DNA from: Chloranthus sessilifolius
Taxonomy: Eukaryota; Streptophyta; Magnoliopsida; Chloranthales; Chloranthaceae
DNA length: 64,000 bases
Assembly (NCBI GenBank): GCA_021018995.1
Contig: CM037593.1
Span: 32,935,810-32,999,809 of the forward strand
Reading direction: 5' to 3'
A program made the translations under genes and the position numbers. Below the pieces are notes generated by a model that saw nothing but the letters and a program-made list of their open reading frames with translations, searched no databases and was not told the DNA's origin. Positions 1 to 64,000 of this stretch are shown here, piece by piece (position 1 is the stretch's first letter; every line of letters begins with the position of its first letter).

Positions 1-949
1 TTGACTTTGATTGGGTCGACCTCGATCCCTCTCCTGCTGACGATGAACCCTAGCAGTTTCCCTGACATGGCGCCAAATGCGCACTTATGTGGATTCAGAT
101 GTAGTCGATACTTCCTCAGCCTTTCAAACAGCTTCTGAAGATTTACCAAATGATCGCTTCGCTCTAGTGACTTGGCTATCATGTCATCGACATACACTTC
201 AATCTCTCGATGCATCATGTCATGAAATAGTGCAGTCATAGCACTCTGGTACATTGCGCCAGCATTCTTTAGCCCGAATGGCATGACTCGATAGCAAAAG
301 GTTCCCCAGGGGTAATGAATGTTGTTTTCTCGCGATCGACCTCTACCATTTTGATCTGATTGTATCCTAAGAATCCATCCATAAAAGAAAGCATCCCGTG
401 CTTAGCTGTGTTATCGACCAAGATGTCGATGTGTGGCAATGGGAAATCGTCCTTTGGGTTTGCTCTATTCAAATTACGGAAATCGATACACATGCGGACC
501 TTTCCATCCTTCTTTGGCACAGGTACAATATTGGCTAGCCATTGCTGGTATTTGGATACCATGAGAAACCCTGCATCATACTGCTTGATGACCTCATCTT
601 TGACTTTCAACATCCACTTGGGTCAGAGACGTCTCAGCTTCTGCTTGACTGGCTTCATATTAGGGTAGAGGGGCAACTCATGCTCGACCAAATCAGTGTC
701 CAGACCAAGCATGTCCTCATACGACCAGACAAAAATGTCTTGGTATGATCGAAGGAAGTCGATCATGCTTTTTCTTTCCTCAGGAGACAGTGATGTTCCG
801 ATTTTGGTTATCCTGGGAACCTCCTCAGTTCCTAGATTGTTTTCTTCGGTCTCTTCGACAATGGGGGTAGGGCCATGCTCAAAGTCGGCAAATCGGTGAA
901 GGAGCTCATCAGGGAGATCCTCGAAGGGGACATCTTCGTCCAGACTCAT
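1..949 (-). pseudogene. E1 pol: linker and reverse transcriptase remnant
   Basis: Two open blocks (about 623-949 and 269-613) and the sequence down to position 1 encode the upstream linker and RT of a Tat-type element. The linker contains DIFVWSYEDM, the typical lead-in to Ty3/gypsy RT. The RT block shows KKDGKVRMCIDFRNLN and LSFMDGFLGYNQI, and the catalytic YVDDM motif is encoded around 171-200. RT copies the element RNA into DNA in virus-like particles. The domain is cut by the window edge, so RNase H and integrase are not seen. It is a fossil with a few breaks. Identification of family is firm; the exact sub-branch is less so. Confidence 0.9.
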
Positions 950-1281
950 GATCCCTACCTCTTCTTGTATGTCTACAGGGAAGGGGTCGATTTCACGTGG
1001 GACGGGTATTTTGATTAAGGCATCCTCTTATGGGACATTTTCTAGAATTTTAAATGACAATATTTTTGGACTTCAGATTTTTTCAATGTTTTTAGGATTT
1101 TATATTTTTTCCATGTTTTTGAAATTTTTATTTTCTTCTATGTTTTTGAGATTTTTGTTTTCTTCTATGTTTTTGAGATTTTTGTTTTCTTCGAAAACGG
1201 GCCCTTGGCCAGGTGGGTTTGTGTATATACAAGGTATTACCTGCAAAGAGCTTATCTCACTTTTTATAGGTTGTTTTTTTT

Positions 1282-2628
1282 TCAGAAATAGGTGCCAAAC
1301 TTTAGGCAACTTCCTGCTTCCAGAGTTTGGGGCAAAGATGCCCAGTTACATACCTGAGGGGCTGCTTCTTTACCTGTTGGGATGGAGGGTGCTGACTGAT
1401 ATGGCTCATTGGAGTCGGCCTCTATCATATTGGTCCCCATTTCGTCTGAGATCATATCCTCAAAAGATAACATGGCTTTGTGGTGATTCACCACGGGGGG
1501 AGTTTGTTCAGGTACCGACCGTCGTTCCTCGAAAAGGGACAATGAGGCCAAATCTATCTCCAAGATGGGAAGGGAGATCTGGGGATTGGTGGGATGGATT
1601 GGGGCTTTAGGTTTGTGTGGGTTCAAATGGGTTGCCCCATTTTGATAGATCTTTACGACCACTGCGCTAACAAAAGAATCCCTGATGTGCGGCCTAAGGT
1701 GAGGTTTCTCTTCTATGTTGATTCCTCGAGCTTTTGCAGTCGCGGCGACCCTGGCTTTCTCTTTGGCCTCTCAGACCTCTTGCTCTGTGGGCTTATATCC
1801 TAGCCCGAATCTTACTTTTTGTCCCTTAGCCACAATTGGCTCTCTTCTGCCTTATAATTTGGGTCTTAGACCCCTTCCTTTCTGATAGCCCCACTTTTGG
1901 AGCATTGCCACTGCCACTACCATACCGCCTCCCATTTTAGACGTGATGCCCTCAATAGGTTCAGGGAGTATAGCTGACACCTCATACTCAAAATTGTGGA
2001 GGTCGACGTCTTCAGCGGTGTGTGGTACATCCAGCATATTGGATTTTTCAACGCTATTGGCGGCCTTTTCTTTCTCACTGTGCCCCTCTCTAATAATTGT
2101 GATAATCTTATGCCCAGATGCAAATTTGAGTTTCCGGTGCAATGTGGAAGGTATGGCTCCGACTTTGTGCAGCCACGGGCGCCCCAATAACAGATTAAAT
2201 GAGGATTTGATATCCATGACTTTAAACAAGATGGAAAAGGTCATTGGCCCTATCAACAGCTCAAGATCAACTTCTCCCATTATTTCTCTCATGGTATTGT
2301 CAAACCTTCTAGCACTGGTTCTGGTGGGCCTTAACATGCATGGATCAACCCCAATCTTGGCGGCGGTTCTCAACAAGCATATATTCAATGCAGACCCATT
2401 ATCGATTAGTACCAAGGGGATAATCCTATTTTCAGACTCAACGGTTATATTCAAAGATTTTGAGTGGCTACCTCCTTCCTCAGGTAAATCGGCATCAGAA
2501 AAAGAAATGGCATTTGGGGCCATCACTTGACCAATTATTTGCCCGACTTCATCTGGGCTAATTTGGAGTGATACATGCGTATTTTTTAACGCCCTCATTA
2601 ATGCTTGAAAATGGAGTGGGGACGTCAT
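1282..2628 (-). pseudogene. E1 pol: aspartic protease, G-patch and linker remnant
   Basis: The block 1852-2628 holds a retroviral-type aspartic protease with the active-site motif LIDNGSALNI followed about 80 residues later by FNLLLGRPWLH, the usual spacing. Directly after it comes a G-patch-like segment (KWGYQKGRGL) and, in 1282-1860, the conserved FGLGYKPTEQE tail. A G-patch next to the protease is common in Tat and related plant elements and may help RNA handling. The protease would mature the Gag-Pol polyprotein. The region is a fossil and lies downstream of gag on the same strand. Confidence 0.88.
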
Positions 2629-2772
2629 TAATAGATCCTATACAGTGATATGGGCAGGCATTCTTCTCAGTTGTGTCTCCAGTATATGCTCTCGACTCAT
2701 CTTCTCGAAGGGGTTCACCGCGCTGTCTTTCTTTCCTTTGGGTTGGGCCCGTGCTGCTGGTAGTATTTCTGG

Positions 2773-3990
2773 CTACTTCGATATTCTCCCTGACCTGGTA
2801 ATAAAATCTACTGCCCCTTCTCTGCTGCTGCTATCGGCATTGACATCTGTTTGTTCATAGCTTAGCGGGACCTGATGAGGATCATAGGCTGGTACTGAGA
2901 GCTGGAGTGGTGTGGCAGTCGGTGCTTGAGATATTTGTACGGTGGGCTCAGAGGGCGTGGACAACACCTGATTTATTTCGGTGGTGGAGGGTTGGGTGGA
3001 CAGATTGGACCAAATGGCGGTGGTGGAGCTTGAGGGTGGTGGCATTGGAGGGAAGGAGGTGAAAGTAGGCCATTGATAGCTAGTGGGTGCTAGCGACAGA
3101 TGGAGGGTCTGATGGACCGTTAGGTAATTGATCGGAGTGGTGGAATTCGCTGGTGGTTGAACTGGGGGTGATAGAGTGGGCGCAGGCCATTGATAACTGA
3201 TGGGTGCGGGTGTTGGATTGGGGGCCTGTTGGCTCATCGGGTAATCAATGGGGGTTGTGGTGTATGGTGGTAGTTGAAATGGGGCGAGCACAGGCCATTG
3301 ATAACTGGTAGGTGCGGGTGTAGGATTGGGGGCCTGTTGGCTCATCGGGTAATTGATGGGGGTTGTGGGGTATGGTTGGTATGCATTGATATTCACATAA
3401 TTGATGGGTGTGGGCGATGGAAAGTATGCCCTGAGATCCAAGGGTTCAATTTGTGAAGTCGGGTTGGGGAAATAATCTGACAAATTTAGGGGTTCAACTA
3501 CCCCTATATTCCTCTCTTCAACATTTCTTAACAGCGGTGCTACATAACTCTCCCGATCATTGATGTAATCAGATGGGTCAAATTCAAACTCCTCCTCATC
3601 TTCTATCATTCCGATGGTGGGCCTGGGACCTGCTCCTCCGATAGGATGTGGGGGTAGTGGTACTTGATGAATATTAGCATGCTGAGAAGGTGCAGGGGGA
3701 ATGATTTTCCTGGCATCGATTAAATCTTGGATGGCATGCTTCAATGGGAAGCAGCGATCAGTAGGGTGACCCGGACCCTGATAAAAATTACAGTGGGTAT
3801 TTAGGTCATAGTTCTTTGGGATTGGGTGAGGAGGGGGTTGCGATTGGCGGATAGCCACTAATCCCTTTTCTACTAATAGGGGCAAAAGTACACTCAAAGA
3901 TTGCCCCAGAGGTGTAAAGACTCGGTCGTAGCGGGCTCTCCTCTGTTCCGGGGTCATTTGAATTCCTTGCCCATTCCCCATTCTTTGCAT
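2773..3990 (-). pseudogene. E1 gag C-terminal part: zinc-knuckle-like segment and proline-rich spacer
   Basis: This 405-codon block sits between the gag core and the protease. Near its start it has CNFYQGPGHPTDRCFPLK, the modified C-x-GH-x-C nucleic-acid-binding segment seen in Tat gag proteins, followed by a helix-like AIQDLIDARK. The remainder is rich in Pro, Gln and Tyr with an acidic patch (EDEEEFEFDPSDYIND) and then imperfect repeats. It probably binds element RNA and acts as a spacer in the particle. No other function can be read from it. Confidence 0.8.
2980..3420 (-). repeat. Imperfect tandem repeat of about 120 bp in E1 gag spacer
   Basis: Three to four diverged copies encode a unit of about 40 residues built around TTPINYPMSQQAPNPTPAP and SYQWP. 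The same DNA words recur near 3200, 3330 and 3380. Such internal expansion is expected in a fast-evolving spacer. Confidence 0.75.
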
Positions 3991-4049
3991 CTGCTCAGGC
4001 CTAACTGGTGCTAGTGGGGCTGCCTGAAATTGAAATGGAGCAGTATTAT

Positions 4050-4731
4050 TATTGGGCCTGGTGTTGGCTATGTTCTGGACATCGCCCCCTGTTCTCTTCT
4101 CGTTCCTCTACTCAGAAAATCTTCTGACCCCGCTAGGGCCCCCTGAAGTATTCTTACTCAAATGCCCTTCCCTTATGGCATCCTCGCAGCAGTTGGCATT
4201 CCTCACCAAATCCGCAAAACTAGACTGCTGTTGGTCTACAAGAAAATTAAAGATCACTGGCAGAGTGTTCTTCGAAATCATCTCTATTTACTCATCATCC
4301 GGTATTCTATTTCAGACTTGAGCTGCCAGTGCTCTCCATCGCCCTAAGTAGTCACTGAAGGTCTCATTTGGATTTTGCTTTAAACTGGCCAAACTAGACT
4401 TGCGCGATTCAATATCAGTATTATAGACATACTATTACTGTAACAAATGTGCTAAATCTTTCCATGTCTTCATCATGGATGGTTCAAGAGATGTGAACCA
4501 CCTCAGGGCCGGTCGGGTTAAACTTTTCTGAAAGACTTTTATTAGCAGTCTTTCGTCCCCTCCGTACTGGCACATGTCCCCACAATAGGACTTGAGGTGT
4601 GCGATCGGGTTGCCTGTGCCATTATACTTGTCGAATACTGGCATATTAAATTTGGGGGGTAAGGGGACCTCAGCGAACAGGCATAGGTCTGTGAAGTCCT
4701 TGCCGTGGATTTCAGCACCACCTATTTTCAT
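4050..4731 (-). pseudogene. E1 gag core (retrotransposon Gag domain) remnant
   Basis: The open block 4435-4731 carries PKFNMPVFDKYNGTGNP, then LKSYCGDM and ALRWFTSLEP, which are the landmarks of the plant Retrotrans_gag domain (compare PPKFTKYNGTGNP and ALDWFARLSL in E2 gag). The following sequence down to about 4050 continues the helical part. Gag forms the particle shell that packages element RNA. The domain is a fossil with a few breaks. Confidence 0.88.
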
Positions 4732-4871
4732 CAGCTGCTTTTGTATTTTGTCTAGTTGTTCTTTCAGCTGCTCTAACTCTTTCTATATAGGGGCCGCTTT
4801 CTCGGCTGTCAGTCAGACTTCACTCTGGGCTACCAGGGGGTGGGCAATTACTGGTGGAGGGTTGAGGCTGG

Positions 4872-6316
4872 TCAATGCCCCAGCATAGGCCCCGCTGTTC
4901 CTAATCTCATCCTCTTCATACTGCGGGTTAGCATACTGTGCAGTGAAGGCGGGATTCTCCTGTTGTTGTTACATGGGTTGGACTGTAATAACATGAGTGG
5001 GGGTTGGGGAGCCCATTGGGGGTGAGGAAAGGTTTGTTGGGTGAAGGGCATTTGGCTTTGAGGTGGGGTTGGATAGGGCCATTGGGTGTGAGGGAAGGTT
5101 TGAGGATGGCCTTGGGGTGTGGGGCCATGGGCAAATTGGGTTTGAGGTATGACATGGGTTTGACCTAGATGTGAAGGTTGGGTTAAATGTTGGAGGTATT
5201 GTGGAAGGTATGAGTGTGGGGTTTGGGTTTGGGCCATGAACCCTTGATCATTTTGGGCCATAGGCCACTGATGGGTTTGGGGCATGGGCCCCTGATAGGT
5301 TTGGGCCATGGGCCCTAGATAGGTTTGGGCCATGGGTCCTTGATGGGTCTGGCCCGTGGGCCCTTGGTGGGTCTGGGTCATGGGCCCTTGATGGGTTTTG
5401 CCCAATGGGCTTATTGGGTCTGGGCCATGGGCCTTTGACAAGTCTAGGCCATGGGCCCTTGATGGGTCTGGCTCATGGGCCCTTGATGGGTCTGGGCCAT
5501 GGGCCTTGTTAGGTCTGGGCCATGGGCCCTTGACGGGTCTGGCCCGATGGACCTTGATGGGTCTGAGCCATGGGCCATTGGTGGATTTGGGCCATGGGCC
5601 ACTGATGGGTTTGGCCCAATGGGCCTTGGGGGATATGGGTAATGGGGTTTTGGGCCAATGGGCCTTGGGGATGATGGGTAGTGGGGTATTGGGCCCTGGG
5701 GCCCTGGAGATCATGGATGGTGGGGTATTGGGCCATGAGGCCCTGAGATGTGCGGGAAAAGGGGGTTTGGGCCAATGGGCCTTGGGGTACGCGGGAGTTT
5801 GGAGTTTGGGCCATTTGGCCTTGGGGTGTATGGATGGTGTGGATTATGGGAGGTTGATGGGGGTCATGGGGGGGTGAAGCATGGAGGCTTGCTAAGGTAT
5901 GGGATGGATTCATGGATGTGGGGTGTGGAGGAGAGATATTTTGGGAAGCCCTCCATGAGGAGTATGCTTCGAACATCTCCTCCATCATGGCCATGGAAGG
6001 GGGGTCGGATGTTGATGGTGGATTTAATGGATGGTTGGGTATGGACGAGGTGGATGTGAAGGGAAAATTGTGTATGGCCATGGTAGATGATGGGATAGGG
6101 GATGGTTTGGGCAAAAGATGGGGAATGGGGGGTTGGACTTTGGATATTTTGGGGGGTAGTGGTTGGGAATATGGGGGCGCCGAATGGGCCGGTGATGGTA
6201 AAGGGGGGTTGGGTGAGGGGGATGGTGGAAAAAACTTCTCCCGAATGGGAGTGGGTTAGAGAATGTGGCGGGGAGGAGTCGAGATCGGCGTAAGCCGGGT
6301 CCACTACGCACGACAT
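4872..6316 (-). pseudogene. E1 gag N-terminal region, extremely proline/glutamine-rich
   Basis: Overlapping open blocks cover this stretch on the minus strand. The start near 6114-6316 is rich in Pro, Ser and His with a short helix-like segment (MAMMEEMFEAYSSWRASQ). The middle is a long array of a ten-residue unit related to GPMAQTHQ (see the repeat entry), and the end has PQ-rich words such as PYPTPPQSQMPF. No known fold is visible; it looks disordered. The position directly before the gag core suggests it is the Gag N-terminus or a separate leader ORF. The start codon cannot be fixed. Confidence 0.6.
5215..5860 (-). repeat. 30-bp tandem repeat array coding a ten-residue unit (E1)
   Basis: On the plus strand the words GGGCCATGGGCCC and TTGATGGGTCTG alternate about twenty times with a period close to 30 bp. 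On the minus strand each unit encodes roughly GPMAQTHQ plus two residues. The period is a multiple of three, so the array can grow or shrink without changing frame. The DNA word is itself close to a palindrome. Confidence 0.85.
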
Positions 6317-6319
6317 TCT

Positions 6320-7489
6320 TCGGGAGCAGGTCGGGTAAGGGTGCCTTGGATAAGGCTCAAAAATCCTCCTCCTTCTTCCCCTACGGGATAACGGAGGGCA
6401 AGATGATGCCGTTGTGCCGGCACCACAAACTATATATTTTTTTGGGTTTTGATTATATATATATATTTTTTTGAATTTTATGAAAACTTTTTTTAAAAAA
6501 TAAAGGTTCCGAGGCCTTGGAATTCCCTCTTAGGGTGGCTCTCGTACCTTAATTCAAGATCCGCGGCGACGGTTCCGATGCACTTCGAAAGAATTGAAGG
6601 AGAACCTTCGATCTATTGAAGGCACAGAAATCAAGGCAAATGACCCGATCCCCCGAAATGAGCCAAAAAGAAGTTGCCTTCTCTTGACCGGCGGGGGCGT
6701 ATTGGGTGTCGGAGATGGCGAGGCCTAAACAAGGCACTATACACACTGATCAGGGAACTCTGGAGGTGGAAAGGGCCAAGGATTCGGGTTGGGTGCTGCT
6801 AAACAGACCTGGCGCAACTAATACTTGTGCCCAGGTTGCAGGGGAGAAATTTTACACTGGCGCAACTATTAGTTGCGCCAAGGTAAAATCTTGGGATTTA
6901 AAGCTGGCACAACTATTAGTTGCGCCAGTTATAAATTCCAGTGTTTTTACACTGGCGTAACTAATACATGCGCCAGGCAGAAACTGCCTCTCCAGAATAA
7001 AAAACAGCAGCCACTGATGCGAGAAATGAGTCTCTTTTTTGGTTTTTTGTGGAAGCTAGGCTTCTAGGAACTGAGCTATTTTTTTTGGGTGATCGATTCT
7101 CTCCTCACCGCACCTAATGGATTGAGTCCGGTATAACTCGCTAATGCGCTCCCTAAGGGTTTTAAGCTTCGGAATGGGAACCAACCCGATATACCTCCAG
7201 CGCAAGCGCCTTCTCAGATACTAGGTGGGCTGGGACTTTTCTGGATCATCACCACTAGGGACTGCCGCCATACTAAGACCCGAGTATTTGTATGTGTGCC
7301 TAACCCAACCCCTTTGAAAAATCTACCCCGCAAAATAAATTAATTAAGCTCCCTAACTTGGTTCAATTTTAATTTTTTTCAAAGCTTTTCTCTTTTTTTG
7401 GAAGTTTTCTTTAGTTCAAAGACCGGGGGTGATTATCGCATGCCGCCACTACGGGTCGGCGTCCACTGTTAGGATATGAATGTAAAAAA
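6320..7489 (-). other. E1 untranslated leader, first part
   Basis: No credible coding sequence is visible here. The stretch holds a palindrome cluster (separate entry), an A/T-rich piece at 6425-6510 with TATATA words, and single-copy sequence. It lies between the primer site and gag of E1 and is taken as leader. Long leaders are usual in large Tat/Ogre-type elements. Confidence 0.55.
6809..6976. promoter_or_regulatory. Four 25-bp palindromes at 47-48 bp spacing upstream of E1 gag
   Basis: Copies lie at 6809-6834, 6857-6881, 6904-6928 and 6952-6976, so the starts are 48, 47 and 48 bp apart. The unit is an arm CTGGCGCAACTA, one central base, and the reverse complement of that arm. The inner copies are nearly perfect; the outer ones carry changes. 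The same motif occurs in the E1 and E3 LTRs and upstream of both E3 antisense genes. A role as a protein-binding array is inferred from the symmetry and phasing. Confidence 0.75.
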
Positions 7490-7785
7490 AATGACGGGGT
7501 CAGTCAAGCGACTAGGCGGGAAATATAAAGTGCTGAAATTTAAAGCCGAATTGTAAAGGGAAGTAAGAAAGGTGCCAGTCAAGTGACTAGGCGAAAATTA
7601 CTAAAATGTAAAGCGAAAACGTAGGGGTGAGTAAAAAAAGGTGTCAGTCAAGTGATTAGGCAAAAATGGCTGAAATTTAAAGCCGAATCGTAGGGGTAAG
7701 TAAGAAAGGTACCAGTCAAGTGACTAGGCGAAGATTGTTGAAATTTAAAGCGGAAACATAGGGGTGAGTAAAATGATGTAATCGG
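7490..7785. repeat. Four-copy tandem repeat (68-75 bp) in the E1 leader
   Basis: The word CAGTCAAGYGACTAGGC occurs at about 7501, 7576, 7645 and 7713, each followed by a similar A/G-rich stretch (TGAAATTTAAAGC then GGGGTGAGTAA). The core AGTCA-AG-TGACT is a small dyad. No coding potential is visible. Confidence 0.85.
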
Positions 7786-8039
7786 AGGGGTGATGTTAAG
7801 ACCTGAAAAGTACCACTTTTCACCCCTGAACTTAATCTCTGTTAGACCCTGAATCATTTAATAAATGTGTTTTAAGTCTATCCAGTAGGTAATAAGCAGC
7901 AGCTGCAAATAAGCCCCTAACCATGCCATGAAGCCTACTGTTGCCCCAGAAGTTCCTCAGAAGAAAGAAGGTTGAACCCAGACAAAGAATTGGCTGCAAC
8001 ATAGGCACAGCAAAGCAGAAACAAATCAACAAGAATACC

Positions 8040-8560
8040 TCGCACAGATGTCGCAGGGCTCAATTGAACCAGAAAGAATGCGTTGCATAGTTGTCGCGAG
8101 CTTCTGAAGGGAGCACACCAACTGGTCGCGCAGTCTTCGCGCCGTTCGCGCGTAGATGGAAGTCAGCAGGGAGTAAAAAGCATACTTCACACGGTCCTCA
8201 TGAGGCTCAGTCATAAGCACTCGCGCAGCTCAAGAAATGAGTCTTCAACCTTCGCGCGATTCACTGAATAGAAAGAGCTCCAGGCATTCCTATGCACAGC
8301 CGTCGCACAGTGGCTGCGGGATACAAACTTTTAAGGAACTGCTCGTGCGATCCAGAATCCCATGTACATTGTTTTCTTCGTGAGGATCGCTGCGGGATTC
8401 ACCAAGTAACGAACTGCACGCGCAATTCTCGCGCCATTCAAATAGAAAGAGCAATCCCGCGACGACCAGAGCATCCTCGCGATGACCAAAGTACCAATCT
8501 CGCGACTGCAAGAGCTTCAAGTCAAATCAACCCCTCGATGCTAATTCTATCACGCGATAA
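8040..8560. promoter_or_regulatory. Cluster of TCGCG/CGCGC words upstream of a TATA box in S
   Basis: At least a dozen copies of words such as TCGCGC, TCGCGA and CACGCG lie within about 500 bp, in a background where CpG is otherwise scarce. A TATA box (CTATATAAGCC) follows near 8773-8783. This looks like the U3 promoter part of an LTR. Function is inferred. Confidence 0.5.
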
Positions 8561-9106
8561 GATTTGGAAAGCCTTTCTACCTAGCGACGCTCGGGTTCTT
8601 AACTTCTCCCCACTTTTGCAGGGGTAATCTAGGAACTTCCAGCAATTAGGGCACACACTCCAATGCTCCAATCTCTATGCACACGCCCTGAGGCATCCAA
8701 GGGACAGGAATGGACTGCAATTGCATTGATAAAATTAGGGTTTTCCTAACCCTAATTCTCACACAACTGACTGCTATATAAGCCTAAGCCTAGTTCAGGT
8801 TTAGGGGACTACTGGACTGGACGTTTGTACTCCTTGAAACCAACTGTAGAATTACAATAGGCTAAGGTTAGGGTTTAGGAGTTTTCTTTTCCTTTTTCCT
8901 TCTCTCCATAGTCCAGCACTTGCTGGCTATGCCTTTGTATGATTATTTGGTATAGTTTTAATGGAGTTTTATAATAGGATCTATTGCATGTATGGGATTG
9001 GTGTTTTATGAGTTATTCTGTACAAGGCTGCTGCCTTGAGATCCTCCATTACTAAGTTGTATTGTAAGTAATGGAGGATTGTCTTTAAGGTTTTACTTAG
9101 ATCCAA

Positions 9107-9780
9107 GTGCCCTGTGTGTCCAAGTTAGCCACATTGCAGGCCTAGCCCCACCATGGGACCCACTAAATCTGAATCCCCATGGGAGCTTGAGCTGGTAGCC
9201 TTGTGAACATGGTGGCGGCAACAATGTTCTTGTTCTGTCTTAGACCTCTGTGAGGAAGATAGCCTTTGTGGATAGTCTGTAACCATTCAAGTGGACAGAT
9301 TATAGCCCTAGGGTGAGGCCAATTCATAGATCTAAGACAGATTCTTCTTCTCTGCACTTGTGCTTGTAGCCTTGTGAGAGATTGTGCAGAGACAGACTCT
9401 CCTGCATTTGTGTAGACCCACCATCAGATGGCAGATGTGATCTGGCTGTAGAGATTGTAGGCTTGTGACTGGATCACTGCTGTCTTTCTAAAGCAGTGAA
9501 CAGTTAAGCTTAAAAGTCAGTACTCAAACTCTTACTGGTTCTGTGTGTCTAGGCCAGTGCACGTTGTAGGCCTAGCCCCACACACAGAACTTTAGAGGTT
9601 GAGGTTCCTATGGATTCTTGAGCTTGTAGCCTAGATGAAGTAGTGCCTACAATGATAAACTTGTTCTGACCCATCTCTGGATTGTAGTTCTCCTATTGGA
9701 TAGTCTGTGACCATTTAAGTGGGCAGGTTATAGCCATAAGGGATTGGATCATGGCACAGGGGTGAGTTAGATCCTTTCTC
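9107..9780 (+). repeat. Diverged tandem duplication of about 430 bp in S
   Basis: The order CCTGTGTGTCC, GCAGGCCTAGCCCCAC, AGCTTGAGCTGGTAGCC, TTGTTCTG, GGATAGTCTGT and AGGTTATAGCC-like words seen from 9107 to about 9345 returns, diverged, from about 9537 to 9780. The two copies lie in the half of S downstream of its TATA box. No open reading frame spans them. Confidence 0.7.
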
Positions 9781-10329
9781 CTCTTTGGTGATAATGTAGC
9801 CATTGGACAGGATTTCTATAGTAGCAGATCTGAGTCTGAGTTATAAGACCCATCAAATTTGTACCTAATAGCATACTTCTCACCCTTTTATATTTATTTT
9901 CACACACTCCATCACTCTTCTAAACCCTTTCTGTAGTTTAGGTATTAGGTTACCTTAGGATTTATATAATAGTGACCTTAAATCCCCTTCCATTAGAATT
10001 GCCAGATCTGTAGCCAGATCTGGAGGGCCTACTATAGATAGCTCCCTTGGAGCTTTAGATCAACTTTTCCTGTAGGATAAACTCTTATTAAAACTTCCTA
10101 CAATAGGCCCTATATCTTACAGATCTGTGTATTTTTAGGCTTGCTGCTCTTTAACTCACCTTTTATTTTCACTAACCCAATTCTTATCACCATTTCCAAT
10201 ACAGTCAGTAGCAAGCACTTAAAATACCTCAATAGGTGAGTACAAAAAATAGCAAAAATAAAATAAAAAAATAGCAATAAAATGTTAGAAAAAAAAAGGC
10301 CTAGTTCAAGGGGAAGCTCTACTAGCTAC

Positions 10330-10347
10330 TCCCCAGCAGAGTCGCCA
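10330..10347 (-). other. E1 primer-binding site
   Basis: On the minus strand the sequence TGGCGACTCTGCTGGGGA starts two bases after the end of the 5' LTR. Sites of this type start minus-strand DNA synthesis from a host tRNA and are common in Tat/Ogre-type plant elements, where they are usually assigned to an arginine tRNA. The tRNA assignment is from memory of the family and not checked. Confidence 0.8.
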
Positions 10348-10349
10348 TC

Positions 10350-12016
10350 TGTGCAACCGTGGGAATCGATGAGATCCCGTCGCGACGATGCGCTCTCTAG
10401 CGATAAAAATATAGAGTAGTCACCAGGAGCTTTCGGTGTCCCGGGATACCTAGTTCATTTTTATGAGCACTGAAGTGCTAAAAATATGACTCTGAATCCG
10501 GTCTACACCAAAGGCTCTTGGGTAGGGGCTTCGGTTATCGATCGGGAAGGTGTTAGGCACCCGATCAACCCACTTAGCGTGGTCTCTACTTATGGCTAAA
10601 AATAAAATGATGTAAAAGACAAGGAAACGGTTCCCTCTTGCCTAAATGGGCCTCCAATCCTATTTGTGCCCCTCCGTTCCTACCAAAAATTCGGCGGCGT
10701 AACAGCACAAATGAAAGAGTAGGGAATGCAAAAAAGAGATAGGAGAAGAAAGGGGAGAGCCGGAGCCCTCGGGCCCTTGTAGCACCATAGGAGAGCCTTG
10801 CGTGGCTTGCTTTGATAAGCTCTTGAAGGTTTTGTATGGTGAAAAATGAGGTTCTAACTCCTAGGACTTGAAGCTAAGAGGTAGGGGAAGGAGGCTAGGG
10901 GATCACACACACCTAGGCTAAGGGTTTTGGATGTAAGAACAAGCTTGAAATGAGGTTGAGAGGTTCTGGAATTTGGGTGAAAATAGTGCACAAAAGGGAG
11001 GAAAAACTTCTCACTTTGAGCTCTTTCTCTCTTAAGCAAATTTCTCTACCCTTAAACCAAGGGGAGGGGGGCTCTATTTATACGAAATGGATGGATTAGG
11101 AGGCTACTTAGAGGCTAAGTAAGATTAGGAATTAGGTAATGGGCCATCTAAGGTTTCCTAGGATTTTAAGAGCTTGGAAAAGTGTGAAGGATCCTCCAAT
11201 GGTGGATGATGGGGTGAGGCCTTAAGCCACTTAAGGGGTTGCAAATAGGTAGTGAATGGGTGCAACAGAACTAGCAAAACACACCCCAAAGGTCAAGGTG
11301 GTCAACAAGTCAAACCCTAATTACGATTTTCAGGGAAAATTCCAATAGTTACTGTTTATATGTATGGTAAAATAGTAAAATAGTTATGAACAGTAGCCTG
11401 GAAGTTGGCTACTATAAAGGTCAAGGTGGTCAACAAGTCAACAGGCAAATGTACAGTAAAACAGTAACGAACAGTAGCCTGGAAGTTGGCTTCGCGAGGG
11501 GTGGGGGGACCCATTTATACCTAGCGCAACTATTAGTTGCACCAGGCCATTTCTAGAGAAAAAAGACCTGGCGCAACTATTATTTGTGCCAGGCAAATCC
11601 AGGGGGAAAATGGCCTGGCGCAACTATTAGTTGCGCCACGCAAAAATCCCTCCAAAAGGGCCCGATTTTCAAATGGTCATAATGTTTGATATACAACTCT
11701 GATTGAGGTGATTCTTAGCTCATTGGAAAGCTGGAGAAGTCCTCTTTCCAATGGTATATAATATGATATTAGTAAAAGATCTCAACTAGTTATGGTGCAC
11801 CACTCTTTATCCATTTCTCGGGAAGGTTAGGTTTATGGGTTCTAAGGGTCGGGGCTGGTTTCTAAAGGTTTGGGATAGGTTCCTAAGGGATCTAGGGTGA
11901 TTCCTAAGGGTTTAGGGTGATTCCTAAGGGTCCTATACTTGCCATCAAAAGCTCAGAAATGCGCCTCTCTCGAAATGTGTTTCGATTGGGCCTTGGGCCA
12001 AATTTGAGTGTCTACA
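10350..12016 (-). repeat. E1 5' LTR (1,667 bp)
   Basis: Read on the minus strand it opens TGTAGACACTCAAATTTGG and ends GGTTGCACA just before the primer site. It is clearly homologous to the E3 LTR (54277-55836), about 80 percent by eye. The U3 part holds three palindromes (11521-11639); a TATA box TATAAATAGA lies at 11073-11082 on the minus strand. A short internal duplication (AAGGTCAAGGTGGTCAACAA near 11290 and again near 11415) is absent from E3. Small ORFs on either strand here are not genes. Confidence 0.9.
11521..11639. promoter_or_regulatory. Three 25-bp palindromes at 47-bp spacing in the E1 LTR
   Basis: Copies are at 11521-11545, 11568-11592 and 11615-11639, exactly 47 bp apart. Each has the arm CTGGCGCAACTA or a one- or two-base variant and its mirror. 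The cluster lies about 440 bp upstream of the LTR TATA box on the minus strand, where an enhancer-like element would be expected. Confidence 0.8.
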
Positions 12017-15000
12017 ATTCTAAAATCTTTTATTTCAAAAATCTTTCTTCTCTTACTCACAAAAAAAATAGTAAAAAAAAAGAAAAAGAACAAAATGAAC
12101 AAAATACATAGACTCGACTCACCTTTCTTTAAATACCACAACCAACTACACTTAGCCTTGACTTTTAAATCCCAAAGCCCTCTGAACTCGCAATCAAGCG
12201 CATACGCCACTGCGCAGGATCACTTCTTTAGATGTAAAAAAAATGACTCTAGATGAATCGAGCGTATATGCCACTGCTCAGAATTCGACTGAGCACACTT
12301 CACAAAATTTACCTCAATTACCAGCCCAAATCAACCATTCCACTAGGAAGCCAAACAATGAGTATGCTCAATCTAAGAACTTACAAATGCCTATTAGAAA
12401 TGGAACACCTGATGTGCATTAGTGTGAGTAATGACGCGCCCGGTCTGACATGACTTGCAAAAGCTTTTGACACTACATACTATTTCATCTCTTTATTATC
12501 CATCCCTGGACCTTATTTTAGACATTTGATTGATTCCCCAATACCTCGATTGTGTAAAATCCCTCTGTTAGCTCGCGCCATACGACGGGATGCACGATGC
12601 ACCCACAGACCCGGAATATGCCCTTCAACAGCTACCATTTTCCCTTCAAATGCTCTATTTTAGCTTGTGCTGATAGATAAGAAAGCCAAGTTTGTCATGT
12701 TAGCATCACTAATTCACATTTGTGAATTCTCAAGAAACGGGAAGGCACCTCGAAAGAGGGGTGTCTACTTCTTCGACGAGTTCTTACTTCATAAGAGCAT
12801 GCCGAAGAGGGGCATCTGTAGACACCCTCATTTTGCGCTCTCAAAGTACACGAATTCGTTTGGTTAGCCCTTGACCTTTTTAACCCTCGACATGGGACCA
12901 TGCAACAGTACATGGCTGAAAAAATATCTTTGTAGCTTAGATCCCAATGTAGGGAGGATATAGACTATGCAATAGTATGTAGTCAGAATATAGACTGAAA
13001 TAATAGTCTTACATTCCATTCTTGAGACAATACCCAGACAACCCTGAATTAAGCGCCTGAAAACCTGCACATAATTCGATCACACGTAGAACCACAAGCG
13101 CACGATCAGTCCCCGTTCAGACCAAACTTCCTTTCACAGACCATTTTGAGACTCGATTATGCGCCTGTAAATAGACACGCGATCAGATTAAGCGCTACAC
13201 CACCAGCGCGCAATTGGCCTACGCCCGACCTAGTCTCCTACCCTTGACTCCTACGTTTCCTCGATTAAGAGCTTCAGGTAACACGCTTAATTGGATTACG
13301 CACGTCCCATCACGTGTGCAATTAGTCTTGATTTCATTAGGACTAGGTAACCCACTGAGTAATTCAGCCGATCGCTTACTGAGTTCATGACCGACTCAAA
13401 GCGATTAAGCGCCAGAAAAATGGCACGCAATTTAATTAAACGCCCTAAAATAGGCGCGTAATTGAAGGAAAACCTATAAAAGCTTTTTTTATTCAATTCG
13501 ACACGCACAACACGAGAGGCTGACAATTTTGAGAGAGAGAATGGAATTTTTTTGGAACTTTGAAACCAGAGAACTTCGAGGACAAGCCCATAGAGCAAAG
13601 ATTCGAGGGTTTGAATCCCCGAATCTTTGATGATTCCTCTCCGTGGCCCCGACCCTAGGTAAGAATTTAATGTTTCTTTAGACTTAGGATTTTCCCTCAG
13701 TTTAATTAATCGATTCTATTTCTAATTTTTAGACCGTAGCACCCTCTTCGGACCGAAATTCTCTATATCCAGTTCTAGTTCTCCGTTTCTAGAACCGGTC
13801 CTTAATTTGGTGGTCCTATATACTAACCTTATGCTCTGATTCTACTCTAAAATCTTAGTCTACAGTCCTATCATTAATTTCTGGTTCTGACTCTCAGAAT
13901 TTAAAACCAGTCCTTAATCATACGACTTGATTTTTCTGATTTCGGACCCGAATTCAATCCTAAAATTTTAATCTATAATTCAATTATATATTTTCATACC
14001 GTCAAAAATCCAAAAATATAAATTTCAGTTCATAACTTTAGTTTCTCAATCTAATTTCTTATTATAATTTTGAATTTAATTCTAAAAACCCCCCTTTCAT
14101 TATTTAACTATCTATAATTGGCTAATTGCATCAAACAGACCTTCATATCATTATTTGCTTTGAATCAATTTAGCCTTTTAGTTCAGTCAATTTATTATCT
14201 CAATCAAAATTTAGGAAAGTTAATTCGTTTATTATTAGTTAGATTTTTACCATAATTAATCCGTAGATTATGATCCGTAGATTATGATTCTAAAAAAAAG
14301 AGTTAATTTTGTTGCCTCGATCATTTATTTCTATTTTAGTAAATTTATTTATTTCTTCAATCAAAAAAAAAAAAAAAGATTAGTCTTTATTTTCTTCAAA
14401 TTAGAATGCTAGTAAGATGATCTTAAGTGCTTTAGTTGTGGTTGCCATACAATTGATACATCTGCTTATCTAGAATTGCAATAAAATTAGCATACCTGCT
14501 TTATCTAGAATTGTGATATAATTTGACTCTTTTACTTAATTAGAAAATTATTGGAACTGATATACATGCATTCCTAGTACCAGTAGGAGACTGGAATTGA
14601 TTGGACTTTTAGTAGCACCAGAATTTTGATATTAATTGGACTCCTAATGATACCGAGAAACTAAAAATGATTGGACTCCTGATAGCATCAGGACACTAAA
14701 ATAACCCATCATAATAAGCTCACTTAATCATAATTGACAACAAAAAAGAGAATCTAAATCGACCATAATCGCAACAAGGGAAACTAAAAAGAAAGCTGAA
14801 ACTATCTGATTAAAAGAGGATACTGCTGCTAACGTTCGTAGGCGGACGATTTAGTGTAGAAGTAACCCACACTCGCTTAAACGCGTGATCATTGACGTGT
14901 TGCATCGTCAATAAATATCTGCAGCTGGCGATCGCAAATCAACTAGGAATCATCCTAAGAAATTTCTCCTATTATTATTTATCCCCACCTTATCACATAA

Positions 15001-15088
15001 ATCGCATCGCTAGAGTCCAACAGGATAGAATTGGAAGCCACTTATTCAACGGGAACCATGAAGAACCCAGAAAAAGTGCGCACCAACA
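12017..15088 (+). mobile_element. C: 3' end and 3' LTR of a Ty3/gypsy element related to E2
   Basis: From 12017 to 12803 the sequence matches the region upstream of the E2 3' LTR (about 38150-38970), followed by a polypurine tract (12804-12816, GAAGAGGGGCATC) and an LTR (12817-15088). The LTR ends GCACCAACA like the E2 LTRs. The upstream part is interrupted by E1 and the rest is off the window. C inserted into the LTR of element D, and CATAT (15089-15093) is the expected right-hand target duplication. No coding part is visible. Confidence 0.85.
12817..15088 (+). repeat. C 3' LTR (2,272 bp)
   Basis: It opens TGTAGACACCCTCATTTTG and ends AAAAAGTGCGCACCAACA. A TATA box TATAAAAG is at 13475-13482, preceded by a cluster of GCGCAATT and ATTAAGCGCC words (13060-13460). 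Downstream are A/T-rich short repeats ending near 14720 (GATTGGACTCCTRATRGYA units). It is shorter than the E2 LTRs and clearly diverged from them. Confidence 0.85.
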
Positions 15089-16744
15089 CATATACTATTG
15101 TTTTAGCATATGGTTCCTATGTTAGGGTTTCAAGACCCTCAGAGAAGGTAAGTCCTTTCCGAAGAGTCACAGTCGAGGTCAAAGGTTGACCGAACAGATT
15201 TGTATACTCTGAGAGGAAAAAATGAGGGTGTCTACAGATGCCCCTCTTCAGTGTGCTCTTGCAAAGTAAGAACGCGTCAAAGAAGTAAGCACCCCTCATT
15301 CGAGGTGTCTTCTTGTTTCACTTGGGAAATTATAAATGTGAACTGGAGATGCTGACATGACATGCCCAATTTTTTTATCTATCAGTGCAAGCTAAAATGG
15401 AGTATTCGGGGGTCCAGTGGTAGCTGTCGACAGGCGTATTCCATGCCGTAGATGCAAGTAATCCGGTCGCATATCACGACCCGCTGTCATAGACAGTCGA
15501 TAGGGGGAAGTCAGAGTATCATAATCTGCGGGTGCAAGGGGCATCCCGTCGCGTGGTGTGACCTGTTGCGAGTGAGAGTCAAACGAAAAGGAGAATCACC
15601 ATATCCTAATCTGTGGGTGCAAGGGGCATACCACCGTATGTCGTGACTTGTTTCAAGACGCAGTCAAATTGAGGAATATGGCACAGTCGAGGTACCGGGG
15701 GGCGTCATACAAATGCCCATAAATAAGGTCCAGAGATTGATAATAAAATATGATATAATGTCGAAGACTTTTGCAAGTCGTGTCAGACCGGGCGCATCAT
15801 TGCTCACACCAATGTGCGCTAGGTGTTCCTTTCCTAATAGAAATTTGTAAGTTCTTAGATTAAATATACTCATTGCTCGGTTTCCTAAGGGGAATGGCTG
15901 GTTTGGATAAGTGGTGAATGAGATGAATTTTGGTAGGTAAGAGGTCTCTTTGTTTATTATTATTTTGGTTTCTTCTTTTTTGGTTGTTTTATTTATTTTT
16001 TTGCTTTTTTTTTTGGAAGTAAGGGGTTTTGAAAATTTTAAGAATTTTAACTTAAGATCAATTCGGTGGTAAATCTTTAGAAAATGTGACTTTCGAGACG
16101 TCGCTGAGTAGATCCACCGGTATGGGATTTATTGACCCAACCGTTTATGTGATTGTTAAGACGACACTTGGCATACTGGATACTCTGTCTAACCTTCTCG
16201 ACGAATACTGATAATGGTCACTTATGGGAGGACTACAGTGATTCACGAGTCAAGAGAGATGGATTTTGAAAATATTTGACTTAATCATAGCTAACTATAT
16301 ATATCAGAAGCAATATCAAGTAAAAGAGGGGATGATACTTACCTGAAGTGGTGATACTTACCTGCTGGGTTTGTGATGGGACTGGTGATGTCGTAGTGAT
16401 GTCGCGATGGGACTGTTGATGTCGTAGTGATGTCACGATGGGACTTGGTAGTCTTTCCTGTTATGATTGCATGCTGGGATGAGTCCCGATGGTTGCAGGT
16501 GTGATGGGATGTGAGAAAGTCTTTTCTCTCCCTTCCTCTCATAGTGGATCATAGATGTGATGGGACATTGGGGGTCTGTGTTAGGCTGCTGGGGGATTAT
16601 TGGTCATAGGTCTGATAGGGGCATTTGGATCTTGGTGAGATTTTTTTTGTTTGAGATGCAATGGGACGTGGGAGGAGTCCCTCTTCTTCTGTTGGAGTCT
16701 AGCGACTGCTACGTAGCTAGAGATTTGGGAGGTAGGCTCTCTGC
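15089..16744 (-). mobile_element. D, left piece: LTR start and 3' untranslated part of an older E2-like element
   Basis: On the minus strand this is the reverse complement of the E2 stretch from about 37490 to 39130. The first 148 bp (15089-15236) are the start of D's 3' LTR (TGTAGACACCCTCATTT), then the polypurine tract (15237-15250), then the untranslated region with repeated GYGATGGGAC words (16330-16700). C interrupts the LTR on the left and E2 interrupts D on the right. D is the oldest layer seen. Confidence 0.85.
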
Positions 16745-16869
16745 TGTAGACACCTCGATTTTTCCCTCTCGAAATATACAAATCTGTTCGAACAACCTTT
16801 GACCTCACTCGTGACTTTTTGGAAAGGACTCACCTTCTCTGGAAATTTTACAATCCTAATATGGGACCA

Positions 16870-17250
16870 TATACTGAAGCAATAGTATATGGTTGGACAC
16901 AGGCTCAAACAATAGCTCCGTGGCTCAGGCCCCATGACCCTAACGTGAGAATCATGCACTGAAACAATAGTATATGGCTGAACACAAGCTGAAATAATAG
17001 CTCTGTGGCTCAGGTCCCAACGTAGGGAGGCTATATGCTGAAATAATAATATATAGTCGAAATGCAGGCTGAAATAATAGTCTAGCATTTCAGACCCCCT
17101 AACCCTAATGTGGGAACCATACACTAAAATAATAGTACATGACTGGACACAGGCTGAAACAATAGCTCTGTGGCTTAAATCTCAATGTAGGGAGACTATA
17201 TACCGAAACAATAGTATATAATCGGAATGCAGACTAAAACAATAGTTTGG
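16870..17250 (+). repeat. Ten-copy CTGAAAYAATAG array in the E2 LTR
   Basis: Copies fall at about 16877, 16911, 16957, 16990, 17037, 17070, 17123, 17154, 17203 and 17237. They tend to alternate between a copy followed by TATATGG and one followed by CTCTGTGG, so the true unit is about 80 bp. The same array is at 39105-39490 in the 3' LTR. It lies in U3 upstream of the TATA box. Confidence 0.75.
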
Positions 17251-18499
17251 AATTTCAGACCCGACCCCGACCGGGACAACCCCGAATTAGGCGCCTAAAA
17301 CCATGCGCACAATTCAATCGCACACTAAACCACATGTGCAATCAGTCCCCCTTTCATACCAGACTTCCTTTCCCAGACCACCTTGAGACTCTATCATGCG
17401 CCCACCATGACACTCGCAATCGGATTGAGCGCCCCAACCACTGACGCGCAATTGGCCTATGCCCAACCTAGTCTTACAGTCGTTGACCCCCAAGCTTCCT
17501 CGATCAAGCGCTTCAAATGAGATGCTTAATCGGATTGCGCACCCCACGCCAGGCGCACAATTAGTCCTAACTTTGCTAGAACTAGGAAAATCACTGAGCA
17601 AGTCAGCCGGTCACTGAGTCGATGACCGACTCAAAGCGATTAAGCACCAGGAAACCGACGTGCAATTCAGTTAAACGCCGAAAACCGGGAGTTTAATTAG
17701 GGAAAACCCTATAAAAGATATTTTTATTAATCCAACCAAGGAGGTTGGACAAGAGAACGGAATTTTTCGAAGAAGTTTGGGATTTCGAGTCTAGAGAATT
17801 CCAAGAACGAACCCATAGAGAAACATAGCAATGATTTCGAGATTCAAGCTATGAATTTTTGAGATTCCTCTCCACAGCCCAGACCTTAGGTACAAATCTA
17901 ATTTTTAGTTTCTGACCACAGCTTTTAGTTTTTAGATTTAGGATTATTTTTCTTAGTTTTAATTATTAATATTAAATTTATAGTCTTACACCGTAACACC
18001 CCTTTTAGACCGTAATTTCAATCCCTTGTTTTAGTTCTCCGAATCTAGAACAAGTCCTTAATTTGACGGCCTAATTCACCGACCCTAGACTTCAATTGTG
18101 TTCTAAAATCTTAATCTCTTGTCCTATCATTAATTTCTAGTTCTAGTTCTTAGTTTCTAGAACCAGTCCTTAATCATACGGCCTAATTTTCTGATTTTGG
18201 ATCCGAATTCAGTCCTTAAATTTTTAATTCTAGTTTTTAATTCCTTAATTTAATATTTCAAAAATCCCAATTCTTAACTTAGTTTTCTAAAATTCTAGTT
18301 TCATAATTTAATTCATAATTATAATCCCGAAATCGACCGTAAAAATCCAAAAAAATACTATCTTATAATCCAAACTTCGATTTACTTTAATCTTAGTGAC
18401 TCGATTTGCCCAAGAGAGCTTACGAAGGGTATTTGGGAACGAGGCCAATCCTCCTTAGCATAGCAGGCCCAACCCCCCGTTTTTTTAAGAATTTTAGTA

Positions 18500-19110
18500 G
18501 AGTTAATTCCTTGCTTTAATTAGAATTAGTAAAGTTAGTTATGTTATTTTTTCCCATAATTTTAGTATAATTAATTCATTGCTTTAATTAGAATTTTAGT
18601 ATGATTAATTCATTGAGTTAATTAGAATTTTAATAAAATTTAATTCCTTTGCTTTAATTAGAGCTTTAGTAGAATTAGTCCTCTGTTCCAATTAGAATTT
18701 CAGTAGAACTAGTATAATTGCTGTAATTGGAATTTCAATATAATTAGTATATTTTCTTTAATTAGAATTTCAGTAAAAGTAGTTACTTGCTTTAATTAGA
18801 ATTCTAATATAATTAGCATGTTTGATTTAATTAAAGTTTTATCATAATTGATATATCTGCATTCCTAGTACAATCAGGAAACTAATATCAATTAGACTTC
18901 TACTAAGATTAGGACACTAAATTAATTAGAATTCTAATAAGATCAAAACACTAATATTAATTGGACTCCTAGTAGGATTAGGAAACTTAATTAATTAGCC
19001 TTCCAATAGGACTAGAATAATGAACCAATTTGACTCCTAGCAAGATTAGAATATTTAAACCAAGTAGACTCCCAGTAGAATTAGGAAACTCAAACCAATT
19101 AGAATTACAA
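18500..19110 (+). repeat. Degenerate A/T-rich short tandem repeats in the E2 LTR
   Basis: Units of about 36-40 bp built on TTTAATTAGAATTTTAGTA (to about 18850) pass into units built on AATTGGACTCCTAGTAGG and ATTAGGAAACT. The equivalent in the 3' LTR is 40720-41335, and C has a shorter version near 14570-14720. They lie downstream of the TATA box, in the transcribed part. Confidence 0.75.
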
Positions 19111-19422
19111 CAATCATAAAGAAAGAAAAGAAAACTAAACTATCTAAAACAATAAGGAAGAGCCATAACTGCTGACGTTCATAGGCGGACGATTCAGTAA
19201 AGACGTAACCCACACCCACTTTAAAGCGTGATCATTGACGTGTTGCAGCATCATTAAATATCTGCAGTTGGGGATCGCAATAAACTAGGAACCTTCCTAG
19301 AAATCCCCCCTTTTTTTTATTTCCACCATTCCAAACACCGCATTGCCAGAGTCCACTTTGACAGAATTGGGCCACTGATTCAATGGGGACCGAGAGGAAC
19401 TCAGAAAAAGCACGCACCAATA

Positions 19423-22400
19423 GACTGGAAATCGCAATGGGATACTTTTGCCAAACTCTTTTTTTAGATAGTTAGGTTTCATTTTATTTTCCTAATTTTA
19501 TTTCCATCGCATCGTTTAGATTTCCTTAAATAGATGAGCCTTCGTCAAAGACTTGAGATGTCTGGTATACGAAGAGTGAGTTTAGGGGACCCACCATTAT
19601 GGGGATATCATGATAACCCCGTATACGAAGAAGAATCACTTTACGATTCCAACCTACGACAACCCAAGATTAACATGGCTGGTGATTAGGAAAATCCCAT
19701 CTCTACCCCGCACATCGGTAATATTCATAACAGGAGAGATGGTAAAACTAGATAAAACCTTACTGCTAAAGAAATTATGGAGCTCAATATTCAACGGATA
19801 CAAAGAGGAGATGATGACTCTGAGAAATTTCTTATAGGATTGGCTGCTGCATACGAGACCATTAGGTCACGAAAATATTTAGAAGAACAAGAGCGACAGG
19901 AAAGGCCACCGCCTACCCTGAGCACGGTGTCAGCCCGCGCCTCACCATTGAGATAGCCTGCTCACACATTCTACAACGATGATTCTCCAGATAAGGTTGG
20001 CTCACGAGCTGCTCCAAAAAATAGCACCATCAAGATTAAAGATCTCCCTAAGATACTTGATGAATACATGGCCAAGAGAGAGCGCCCCGATCACTCATTC
20101 GGATTAGATAAATTTTGCCAGGACGTCGAATTTAACTTACCAATAGGATTCAAACCGCCAAAATTCACCAAGTACAATGGGACGGGAAATCCAAGCCATC
20201 ACTTGGCCCTCTTTTGCAACGATTGTCGACCCATACGTGATAATCAAGGATTTCTCATTCATTATTTCCAACACTCATTAGAAGGAGAAGCTCTAGATTG
20301 GTTTGCGAGACTCTCGCTTTATAAGATAGAAACATTTGACAATTTGGTCGGTCAATTCCTAGACCAGTACAAGCACTTGATCTAAGAGACAGTCAGTCTT
20401 AGTGATCTAATGGTGGCAAAGTAAGGACGTGATAAAGAGTTTGCCGACTTCGTCGCCCGATGGAGGAAACTCACTACTAGGATCGGCACTTCAATGAAAG
20501 ACAAACAATCGATTGACATTATCATCGATAACACTAGAAAATCATTAAAGAGCACACTTGTCATAAGCGATAGCCCTGACTTCACTGCAGTCCACTCCCG
20601 GGCGTCTGGACTAATGCGACACATCAAAGGCGGAGACCTCGCCCTATTTATAGTTATGTCGAAAGTAGGTTCTTCTAATGAATCAAAGTTAAAAAATAAT
20701 AAGAAAGCCTCAGGAACTAAGCAGGTCAACACCGTTGTCAACCAAGGATAAAACTCTGGCAATGGAAACTTTCAACTGTAAAATCTCGGGCAAAACCAAA
20801 ATCAACAACGGTACACAAACCAATGCCAAGGAGCTAATCAACAAAGATACGGAAACCAAAACCCAGGGTCAGAACTGACAAATCTAGACTATAGCAGATA
20901 CTGCGCATTCCATCGATACTCGAGACACAACCTAGAAGACTGCTGGGTCTTCCGAGATGTAATCTATGACATGAATGACCGAAACTAAATCAACTGGGAG
21001 GCGCTTAGGAATCCTAACCCTAACAATAGCCAACCTCAACAAAATTTAAGAATCATTAATAACCCTATGCCCAATCACAACCAAGGAACACCGGCTCAAG
21101 TCACCACCGTAGATCTCCCCGATCAATCCTCCTAGCCCTCCACCTTAATCACTCGCATCCAACCCACTAATACTTTCGTCACACCAACGAGAGTTCCTTC
21201 ACCCTCGCACCCCTCGGCCTTGGTCACTCACATCGTCCCACCGAGTCCACCTCCTTATCCAAAATTTACTTAGATACGAGTCCACTCTCATTTTGTGGGA
21301 CTCTCGCTTTATAAGATAGAAACATTTGACGATTTGGTCGATCAATTCCTAGACCAGTACAAGCACTTGATCCAAGAGACAGTCAGTCTTAGTGATCTAA
21401 TAGTGGCAAAGCAAGGACCCAATAAAGAGTTTGCAGACTTTGTCGCCCGCTGGAGGAAACTTGCTGCCAGGACCGGCACTTCAATGAAAGAGAAATACTC
21501 GATTGACATTATCATCGATAACACTAGAGAACCGTTAAAGAGCACACTTGTCATAAGCGATTGCCCCAACTTCACTACAGTTCACTCCCGGGCATCCCGA
21601 CTAGCGCAACACATCAAAGGCAGAGACCTCGCCCTATCTATAGTTATGTTGAAAGTAGGTTCTTCTAATGAATCAAAGTTAAAAAATAATAAGAAAGCCT
21701 CAAAAACTAAGCAGGTCAACACCATTTTCAACCAAGGATAAAACTTAGGCAATGGAAACTTCCAATCGCAAAATCTTAGGCAAAACCAAAATCAACAATG
21801 GTACACAAACCAAAGCCAAGGCGCTAATCAACAACGATACGCAAACCAAAACCAGGGCTAGAACCAGAATCAGGACTGATACTAGAATAGAAACCAATAT
21901 CCTAACACTTACCAGAACCAGAATAACACGCAGAATCGACCAGCCACACATAGAACTACAATCATGTACCCCCACCACAAAACTTCAACCCAGCTGGAAG
22001 TCCCTACTAGGCAAGGCAGGAATACTATCCCCCTTTACTTGATACGATCCCCAACATCTTCCATCTCCTTAACACTCTGAATCTCCTCTGATTCCTGCAG
22101 GAAAGACTCCGGCCATGGCCGATAAATCTAGACTATAGCAAATACTGCGCATTGCATCGATACGCGAGACACAACCTAGAAGACTGCTGGGTCCTCCAGG
22201 ATATAATCTATGACATGAATGACTGAAACTAAATCGACTGGGAGGCACTTAGGAATCCTAACCCTAACAATAACCAACCCAAACAAAATTTAGGAATCAT
22301 TAATAACCCTATGCCCATCACAACCAAGGAACACCGGCTCAGGTCACCATCGTAGATCTCCTCGGTAAATCCTCCTTCCTTCCCTCCACCTTAATCACTC

Positions 22401-22545
22401 GCATCCAACCCGCTAATACTTTCGCCACTCCTATAAGAGTTCCTTTACCCTCACACCTCTCGGCCTTGATCACTCACATCGCCCTGCTGAGTCCACCTCC
22501 TTATCCAAAATTTACCCAGATACGAGTCCACTTTTTTAGGGCCCA
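19423..22545 (+). pseudogene. E2 gag remnant with an internal duplication
   Basis: The Gag core is in 20068-20385 (PPKFTKYNGTGNPSHH, EALDWFARLSL). Further on the sequence encodes a modified zinc-knuckle-like segment (YCAFHRYSRHNLEDCW near 20895). A stretch from about 20303 to 21293 is followed by a second, diverged copy from 21294 to about 22540 that carries extra sequence in its middle. The leader 19423-20060 has one short open block (19610-19837) that may be the Gag N-terminus. Gag would form the particle. Fossil with many breaks. Confidence 0.85.
20303..22540 (+). repeat. Tandem duplication of about 1 kb inside E2 gag
   Basis: GACTCTCGCTTTATAAGATA occurs at about 20309 and 21300, and every landmark after it recurs in order (GAAGACTGCTGGGTC near 20936 and 22180; GAGTCCACCTCCTTATCC near 21244 and 22490). 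The second copy is longer by about 250 bp because of additional sequence near 21860-22110. The copies differ by several percent, so the duplication is not recent. Confidence 0.9.
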
Positions 22546-22859
22546 AGGACCATTCCTCCATAGTCGCCCACCAGAACCTTCAACCCCTCCAAATCCTGAA
22601 CCAGCACCATTACCACTCACCTGACCCGATTTTGAATTCAAATATGGAGATCATGTTCTTCAAACTACAGCCTAAATTTCCGCATGGGTAGATAGTGTCA
22701 CTCGAAAAACTCCAAGCCAAGAAAACGGGATAACAACCGAGTGTTTACTGAACATAGAAGAAAGTGACCGAAAAGAATATCCTGACCCATGCGACACACT
22801 ACTCTCTGCTTTCCTAGAAGAAGAGGATTATACACAGTACCTCCCACCTTCAAGCTGCA

Positions 22860-24110
22860 TAGTGCAAGTACGTGCTCCAATCTCAAATTTCACTCACTTC
22901 ACAGATACCTCAACATCGAGTAACATCACGTTCGGCCAACAACCGACTTGCCCAATTCTTAAGTCGGGAACTAATTTTCTACCTTCGCCTTTCCCTCCAA
23001 ATAAGGATTTCACGAACGCACAATCACTAAAGGGTAACATGAGAGAAAGAAAAGTTAACTTGCCACCCCCACCTCACATTATTACTCCACCTATCCCTGC
23101 ACCTCAACCACTCCAACCACCTGCACTCAAGGCTTATCAGTCAGGCAAAGAAATGGCACTCGAGTCAGGACAAGAGTATGACCTTTTGCGATATCTTTAA
23201 AATATCCCAACCCAGATATCAATATTAGAACTCATCAAGAAATCACCTGACCATCACCGATTGTTGATAAGGACACTTGAAGACACACAAGTGGACGAGG
23301 ACATAATATTGGATGAGCTACATCAAATTACCTCGGTCATGGCGTAACCTCCGGTACTCACTTTCACAGATGCAGACATGCCTAAAGAGTCGCTCCGCGA
23401 AAGCGCAACTCACTTATATCTTATAGTCATAATTAAAGGATTCTCTGTACCCCATGCATTGGTTGATACAGGAGCAGGGCTCAATATCTATCCTACCAAA
23501 CCATTAAAGATGCTCGAATACACAGAGCAAGATGTTAGGCCCTCGACACTATCTCTTATAGCTTATGACGGCTCGCGTCATTTCGTAAAGAGAACCATCA
23601 AACTCCAGGTTTGCCTCAGCCCTATAACGAAAGACGTTACTTTCCATATTTCTGATTCCTTTAGTACGTACAATCTTATCTTAGGAAGAAAATGGTTAGA
23701 GTCAATGAAGGCACTCGCATCCACATACCACCAATGCGTCAAAATTCCCGTACGAGGACTCTATTGTCCACATATATGTTGACGCACCCCTCTAGGAGAT
23801 AGACACTGATTACGTGGCAAGTATTCTGACAGCCCATGGTTTTGTGTTGAACAAGGACTAAATTCAGAAGACTCGAATCCCTGATGAGACAACTGCTGCA
23901 GAAGTCCGTCCCCCTACCCCTCCTAGTTCTTCCCCGACGCGTCAACAAAAATTAATGAGGAGAGAGGTTGGCCCAGACCTCACCAAACTTTATGAAATCA
24001 ATCCAACTGCAACAAAAGGCTGGGACCTTATGTATCAGCTTGGGTACATCCCCCACACCGGACTCGGTAAAAATAAATAAGGTCGTATAGGACCTATTGT
24101 CCCAAAAAAG
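22860..24110 (+). pseudogene. E2 aspartic protease and G-patch remnant
   Basis: The open block 23378-23782 encodes a retroviral-type protease with ALVDTGAGLNIYP as active site and YNLILGRKWLESMKA near the end, followed by the usual STYHQ..K.P tail. A G-patch-like segment (GWDLMYQLGYIPHTGLGK) is encoded at about 24010-24080. The stretch before the protease (22862-23200) is a proline-rich linker. The arrangement matches E1 and other Tat elements. Fossil. Confidence 0.88.
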
Positions 24111-25675
24111 ATATACAAATACATAAGGTTAGGTTACCAATCGGACGACTCACAAGCTGACTTATTCCCTACCTCACCAAAATAGTCTCTATATGACCAC
24201 TTCGTCTATAGGACTACTGAGAAAGCAGATGTACCAAGGCAAAAGGAACTGTCCTTCACTAAATTCCAAAAAACAAAAATTGAACGAATGGCTAAAGCAT
24301 TCAATAATTTAACAAATCTAAACGACGATATTGATAAACCACTCGAGGGAGTTAAACCCTTGTTTGACACTAATGAGCTTACAGAAGAGAGAAAGAAAGA
24401 ACGTTTAGAACTTGAGCCACGAGTAGAAGATAGGAAATCCACTGACGACAAGGATTTTCACATAGTAGCCTTACAAGATAGTGAGGAGCATTTACACTCA
24501 ACATGGGAAGAGAATTACACCCCACAAGAAAATCTTAACTCGCATAGCATCCGCCTCAGTCTCAGCCTTGAATGATGGAATGCCCCTGGGACTCTCTCAC
24601 CCATACCAACCCTGCTGCAGGGCATGCACTAGTATATTAGAACATTTCACTAGCTGGATCCAACATTTTGTAATAGTAGGATCGAATGACTTCAATCCCG
24701 TAATGACAGAAGTACGTTATGACCTACCAACTCGGCTACCAGCACAAGAAGAAGAAATTCCCGACAATCATTTGGTTGACCCAAGGAGAAACACCCACAT
24801 CGCCCTCATAAGTTTGAAGAGGAATTTAAACTAGACACTCCTCCTTCCCCAGACACACCACAACTCCAAATATTCTAGAAATCTCTCGAGTAAGAGTGGC
24901 GACCTCCTCCGAGTGATGATAGAGACTACTGGATAGACCTCCCTACACTCGAGCTAGCAGAGTAGGCTAACCAAGAACTTTAAGCACTGTCAAATCAAGA
25001 AGATGAGTTTGATGCCAGCCTTGACTCCAACTCGAAAGGATGGGAATGTCCTTGGGGATCTCCCTGCATTTCTCACCACTACCAGCCTCACTGTTGAGCA
25101 TGCATGCTTATCCTAATGTACTACGAAGTGCAAGGGAAAGAACTCACTACCCCTAGGGATCCTTTTGGAGATCACCCTCGACAGGAAGAACAACCATATT
25201 ATATCTCAAAGGAGGATAGTTCAATCGATTATGATCTCTAGAGGGATGAAACAATCAATGTGATAGAGGAAATTTGAATGTTAGTGTCGCTGTCACCAGC
25301 ATCGCTCATTCAAAAGATCTCATCAGATGAGGACTTCAAAAAAAAGAAAAAAAATACCAAATTTAGAACAAGAATCTCCCGAACGGCTCTGACAGCCATC
25401 TTGCTCCCTCAGTTAGAGGAAGCAACTTCTCTGACACCTCTTAGGGCGATTGACCCTGTACCATATCTACTATCAAAAATAAAATAAAAATAGAAAATGC
25501 AGAAAACCCTAAAAATTGAAAAATATAAAATCCAAAAAAATCAGAAAATCTCATAAAAGAAAGGGAATCCATCATCCCGAATCAATTTTACGACCAACAA
25601 GGAGACTTTTCTCCTAAGACTTCTATCCCCTCTCCCACACGAAGACGTAAGGAATCTAGGCTAAACAACAAGTCG
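24111..25675 (+). pseudogene. E2 linker between protease and RT, degraded
   Basis: Short open blocks (24288-24575, 24481-24834, 25278-25487) are acidic and of low complexity (for example ELTEERKKERLELEPRVEDR). A pair of related words (GGAATGCCCCTGGGACTCTC near 24579 and GGAATGTCCTTGGGGATCTC near 25041) suggests two diverged copies of one segment. Tat elements have a long variable linker here. No function can be assigned. Confidence 0.55.
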
Positions 25676-27240
25676 GTGATCATACCAGATGAGATACTTC
25701 GCGACTTTGAGAAAAAGATCAATAGCCTTGACCTTCACCTTACCAAAGATCTCTCAGTCATAAATTATGCCGATCAAGGGCTACCTTTCGTAAAATCGAA
25801 TCCCCAGTGTAGTAATTTTGCTGTATATGAGTTTACCAAGGAAGAAGGAGCATCAGTCACTGAGGAGGTGTTAGACTTCCAACGGGTCATCAAACATTTC
25901 GACGAGCAAACCCAAGCTGCTGCGAAACCTACGAAAGAAATTAACTTTGGCATCGAAGAGAAACCCAAGAAGCTACTAATTAGCGTGATGCTTAATTCTA
26001 AAGAACGTCAACAAATCATACAAGTCCTACAAGAACACCTTGACTCCTTTGCATGGTCCTATGAAGATATGCCTGATTTAGACCCAAGTTTAGTAGAACA
26101 CTGTCTTGTCTTGGAACCTGATGCGAAGCTCATTAAGCAAAAACTCTATATGATGCACCCACAAATAGCCCTTCAAGTTAAAGAGGAAGTTGACAAGCTT
26201 CACAAAGTCAAATTCATCTGAGTCTTCCTCTACCCCAAGTGGGTTGCCCACATAGTACCTATCGCCAAGAAAAACCGCAAAGTATGGGTTTGTATTGACT
26301 TTCGAAACCTCAACCAGGCATGCCCAAAAGACAACTTCCCACTTCTGCACATTGATACTCTAGTCGATAACGCCGCTGGACATGAGATGTTATCCTTTAT
26401 GGATGGTTTCTCTGGGTACAATTAGATCAAATTAGTAGAGTTTGGCCAAGAGAAGACTTCTTTCACCACACTATGGGGAACTTACTGCTATGTCGTCATG
26501 CCTTTTGAGCTCAAGAATGCAGGAGCCACGTAATAATGCACTATGATGGCTATTTTTCATGACATGATGTATAAATGTGTAAAAGTTTACATCGATGACA
26601 TATTAGTAAAGTCTCAAACGCGAGTAGGACATATTGAATCACTTAGATTGGTACTACAAAGAGCTAAGAAATATCAACTAAAAATAAATCCAAGGAAATG
26701 TGTTTTCGGAGCCACTTCTAAAAAACTTGATTTTATAGTCAGCAAGCGAGGAATTGAAATCGACCCTGCTAAAGTCAACGCCATCCTTGAGATGCCACCT
26801 TCTAGTAATATCAAAGAATTACGAGGCTTGATAGGAAGATTGTAATTTATTAGGAAATTTATCTCCCAACATTTAGAAAGATGCGTTCCTTTTTACAGAC
26901 TACTTAAACGAGGAACTGAGTATAAATGGGATGACCAGTGCCAGCAAGTCCTTGACAATATCAAGATATACGTCCTTAACCCGCCAATACTATCGCCACT
27001 AGTTCCTGAAAGACCTCTAATCCTATACCTCTCAGTGAACCTCTCAGCAAATGATAAAGCAATGGGAGTGATTCTAAGACAATATGAAGAAGACAGCAAG
27101 AGAGAGAAGGTTATCTACTACCTTAGTAGGATGATGGTCGAGAACGAACGAAAATACACTTCAATGGAGAAGACCTGCCACACATTGTGTGGGCCTCAAC
27201 CAAATTACGCCACTACTTCAGAGCACATAAGATACTAGTA
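25676..27240 (+). pseudogene. E2 reverse transcriptase and RNase H remnant
   Basis: The lead-in DSFAWSYEDMPDLDPSLVEH is in 25676-26221, followed by VCIDFRNLNQACPKDNFPL, MLSFMDGFSGYN and the catalytic VYIDDILVKS (near 26588). The end of the fingers-palm-thumb region is ILEMPPSSNIKELRGLIGRL (to 26845), and the retroviral-type RNase H follows to about 27240. The sequence type is clearly Tat. Fossil with many breaks. Confidence 0.92.
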
Positions 27241-27409
27241 CTAACCCGAATGAACCCTCTGAAGTATGTATTCAAGAAGCCCGCAACATCAGGAAAGATC
27301 GCTCGTTGGCATATGTTGTTGCAAGAATTAGATCACTTACATCATGTAGAAGTCGATCAAAGGACAAGCAATTGCCGATTACCTCACACATCTCCCACTC
27401 CCGAGTAAT

Positions 27410-27930
27410 GAGCCCATACACGCGGATTTCTCCGATGAAGACCTACTCACAATTCATAACGAAGAGCCCAATAAGACGTCATAGACCCTTTACTTTGACA
27501 GTGCTCTAAATCACAAAGAAAAAGACATCAGGATAGTCCTCCTAAGCCCGAAAGGAGTTGTCATACCTAAGGCTTTTCAACTAGATTTCCCTGTCACTAA
27601 TAATGATGCAGAATACGAAGCTTTCATAGCTAGAGTATGAGCAGCACTACAATTAGGCGTTAAACAATTGAAAACCATCGGTGATTCAAAGCTTGTAATC
27701 TCTCAAGTTATAGGAGAATAGAAAACCAAGGATAGGAGACTAATGACATATCTTGAAACCGTCAAATATTTAGTAAAGAAATTTGAAAGAATCTCTTTCA
27801 CGCACATCCCTAGATTAGAAAACGAGCTCATGGACTCCCTTGCCACGTTAGCCTCGGTCATCCAAATACCCATCAGACAAACTACCAAGACCTTCATCAA
27901 AAAGCTGATAGTACCGCCCATGATGTAGCA
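27410..27930 (+). pseudogene. E2 second RNase H-like domain
   Basis: After the normal RNase H comes a second domain with TLYFDSALNHKEKDI, TNNDAEYEAFIA, IGDSKLVISQV and HIPRLENELMDSLATLAS. These are the blocks of the archaeal-type RNase H that Tat elements acquired and keep between the ordinary RNase H and the integrase. Its presence is the best evidence for the Tat assignment. Fossil. Confidence 0.85.
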
Positions 27931-28990
27931 TGGACCGTTAAGAAGGAATTACCAATCCTCCCCACCAGCACAGGACCAAAAGAAGCAATCACTCTAGAAA
28001 AGCATGCCAAGTCTGAAACCAAAGTCGCTATGCCCAGATTTGAAAAATCACCAACCGACGACGAACTGCCATGGTATTTTGACATTTAGAACTTCTTAAA
28101 GCATCAACACGTCCCTCCATATGCCACAAGGATCGAACAAAAGACTATAAGGAACAGATGCGCCCGATTTTGAATACTCAACGAAATACTATACAAAGAA
28201 GCCTTCACTAAAGGAGTACTGCTACGATGCATCACAACTGCCGAAGGACAATATATCATCTGAGAAGCACACAGCAGTGCTTGCGGTGCCCATGTCGGTA
28301 GATAGAGACTCGCCGATCAAATCACACGACAAGGCTACTTTTGGCTGACAATGAGAAGAGATTGCCACCTCTATGTCCAATTCTGCATGCAATGCTAAGA
28401 ACACGCCGCACTTATCAAAGCTCTATCAGTTGCATTGAACACTATGACTTTATCGTGGCCATTTTCGATGTGGGCTTATGATGTCATCAGACCTTTCACA
28501 GACATAATTGGGAACACTCAAAAGCATGCATTCATACTTACGGCAATCGAATATTACACCAAATGGGCAGAAGCTCAATCCTATATCAGAATCACTGCTT
28601 CAACGCTCATAAGGTTCATCGTTCGGAATATCATCACCAGGTTTGGAGTACCCAAGATGTTTATCACTAACAACGAACCATAGTTCATCACAAAGAAGAC
28701 GAAGAAGTTATACAAGAAGTTCGACTTCGATCTATGCCACTCATCACCGTTCTACCCTCAAGGAAATAGACAAGCAGAAGCTACAAACAAAATGTTGATT
28801 CAAATTTTGAAATGCACAGTAGAGACGAGCAATGGAACTGAATTGGGAAGGCCCTTATGTTATAACAGCTGCACACCCTAGGAATGCATACAAACTGGTG
28901 AACCAAGACGGGGAAGAACTCTCTTGCCCTTGGAACGCCATGTACCTTAAAAAATATTATCCTTAGCTCTGTGATCATCACATCCCGTGG
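27931..28990 (+). pseudogene. E2 integrase remnant
   Basis: An HHCC-like zinc-binding region (CHLYVQFCMQC near 28365) leads into the catalytic core with PFSMWAYDVIRPF, ILTAIEYYTKWAEA and NIITRFGVPKMFITN, then HSSPFYPQGNRQAEATNK. The C-terminal part ends with YKLVNQDGEE and AMYLKKYYP near 28960. Integrase inserts element DNA into the host chromosome. No chromodomain follows, as expected for Tat. Fossil with many breaks. Confidence 0.9.
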
Positions 28991-30480
28991 TTAGATACTT
29001 ATACTTATCACCCCCGCAGTCGTCACGACCCATTCATTGGTCGTATGCCATCAATTCTCATAATATCCTTAAGACCTCCAATTTTTCCCCCACTTTTTTC
29101 ATTATTCGGGCAATCTAATCAAAAGAGTAGTGACATACCTAACCTCTTTCAAAAGCATAAGTAACACTCGATCCTCATTTTCCTTCCCCCGCCATTAGAG
29201 GAGACGTTAGAGCAAAAAAAATGAATATGTCAGGTTCAATCAAAACTCATTATTCTGGCACTAGCATGATGCTTTCAAAAATACATATATCAAAAAATTA
29301 AGAGAGAGCATTATGATGAATGAACAAGTCAATAAGCTCAGGAAAGCATAAGTAGGTCGTAAGGACATCTCTGATAACTTTACTACAAGTGTATAAGCAA
29401 GCTGCGAGGGCCTCCCTGATGTGCCTATACTACTAGATGTCATTGTAAGGTTGCGGGAGGAGACAAATTCCTGCTAGCCATAGAATGTGAGATTTTGATG
29501 GTACCGAAACATAAAGAAGAGCTCAATTATGGCACCCCATTTCCATCTGAGAAAAGGATTATTACTTATCTCTTTTGGAAAGCGTTAGTTACAAACTACT
29601 CCCCACATCATTGAGCCTTACCCCTCTTCCACTATTTTTATTTTTTCGAACTATAAATCAGAAACCCTTTAGGATAGTCCTAAGAATGAAATTGAAAACT
29701 GATGAATGATGACTGATGCAATTACCCACTATACCTACGGTACTTCTCCCTAATAACCATGGGATAGGATGACTACCACCCCAAAGGTAGACCCCGTTAT
29801 ACAGCTGACATAATCAAAGCGACCTCCCCTGGTTCGACAACAGTACTGATGAACTTGCTCCAAAACTAACTCACCAAGTACCCATGACTTCTCATGGATC
29901 CAAAGTACTCATCTAAAACCCAAAAAAGCTCCATTGCATCTAGAGACTGGGGCATTTTTTTATATCAAAAGGAGAATCACCTTAGAAATGTTGACTCGAC
30001 CACAAAGAAAAGGCAGAATAACGAAGTCACCGTTCGGAGAATGATACTAAAGATGCTGCACTGTCGATCCTACCACGCTCCTACACTAGGGCATTTTTTT
30101 TATTATTATTTTTCTATATTTTTATTTTAGTTATTTGCTTTCTCTATTACATTATTTTCATTCTCAAAAAAAAAGAGAAGAAAAAAAGAGAAAAAAACGA
30201 GTATATATCCATCTTTTACTATCAGACCTCGGTCTGAGACACATGCCCCCCTTGACAACTAGCAAGGGGGAGAATAAAATTATTGATAGCGTTACCTTTA
30301 TATGTGCAGATACAAAGTAACCTTCAACCATCACTAGGCCAGCTCAGGGAGCATCCAAGTCCCAATGACGAATGACGGTGCTAAAAACGAAAGGTAGATG
30401 CAAGAGGTAATTAAAAGAAAAGGAGCCAATCAGGTACCTCCAAACCAAAAATATCTATATATACATATCAAAGTTTTTTC
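28991..30480 (+). other. E2 region between integrase and the antisense genes
   Basis: About 1.5 kb without a convincing gene. It holds two copies of a GGGGCATTTTTTTATAT-like word (29950 and 30090) and an A/G-rich piece at 30160-30210. Short open blocks here are A/T-rich and show no domain. Confidence 0.5.
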
Positions 30481-30485
30481 CTTTC

Positions 30486-30525
30486 TTTACATTTGTCACT
30501 GGGGGCATCCCCCCTGCATATACAA
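30486..30525 (-). terminator. Hairpin with UGUAAA, likely 3' end of the E2 antisense gene
   Basis: The plus-strand sequence GGGGGCATCCCCCC (30501-30514) can fold on itself. On the minus strand it is followed within about 20 bases by TGTAAA, which resembles the far-upstream polyadenylation element of plants. Two relatives of this motif occur at 35006 and 35976 in the same orientation. The role is inferred. Confidence 0.5.
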
Positions 30526-30562
30526 TGTCCACACACAATGGACAAAAAATACAGATGCACCC

Positions 30563-33500
30563 CTACTCCCTACGCTGCCGTTGGGATAGTCGATCACCGT
30601 TGTCTCCAGTATCATCAGCTCGGAGGTCTGTAGACTGGTCCTCTGAAAACACAATCTTGGCACCCAGAGTCTGCGAAACCTTTAAACGACAAGGCCCCGC
30701 TAACGAATTCCCCTCACTCGTCTGACTAACAGACCACCTCGATCGAGAACGAGGAGGATACCCAACAAGAATCTCACGAATGACAAAATCCTCACGAGCA
30801 TCACCCCTGATACGATCACGTGACGTGTGACGAGACTGCCCGACCAAGGAACCCGTAGCCCTCGACACTGATCCATCAAGCTGACTAGCCAACCTGTGCA
30901 CTCCCAGCTCACTCCTTATCAGACTATACTACAGCCGATCTAGGGATGCCTGCATCTCTGCCCGCATCGACCGACGCGCTGCCTCCAATGCCTCAATCTG
31001 AGTCTTCTGTGCAACCATCATCTCAATGAACAGGTACCTCATCACAACTTAGAGCGTCTCCAAGGATCCGTCTCGCCTTAGGAGTGGCGCGCGCTCACGC
31101 CGCCTCTAGACGCGCCTCTTCAAGCTTGCGTATGTATGTTGCCACACCAAGTCAAAGAAAACCAATACATATATATATATATATATGAACATAGAAACTT
31201 TTAAAAAGAAAGAATCATACCAGATTCACCCTCTCCCCCAAAAGTCGCTCAACCGTAGCATTGGTCACTGGATCAACAGGCGGCACGGAAGGAACAACAA
31301 ACGCAAGCGGCTATAATGAATACAAACAAATACATCAGATAATGCTACGATAACAAATAAACTATGAACACAATAACTAAAACATACTTGAGTAGGGATA
31401 GGAGCAGACCCCTGAGGGGGAGCCTCAGGAGTAGAGTCCGAAATAGCCTGCACGACACCAAACTAACCAATACAAAATATGTCAAAATAAATAAAATGAA
31501 ATAACCCAAGCTGAATTACACCAAATCAGAAACTATACCTGACTCTCGAGACGTAGGGAGGTAGCAGTCGCCTCCCTCGTCTAAAGATCCTCGACAACCC
31601 GACACTGAGATACGAATATGATATTAGTAAAGTATAGAGAAAAATGAAATAATAACACCCAACGAACTACTGTAATCATATAGATGGGTCAAAAGATTGA
31701 ATAGCCACACCCAATGCTCTAGCTCGGCCCGAAGCTGAGCCATCGCTGGGTCCTCTCGACTGGAGGAGGCAACCGAAGAAGGATCGAATGCCAGAGTGGA
31801 AGCCCCCATGGAGGAAAGCTCTGCCCTTTGCAAGCATCCACAAATGTGCCAGAATTAATAAGAATCCACAAATTACCAATAATTAATAAATCTAACCAAG
31901 ACACTTACCAATCGGTCAATTTCAGATCGTAACCTGGCCTCTACCTCCCGGCCAGCTTGCTGCTGACCACGTAATAACTCGACCATCGCCGCATGACTAG
32001 CAACCTCGGCCTCCCTCTCAGACTGACCAAAACAAAATGAGACACAACAACTACATTAGAACGAATGGAAGACTAAATCAACAGAAGATATAAACAATTA
32101 AACCAATAACCTAACTCACCAGGAGCCGTCGAGTCTCCGCTAGCCGAGCCCCCATCTCATCCTCCGCTCCCTTAGCCCGAACAGCCGAGGTGGCTAGGGA
32201 ATGCAACATCTCCTCATCAGGACGAGGAGCACACCCCATCTGCTCCATCGCCCAATGAAGGGCATCTAAGGCCCCTTGCACACTCGATGTGAGATGGTCG
32301 TCCTCCAACGTGGCCAGTCTCTCCCTTAATGTCGACGCCGACTCTGGCCAGCCGATCGCAAACGAACCACTCCAGTGGAAGGGACGTGTGAAGAGGCGCC
32401 CACCACCCAATGCACTAAAACATCTCCCAAACTCTCAGACATCTGCCTCATCACGCAACCCTATGATCCTGGTCCCCCCAGCTCTAAAATTGGCCATCTG
32501 AAGCACCATCCGCTCTGCAAAGTTCCGGCCAAGGGGGTTGATCATCGTCTTTTCCACCTTATGGTGAATCTTCGGAGGGACTCCTTGAGCGAGCCCCAGC
32601 TGTCGCACTGCCCGAGATAGGTGGATCCTCTCCACCTTCTAAAAATAATGGACCCATATGTCCACATCAAATAAGGCCTGGCCGGACTGAATCACAGGCA
32701 CACCGACATTCTCCCCATCCTCGTAGGGCCTCCAAATCACCTACAACCAAACAAGCAAGCCAACCCATCAATGAAACCTTAGATCTTAAAAGCCCAAAAC
32801 AAAATGAAACAAAATTTCAACATGATGATATATACCTGCCCCTCATGCATATCCTTGAAAAGACCGCGTGCGGTTTAAAGATCTGAGGACCAACGACGAC
32901 CCCGCAACACTGTCCTCCACACATGCATCTGCGGGAACGTAAACCTAACCTCCAAAGGAACCCTCGGGATCAGAAAGGCGAAGTGATCATATGCCCAGAA
33001 CTAAAAAAAATACAAAAGAAATGCTAAATAGCTACTATGACCAGAGGAACAAAAAACCAAAGACGTCATGACACCAATTAACTAAAACTCACATGGAGTA
33101 AGGCAAGAAAACCTCCCATCATCGCAACTCCTCGTCCCCGACGATAAAGCTGCTCATAGAGATGCGCCAATGAGGTCGCACCCCAAGCATAGATAGGGAC
33201 CCGATCTAAGTCCCTAAGAACTAATGAAAACAACCTGGTGATGCATCCCCGAGTCAAAGAAGAAAAGAGTACTGCACCAAGCAAGTGCATTAAGAACGCT
33301 CGAAGCACCCTATCCACAGACAACCTCGGCTCAACCACGGGCTCCCGACTTGCCAATGCCACGCAACGCACCTCATAAGATGTCCTCAGCTCTGAATGAC
33401 GCCTCGGAGGGATGAAGCCATTGACGAATATGTCAAAGAACCAAGTGACCCGAACTACCCCTGGACCCGATCCACTAGAACTATACGGTGCACCCAAAAT

Positions 33501-34477
33501 CTCCTCACACACCTCCAAATACTCTCCTACCATCTGCCCCGTGATCGGTTCACCCTCGAAATGAAGACCGATAATGCGGACCAAATCCTCTGGAGTCGGC
33601 AACAACATACCAACTGGAAAGAGAAGCTCCTGATGCTCCTCCCTCCACCTCTCCAGGATTGCTGTAATCAAACCATGATCGACCTGAAAGGGCTTCAGCT
33701 CCAGAATTGGCCAGAAGCTGAAAGACGCCAATTGCGCCCGCTAAAACTCCGGCAAGGCACGGTACCAAGTATGAGACTTGGTCTATACCGAGCTGATAAC
33801 TAGCTGCGGGGGACTCCTATCGAACGAAATATAAGCAACAAAAATAAGACTAACACATATACCTATGATGAAAGACAAGCATACCTAGAGCTAAAAGCAA
33901 ATAAGGTATATTAAGACACCCAATAATAATTCATAACAAGCACGCAAAACATGATAAGAACAAAAAAGCAAAAACATGACCTATCTCTAGATGCAGTCAT
34001 GATGCATGAGTGAGCACACAATCAATAATCAATACAGGTTCGACATAAATTAAAAGGGTTTCTAGATCCTGATAAGTCTAGGTCATAACCTAAATGCCTA
34101 GAAAAGTGAAGGAACTCTTACTCACGGGTACCTACCCGGCCTCGAGCGAATAAATCCTCCAACGAGAAGTGTTTGCGAGCCTGACGCTCCTCACCCTGGT
34201 GCTCCTTAGCCTCGTCCTCAGCTCTCTCCTCCTTAACTCTCTCGCCCTCAACCCTCTCACCCTCATCCTCAGCTACACCCTGCTCAATCTTGGATTCCTC
34301 CTCCCTGACTACCACCTGGTCACCCTCAGGTACCCCCTCTCTAGCCATCACCCCAATGTCCACCTCCCCGACAATAGCGTCAGTCCGAGCCTCAGAGGTC
34401 TCACCTATCTCTCCCATCATCATCCTCTCTGACTTAGAGACAGTGAGATCGTGTCTATCACCACCCTTAGACTCCAT
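30563..34477 (-). CDS. E2 antisense accessory gene: plant-mobile-domain-like protein with coiled-coil tail
   Basis: Open blocks on the minus strand are spaced like exons: 34118-34477 (Met start; acidic, EEERxE-rich), 33078-33731, about 32840-33000, 32111-32744 and shorter ones to 30563. The 33078-33731 block has LITAILERWREEHQEL, FPVGMLLPTPEDLVRIIGL and EGEPITG, the pattern of the aminotransferase-like plant mobile domain (PMD, MAIN family), continued by FAFLIPRVPLEVR and IHLSRAVRQLGLAQGVP. Later blocks look like coiled coil (EVEARLRSEIDRL, AQLRAELEH). A TATA box lies at 34651-34657 on the minus strand. Antisense ORFs between pol and the 3' LTR are known in Tat elements (for example Grande). 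It looks degraded. Confidence 0.65.
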
Positions 34478-35000
34478 CCTAGAACAAAGAGCTCAAAAAA
34501 TTAAAAGGAACAGAAGAAACGACGCCTGAAACGAATGACCGGATCGCGAGATATCATGAAAACACAAAAATCATAGCACAAGGAAACAAGGAAACTAGAA
34601 AATCAAAGACCAAAATGTATAGCATGAGGAGAATAAAAAGTTTTTGAACGATTTATAGAACGCAGCTAAATCACGTGCGTAAACTAACGCGCTCGATCGA
34701 ATCACGCACCAATCTAAGGACACTCCTAAGTTAGGAAATATACACACCAAAAACAAAAAAATGCTCAACATCACTTACGGACTCTAACTAAGCCCAAACT
34801 AAACAAAACTGAAAAAAAAATGCTCCTAACATGCCCCGATCCAAAATAACTATTCCAAATCAAACCAAACTTAAATAAATGAGCCTCATACCCAAAACAA
34901 GTCAAATAAGCTACAAACTAAACCAAACCAAATTTACTAAATAACCACAAATGGAATTAAAAACATGACTACTTCATAAATGAATAAAATGATTACAAAA
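34478..35000 (-). promoter_or_regulatory. Promoter region of the E2 antisense gene
   Basis: On the minus strand a TATA box (TATAAAT, 34651-34657) lies about 175 bp before the first ATG (34477). Just upstream are CACGTGCGTAA and CGATCGAATCACGCAC (34672-34708), words resembling the GCGCAATT/ATCACGC zone ahead of the TATA box in the E2 LTR. The rest is A/T-rich. Confidence 0.5.
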
Positions 35001-36480
35001 TGCATCGAGGGCATACCCTCGGAATATACAACTTAAAATAAGAAATTTTAGACCAACACATTCAAGCAATGCCCGAAACCGGATTTATTCAAGAAACCAC
35101 TTCGAGTTGGGTTGATAGCACCAACCCTATCATCACCTTGCATTCCCAATCCTACCCATTCCCAATAATCCACTCAATAATCACAACTCTTTGGGTTCAA
35201 TACCCAGGATACGAAATAAAAAGGAAGAAAAGACATTAATAAAAAAAAATGCCATAAATCACAAACAATATATATACCCCAAACCTTCTAATCCTAAGCT
35301 TGAAATAAAATTAAAAACAACAAGAACCCAAAGCCTTTAGCTCACACTTATAAACTATACCTCCTAAATTATAAAATGACAAGTGTCACACCTTTAAACC
35401 CTTCCAATCTAATTAAATCCAAACCAAACACATACCCCTGAAAGACCCCAATCCATGACAACCTAGATAAACCAACAATCATGCAACACTTATCCCAAAA
35501 AAAAAAAACAAACCCAAAGCAAAGTAAACAAGCCAATAGGATTCAAACACTTAACACCCATCTAGAAACTTTAAATTAAACCTAAAATTCACACATTCCT
35601 AACAAGTGTAATCTCAAATTAAATAAAAAGACTAAAGCAAAACACATTAAACTTTAAACAAAACAAATACAAATTTTTTTCTTAAAAACTCTCTAAAAAG
35701 AGACCTTGACTTGTTTAGGACCAAAAAAATGCCCCGATAAACCCATTGGAACCAAGTAAACCTTCTAAACAAAGCTCAATAAAACAAATTAATCTCGGGA
35801 TAAACCCTGAATAAATATAGAATGAATCCTAAAACTCTAAGGTAAATTAAATCCTAAAATAAATCAAACAAATCAAATAGGCCTAACTAATCCATTAATA
35901 AGTTAAACAAATAGATAAGCACAATAAACAAAAACACCTCTTTATTTATAACTTAAAAATTTTACAAGTATCACCGGAGGCATACCCCCTGAAATTGCGA
36001 CCCAAAACGAAAACCTAGAACCTAACGTACAACCCAAAATGAAAATTGGAAACCCAAAATCGAACACAAAGCGAGGAGCAAAGCGTCCAATTGGAGGCAT
36101 CAGAAAGAATACCGCTAGACTTGGAGCGTCCAATCAGAGGCTTCAGGGAAGATTGGTTGGGGAGCACATCCCTCCACTTGTAAGACCAGCTCTTCTGCCA
36201 TCTTCACCTCCTCCGCCGCCGCCTCCTCTATGCTACCTTCACTGCTCCCTAAAAGGGATCAATGTGAAGACTAGTGTCCTCATTCTCAATACCGCCCATT
36301 CTCAAAATAACGTCATCCCTGAGCATCACCTTAAGATGAAGATCATGAATATAGGAAGAAATGACATCCCAATTGGATGGTTAGATCACTCGATATCACC
36401 AAAACATGAATTTTAAAATATAAGAGATTCAAAAAAAGTAAAACTCAAGACTAAACTGAGGAATGAAAAGCAAATGAAGG
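35001..36480 (-). other. E2: second antisense transcription unit, coding content unclear
   Basis: Two hairpin motifs of the type at 30501 occur here (35006-35021, CGAGGGCATACCCTCG; 35976-35990, GGAGGCATACCCCC), each followed on the minus strand by TGTAA. A TATA box for the minus strand is at 36487-36494. Between 36000 and 36420 the minus strand looks partly coding (GGIENEDTSLHIDP, then an Arg-rich or GGA-repeat piece), but no domain is recognisable. From 35020 to 35960 the sequence is A/T-rich without a gene. Confidence 0.4.
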
Positions 36481-36499
36481 CTCTCTCTTATATAGAGTA

Positions 36500-37840
36500 C
36501 GGACTTAATCACGTGCCCAAACACATGCATTTAAATTAGTCACGCGTTACGCACACAGTGCTCTGATCAAAGCGCGCAATGAAACCATCACCCGTGCCGA
36601 CGGCATGACGTTCCGATCACATGCACATTGTAAACCGTGCAACCCCATGAAACAGCCACCTCACTCCACGCAATACGAAAGGTTGCCCGCACAGTGACCT
36701 AGCGACGCCCCAATCACGCTCAAGTGTTGGAGCGTATAATCCAATCACACGCACACGTCTACACGCGTAAACAACCCTCTCAAGCCTTCAATCGCACACT
36801 CGAAAATAGGCGCACAATTTAATCATGCGGCATGTACCAAGCATGCAATACTCAAAATCATCCACCCTCACACCTTTTCTACCCCATCTTGATCAAAATT
36901 CTCCTGTCCCATCGCGTAGGCTCACAGGCTGCTCAGAGAGAAAGAGCGACAGCTGCTCACCCTTCTCCCATCATGATCCCACCAGAAAGAGAGAACCCCA
37001 TCACGAAACCCTATCACACATGTCCCATCACGATAAGATGCACAAACATGATGCCACCTCAATATCCTATCCCATCGCAATAGATCAATCATGCCACCAC
37101 ACATCTTCTCGTGAGAAGTAGAAAATAAAGCCAATCATGACGCAACCACAACATGATCTTACATAACCCAAGATCTGCAAAAGAAAAAAACAAGACACAT
37201 ATATCACGCAAATATCCTACCAGCGTCCCATCACAAACATCACTACACAAAACATCCAGACACAAGCCCGCCACATTTATAAATATGCCCCCTCGTTTGC
37301 CGACTACAACTCGTTCTCACCACGAACATGCCCCATCACCCAAAACAACCTCATTTGGTCCTACAATCCCGGCACCAATCACACCTCACCGAAATCCTCA
37401 TCTCGAAATAGCGCATGGAGTCAAACTTTCTGAAAGTCCCACCGCTCACTATGCACAGCCAATCTCCCATTATTACAGAAAAGAGCCCTCTTCCTGAATT
37501 GCTCGCTACATAATAGTTGCTAGACACCACTACAGCAGAAATGCATGAAGATTCAGGACTCCTCCCATGTCCCATCGCATCCGACCAATGCCAATTTCTA
37601 GCGTGAACATCCTGTCAGAATCCCCACGTCCCACCAGAACTCATCCAACACGCAGCCAAAGAAAGGAAGAATCCCCAAGTCCCATCGCGACATCACTTCC
37701 CCAAGATATTTCATCACATTGGCGATCGCCAAGCTCTGCCACAGCGGATATTAAAGAAAAGAAGAAAATCCCCTAAGTCCCATCGCAGCATCACCCCAAT
37801 AACCCAGCAGTCCCGCCACAAACTACACAAGCTACACGCA
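36500..37840 (-). promoter_or_regulatory. Array of GYGATGGGAC words, E2 untranslated region
   Basis: On the plus strand TCCCATCRC and close variants occur about thirteen times between 36905 and 37820 (for example near 36907, 37022, 37227, 37569, 37680 and 37779) at uneven spacing. Read on the minus strand the array is followed by CpG-bearing ATCACGC/GCGCAAT words (36500-36840) and then the TATA box at 36487-36494. The same array occurs in D (16330-16700 and 41650-42176). It may belong to an antisense promoter. Confidence 0.5.
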
Positions 37841-38981
37841 ATCCAGGTAAGTATCACCCCCAGGTAAGTGCTACCCTCTTCTCTTTTACTCGATATTCCT
37901 TGTAAAATATAGTTTGCTATGATTAAGTCAAAACATTTTCAAAACCCATCTCTCTCGACTCGCGAATCACTGTAGTCCTCCAATAAGAGACAATCATCAG
38001 TATTCGCTGAGAAGGTTAGACGAAGTATCCGGCATGCCAAGTGTCATCTTGACAACCACATAAATGGTCAGGTTTACAAATCCTATATCGGTGGTTTGCT
38101 TAGCGATGTCTCAGAAGCCATGTTTTTCGAAGATTTACCACCGGATTGATCTTAAGTTCAAAATTCTCAAATTTTCAAAAATCCCTTTTACTTCCAAAAC
38201 CAAAATAAAAAAAATGAAACCCTTATTTTCAAAACAAAAAAAAAATAATAATAAAAAAAAGAAACCAAACAAAGAGACTTTACCAACTAAATTATCACCC
38301 CAATAACTAGCCCAAACTGGCCATTACCCTGGGAAACTAACACTGAGTATATTTAGTCTAAGCACTTACAAATTCCTATTAGAAAAGGAATGCCTGACGT
38401 GTATTGGTGTGAGCAAAGACGTGCCCATTCTGACATGACCTGCAAAGCCTTTGACATTATATTGCATTTTATTATCGGTCCCTGCACCTTATTTATGGAT
38501 ATTTGTATAACGCCCCCTAGTACCTCGACTATGCCATATCCCTCTGTTTGACTACCCCTTGCAGTAGGTCACGACATGCGGTGGGATGCCCCTTGCACCC
38601 ATATATTAGGATATGATAATTCTCCTTTTCGTTTGATTGTCAGTCACAACAGGTCGCGCCATGCGACGGGGTGCCCCTTGCACCCGCAGAATTGGATACG
38701 CTGACTTCCCTTGTCGACTATCTATGACAGCGGGTCGTGATATTCGACAGGATCGCCGTTGGGCATCCAATACATGGAACACGCCTTTCGACAGCTATCA
38801 GTAGGCCCCCAAATGCTCTATTTTAGCTTGTGTTGATAGATAAGAAAGCTAAGCATGTCATGTCAGCATCCCCAATTCAAATTTGTGATTTCCCAAGAGA
38901 AACGAGAAGACACCTCGAATGAGGGGTGTCTACTTCTTCGACGTGTTCTTACTTTGCAAGAGTGCGCCCAAGAGGGGCATC
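37841..38981 (+). other. E2 3' untranslated region and polypurine tract
   Basis: No coding sequence is visible. The stretch is conserved in C (12017-12816) and D (15237-16330), so it is a real family part. It ends with the polypurine tract AAGAGGGGCATC (38970-38981) directly before the LTR, where plus-strand DNA synthesis would start. Confidence 0.75.
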
Positions 38982-41641
38982 TATAGACACCCCCATTTTT
39001 CCCTCTCAGAATATACAAATATATTCAGTCAACCTTTGACCTCGCTCGTGACTTTTTGGAAAGGACTTACCTTCTCTGGAAGTTTCATAATCCTAATGTG
39101 AGACCATATACTAAAACAATAGTATATGGTTGGACACTGACTGAAACAATAGCTTTGTGGCTTAGGCCCCATGACCCTTTGTGGGAACCATACACTGAAA
39201 CAATAGTACTTGACTGAACACAGGCTGAAACAATAGCTCTGTGGCTCAAGTTCCAATGTAGGGAGGCTATATACTAAAAAAATAGTATATAGTCGAAATA
39301 CAGGCTGAAATAATAGTTTAGCATTTCAGACCCCCTAACCCTAACATGGGAATCATATATTGAAATAATAGTACATGGCTAGATGCAGGCTAAAATAATA
39401 GCTCCGTGGCTCAGATCTCAACGTAGGGAGACTGTATACTGAAACAATAGTATATAGTCAGAATGTAAACTGAAACAATAGTCTAGCATTTCAGACCCAA
39501 CACGGACCCGGACAGCCCCGAATTATGCTCCTAAAACCACACACACAATTCGATCACATGCTAAACCACACACGTGAAATCAGTCCCCCTTTCAGACCAG
39601 ACTTCCTTTCCCAGACCACCTTAAGACTCGATCACACGCCCACCATGACACGCACGATCGGATTGAGCGCTCGATCACTGGTGCGCAATTGCCCTACACT
39701 CGACCTAGTCTTACAGTCCTTGACCCCCAAGCTTTCTCGATCAAGTGCTTTAAATGAGATGCTTAATCGGATTGCGCACCCCACGCTAGGCACGCAATTA
39801 GTCCTAACTTTTTTAGAACTAGGAAAATCGCTGAGCAAGTAAGCCGGTTGCTCACTAAGTCAGTGACCGACTCAAAGCGATTAAGCATCAGGAAAGTGGC
39901 ATGCAATTCGGTTAAATGCCAAAAATAGGATATTTAATTAGGAAAAACCCTATAAAAGATATTTTTTTTAATCCGACCAAGGAGGTTGGACAAGAGAACA
40001 GAATTTTTTGAAGAAGTTTGGGATTTCGAGACCAAAGAATTCCAAGAATGAACCCATAGAGAAACATAGCCATGATTTCGAGATTTCAGCTTCGAATTTT
40101 TGAGATTCCTCTCCCCAACCCCGACCTCAGGTAAAAATCTAATTTTTAGTTTTCGATGATAGTTTTTAGTCTTTAGATTTAGGATTTTTTTTCTTAGTTT
40201 TAATTATTAATATTAAATTTTTAGTCCTAGACCGTAATTTCAAACCCTGGTTCTAGTTCTTCGAATCTAGAACCAGTACTTAATCTGACGGCCTAATTCA
40301 CTGACCCTAGACTTTAATTGTGTTCTAAAATCTTAATCTCCAGTCTTATAATTAATTTCTGGTTCTAGTTCTTAGTTTCTAGAACCAGTCCTTAATCATG
40401 CGGCCTGATTTTCTAATTTTGGACCCAAATTCAGTCCTTAAATTTTAAATTCTAGTTTTTAATTCCTTAATTTAATATTTCAAAAATCGCAATTCTTAAC
40501 TTAGTTTTCTAAAATTCTAGTTTCATAATTTAATTCATAATTATAATCCTAAAATCGACCCTAAAAATCTAAAAAAATACTATCTTATAATCCAAAATTT
40601 GATTTACTTTAATCTCAGCCACCCGATTTGCCTAAGGGAGCTTACAAAGGGTACTTGGGAACGAGGCCAATCCTCCTTAACATAGCGGGCCCAAGCCCCC
40701 CTTTTTTTAGAATTTTAGTAGAGTTAATTCCTTGCTTTAATTAGAATTAGTAAAGTTAGTTCCGTTAGTTTTTCCCAGAATTTTAGTATAATTAATTCAT
40801 CACTTTAATTAGAATTTTAGTATGATTAATTCATTGCGTTAATTAGAATTTTAATAAAATTAGTTCCTTTGCTTTAATTAGAGCTTTAGTAGAATTAGTC
40901 CTCTATTCCAATTAGAATTTAAGTAGAACTAGTATAATTGTTGTAATTAGAATTTCAATATAATTAGTATATTTGCTTTAATTAGAATTTCAGTAAAAGT
41001 AGTATACTTGCTTTAATTAGAATTCCAATGTAATTAGCAGGCTTGATTTAATTAGAGTTTTATCAGAATTGATATATCCACATTCCTAGTACAATCAGGA
41101 GACTAATATCAATTAGACTTCTAGTAAGATTAGGACACTAAATTAATTAGAATTCTAATAAGATCAGAACACTAATATTAATTGGACTCCTAGTATAATT
41201 AGGAGACTTAATTAATTAGCCTTCCAATAGGATTAGAATAGTGAACCAATTTGATTCCTAGTAAGATTAGAATATTTAAACCAAGTAGACTCCCAGTAGA
41301 ATTAGGAAACTCAAACCAATTAGAATTACAACAATCATAAGGAAAGAAAAGAAAACTAAACTATCTAAAACTATAAGGAAGAGTCATAGTTGTTGACGTT
41401 CGCAGGCAGACGATTTAGTAAAGAAATAACCCACACCCGCTTTAAAGCATGATTACTGACGTGTTATAACGTCGTTAAATATCTGCAGCTGACGATCGCA
41501 ATAAACTAGGAACCTTCCTAGAAATCTCCCCTTTTTTTATTTCATCATCCCAAACACCGCATTGCCAGAGTCTACTTGGACAAAATTGGGCAACTGATTC
41601 AACGGGGATCGAGAGGATTCCAGAAAAAGTGCGCACCAACA
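38982..41641 (+). repeat. E2 3' LTR (2,660 bp)
   Basis: It opens TATAGACACCCCC, one base off the usual TGTAGACAC, and ends GTGCGCACCAACA. The zones match those of the 5' LTR, with the TATA box at 39951-39958. Differences from the 5' LTR are densest in the CpG-rich zone 39500-39900, which fits decay of methylated CpG. Confidence 0.9.
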
Positions 41642-42176
41642 TCTACTTCCGTGATGGGACATTGGTTGAGCATAGTTAGAGATGGAAAATTTAGAAGGCT
41701 TAACTTTATGCAAGGTTTTATGATGAGGATTCAGGGAGGTGTGATTGGTGTCGGGGCTGTAAGACAAGATGAGGTTGCTGTGTCGTGAAGGGACATGTAT
41801 GTCGAGATCGAGTCATAGTTGCATTGCGAGGGGACATATTCATGAATGTGTGGCGGGGTTGTGTCTAGATGTTTCAGGTAGTGATGTTTGCAATGGGACA
41901 TAGATGGGATATTTGCGCGATAGGTGCGTCATATTTCTTTCTTTGGCTGATCTTGGGTTATATGAGATCACGTTATGATTGCATCGTGGCGAGACTCGTC
42001 TTTGGATTTGGACATGTGCCTGAGTTTTGGGATGGTTTGCTTTTGGCTTTTCATGATGGGATGTGTGGTGGCATAGCTAATTTAGGTCAATAAGCTTAGA
42101 TATTGGGATGACATTATATGTGTGCATCTTATCACGATGGGACATGCACGATGAGGTTATGTGATGGGATTCTTCC
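41642..42176 (-). mobile_element. D, middle piece
   Basis: The reverse complement matches E2 from about 37485 down to 36960 (for example ATCTAGACACAACCCCGCC against ATCCAGACACAAGCCCGCC). It begins with the right copy of the E2 target duplication and ends with CTTCC (42172-42176), the left target duplication of E4. It contains several GTGATGGGA words and no gene. Confidence 0.85.
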
Positions 42177-44596
42177 TGTAACAACCCTAAAATCTAGAAC
42201 ACGAACCTGACTATTTCGATCTACGTGCCCGGCACGGAAATCGAGACCGATTAAAAAATTTAGAATTTATATTAATTGAGATAAAGTTACACCATGGTTA
42301 GATGAGTTCACCTGTGTAATTTCATTTGAATCGGAGTTGGGTAAAGAGTCAGTGTAGCACGTTGCGTCGTAGCGACCGTGTTCGTGCTCCACACCGGAAC
42401 ATAAACTAAGGGAAAACAGAAATATTTGTTTATTAGCTTATAAGAGAAGGAAGGGAGACCTAGAGGAAGTTCTTCTTCTTCTTCTTCTTCCCCTTGCCCT
42501 AGTTACTCTAACAGCTAGGGAGTCTGTAGCTAGGTGGGTTTTCAAGAGGGTTTTTGTATAAAACAGGGTTAGCAAGATTGAAAGGTGAGTTTCCTAAGCT
42601 AGGGTATGTAGAGATCAATGGATTAAGCTTAAGTATGGTTTGTGTGTGTGTGAAGTCTCTGCATGCTGAACCAGAGCTAAAAGGTTGCTCGTCGAACTCG
42701 GATCGGTGATAAACTACGAGAGCTTGATCCGAAACCCTCATCCGGAGTGATTTGCCGAAACCCCGAGGGGGCCACATAGAGGTGAGCTCTCTTGTTTAAA
42801 ATGGGCAGTTGGATGCCCTAAATATAGGTTCTGTATGAATATTTAAGATTATAATGAATTTTTGGAAGAAAAATAAGTTAGAAAAATATTGTTTGGTGAA
42901 CTCCATTAATGGCAGAAATTTTGTTGATCTTATTGATCGATCAACAAGGTGTTGATCGATCACTGAGTGTGGAATTGATCGATCAACAGTGGTGGTGATC
43001 GATCAATTTATATATATAGTATATGAACAGTACTGGCAGAGAGTTGGTGAATTTTGGGTTAATATTAGTGATCGATCAATTGACTGGGTATTGATCGATC
43101 AACAGTGGTGGTGATCGATCAACAAGGGTGTTGATCGATCAATACAGAGCCCATTGATCGATCAACCAACATGGTGATCGATCAATTGTATACAATATAT
43201 ACAAACAGAGAGTTGGTTAAACAAGTTTGTGCTTTGGTGATCGATCAACAAGGGTGTTGATCGATCAATAAAGAGTTCATTGATCGATCAACAAGGTATT
43301 GATCGATCAATAAACCCTGTTTTCAGACAGTTAGAAAATTTATATGTAAGAACCACTGGACATTGTGCCAGTTCACAATCTGTCACTCTAACACCTAGAG
43401 TAACATGTTTATGGTCTAGGATCAGACTAAGATGCCTTGAAAAAGCTTTGGATTTGCTTAGAAGGAGCTTGATCCGAGGTAGGGGAATTCAACCGAAATT
43501 GCATTTATTTTTGATCTCATGGATTATATCTGTCATACATATCTCAGCATAGTTTAATTCTGTTTTAAAAGCATGTTTAGCATATGTATGAGTATTCTAT
43601 TATGTACTTGATCCGACATTTGATATCCGTATCCGAAATCCGAATTCTGTTAAGTATGATAAGTATGCATGTGATTTGAGGTTTGATATTCAGTAAAAAT
43701 CCCACCGACTCGGTATATCCGCTTCAGCACACTTGTGCATTTGCTTTGTAATCCTCGGCACAATTGCACTCCATGTGTGGGCATTGTTGCAATTCTGAAA
43801 TTGTTCATGTGAGCATGATGGTTGGGATTATCCATCGGACCAAATCGCTACCACGTGCTATACTCACGGGAGTTACTTAAGTATACTATACTAAGTCATT
43901 ATATGTTGTATTCATCAATTATGCATCGCTTTTGGATAAATGTCTCATGTTTTATACATCCTTGCATATTTTCAGCTTTGTTCTTTGATGACCATGTTAT
44001 GCAATTAGAATGCAAATTTATTTGGAATTCTTCTATTGAGCTAGGATGTAGCTCACCTGCTTTTGTAAACATTTAGGTTCGAGGCGGTAACTCCCTGCAG
44101 ACGAGAGCGACCTCTATCACTGATCCCGAGGCGGAGGTTGAGGACGAGGAGACTGACGTCAAATGTGACTTTTACCCATAGACTGGGTATAGCTTAGACA
44201 TTTTTGGGGTTTTATGTTTGTTTGGAGACTTTGGATTATGTGTGCCTGGTGGCCACTTTTGTATTAATTTTTGTAGATATTTTATTTCTTTTATAGTGTT
44301 ATTATACATTCTATCGGAACTATCATTGGGAACCATTGTTTGGGTGATGGATGTCTGTCACCGATGGTTCTTTTTGGTTCCTTTTTGAGGATGTATACTT
44401 TTTACATTTATCAATGAAGGTTTATCTATTGTTCTTACTTTTAGATTGATTCATTAGATGACTCTACTTATCGCTGTGGGATTTTATCTGTATATTTCCG
44501 CTTTATATACAGATATTGTGTGATTCGTCCTAGGGATCATCCAGAGCATGATCCTGATGGCACGGATTTCTGAGCAAAGAAATCCGGGCTGTCACA
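42177..44596 (+). repeat. E4 5' LTR (2,420 bp)
   Basis: It opens TGTAACAACCCTAAAATC and ends GGGCTGTCACA, the standard ends of plant Tekay/Del LTRs. A possible TATA box (CTTATAAGAG) is near 42438, followed by a CTT-rich stretch. An array of TTGATCGATCAA palindromes fills 42933-43310. The short open blocks inside are not genes. Confidence 0.95.
42933..43310. promoter_or_regulatory. Fourteen TTGATCGATCAA-type palindromes in the E4 5' LTR
   Basis: The core GATCGATCA occurs fourteen times in 378 bp. Several copies are the full 12-bp perfect palindrome TTGATCGATCAA, others have GTGATCGATCAA or end in CAC. Spacing varies from about 20 to 60 bp and three words, CAACAAGG, CAACAGTGG and CAATA, recur after the core. 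I do not recognise the motif as a described site. Confidence 0.9.
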
Positions 44597-44598
44597 GT

Positions 44599-44610
44599 TG
44601 GTATCAGAGC
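44599..44610 (+). other. E4 primer-binding site
   Basis: TGGTATCAGAGC starts two bases after the LTR end. It is complementary to the 3' end of plant initiator methionine tRNA, the usual primer of this lineage. Confidence 0.95.
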
Positions 44611-44702
44611 CTAGATGTTAGGTTGAACTACGGGTTCAGGTTGGATTGTTTTCACAATCTATGTACTGATCAATGTTGTTGTTTTCACAATGACAGACCA
44701 GT

Positions 44703-45910
44703 ATGGGCCCTAAGTTCAGAGGAGGGCACGGCAGAGGTAGAACAGGTCATAGAGAGATTCCTCTGAGGGATGTGCCCGAGGTCATAGGCTCGTCGAGGGG
44801 CTTGGAGTTCCTCTCACAAGCAAATGTGGTTCCATTGGGACCCAGAGGAGGTAGAAGGAGAAATGAAGAGAGGATGGAGCAGGTGTTGGAAGCATTAGCT
44901 ACCAACGCCGCCGCCAGACAATGCGTTAGCTCATCAGTACTAGACCACCCCATCACCGTGGATTTATGAGTTTAGGAGAATGAGACCTCCTAACTTCTCG
45001 TGTCAAACGGATCCCATTGAGGCGTAGGATGGATAGAAGAGATGGAAAAGCTCTTTGAAGTGTTACTGACAGTGACGAGAGAAAGTGCGTTGGGCCACTT
45101 TCAACCTGGATGGTGACGCCTGACCTCGTGGAAGTCGGTGTCACAAAATAGACAGAGAGAGTTTCTCACACTCCTTGGACATGGGAGGAGTTTACGGAGG
45201 TGTTTTATCACAAATACTTCCCGAAAATTGTGAGGCATCAATGGGAGGTGAAATTCATAGAGTTGAAGCAAGGCGCCATGTCAGTGAGAGACTATGGAGC
45301 AGAGTTCGATAGGTTGGCTAGATTTGCACCTCAACATGTAGCCACGGAGTTGATGAGAGCAAGGAAATTCCAACTTGGCCTGAGACAAAATTTGCAGAAA
45401 GATGTCGCCATGTGGGAAATGGAGACTTATGAGGGAGTCATGGCCAAGGCTCTTATAGCTGAAGAAGAAAACCAGAAGCAATTCTCTTGGAGGGACAAGC
45501 AGGCGAGAGAGAGACCATTCCAAGGGCAATCTCAGGATACAGAGCAGAACAAGAGGGCTAGATTTTCCAGACCTCCGAGATACCCTACGCACTCTCGACC
45601 GGCGATTTCTGGACCGAGTTCATATCAGAGAGCAGCAGCGCCTACATCTTCTAGATCATTTCGACCAGCTGGATCTTCTGGTAGCGGGGCCTCAGTGACT
45701 CAGGGACCTTCAAGAGTCTCGTCCTTCACTCCGGCCGCGATATGTGCAAAGTGTGGGAAACCACACAAGACAGAGGACTGCAGGAGAGAGACAGGGGCAT
45801 GCTTCAGGTGTGGCAAGATGGGCCATTTAATCAGGAACTGCCCAGAGGAAGGAAGGGATGAGGAGCGGTCCGGATCGGTATCGACGATCATGCGATCATC
45901 TCGACCGTAG
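44703..45910 (+). pseudogene. E4 gag remnant with two zinc knuckles
   Basis: The first open block starts MGPKFRGGHGRGRTGHREIP (44703). The main block 45200-45910 has the Gag core (FIELKQGAMSVRDYGAEF, LARFAPQHV, ARKFQLGLR) and two CCHC knuckles, CAKCGKPHKTEDC and CFRCGKMGHLIRNC. The knuckles bind the element RNA during packaging. This is standard for Tekay/Del elements. Fossil with a few breaks. Confidence 0.92.
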
Positions 45911-47990
45911 TTCAAGGTCGCATATGCCTATGCCACCGATGCTCTGACATCAAATGACATCATTCAAGGTATGATTAGAATTCAAGAGATATGGTGTTGT
46001 TTGATATAATGAACTGGAAAATTGGAAATATATAAATTAATTGATTTATTTTGATTATAATAGTACACATAAACCTACATCTAAAAGCGTTACGATAATG
46101 TTGATATTGGTATATAGGTGAAATTTGGCCGTATAGGAGTTGCGATATTTGCTTCCATAGAGCACGAGCCACGATAGACCAGGGCTCCACACATTCTTTC
46201 TGCGGCCTCAATTTACAAAGGAATTGAGTGCCACTTGACAACTAGATTTTATCTGACAGTGTCAATCCCCAGGTAGTCGGTGAATGCACTCACTGTGTGT
46301 AAATCAGTGGTAGTGGCAGTAGATGATCATGAGACACGGGCAGATTTGATTCTGTTAGATATGAAAGGATTTGACATCATTTTGGGAATGGACTGGCTAT
46401 CTGCTTACCACGCAAGTGTGGATTGTCTTCGGAAGATGGTAGTTTTCCGCCCTCCAAAGGAGCGACCCTTTAGATTCTTCGGAGTGACGTCTAAGGTAGC
46501 TCCATTGATATCCGCTATTCGGGCGGAGAGGATGATGAAGAGTGGATGCAGTGGATATATAGCCTTCCTACAAGAGCAACGGGAGAAGACAAATGTGATA
46601 TCCGATATTCCCATTGCATGCGAGTATTCCGATGTATTTCCTGAGGATTTATTGGGACTACCACCAGATCGGGAGGTGGAGTTTGTAATCAATCTAATCC
46701 CAGGCACTGAACCGGTATCAAAGGCTCCCTATCGAATGGCTCCAGCAGAATTACAAGAGCTAAAGGAGCAATTGCAAGAACTACTTGACAAAGGTTTTGT
46801 GCGACCTAGTGTGTCTCCTTGGGGAGCACCAGTATTGTTTGTCAGGAAGAAGGATGGTTCAATGCGCTTGTGCATCGACTATCGGTAGTTAAACAAGTTG
46901 ACGATTAAGAATCGTTACCCGCTTCCTAGAATCGATGATCTGTTTGATCAATTGCAAGGAGCGAGGTTCTTTACGAAGATCGACTTGCGGTCGGGTTATC
47001 ATCAACTATGAGTCAGAGCTGAAGACATTGAGAAGACGCTCGTTAACCGGATATGGGCACTATGAATTCCTTGTTATGCCATTTGGATTGATTTAACGAT
47101 CTTTGCATCTTTCATGGACTTGATGAACTGAGTGTTTAAACCACACTTGGACACATCAGTAGTGGTATTTGTAGATGACATCCTTGTCTATTCCAAGACA
47201 AAGGAGGAACATGAAGAGCATCTACGTGTTACTTTGCAGACCCTCAGAGATCACAAACTTTATGCGAAGCTCAGTAAGTGTGAGTTTGTGCTTGACCAAG
47301 TTAGTTTCTTGGGTCATATCGTCTCTGCAAAGGGTATTACAGTGGATCCAGCTAAGATTGAAGCCGTTGATGAATCGGGAAAGAGGGACAAGAATGTAGG
47401 TTCGTAGTTTTCTTGGTTTGGCCGGATACTACAGACGGTTCGTAGAGGGGTTCTCTAGACTATCAGGTCCACTCACTCAGCTCACTAAGAAGAATGCTAG
47501 ATTTGATTGGACTGATCAGTGTGAGAAGAGCTTCCAGGAATTGAAGACGCGTCGACTCTGACCGGTTGGCAATACCTTCCGGAGGAGGTTTTGCTATCTC
47601 TGATGGCGCATCATATGGTGGTTTGGGTTGTCTCCTCAACCAAAGACAAGAAGGTTATCGCTATGGCTCTAGACAAATTTGAAGGAGCATGAAAAGAATT
47701 ATCCGACTCATGACTTAGAGTTGGTGCGGTAATCTTTGCCTTGAAGATTTGGAGGCACTACTTATGCGGTGAGACGTTTGATATCTTCACCGACCACAAA
47801 AGCCTTAAGTATTTGTTTACCCAGAAGGACTTAAATATGCGACAGCGCAGATGGATGGAGTTCTTGAAAGATTATGATTGTTCCATCCAGTATCACCCTG
47901 GGAAGGCCAATGTTGTGGCAGATGCTTTGAGCAGAAAGTCTTTCTTGTCACCTTATCACCAGAATACAAAGGTGGCATCTACTTGAGGAC
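45911..47990 (+). pseudogene. E4 protease, reverse transcriptase and RNase H remnant
   Basis: Protease end: [19 protein letters not shown] (46370-46430). RT: the lead-in [19 protein letters not shown], then [31 protein letters not shown] (near 47170) and [11 protein letters not shown]. RNase [21 protein letters not shown] and [12 protein letters not shown] (47741-47986). All are typical chromovirus sequences in canonical order. Fossil with several breaks. Confidence 0.93.
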
Positions 47991-47996
47991 CTGGCC

Positions 47997-49546
47997 TTGT
48001 GCGATGCATTGATAGACGTCAAAGGTTCAGGGGCATTGATGGCTACCATAGTGATACGGCCCACGTTGTTTGATAACGTGCGTAGGCTCCAGATGATTGA
48101 TGATGAGCTTATGGCCATTCGCAAGGATGTGATCAACGGGATTCGACCTGATTTCTCCATCAAGGATGATGGTACTTTACTGTTTCGAGATCGAATGTGC
48201 ATACCAGCTGATAAAGATCTTAAGGAAACTATTCTAGAAGAAGCACATAAGTCAACGTATGCTATACATCCTGGGAGTACCAAGATGTATCAAGATCTCA
48301 AGCGCAGTTTTTGGTGGAGAGGACTGAAGAAAGATGTAGCAGATTTTGTGTCTCGATGTTTGGTCTGCCAACAGGTGAAAGTAGACCATCGAAATTCAAT
48401 AGTTGTTACAACCTCTACCAAGATGCAGAATGGAAATAGCCATTTCTATGGATTTCATCTTGGGGTTGCCAAGCACATTGAGGAAGAACAATGCCATCTG
48501 GGTCATTGTTGATAGGTTGACCAAATCTGCACACTTCTTGCCATACCGCACTACGTTTACAGCTAGCAAGCTTGCAGAGCTGTACATGAAGGAGATAGTC
48601 CGGTTACACGGCATACCAGTCGGTATAGTATGTGATAGAGATCCGCTCTATACATCGCAGTTTTTGATTTTGGCATGGGTACTAAATTGGAGTTCACCGC
48701 TTCATCCTCGACAGATATGGGCGTGAGAGAGTGAACGGATCATCGAAGATATGTTGCGAGCTTGTATGTTGGACTTTCAAGGTTCATGGGATGAACATCT
48801 ATCTTTGATCGAGTTCGCTTACAACAACAGCTATCAGTCGAGTATCGGGATGGCGCCTTATGAAGCCTTGTATGGACGTCGATGTAGATCTCCATTGAAC
48901 TGGGAGGAAGTCGGTGAGAAACTCATTTTGGGACCTGATATCGTGGAAAGTACAACCGTGGCAGTTCGGTTGATCCACGAAAGATTGAGGGTTGCTCAAA
49001 GTCGCCAAAAGAGTTATGCCGATCTTCATCGGATACACGTAGAGTTTCAGGTATCCTTTAAGGCATTCCCGAGGTTACGATTTTCTAGTTTAAGTAATTA
49101 GTTAGGTAATTAACACTTGTTTTCAGGTTGGAGACAATGTGTTTGTAAAAATATCGCCAACAAAGGGTGTCATGCGCTTCGGAAAACGAGGAAAGTTGAG
49201 TCCTCGGTATATTGGCCCCTTTGAGGTACTCGGACGGGTTGGCGAGGTTGCGTATCGGATTGCTTTGCCACCACAGTTGGCGAGCATGCATAACGTTTTT
49301 CATGTATCGATGCTGCGACATTACGTGCATGATCCGACACATGTCTTGGATTTTCAACCGATTGATTTACAAGAAGATCTAACCATGGTTGAAGAACCGA
49401 TAGAGATCTTGAATCAACGGGATCAAGTTTTGAGGACCAAATTAATTCTGCTAGTACTTGTCAAATGGCGGAATCATACTGCTTCAGAAGCCACTTGGGA
49501 ACGTGCTGCCGAGATCCGTGAACAGTATCCACACTTGTTCACTTGA
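47997..49546 (+). pseudogene. E4 integrase and chromodomain remnant
   Basis: Integrase landmarks are HPGSTKMYQDLKRSFWW, the CLVCQQVK zinc ligand pair, WVIVDRLTKSAHFLP, and SSIGMAPYEALYGRRCRSPL. The GPY-type module (SPRYIGPFEVLGRVGEVAYR) is in 49139-49300, and the last part (EILNQRDQVLR, VKWRNHTASEATWE, IREQYPHLF) is a chromodomain. Chromodomains steer integration to heterochromatin, which fits the location. Fossil with several breaks. Confidence 0.93.
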
Positions 49547-49745
49547 TGCGCAAGGTGAATTTTCTTTTGAGTTTGTTTCTAAATTCATCATCGTGATTAT
49601 AACTTGATGATTAGATTTATCTCATTGACTCGATTTGTCGTATATTTTGGGTCATGTATGTGATGTACATGTATCGGTATCTTTCCATTACGGTTAAGTC
49701 ATTATAACGGTCCGATTGTAACGAGAAATTTTTACAACAGGTCCA

Positions 49746-49898
49746 TTGATCGATCAACAGGGAGGTTGGTGATCGATCAACAAGTGGACCATTGATCGAT
49801 CAACATTGAATGTGGTGATCGATCAACGGGTCGGATTCAGTTTTTGAACTTAAAATTTTTAGTGGTGATCGATCAACCACCAATGAATTGATCGATCA
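49746..49898. promoter_or_regulatory. Six TTGATCGATCAA-type palindromes upstream of the E4 extra ORF
   Basis: The same core GATCGATCA as in the LTR array occurs six times within about 150 bp, outside any LTR. It lies directly upstream of a TATA box (49916-49924) and about 240 bp upstream of the extra ORF. The words flanking the core (CAACAAG, CAACAGG) match those in the LTR. Confidence 0.9.
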
Positions 49899-49915
49899 CC
49901 AGGGCACTTATGTGT

Positions 49916-49924
49916 TATAAATAG
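49916..49924 (+). promoter_or_regulatory. TATA box of a putative internal promoter in E4
   Basis: TATAAATAG is a strong plant TATA match, 18 bp after the last palindrome and about 210 bp before ATG 50134. A start of transcription near 49955 would give a leader rich in pyrimidines. Inferred from sequence only. Confidence 0.6.
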
Positions 49925-50133
49925 GGTTTTGAACGGTCATTTGCTCTATCCTATTCACGTGAACGAGCAAAGGGCTTTTGCACTCCGACCTTTCAACTTC
50001 CCTTCCGACTCACTTCCGGCCATTCCCATCCTTCCTCCGGCTTGATTCGAGTGGACATCGCTCCATTCATCCGGTAAAATTCTTGTTTGCTTCCTTTCGA
50101 GTCTCATTTTCATTCTTTTGTAAGGATTTGACC

Positions 50134-51600
50134 ATGGGACCTCGCACGAAGAATGCTTCGCGTAAGGTACCCACGTCTCGGGCTCGTACACCGGTACCGC
50201 CCACCATTCCCGTTCTCTCGCCAACCGTGCCACCCATGGCACCGGTTTCGACCACTGTCCCAACCGTTCCCGCGCCCGTTACGCTCCCCATCGAGCGTGA
50301 AGTCCCCAAAGAGTGGTGGGCTTCCAAAACCTTTCTACCCGAGTATAGGTTTATTTCTACTCTCTATGATGATCGCCCCGAAATGGCTTGGGCCATGGGC
50401 TACCTTCAGAAGTTAGGGTTAAAACCCTTGCTTGAGCCATTTCATGATCACTATTGCCCTCGCATAGTGCGGCTCTTTTCCAAAACCTTCGTTGGGGGAT
50501 TCAGGACACCGACTCGTCACTACCATTGACGGTTTGAATATAAATTCAACCGATTCCATGTTGCCGCTGCCCTAGAGTGTGCAAATCACATTTGATACGC
50601 TGGCTTGGCGCCACCGTATGAGAAAGATGTTCCTTTTGCTGATGTCATCGCCAAGATGACCAACGGAAAGCATGGGAAGGGCCAATCCATTTCTAGGGCC
50701 CAACTACCCGACAAACTGTGGATGCTTGATACTTATTTCAAGTGTGCACTTGTTCCGTTTTTGCACAAGTCCTCACGGACTGGTGTTGTCCAGCTGGCCC
50801 TCTTTTCGGCCTTTGAGGACCGCTGGTATCCTATGGCCGAGGTCGTGATTGAGGGCATCATCACCTCCACGACCTTATGACCGAAAAGGCGGGCGGAGCC
50901 ACAAAACAAATTCCCTATGCTCGCTTAATCACGGTGGTGGAGCAATATGCTGCTCTACGCGAGCACTATAGCTTGGCACCTAATGAGCCACGCTTAACCA
51001 ACAACACCAAAGTCTTTAAACTAAAAGACTGGACCAAGAGTTATAATCTTTTGGTCAAGAGACTACCCGAGCCCGAGGAGGAGGGTGACGACGAGGCTGC
51101 TGAGCCCGTTATTCCAGAGGGTGGGGCACCTGTTGTACCAGCTCCTAGTGGGGGGGAGGCCCCATCTGATCAGCCACCTCAGCCTGAGGTGCTACCTCGA
51201 CCTGCTGCTACCCCATCACAGCGACCACCGCGTTCTTCTTCGTCACGTCTTCTACACCGCACTGCTGCCCTATCCTCGCCCATCCATCACATTTTGACGC
51301 CTTGTCATGTCCTCGAGGGTAACAAACGCATACATGAGCGCTTGGATGGGATTGAGCTATTTCAGCGTCAGGTTCATCGGCGGCTCGACTACGCCGAGGG
51401 CATGTTAGAGCTCTTGATGCAGCAGTCATACATGACGACTTCGACGCCGATGATTGCGCATGCCCGTGAGCACGTCGTAGATCCTCGCACTTACACCCCT
51501 GTTCCTACTCCGCCCACCATGCCGGTCTCCGTCGGGACTGGACCATCTGGCGAGAGTGGACCATCCGATGTCCCCACAGGTATAACTATACTACTCTATA
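50134..51600 (+). CDS. E4 extra ORF after pol, function unknown
   Basis: Three open blocks in sequence (to 50529, 50605-50880, 50877-51665) encode one protein type. Order: Pro/Thr/Val-rich start (MGPRTKNASRKVPTSRARTP), a globular part (EVPKEWWASKTFLPEYRF, PRIVRLFSKTFVGGF, LDTYFKCALVPFLHKSSRTG), a Pro/Gly-rich acidic linker (EPEEEGDDEAAEPVIPEGG) and a helical end (HERLDGIELFQRQVHRRLDY). The layout recalls plant transposon-linked proteins with a globular half, linker and coiled coil (Pfam PF20167 type), but similarity is weak. A standard Tekay element has no gene here. It has its own TATA box and palindromes. It is broken. Confidence 0.6.
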
Positions 51601-51789
51601 ATATTTGTAGACTACGTATATATCCGCATTTACATTACTCTGCATATTATATACATTCTGTTTAGCATGTCTAAATTTCTCTGCATCGTACGTAGACTGC
51701 ATCCTCTATATTATCTCGGTCTATTAGTCTTAGAAAACCTCTGTTCCTTAACCGCACCTATTAGACATTTTCGAGGACGAAAATTCCTA

Positions 51790-51801
51790 AGGGGGGGATA
51801 A
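51790..51801 (+). other. E4 polypurine tract
   Basis: AAGGGGGGGATAA lies directly before the 3' LTR, preceded by the conserved TTTCGAGGACGAAAATTC. It primes plus-strand synthesis. This context is typical of Tekay/Del elements. Confidence 0.92.
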
Positions 51802-54215
51802 TGTAACAACCCTAAAATCTAGAACACGAACCTGACTATTTCGATCTACGTGCCCGGCACGGAAATCGAGACCGATTAAAAAATTTAGAATTTATATTAA
51901 TTGAGATAAAGTTACACCATGGTTAGATGAGTTCACCTGTGTAATTTCATTTGAATCGGAGTTGGGTAAAGAGTCAGTGTAGCACGTTGCGTCGTAGCGA
52001 CCGTGTTCGTGCTCCACACCGGAACATAAACTAAGGGAAAACAGAAATATCTGTTTATTAGCTTATAAGAGAAGGAAGGGAGACCTAGAGGAAGTTCTTC
52101 TTCTTCTTCTTCTTCCCCTTGCCCTAGTTACTCTAACAGCTAGGGAGTCTGTAGCTAGGTGGGTTTTTGTATAAAACAGGGTTAGCAAGATTGAAAGGTG
52201 AGTTTCCTAAGCTAGGGTATGTAGAGATCAATGGATTAAGCTTAAGTATGGTTTGTGTGTGTGTGAAGTCTCTGCATGCTGAACCAGAGCTAAAAGGTTG
52301 CTCGTCGAACTCGGATCGGTGATAAACTACGAGAGCTTGATCCGAAACCCTCATCCGGAGTGATTTGCCGAAACCCCGAGAGGGCCCACATAGAGGTGAG
52401 CTCTCTTGTTTAAAATGGGCAGTTGGATGCCCTAAATATAGGTTCTGTATGAATATTTAAGATTATAATGAATTTTTGGAAGAAAAATAAGTTAGAAAAA
52501 TATTGTTTGGTGAACTCCATTAATGGCAGAAATTTCGTCATTATTGATCGATCAATAAGGTGTTGATCGATCACTGAGTGTGGAATTGATCGATCAACAG
52601 TGGTGGTGATCGATCAATTTATATATATAGTATATGAACAGTACTGGCAGAGAGTTGGTGAATTTTGGGTTAATATTAGTGATCGATCAATTGACTGGGT
52701 ATTGATCGATCAACAGTGGTGGTGATCGATCAACAAGGGTGTTGATCGATCAATACAGAGCCCATTGATCGATCAACCAACATGGTGATCGATCAATTGT
52801 ATACAATATATACAAACAGAGAGTTGGTTAAACAAGTTTGTACTTTGGTGATTGATCAACAAGGGTGTTGATCGATCAATAAAGAGTTCATTGATCGATC
52901 AACAAGGTATTGATCGATCAATAAACCTCGCTGCATGCTAGAAAATTTATATGTAAGAACCACTGGACATTGTGCCAGTTCACAATCTGTCACTCTAACA
53001 CCTAGAGTAACATGTTTATGGTCTAGGATCAGACTAAGATGCCTTGAAAAAGCTTTGGATTTGCTTAGAAGGAGCTTGATCCGAGGTAGGGGAATTCAAC
53101 CGAAATTGCATTTATTTTTTATCTCATGGATTATATCTGTCATATATATCTCAGCATAGTTTAATTCTGTTTTAAAAGCATGTTTAGCATATGTATGAGT
53201 ATTCTATTATGTACTTGATCCGACATTTGATATCCGTATCCGAAATTTGAATTCTGTTAAGTATGATAAGTATGCATGTGATTTGAGGTTTGATATTCAG
53301 TAAAAATCCCACCGACTCGGCGGTATATCCATTTCAGGCACACTTGTGCATTTGCTTTGTAATCCTCGGCACAATTGCACTCCATGTGTGGGGCATTGTT
53401 GCAATTCCTGAAATTGTTCATGTGAACGACGATGGTTGGGATTATCCATCGGACCAAATCTGGCTACCACGTGCTATACTCATGGGAGTTACTTAAGTAT
53501 ACTATACTAAGTCATTATATGTTGTATTCATCAATTCTGTACTGTTTTGGATAAATGTCTCATGTTTTATACATCTGTTGCATATTTTCAGTTTTGTTCT
53601 TTGATGACCATGTTATGCAATTAGAATGCAAATTTATTTGAAATTCTTCTATTGAGCTAGGATGTAGCTCACCCTGTTTTTGTAAACATTTAGGTTCTGA
53701 GGCGGTAACTCCCGGTACGGAGAGCGACCTGCACTATCACCGATCCCGAGGCTGAGGCTGAGGACGAGGAGACTGACGTCTCACGATTTTTTACCCATAG
53801 ACTGGGTATAGCTTAGACATTTTTGGGGTTTTATGTTTGTTTGGAGACTTTGGATTATGTGTGCCTGGTGGCCACTTTTGTATTAATTTTTGTAGATATT
53901 TTATTTCTTTTATAGTGTTATTATACATTCTATCGGAACCATCATTGGGAACCATTGTTTGGGTGATGGATGTCTGTCACCGATGGTTCTTTTTGGTTCC
54001 TTTTTGAGGATGTATACTTTTTACATTTATCAATGAAGGTTTATCTATTGTTCTTACTTTTAGATTGATTCATTAGATGACTCTACTTACCGCTGTGGGA
54101 TTTTATCTGTATATTTCCGCTTTATATACAGATATTGTGTGATTCGTCCTAGGGATCATCCAGAGCATGATCCTGATGGCACGGATTTCTGAGCAAAGAA
54201 ATCCGGGCTGTCACA
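51802..54215 (+). repeat. E4 3' LTR (2,414 bp)
   Basis: It is nearly identical to the 5' LTR, apart from scattered substitutions and small length differences that are densest in the stretch matching 43690-44160. The palindrome array is at 52544-52921 with thirteen intact cores and one changed. Confidence 0.95.
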
Positions 54216-54220
54216 CTTCC

Positions 54221-54276
54221 CCTCCAATCAAATCGTGATGGGGTGAGGGAAGGTGACGGTGTTACAATAAAGTATG
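54221..54276 (-). mobile_element. D, right piece
   Basis: The short stretch between E4 and E3 reads, on the minus strand, like the E2 region near 36860-36905 (CACCTTCCCTCACCCCATC against CACCCTCACACCTTTTCTACCCCATC). It continues D. GTATG (54272-54276) would be the target duplication of E3, whose other end is off the window. Confidence 0.6.
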
Positions 54277-55836
54277 TGTACAACCGTGAGATTTTTTTAC
54301 GATCCCGTCACGGCGATGCGCACTCTCATGAATATTTAGAGTCACCACCCGGAGCTTTTGGTGTTCCGGAAAACCTAAATCATTTTTATGAGCATCAAAG
54401 ATCTAAAAATATGACTTTGAATCCAATCCACACCAAAGGCTCTTGGGTAGGGGCTTCGGTTATTGATTGGGAAGGTTTTAGGCACCCGATCAACCCGCTT
54501 AACGCGGTCTCTACTAATGGCCAAAACTAAAATGAAGTAAAAGAAAAGAAAATAGTTTGCTTTTGCCCAAATGGGCTTTCAATCTTATTTGTGCCCCTCC
54601 GTTCCTACCAAAAATTTGACAGCGTAACGGCACAAATGGGAGGATAGGAAATGCCAAAAAAAGATATAGGAGAAGAAAGGGGAGAGCCGGAGCCCTCGGG
54701 CCCTTGTACCACCGTAGAAGAGCCTTGCGTGGCTTCCTTTTGATGAGCTCTTGAAGGCTTTGTATGGTGTAGAATAGGATTCTAACTCCTAAAGCTTAAA
54801 GCTAAGAGGTAGAGTGAGGGGTCTAGGGGGTGATACACACCTAGGCTAAGGGTTTTGGATGCAAGAACAAGCTTCAAATGAGGTTGGGAGATTCTATAAT
54901 TTATGTGAAAATGGTACACAAAAGGGAGGAAAAACTTCTCACTTTGAACTTTTTCTCTCTTAAGCAAATTTCTCAACCCTTAAACCAAGAGGTGGGGGTC
55001 TTTATTTATAGGATATGGGTGGGTTAGGAGGGTGTTTAGATGCTAATCAAGATTAGGAATTAGGTAATCTAACATCTAAGGTTTCCTAGGGTTTTTGGAG
55101 CCTTGAAATATGAGAGAAGGTCCTCTAATGGTGGATGATGGGGTGAAACTTTAGGCCACTTAATGGGTTGCAAAAGGGTGCAACAGAACTATCAAAACAT
55201 ACCCCAAAGGTCAAGGTGGTCAACAAATCACGAATTTTGAGATAAAAAACTAGGGTTATTGTTCATATGCTTGGCACAACTATTAGTTGTGCCAGGTAAA
55301 TGTACAGTAAAACAGTTCTGTACAATGCCGGGAAGTTGGCTTTGCGAGGTGGGGGCCCACATTGATACTGGCGCAACTATTAGTTGCGCCAGGCTTAAAT
55401 TTTGGGAAAAATAGTTTCTGGGGAGAAATGGCCTAGCGCAACTATTAGTTGGCCAAATCCCCAAGGGGGTCAACTGAAATTACTCTTTTACCCTTTAGGT
55501 TCGGGTTGCCATATCTTTTGATGTATAACTCTGATTGGGGCGATTCTTAAACTGTTGGAAAGCTGACAACTTCTACTTTTCAATGGTATAAGACTTGATC
55601 ATAGTAGAAGACTATAGCTGGTCCTGGTGTACCACTCCTTTTCCAAGGCTCGAAAGGTTAGGTTTAGGTTCAGAACAGGTTCTAAGGGTTGGGATTGACT
55701 TCTAAAGGTTCGGAGCAGGTTTCTAAGGGCTCTAGGGTGGTTGCTAAAGGTTCCATACATGCCATCAAAAGCTCAGAAGTGCACCTCTCTCGAAATATGT
55801 TTCGATTAGGCCTTGGGCCAAATTTGGGTGTCTACA
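54277..55836 (-). repeat. E3 3' LTR (1,560 bp)
   Basis: It opens TGTAGACACCCAAATTTGG on the minus strand and ends GGTTGTACA. A TATA box TATAAATAAA is at 55001-55010. Palindromes of the 25-bp type are at 55271-55295, 55368-55392 and, shortened, 55433-55454; their spacing (97 and 65 bp) is less regular than in E1. Confidence 0.9.
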
Positions 55837-55850
55837 GATGCCCCTCTTTG

Positions 55851-57600
55851 GTATCCGAATTCTAATGATTGAATGCCAAAGAAAAAGAGACATCCGAAGA
55901 GGCCCAAGGCCTTACTGACGGGTTCCCTGTATTCAGAACGAATCTCAATTATCAGGTGAGTAATATGGTGAGAAAATGAAAGCTCTATTTGTCGGGAAAA
56001 ATGTCCGTCTCTCAAGGTAATCGGTCCCCAAGCACTTTGCGACATTACTGGGCATAACCGAGGTGAAATGAGTTACGAAAGCCCAATAGCTGGAAAAAAC
56101 ATTGGCTTCTCAAGTTGTGAAAGCCCGTTAGTCAGAAAAAATGTCTGCTTCTCGATATGATTTGAAGGTATTTGATGTTGAAGATTCATTATAAATACAA
56201 TAGCTTTGTAAGTAAGAGGGGTGATCGCCCCACACTCAAAGATAGGTGCAAAGTAAAAATACACAAGGCTCCACAGTTTGCGTCCAATCCTACGAGGCAT
56301 TTATTGCCCCATCTGACTGTTCGTGGGTGCCCCTACTGAAAGTAGGGTTCGAGGTCTTTGGGAGAACCCAGCGATCCCAAAGTTTATTTAGCATGACTGC
56401 CCGAGCAAAGTGAAAAGATGTCACAAAGCCTTTTGGGAGGACGTGCCATTTTCCAAAGCATGCCCCGGATCAACATGACCTAGAGCCTCCAGCTTCAACT
56501 ACCTTGAACAGATCCAACCAAACATTGGGTATCTCCAAAAGGGGCATCCAATCCTAGTTTCTGCCAACAATGATCTAAACATCATTTAACTATGCTTAAA
56601 CATGCACCCATTAGGGGCGATAAGCAACAAAGGCAATGGAAGCCCCAACTCAGACCTGCTCGGATATAATTTATGGGAACAAACGACCATCATACGGATA
56701 CCCAGGCGCATGACATATATTTTACAGGGATATCGCTCCCCATATAGGTTTTAAGCCTGTAGAAAATAAAGGAGAAATGAACCCTTTTGAATGCATGGTT
56801 GCACATAGTTTGATTGATACGTAATCTCATTCTCAACAGGTTGGTCTTAACCAACGATTGACTTTTTCCAATGGAGAATCTGAAGCTTAAGACACTTAAG
56901 TTCATATGAATCCAAAACAGAGCGCTTATCGCAAAGATTTAGTAGTGGAGTTGACTCGATCGAAACATTGGCCATTTGATCGGGATTGACGTCGTTGCCC
57001 CTTCTTAGAAGAAGGATCCAAAGACTCGAGGCGAACCGCAGAATTGGGACTTCAATATGGCACAGCTGCATTGCTGACAAAGCATTGACACTTTTCCGCA
57101 TCATGCATGTTCGTAGCTCTGCGGGGGAATACAAATCTATTTTTATTTTTGCGGTTTTTCTATTATTTCATGTGATTTTTTGGAATTTTAAGCTGTTATT
57201 TTATGTGATTTTTTTTTATAGATTTTTCAAACTATTTTTTTATGTGTTTTTGGATTTTTCAAACTATTTTTTTGGATTTTTCAAATTATTATTATTATAT
57301 TATATATTATTTTTTTGAACTATTTTTTTTTGAATTTTTTCTTATTATTTTTTTGTGAAAGATTTTGGCTTTTTCTGTAGGGATTTTATCATCATTTTTG
57401 GACCTTTTCACATTTTCCTGTGTAGGATCGGGATGACGATTGATCTCAGCCCACTTTTATTTTAGCACGGCTTCCCGAGCAAGTCGAAGGAAGATCGAAA
57501 TGCCGTCTTGGGAGCACGTGCATCTGCCGGGAGTGATAAAACAAAAAAGAGGGGGGCCCCACTTTCCTATCTGGCCTGTACCAGGCTCAAGACCTGAGCT
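55851..57600 (-). other. E3 untranslated region next to the 3' LTR
   Basis: No gene is visible. Two related segments occur: GACTGCCCGAGCAAAGTGAAAAG with GGGAGGACGTGC near 56393-56450, and GGCTTCCCGAGCAAGTCGAAGG with GGGAGCACGTGC near 57467-57523. From 57130 to 57360 the plus strand is T-rich and simple. A pair of GAAAGCCCRWTAGYYRGAAAAAA words lies at 56078 and 56122. Confidence 0.55.
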
Positions 57601-57606
57601 AAGTGC

Positions 57607-57726
57607 CTAGCGCAACTATTAGTTGCGCTAGGCCAATAGGGGCCTTAAAATGGCGTGGCGCAACTAATATTTGCGCCAAGCCAAAAATGGGCACAAATTT
57701 GCTTGGCACAACTAATAGTTGCGCAG
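57607..57726. promoter_or_regulatory. Three 25-bp palindromes at 48-bp spacing upstream of E3 antisense gene 1
   Basis: Copies at 57607-57631, 57655-57679 and 57703-57726 start exactly 48 bp apart. The motif is the same as in the E1 and E3 LTRs. The cluster lies upstream of a CTC/TTC-rich stretch (57780-57810) that looks like the start of a transcript leading to gene 1. Confidence 0.75.
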
Positions 57727-57934
57727 GCTTGGCTGGGGACCAATTTAAACAGCCCAGGCTCAGGCTGTGGGGTTTTATTTCAAAATTTTCTCCCCCTTTT
57801 CTCTTGAAACCGAAAACTGACCCCTTTTATGGTTCCTTTACATTGCATCTATGCGTGCTTCATTGCCATTATTCGCTTGCGTTAATCATTCGCCATCTTG
57901 CACTAGATCAAATACCCCATTTCTTTTAAAAGGT

Positions 57935-58982
57935 AACCATTAAAATTCTTTTTTTCCTTGATTTTTCTCAAATTTTCTTGCAAATATGATCATGATCTTG
58001 TATTATTTGCATAATGGTTTATTTTTAGCTCCGAATGTATTTATTAATGGTGTGTGGATGATTTCTTATGATCAATGCCCTATTTTTTTGTTATTTTATG
58101 GCTTTATTGGTGCCTATATGTTTTGTTTGTTGTTTTTTTTTTTTTTTGTGTTTTTGTTTGTTTTTGTTAAGGAATGGATGCATTTTTTTTTATTGGTTTT
58201 CTTTATTTTATGGGCATAAAAGAAAGGGCTCTTTGTTTTTTGAAAGAAGGGTTTTTTTTTTGGCTTTTGATTTTTGGAGCATAAAGAAAGGATTCTTTGT
58301 TTGTTTTTCTTTTTTGTAAACATAAAAGAGGGATTTTTTTGGGTTTTGATTGATTTTTTGTTTTTTGTAAAGTAACAAGATTTTTTTTGGTTTCGATTTT
58401 TTGAAGTATAAGGACTTTTATTTTTTTGTTTCTTTTTTTTGTTTTTGTAAACAAAGTAAAAGGATTTTTTTTGTTTTGATTTCTTTAAAGTATAAGGACT
58501 TTTTTTTTTGTTTTGTTTTTTTCTTTTTTTCGTTTTATTTTTGTTTTTTTTTTATAAACATAAAAGAAGAGTTTTCTTTTTGGGTTTTAATTTTTTGAAG
58601 CATAAGGTTTTTTTGTGTTTTTTTTCGTAAAGCATTAGAGAAGGACCCCCTTTTTTTGTTTTTTGATTTTTAAAGAAACGACATCAATGATATGTTTTAT
58701 TTTGACTCGCTTTATTATTTTTAAACATGAAAAGGGGAATTTGTTTAATTTTTATTGACCTCTCTCCCCCCCCCCTTTTTTTTTTTTTAAGAGAAGGGAA
58801 GAGATTTTTTTTTGCATTTTGATTTTGATTTTTGATGATTTTTTTTTTTTTTTGCATGTGTATCTTTATTTCTGAAAATAAACGAGAAAATGGTGAGCAT
58901 TCTTACCTCCCCTTGACGCAAAGTATATCATAGTTCTTTTTCCATTGACCTGATTTGATGTGATTGCCTTTTGTTGCCCCAG
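57935..58982 (+). other. T-rich spacer with short repeats, likely intron in the leader of E3 antisense gene 1
   Basis: The stretch is strongly T-rich with degenerate units of about 60-100 bp (CATAAAAGARRG then TTTTGATTTTTTG and AGTATAAGGACTTTT) between 58200 and 58620. It starts with AAAAGGTAACC and ends with TTGTTGCCCCAG before ATG 58984, as expected of a plant intron. The many open blocks here are simple-sequence artefacts. Confidence 0.5.
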
Positions 58983-58983
58983 C

Positions 58984-60934
58984 ATGTCAGGCGATGATGA
59001 GCATATTCCTGAGGAGGGCCACGAGGAGGGGCCCGAGATAGTATATGGTTCGCGAGGGGAGCAGTTCCTCTGGGTAGAGCGGAGAGCGGGCCCATGGCTT
59101 GAAATGTAGGGCGAGGCTGCCCGAGTCGGCCTCTTACATCAACAGCATACCCATATTTCAAATTTTGGAATAGCGGGCAAGGTAAAAGACAGGTTCAATT
59201 TATTTCCTTTGTGCAGCTTTAGTTTACTTTCGCAATCTGATGCGCATTTCTTTGGGTGCAGGACCTGCCCAACATTGTATTCCGTGGGGGGTGGCTCGAT
59301 TTTCAAGATTTCTACCTCTACGTCCCTCCTGTTGTGAAGCTCTTGTTGGCACAGGTGGGCTTTGGGGAGTTTCTGTCTTGCCCTGCTATGAGGGCCAATG
59401 CCACCTACCTGAAGGCCTTGATTGAATAGTTTTGCCTTGAGACGATGACCTTCCATATGTCGTACGCTGAGATGACCTTGACGTCCGTTGATTGGGCAAT
59501 GATTATGGGCATTAGGATGGCAGGGATACCGATAGCTGGCCTCGTGGTGCCGAGTAGAGAGGACATCATCCGATTATTGAGGCCTATCCCCCTCGTGGGT
59601 AAACTCATGGTACTGAGGTCAAGATGACCTGGCTGACTGCCCTTTATATGATTGACAAGTTGGTGGTTTTGGGGCATCCAGACAGGGTGCTCTATATCAC
59701 GCCCGAGCGGGTGATTGTTCTGGCCCGCATTACTCTTCTGATCCTACTGGGTAAGACCTTATTTACCAATGCAAGCGGTGGCTGGGTTAGCCTAGTGTTG
59801 CTGAGCGTCATGGACAATTGGGGTGACGTCCATAGGTATGATTAGGGCGGGGCCGGGTACACATGGCTGATGTATAACTTAGCTCGGGTCATGACCAGGG
59901 ACTCCAAATCTGTGGTTGGTTTTTGGGCTACTATGCCATACCTGTGGACCCTCCTGCTGATCTGTGGGACCCTATAGGCAGTGTTGAGGAGCTCGCAGCG
60001 GCCTTTATCAACAATGGGCTTCTGATCAATGCCCTCTTTGTGCCCGGAGACTATCATGCTTGGTATGAGTGCCTGCCTTACCGGGTCATCTTCCCGCGCT
60101 TTGTACCTAGCGCCAATTCCCTTGCATTTGGTGGCCCCCTTGGTCAGGTAATTCTCCTCAGCTTGGACTAGTTCCCCTTATGTTCTAATTAAGCCTTTTT
60201 TTTTTATTTTTTTCTTTCAATGCGGATCCCTATTTTGTTCACAGTTTGCTCATAGAGATGACTCTGATGGCAAAGGCAGGATAGGTGCAACGTACACGTC
60301 AGGAGGGGATCCTTCTGGTGCCGGCCCCTCTGGTGCAGGTCCCTCGGGCGAGGGTTCTTCTGGTGTTGGATCGTTGGGTACCTCCCATGTCGGTGCCCCT
60401 AGTGGTGACCCGCCCGTGGTTTACGGGACCTTTCGACGCCTTGATGATAGCTTCCTTTCGGGCCTCTGCGCTGATGTGGATAGGCAAGCGTGATTCTCTG
60501 CTGAAGCGGGCCGTGTCCTTCCTCCTGAGGTGATCCCAGGGGTAAGTCCTCTGACGACCCATCTCTTTCTTGTTTCGATCTCCTTTTGCCCATGCTTTAT
60601 GATTGCCTTAACAGCTAATATTGTATCTTTCTGAACGTAGGATTTTGACTCGGCCATGGAGTATGTGGCGTATCATCGCCACATTGCGGATCTCAGGGAG
60701 GTGGAGATGGTGAGTACCCTGCTGCTCTGCTTCTCCCACTTGTTTTATTTATCACTTGTCCCTCAATTGGTCATGATTTCCAATTTCGACTATGCCTTGC
60801 AGCGTGCACGTACTAAGGAGTCGCGCTCCTTGCTTAGTAGGATTTTACAGGCTTGGTCCCGAGTGGGGGATATGCAGACTTTCCAGAGCTCCTCTCGTCA
60901 TCAGAAGAAGTCAAAGGGCGCGGGCAAGGAATAG
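58984..60934 (+). CDS. E3 antisense gene 1: plant-mobile-domain-like protein
   Basis: ATG 58984 opens an acidic start (MSGDDEHIPEEGHEEGPEIV). Later blocks (59262-60147, about 60243-60541, 60642-60708, 60803-60934) are spaced like exons. The key block reads FYLYVPPVVKLLLAQVGFG, ETMTFHMSYAEMTLTSVDWA and IMGIRMAGIPIAG, matching the plant mobile domain pattern (THTFHLP.GEMT.TL.DVA..LGL.IDG), then LVVLGHPDRVLYITPERVI. The last part is basic and helical (YALQRARTKESRSLLSRILQ). It runs against the element's own strand and is related in kind to the E2 antisense gene. The domain may interact with silencing factors in host members; here nothing is shown. It looks degraded. Confidence 0.6.
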
Positions 60935-61016
60935 GCTTTAGTTTCTGCTTTAAAACTCAGTACTCTTGGGATTGGATTTTGATTTCTTAGATGGTTTGAG
61001 ATGGATGATGTGCCAC

Positions 61017-61020
<4 letters not shown>

Positions 61021-61053
<33 letters not shown>

Positions 61054-61055
61054 TT
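61021..61055. repeat. TA microsatellite
   Basis: About 35 bp of TA repeats with one G. It lies in the spacer between the two E3 antisense genes. Confidence 0.9.
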
Positions 61056-61335
61056 GAAAATATTTTTAGTGCTTCTGTCTTGATTGCATGCCATGGTTTC
61101 CTTGCATCGTATCTGTTTTCCTGCATGACGTGTTTGCCAAATGCTCTCAGAAAGTGACTTTTTGGGTCGCATGCTTTGATGTAGGATCAATCCTGCACAT
61201 AAACAAAGTGATTTCCAAACCGTTAGCGATAAAATATTATCGAATGTATATATAAAATGAACAATAGGAGTGAAAGAAAAATGAAAAGTCCCCCCAATTA
61301 GGCCTCGAGATGGCTGAGGAGGGGGGATCTTTAGT

Positions 61336-61454
61336 TTGGCCCAACTATTAGTTGCGCCAGGCTAAATCTCAGGGAATTTGTATTGGCGCAACTAATAGTT
61401 GCGCTAGGAAAAAATGGGGACAAAATGAACTGGCAAAACTAATAGTTGCGCTAG
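61336..61454. promoter_or_regulatory. Three 25-bp palindromes at 47-bp spacing upstream of E3 antisense gene 2
   Basis: Copies at 61336-61360, 61383-61407 and 61430-61454 start exactly 47 bp apart. A TATA-like word TATATACCC follows at 61481, and the coding block opens at 61516. This is the tightest promoter-like arrangement of the motif in the window. Confidence 0.8.
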
Positions 61455-61515
61455 GCTTAGCCTGGGGAGCTGTGGGTCCTTATATACCCGAGTCAGCCAA
61501 AAAATCCTCCCTTTT

Positions 61516-63019
61516 TTGTTTGACTTGGCCCCTTTGACCGATTCTTTTTGTTCTTGCTTTTCCAAGGCGGGTCCATCACCATACATCGATTTTTATCTTC
61601 TCAAAAGGTCTTTGTACGTTCATGGACTCGCTTTCCAACCCGCCCTAACATGGAGGGCCCAGAACCAAATTACCCCTTCCTTGGGCTTGGGACCCAAGTT
61701 TCTAACACATTGGGTCGGGAGCTTGAATGAGAGTGAGCTCGCTGACTTGGAGCGCCTTCGGCTATCTCGCCTTTCTTCCTTTCTTGAGGTTTCCCCACGG
61801 TGGGACCTTCTTCATGCCACCACATCCTTTTGGAACCCGAGTGGTCATGTGTTCCGATTTAGGGATCGGGAGATAACTCCTACTCTTGAGGAATTGTCTA
61901 ACTTGTCGGGTTTGAAGCTTCACAGGGGCCTTTCCAGAATTGTACCAAAGCCGGGCTATGCCAAAACCATTCACCTTACCCTGGGCTTGAAGAAAAATGA
62001 ATATGAGAAAAGTCTCATTGGGGGGCCTACTAGGTGTTTGATGAAATTCCTGAAAGAACTTTTTGGTGACGAAAGTCTCCGAAAACTGCCGACTCAAAAC
62101 ATCTTCAACGTGAAAGCATTCTCTCTTGGCCTTATCTCAGAAATCCTTTTCTTTACCAAGGGAGAGAGCTTCTCTTTGGCAATTTGCGATATTTTGGCTG
62201 AGTTGGAGGCAGGCCGATCTATGATGCATTTGGTGCTTGCTGAACTTTTTCGGTGTCTTGATGCGTTCTCCCTCGGGAAGACCAAGAATCTTGGAGGTTG
62301 CCCACTTTTGCTTCAGGTTTGGCTAGGAGAGCATCTGGCCATTTTGGGACCAATGCCCCACTTTTATCTTGCTCGAGGAGAGGTGGTCCGATGCTTTTTG
62401 GGCAGGTGCCATATGATTCCCCAGGGAGATTTGTTAGAATTGAAGCTTTGGCTGACTGGAGCGGATCTTGTAAGGAAACTTCCTTGGCTAGAGCGGACCT
62501 TCCCTGTGATTCGTTCCAGAGACCACGAGGGCATCACCCTTTTGCGGTTGACTGGCAGCACCTTCTACTTCCCATTTCAGGTGTTGCATCAGTTCGGTTG
62601 CATTTAGCAGGTGCCTTGTGAGGTGAGACCCCCTCCCTCTGTGTGACTTGATATTTTCTAGAGGGTCCTCTAGGGACATGGATCGGATTGCCACTCTCTG
62701 GGAGACGCGTCAGTCGACGCTGATGTGCGATATGGAGCAGGTTGATTTGGTTCAGTCTTCGCCTGAGTATGAGGCCTGGATATTGACTGAGCAGCCTGTT
62801 GCTGATCGTCTGGATTCAGCTGAGGGTATTGACACTGGAGGCCCCTGGACAAAGAAAGAGACGACACTCCGAGCCCGCATCGAGCTACTAGTGGATGAGA
62901 AGAGGGTCCTGCACAAGCTTTTGGCACAGGAAAAAGTTAAAGCAGAGATAGCGGAGAGTGAGGTCCTTCGTCTGAAGGGATCATTGTGTGTTGCCCTTGG
63001 AGCTACTGTTTCTTCTTGA
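61516..63019 (+). CDS. E3 antisense gene 2: DUF7745/plant-mobile-type protein with coiled-coil end
   Basis: The main block 61516-62607 is open for 363 codons, the longest undisturbed reading frame of E3 here. It contains LHATTSFWNPSGHVFRFRDR, EITPTLEELSNLSGLKLHRG, GESFSLAICDILAELEAGRS and LGGCPLLLQVWLGEHLAILG, which resemble the plant DUF7745 family, a relative of the plant mobile domain. A second block (62648-63019) gives RIATLWETRQSTLMCDMEQ and a heptad-like helix (ARIELLVDEKRVLHKLL). The true start may differ from 61516. Palindromes and a TATA-like word lie just upstream. A DNA or chromatin role would be a guess. Confidence 0.6.
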
Positions 63020-63741
63020 AAGAGGTTTAAAAGCTTACATGGTCGCTGGTTGACCGAGCGGAATGCCCAGGAAGATGACTTTCGTGCCGAGATTAGCGCA
63101 TTGAAACGTGAGATAGGCCACTAATTCCTCTCTGCACACAACTTTTTGCACATATCAAATACATAGAAAAGGGGCGTAAAAAAAAAAACCCTTTTACAGA
63201 TACACACATTTTTTGGTATACATATTTTCTTTATATATATATATATATTTTTGCTACATATATAAAAAAAGGGGGGAAAGAAAGAAAGCTAATCATTACA
63301 CCGATTATTTTTTGGGATGTGGTGTAAGCGGTGCATTTTGTAAAAGAAAGGCAGTTTATTATATACATTTACATAGACTTTTCTTTGTTTTTGTTTTGTG
63401 CATTTTTTTCTCTCTTTTTTTGGGTGCGGTGCCTTAATCACTGGGTGAAACCTTGTGAAACTCTGGGTCCTCTTTTGAGCATGGTCGAACCCCTCTTTGA
63501 ATGGCTGACTCAGAGAGAGTTTCAACAGTTTTTACCAAGGTCGGAATGTCAATCCCTTTGGATTGAGTCAAACCTTCCTCCTACCTTCAGTCATATGTTT
63601 GACAATGTAGTTTTACGAAAACAATTCCGGTCGGGACCCGATTTGAACTAGCATGAGTGGCCCAGAAAAAGGGGGTAGGGAGAGTAACCAAGAGGGCTCC
63701 TCAAACATTAATCTTCTCAATCAGTGTAAACCTTTCTTTTC

Positions 63742-63774
<33 letters not shown>

Positions 63775-63780
63775 AATCTC
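63020..63780 (+). other. Region after E3 antisense gene 2
   Basis: About 100 bp (63020-63124) still look like coiled-coil coding sequence (AQEDDFRAEISALKREIGH). After that the sequence is T-rich and simple. A Met-started stretch at 63653 (MSGPEKGGRESNQEGSS) could be the start of another small gene, but nothing supports it further. Confidence 0.35.
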
Positions 63781-63790
63781 CTTTTTTACT

Positions 63791-63919
63791 CGTAGCGCCC
63801 TTTCAGGTTTTCACCTCGTCCATGGGTTTAGCTCTTTTACCCAAAGCGCCCTTTCGGGTTTTCACCTGGTCTGCATAAATTCGCTGTTTTTACCCGTAGC
63901 GCCCTTTCAGGTTTTCACC
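63791..63919 (+). repeat. Three copies of a GCGCCCTTTCRGGTTTTCACC unit
   Basis: Copies start at about 63791, 63842 and 63895 (51 and 53 bp apart). Each has CGTAGCGCCCTTTC and GGTTTTCACC nearly unchanged. The units lie in E3 just before the right edge, so more may follow. Confidence 0.85.
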
Positions 63920-64000
63920 ACGTCCATCTTGCTTTGAGCTTGTATTTTTATTTTATTTTTTCTTTTTATATTTTTTCATTTCTTTTTTCAATAGCCACGA

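Follow-up and report, generated by a model that had tools for sequence, protein, structure and literature searches.

According to the excerpt of PMC5735166 cited here, the motifs of the VANC system (YAGTATTAY for VANC21, AGTTGTCC/AGTTGTAC for VANC6) lie within tandem repeats found in introns and ahead of VANA21. The foamy virus regulator Tas is described, in the part of PMC3798896 at hand, as the product of an internal promoter whose response elements are also present in the LTR, with positive feedback followed by LTR activity. As far as the excerpts of PMC7264820 and PMC11963269 report, no role is known for the antisense accessory genes that plant retrotransposons carry; one such gene, Grande gene23, has a promoter of its own that drives its transcription (PMC7264820, in part). 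The Plant Mobile Domain (PMD) is one of the domains carried by antisense accessory genes. In the portions of the sources concerned, PMD-A1 and PMD-A2 are reported to be exclusively Gypsy-encoded (PMC5418596), the genic PMD proteins MAIN and MAIL1 to interact and to influence both TE silencing and the expression of genes (PMC7156037), and the DOWN motif of PMD-dependent genes to read CATGCAGTTT in MORC1 (PMC9899485).

The window described here is a stretch of 64 kb from Chloranthus sessilifolius. It contains palindromes which are read, with a probability of roughly 0.45, as cis-regulatory arrays common to the LTR and the accessory promoters, with a putative element-encoded dimeric binder. The features of the window are summarized in Table 1.

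Table 1. Elements, arrays, boxes and accessory genes in the window
Feature	Position	Strand	Remarks
E1 leader array, four palindromes	6809..6976 (6809, 6857, 6904, 6952)		between PBS and proline-rich ORF
E1 LTR	10350..12016	-	5' LTR of minus-oriented element; ends read by eye
PBS TGGCGACTCTGCTGGGGA			just inside E1 LTR
TATAAATA in E1 LTR	11082	-	
TATAAATG	11519	-	adjoins E1 LTR array
E1 LTR array, three palindromes	11521..11639 (11521, 11568, 11615)		
E2, chromodomain Ty3/gypsy element	42177..54215	+	both LTRs; several internal frames broken
E2 LTRs	42177-44596 and 51802-54215		96.6% identical; target-site duplication CTTCC
E2 5' LTR array	42933..43310		14 copies of TTGATCGATCAA (at most 1 mismatch); 11 of 13 intervals 19-23 bp
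E2 internal array	49746..49899		six copies of TTGATCGATCAA (at most 1 mismatch); intervals 23, 23, 23, 50, 23
TATAAATAG	49916-49924		starts 17 bp past end of E2 internal array
E2 accessory ORFs	49963..51665: 49963-50529 (ATG 50134), 50596-50880, 50853-51665	+	
E2 3' LTR array	52544..52921		13 copies of TTGATCGATCAA (at most 1 mismatch); 10 of 12 intervals 19-23 bp
E3 LTR	54277..55836	-	3' LTR of a putative Tat/Ogre-like element in minus orientation; ends read by eye
TATAAATA in E3 LTR	55010	-	
E3 LTR array, three palindromes	55271..55457 (55271, 55368, 55433)		
Array before antisense gene 1, three palindromes	57607..57727 (57607, 57655, 57703)		
TTTAAA after gene 1 array	57744-57749		TATA match at background level
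Antisense gene 1 region	58984..60931	+	stops and frame changes break this copy
Array before antisense gene 2, three palindromes	61336..61454 (61336, 61383, 61430)		
Antisense gene 2, PMD protein	61429..62607	+	open stop-to-stop frame
TTATATACC after gene 2 array	61480-61488		TATA match at background level

Palindromic arrays of the E1/E3 family

A pattern scan of the 64-kb window at up to five mismatches yielded 16 copies of CTGGCGCAACTA-W-TAGTTGCGCCAG in five groups; 13 copies have at most three mismatches, compared with none in 100 dinucleotide shuffles, which confirms the five groups at the places given by the first-pass annotation. A weight matrix built from the 16 palindromes scores them 29-45 (next site in the window 2.3, best of five shuffles 6.7). 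The core AACTAWTA is unchanged in all 16 copies, and the third E3 LTR copy has 5 mismatches. Within the window E1 has palindromes in LTR and leader and E3 in LTR and before the antisense genes, no one element having them at all five places. The intervals are 48, 47 and 48 bp in the leader, 47 and 47 bp in the E1 LTR, 97 and 65 bp in the E3 LTR, 48 and 48 bp before gene 1, and 47 and 47 bp before gene 2. The claimed spacing of 47-48 bp in four of five groups was thus borne out (9 of 11 intervals), the E3 LTR being out of phase. All nine intervals of the four regular arrays are constant within 1 bp, against 1.8-2.7 indels expected per spacer by a crude estimate.

Between groups, the motifs are 82% identical and the 22-nt spacers 37% (shuffled 27%). 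The regions upstream of genes 1 and 2 retain three collinear palindromes, with 64/74 positions identical in the motif, 27/40 in the spacers (P 0.026) and 142/298 outside, in agreement with the claim that the palindromes were kept while their surroundings diverged; the likeness of these two arrays may result from later copying. The E1 and E3 LTRs align at a mean column identity of 86%, and their common sites are identical at 40/45 positions versus 210/285 in other U3 columns (P 0.025). In this alignment the stretch with the E1 palindrome at 11568 is mostly absent from the E3 LTR, and the E3 palindrome at 55271 has no recognisable E1 counterpart. The arms were claimed to be symmetric, and each arm is indeed near the consensus; however, changes on the two arms are uncoupled, with 2 same-base changes on both arms versus 2.5 expected from random re-pairing of arms (P 0.74) and 87.5% paired cells versus 87.1% in shuffles. 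Co-varying arms as a sign of a dimer site or hairpin were rejected, since the arm changes are independent.

Where 11-base words occur in both the LTR and the interior of one element, clusters of at least four fall only at arrays (E1, 6805-6918; E3, 57605-57714 and 61342-61558; E2, 49743-49891; E4, none). The E1 leader aligns with the E1 LTR over about 90 bp at 78% identity, spacers included, and an LTR fragment was possibly copied between the two. Among the matches listed (at most 12 per pair), the E3 LTR shares 20-36 nt with the two accessory upstream regions, barely beyond the palindrome; the copying of a whole LTR fragment upstream of the E3 accessory genes is not supported by matches of this length.

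Searches of viral and bacterial/archaeal contigs for the palindrome patterns, of plasmids for the E1 LTR, of viral contigs and phages for the RT piece, and of viral and genome contigs for the gene 2 PMD were all empty; these collections are without plant genomes, so the empty searches have no bearing on the frequency of the motif. Four 10-base motif words searched in the literature gave no paper on plant transposons among the matches listed, and the match to E2 palindrome words was a chloroplast genome. An earlier description of such a regulon was not found in the mostly open-access literature searched.

Accessory genes and neighbouring elements

The E1 RT lies on the minus strand, and a gag-like piece of this element reached 13 bits, below the cut-off. 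The PBS is presumably of the Arg type, a call based in part on the excerpt of PMC9289625 concerning Ogre. In E3 the antisense PMD gene adjoins the 3' LTR, and pol lies outside the window. A purine-rich stretch adjoins the E3 LTR.

Gene 2 matches PF10536 at E 2.2e-13 and 50.6 bits, above the curated cut-off of 34.9. The upstream end of its frame overlaps the last palindrome, and this frame has no ATG ahead of the PMD. The pieces of gene 1 were searched separately; piece 59430-59624 matches PF10536 at E 5.4e-5 and 23 bits, below the same cut-off, and BLASTP shows no significant likeness to gene 2 for three pieces of 62, 65 and 97 aa, even though the two upstream regions retain collinear palindromes. 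Among the nine E3 pieces searched, gene 2 matches PMD and DUF7745 and no DUF1985 is listed, the search being confined to the window, beyond which the E3 remainder and the left part of E1 lie. A PDB sequence search with gene 2 gave no match, and its structure model has a mean pLDDT of 33.5, which leaves DNA binding by the PMD without structural support.

The best TATAWAWR match within 48 nt after each array was compared with the window background. For genes 1 and 2 it has 2 mismatches, a level reached by 56% of window stretches, and the first-pass annotation's view that the palindrome marks every promoter-like site is weakened here. In a scan at up to one mismatch, the gene 1 array has no box closer than 198 bp and the gene 2 array has none over 500 bp. 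TATA-like boxes were consequently dropped as promoter evidence at both genes, being no better than background. The E1 leader array has 3 mismatches in the sense direction and 1 on the other strand (background 15%), the E3 LTR array has 2, and the E1 LTR array has 0 (TATAAATG, 2 bp away; background 1.7%). Both LTRs keep a box TATAAATA, at a distance from the array of 439 bp in E1 and 261 bp in E3.

E2 is unrelated to E1/E3, and so is its TTGATCGATCAA palindrome; the layout is alike. Neither palindrome is seen outside the family that carries it, save for a single isolated near-copy of the E2 word. The internal array is the only LTR-interior cluster of at least four shared words in E2, and the exact TATA box TATAAATA stands beyond it at the distance given in Table 1 for TATAAATAG (background 1.7%). 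The E2 accessory ORFs gave no Pfam family above the cut-off. This layout suggests cis-regulatory arrays before accessory genes in two element lineages, each with its own palindrome. A further element, E4, has an antisense PMD ORF at 33078-33740 (PF10536, E 2.6e-23, 83.2 bits) and palindromic arrays in its LTRs; the shared 11-base-word test found no array in its interior in common with its LTR. With the shared interior array absent, E4 was not accepted as a third case of the LTR/accessory layout.

Interpretation of the shared arrays

In the proposed mechanism, a single family-specific palindrome found in the LTR, in the leader and ahead of the accessory genes would allow joint switching of these units. 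The most probable binder would be a dimeric protein encoded by the element, the candidates being the PMD proteins in the E1/E3 family and a different accessory protein in E2. We infer that the accessory upstream regions are promoters, along with the binding, the dimers, the identity of the binder and the direction of its effect; on this reading a factor made from the accessory promoter would feed back on that promoter, would target the LTR array as well, and would either activate transcription or lift host silencing. The retroelement regulon with a common dimeric site that was first claimed for this DNA stands in part: the shared arrays, the excess conservation, the E2 layout and the PMD in gene 2 (weaker in gene 1) favour it, and the missing coupled symmetry, the TATA result at genes 1 and 2 and the PMD-bearing E4, which lacks the layout, count against it. 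The arrays suggest that two retrotransposon kinds in this window each have a private control switch. A broader reading is doubtful: different Ty3/gypsy lineages would each have a private regulon with its own LTR/accessory palindrome, which accessory products bind to activate and de-silence the element; in the Tat-like lineage the binder would be a Gypsy-encoded PMD pair, and such binding would represent the original role of a domain that may have given rise to MAIN and MAIL1.

It is common for plant LTRs to rely on host factors, and the site of a host dimeric transcription factor could have been hijacked for the LTR and accessory genes with no element protein binding it. The array positions need no element-made factor, which fits this rather unlikely alternative. 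However, neighbouring elements use unrelated palindromes, each family-confined (with the one exception noted for E2), and such palindromes side by side fit element-encoded specificity better than a host factor. On comparison with the E2F consensus, the CpG of GGCGC is often lost, which speaks against an E2F-like site, and this candidate was set aside. Tandem-repeat drift appears improbable; in this view the arrays are minisatellite-like, of a sort common in Tat/Retand elements, have no regulatory role, and were carried from LTR to interior or back through recombination or template switching. Such arrays are frequent in Retand elements, with function unknown according to the excerpt of PMC11963269. 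Three of the arrays (leader, E1 LTR, gene 1) are among the Tandem Repeats Finder output, and the spacers are weakly homologous; the spacer-inclusive likeness of E1 leader and LTR, the unlike LTR copies of E1 and E3, the missing TATA support at genes 1 and 2 and the lack of a shared array in E4 also agree with drift. Against it stand the E3 LTR/accessory matches, barely longer than the palindromes among those listed, the motif more conserved than its spacers, and internal arrays upstream of accessory genes in two lineages. Hairpins in genomic RNA, or cruciforms, serving packaging, splicing or reverse transcription are the least probable reading. Four of the 16 copies were tested as single-stranded DNA, all of which form hairpins of 8-13 bp (z -5.4 to -7.6), and genomic RNA would contain all array positions; however, there is no compensatory excess, with both sides changed in 2 cells versus 2.3 in shuffles and 22/176 cells unpaired.

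Comparison with described systems

The palindrome common to the LTR and the accessory upstream regions provides a concrete DNA target for testing the accessory genes. Should a protein of the element bind this target, a self-encoded switch comparable to foamy virus Tas or VANC would exist in plant retrotransposons, and it would become possible to test where the plant silencing factors MAIN and MAIL1 come from. With Grande gene23 and Retand TRP28 the locus appears to share an antisense accessory gene between pol and the 3' LTR, as far as the excerpts of PMC7264820 and PMC11963269 describe them, whereas a PMD is present here instead of gene23 or TRP28; an LTR-shared palindrome array is not described for them in those excerpts. 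MAIN and MAIL1 are alike in being PMD proteins tied to a motif in the promoters of genes whose expression drops upon PMD loss (PMC7156037 and PMC9899485, in part). That motif is tied to PMD without demonstrated direct binding in the same excerpts, and its identity with the E1/E3 palindrome was rejected, CATGCAGTTT being unlike it. The Arabidopsis Mutator-like VANDAL elements resemble the locus in having accessory genes and non-coding arrays of an element-specific short motif, in the part of the description cited above. However, VANDAL is a DNA transposon and E1/E3 and E2 are LTR retrotransposons; the VANC motifs are, in the same source part, same-direction 8-9-mers and not a 25-bp palindrome; and the protein of that system is DUF1985, in place of which a PMD is found among the pieces searched here. 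A likeness of the palindrome to the VANC6 motif AGTTGTCC was set aside because the shared AGTTG is within chance (~0.15, hand arithmetic). Foamy virus Tas is similar in that the same sequence element is present in the LTR and upstream of a putative regulator gene, a layout found in the E1/E3 family and in E2 and absent from E4. Binding has been demonstrated for Tas, while the likeness of E1/E3 and E2 is one of sequence layout; the E3 accessory genes differ further in being antisense, in belonging to a plant element and in encoding another protein family.

Palindrome arrays of the E1/E3 family

E1 and E3 are LTR elements of one family, probably Tat/Ogre-like and both minus-oriented, with LTRs of 86% mean identity over aligned columns. 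E1 is present with its 5' LTR, PBS, leader, proline-rich ORF, RT and a weakly matching gag-like piece (13 bits), and E3 with its 3' LTR and two opposite-strand accessory genes. Antisense gene 2 encodes a Plant Mobile Domain (PMD) protein (E 2.2e-13); one piece of antisense gene 1, which is broken in this copy, matches PMD below the curated cut-off. Tandem repeats are found in the E1 proline-rich ORF and beyond the E3 accessory genes (see table).

A window scan for a 25-bp palindrome, composed of CTGGCGCAACTA, one A or T and the reverse complement, yielded 16 near-copies, in the five groups located by the first-pass annotation. At three or fewer mismatches, 13 of the 16 were recovered, compared with none in 100 shuffles; weight-matrix scores were 29-45, followed by 2.3 for the next window site and 6.7 for the best among five shuffles. 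The claimed 47-48 bp period holds in 9 of 11 intervals but not in the E3 LTR (97 and 65 bp), because in the LTR alignment the stretch with the middle E1 LTR copy is largely absent from E3 and the E3 copy at 55271 has no recognisable E1 counterpart; two copies are common to both LTRs.

Coordinates of the features in the window
Feature	Position	Strand	Remark
E1 proline-rich ORF	5224-5827		~24/48-bp tandem repeats encoding GPMAQTHQ-like units
E1 leader array	6809-6976
E1 shared-word cluster	6805-6918		30 words
E1 5' LTR	10350-12016	-
E1 U3 duplicated stretch	11380-11460		AGTAGCCTGGAAGTTGGCT, GGTCAAGGTGGTCAACAAGTC; absent from E3, which has a palindrome copy there
E1 LTR array	11521-11639
E4-matrix matches	12987; 15087		strong; outside LTRs, left of E4 5' LTR
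E4 LTRs	about 16.7-19.3k; about 38.9-41.5k
E4 LTR sites	16874-17245; 39111-39481		around CTRAAAYAATAG
E4 antisense PMD ORF	33078-33740	-	strong PMD match, 83 bits
E2 (Ty3)	42177-54215	+	CTTCC target duplication; LTRs 96.6% identical
E2 shared-word cluster	49743-49891		44 words
E2 ATG	50134		downstream of internal array
E3 3' LTR	54277-55836	-
E3 LTR array	55271-55457
Gene 1 array	57607-57727
E3 shared-word clusters	57605-57714; 61342-61558		37 words each
Antisense gene 1	58984-60931	+
Gene 2 array	61336-61454
Antisense gene 2	61429-62607	+
51-bp tandem repeat	63781-63927		unit with CGCCCTTTCAGGTTTTCACC; right edge of window

Conservation of motif and spacer

The central AACTA, W and TA are invariant in all 16 copies, as are T2, G4, C5, T18, G19 and C22; variation is seen in the outer bases and in the CpG of GGCGC. 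The arms carry 38 changes. Of these, 22 are C-to-T or G-to-A substitutions in CG (8/64 sites) or CHG (14/64 sites) context, while CHH arm sites changed in 1/96 cases and A/T arm positions in 3/160. The pattern resembles the decay of methylated copies around a core that is conserved; as most CHH cytosines belong to this core, constraint and methylation context can be told apart only in part. The arms had been described as kept symmetric. Each half is indeed conserved, but changes on the two arms are uncoupled: same-base double changes numbered 2 (2.5 expected) and base-pairing between arms was at shuffle level, so each half is conserved on its own. Hairpin folding was good in all four copies tested; conservation half by half is nevertheless what a DNA site composed of two half-sites would show, and not what is expected of a selected hairpin.

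Identity of the 22-nt spacers is 37% from group to group and 38% inside a group (27% when shuffled), against 82% for the motif; the arrays are remotely related by descent, and the spacer has been preserved less well than the motif. Spacer length is held at 22-23 bp in four arrays, where a crude estimate predicts 1.8-2.7 indels per spacer. Between the E1 and E3 LTRs, 40/45 motif columns are identical, compared with 210/285 other U3 columns (P 0.025). An alignment of the sequences preceding the two antisense genes is collinear, and in each the three palindromes have T, A and A as their central bases; identities are 64/74 in the motif, 27/40 in the spacer and 142/298 outside (motif versus spacer, P 0.026; motif versus outside, P 6e-10). 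This likeness could also be explained by later copying of the array alone; BLASTP of gene 1, in three pieces, against gene 2 gave no significant match, the pieces being short and the test weak.

Other elements and promoter signals

A scan for any palindrome and a tandem-repeat scan brought to light arrays in E2, a chromodomain element (Chromo match 25.0, cut-off 25.1). Against an expectation of 0.3, the window contains 34 copies of TTGATCGATCAA with one or no mismatch; the 5' LTR accounts for 14 and the 3' LTR for 13, a further 6 separate the chromodomain ORF from the accessory ORFs, and 1 lies elsewhere. Intervals of 19-23 bp, near two helical turns, make up 11/13, 10/12 and 4/5 in the 5' LTR, 3' LTR and internal arrays. 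The E2 accessory ORFs matched no Pfam family above its cut-off. The E1/E3 layout is thus repeated in the E2 LTRs and accessory upstream region with a different palindrome. A motif-independent test clustered words of 11 bases, each with 3 or more G/C, that LTR and interior have in common; the only within-element clusters of at least four words were those of E1, E3 and E2 in the table. Matches between E1 and E3 also fall at the arrays, in line with their membership of one family; the remaining element pairs gave two 4-word clusters.

E4, a further LTR element, is a counter-example. Its LTRs hold alternating palindromic sites at steps of 30-31 and 49-55 bp. These were not found in the interior by shared words or by hits above shuffle maxima of a matrix built on 10 sites per LTR; no cluster of four or more words was common to LTR and interior, and no recognisable shared array lies upstream of the antisense PMD ORF. 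The layout therefore holds in two of the three element families of this window, the one window on which its generality is based.

Every promoter-like site had been proposed to carry the palindrome, and gene order agrees. Two TATA-like boxes were read by eye, TTTAAA at 17 bp past the array of gene 1 and TTATATACC at 26 bp past that of gene 2; neither counts as evidence of a promoter, since each has two mismatches to TATAWAWR, as do 56% of 48-nt window stretches. Beside the E1 LTR array, at a distance of 2 bp, TATAWAWR is matched exactly by TATAAATG; the E3 LTR has TATCAATG at this place. TATAAATA is conserved in both LTRs, 439 (E1) or 261 bp (E3) from the array, and an exact copy of it lies 17 bp past the E2 internal array (background 1.7%). 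No TATA-like box occurs within 300 bp of the E1 leader array in the sense direction; on the other strand AATAAAAA lies at 20 bp. The proposal is therefore based on gene order and not on promoter signals.

Proposed recognition and known systems

What all array places have in common is that the DNA there belongs to a transcription unit or precedes one. The presence of private palindromes at LTRs and accessory upstream regions suggests recognition by a putative binder, and an accessory product would be the protein that recognises them. No description of palindrome arrays common to LTR and accessory upstream regions was found in a literature search. The genic PMD proteins MAIN and MAIL1 interact and are required for expression of genes enriched in the DOWN motif (PMC7156037), which has no resemblance to the E1/E3 palindrome. 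An accessory ORF is mentioned for sunflower Tekay (PMC12844716). Antisense accessory genes are already known (PMC7264820, PMC11963269), and the former paper reports that gene23 of Grande has its own promoter.
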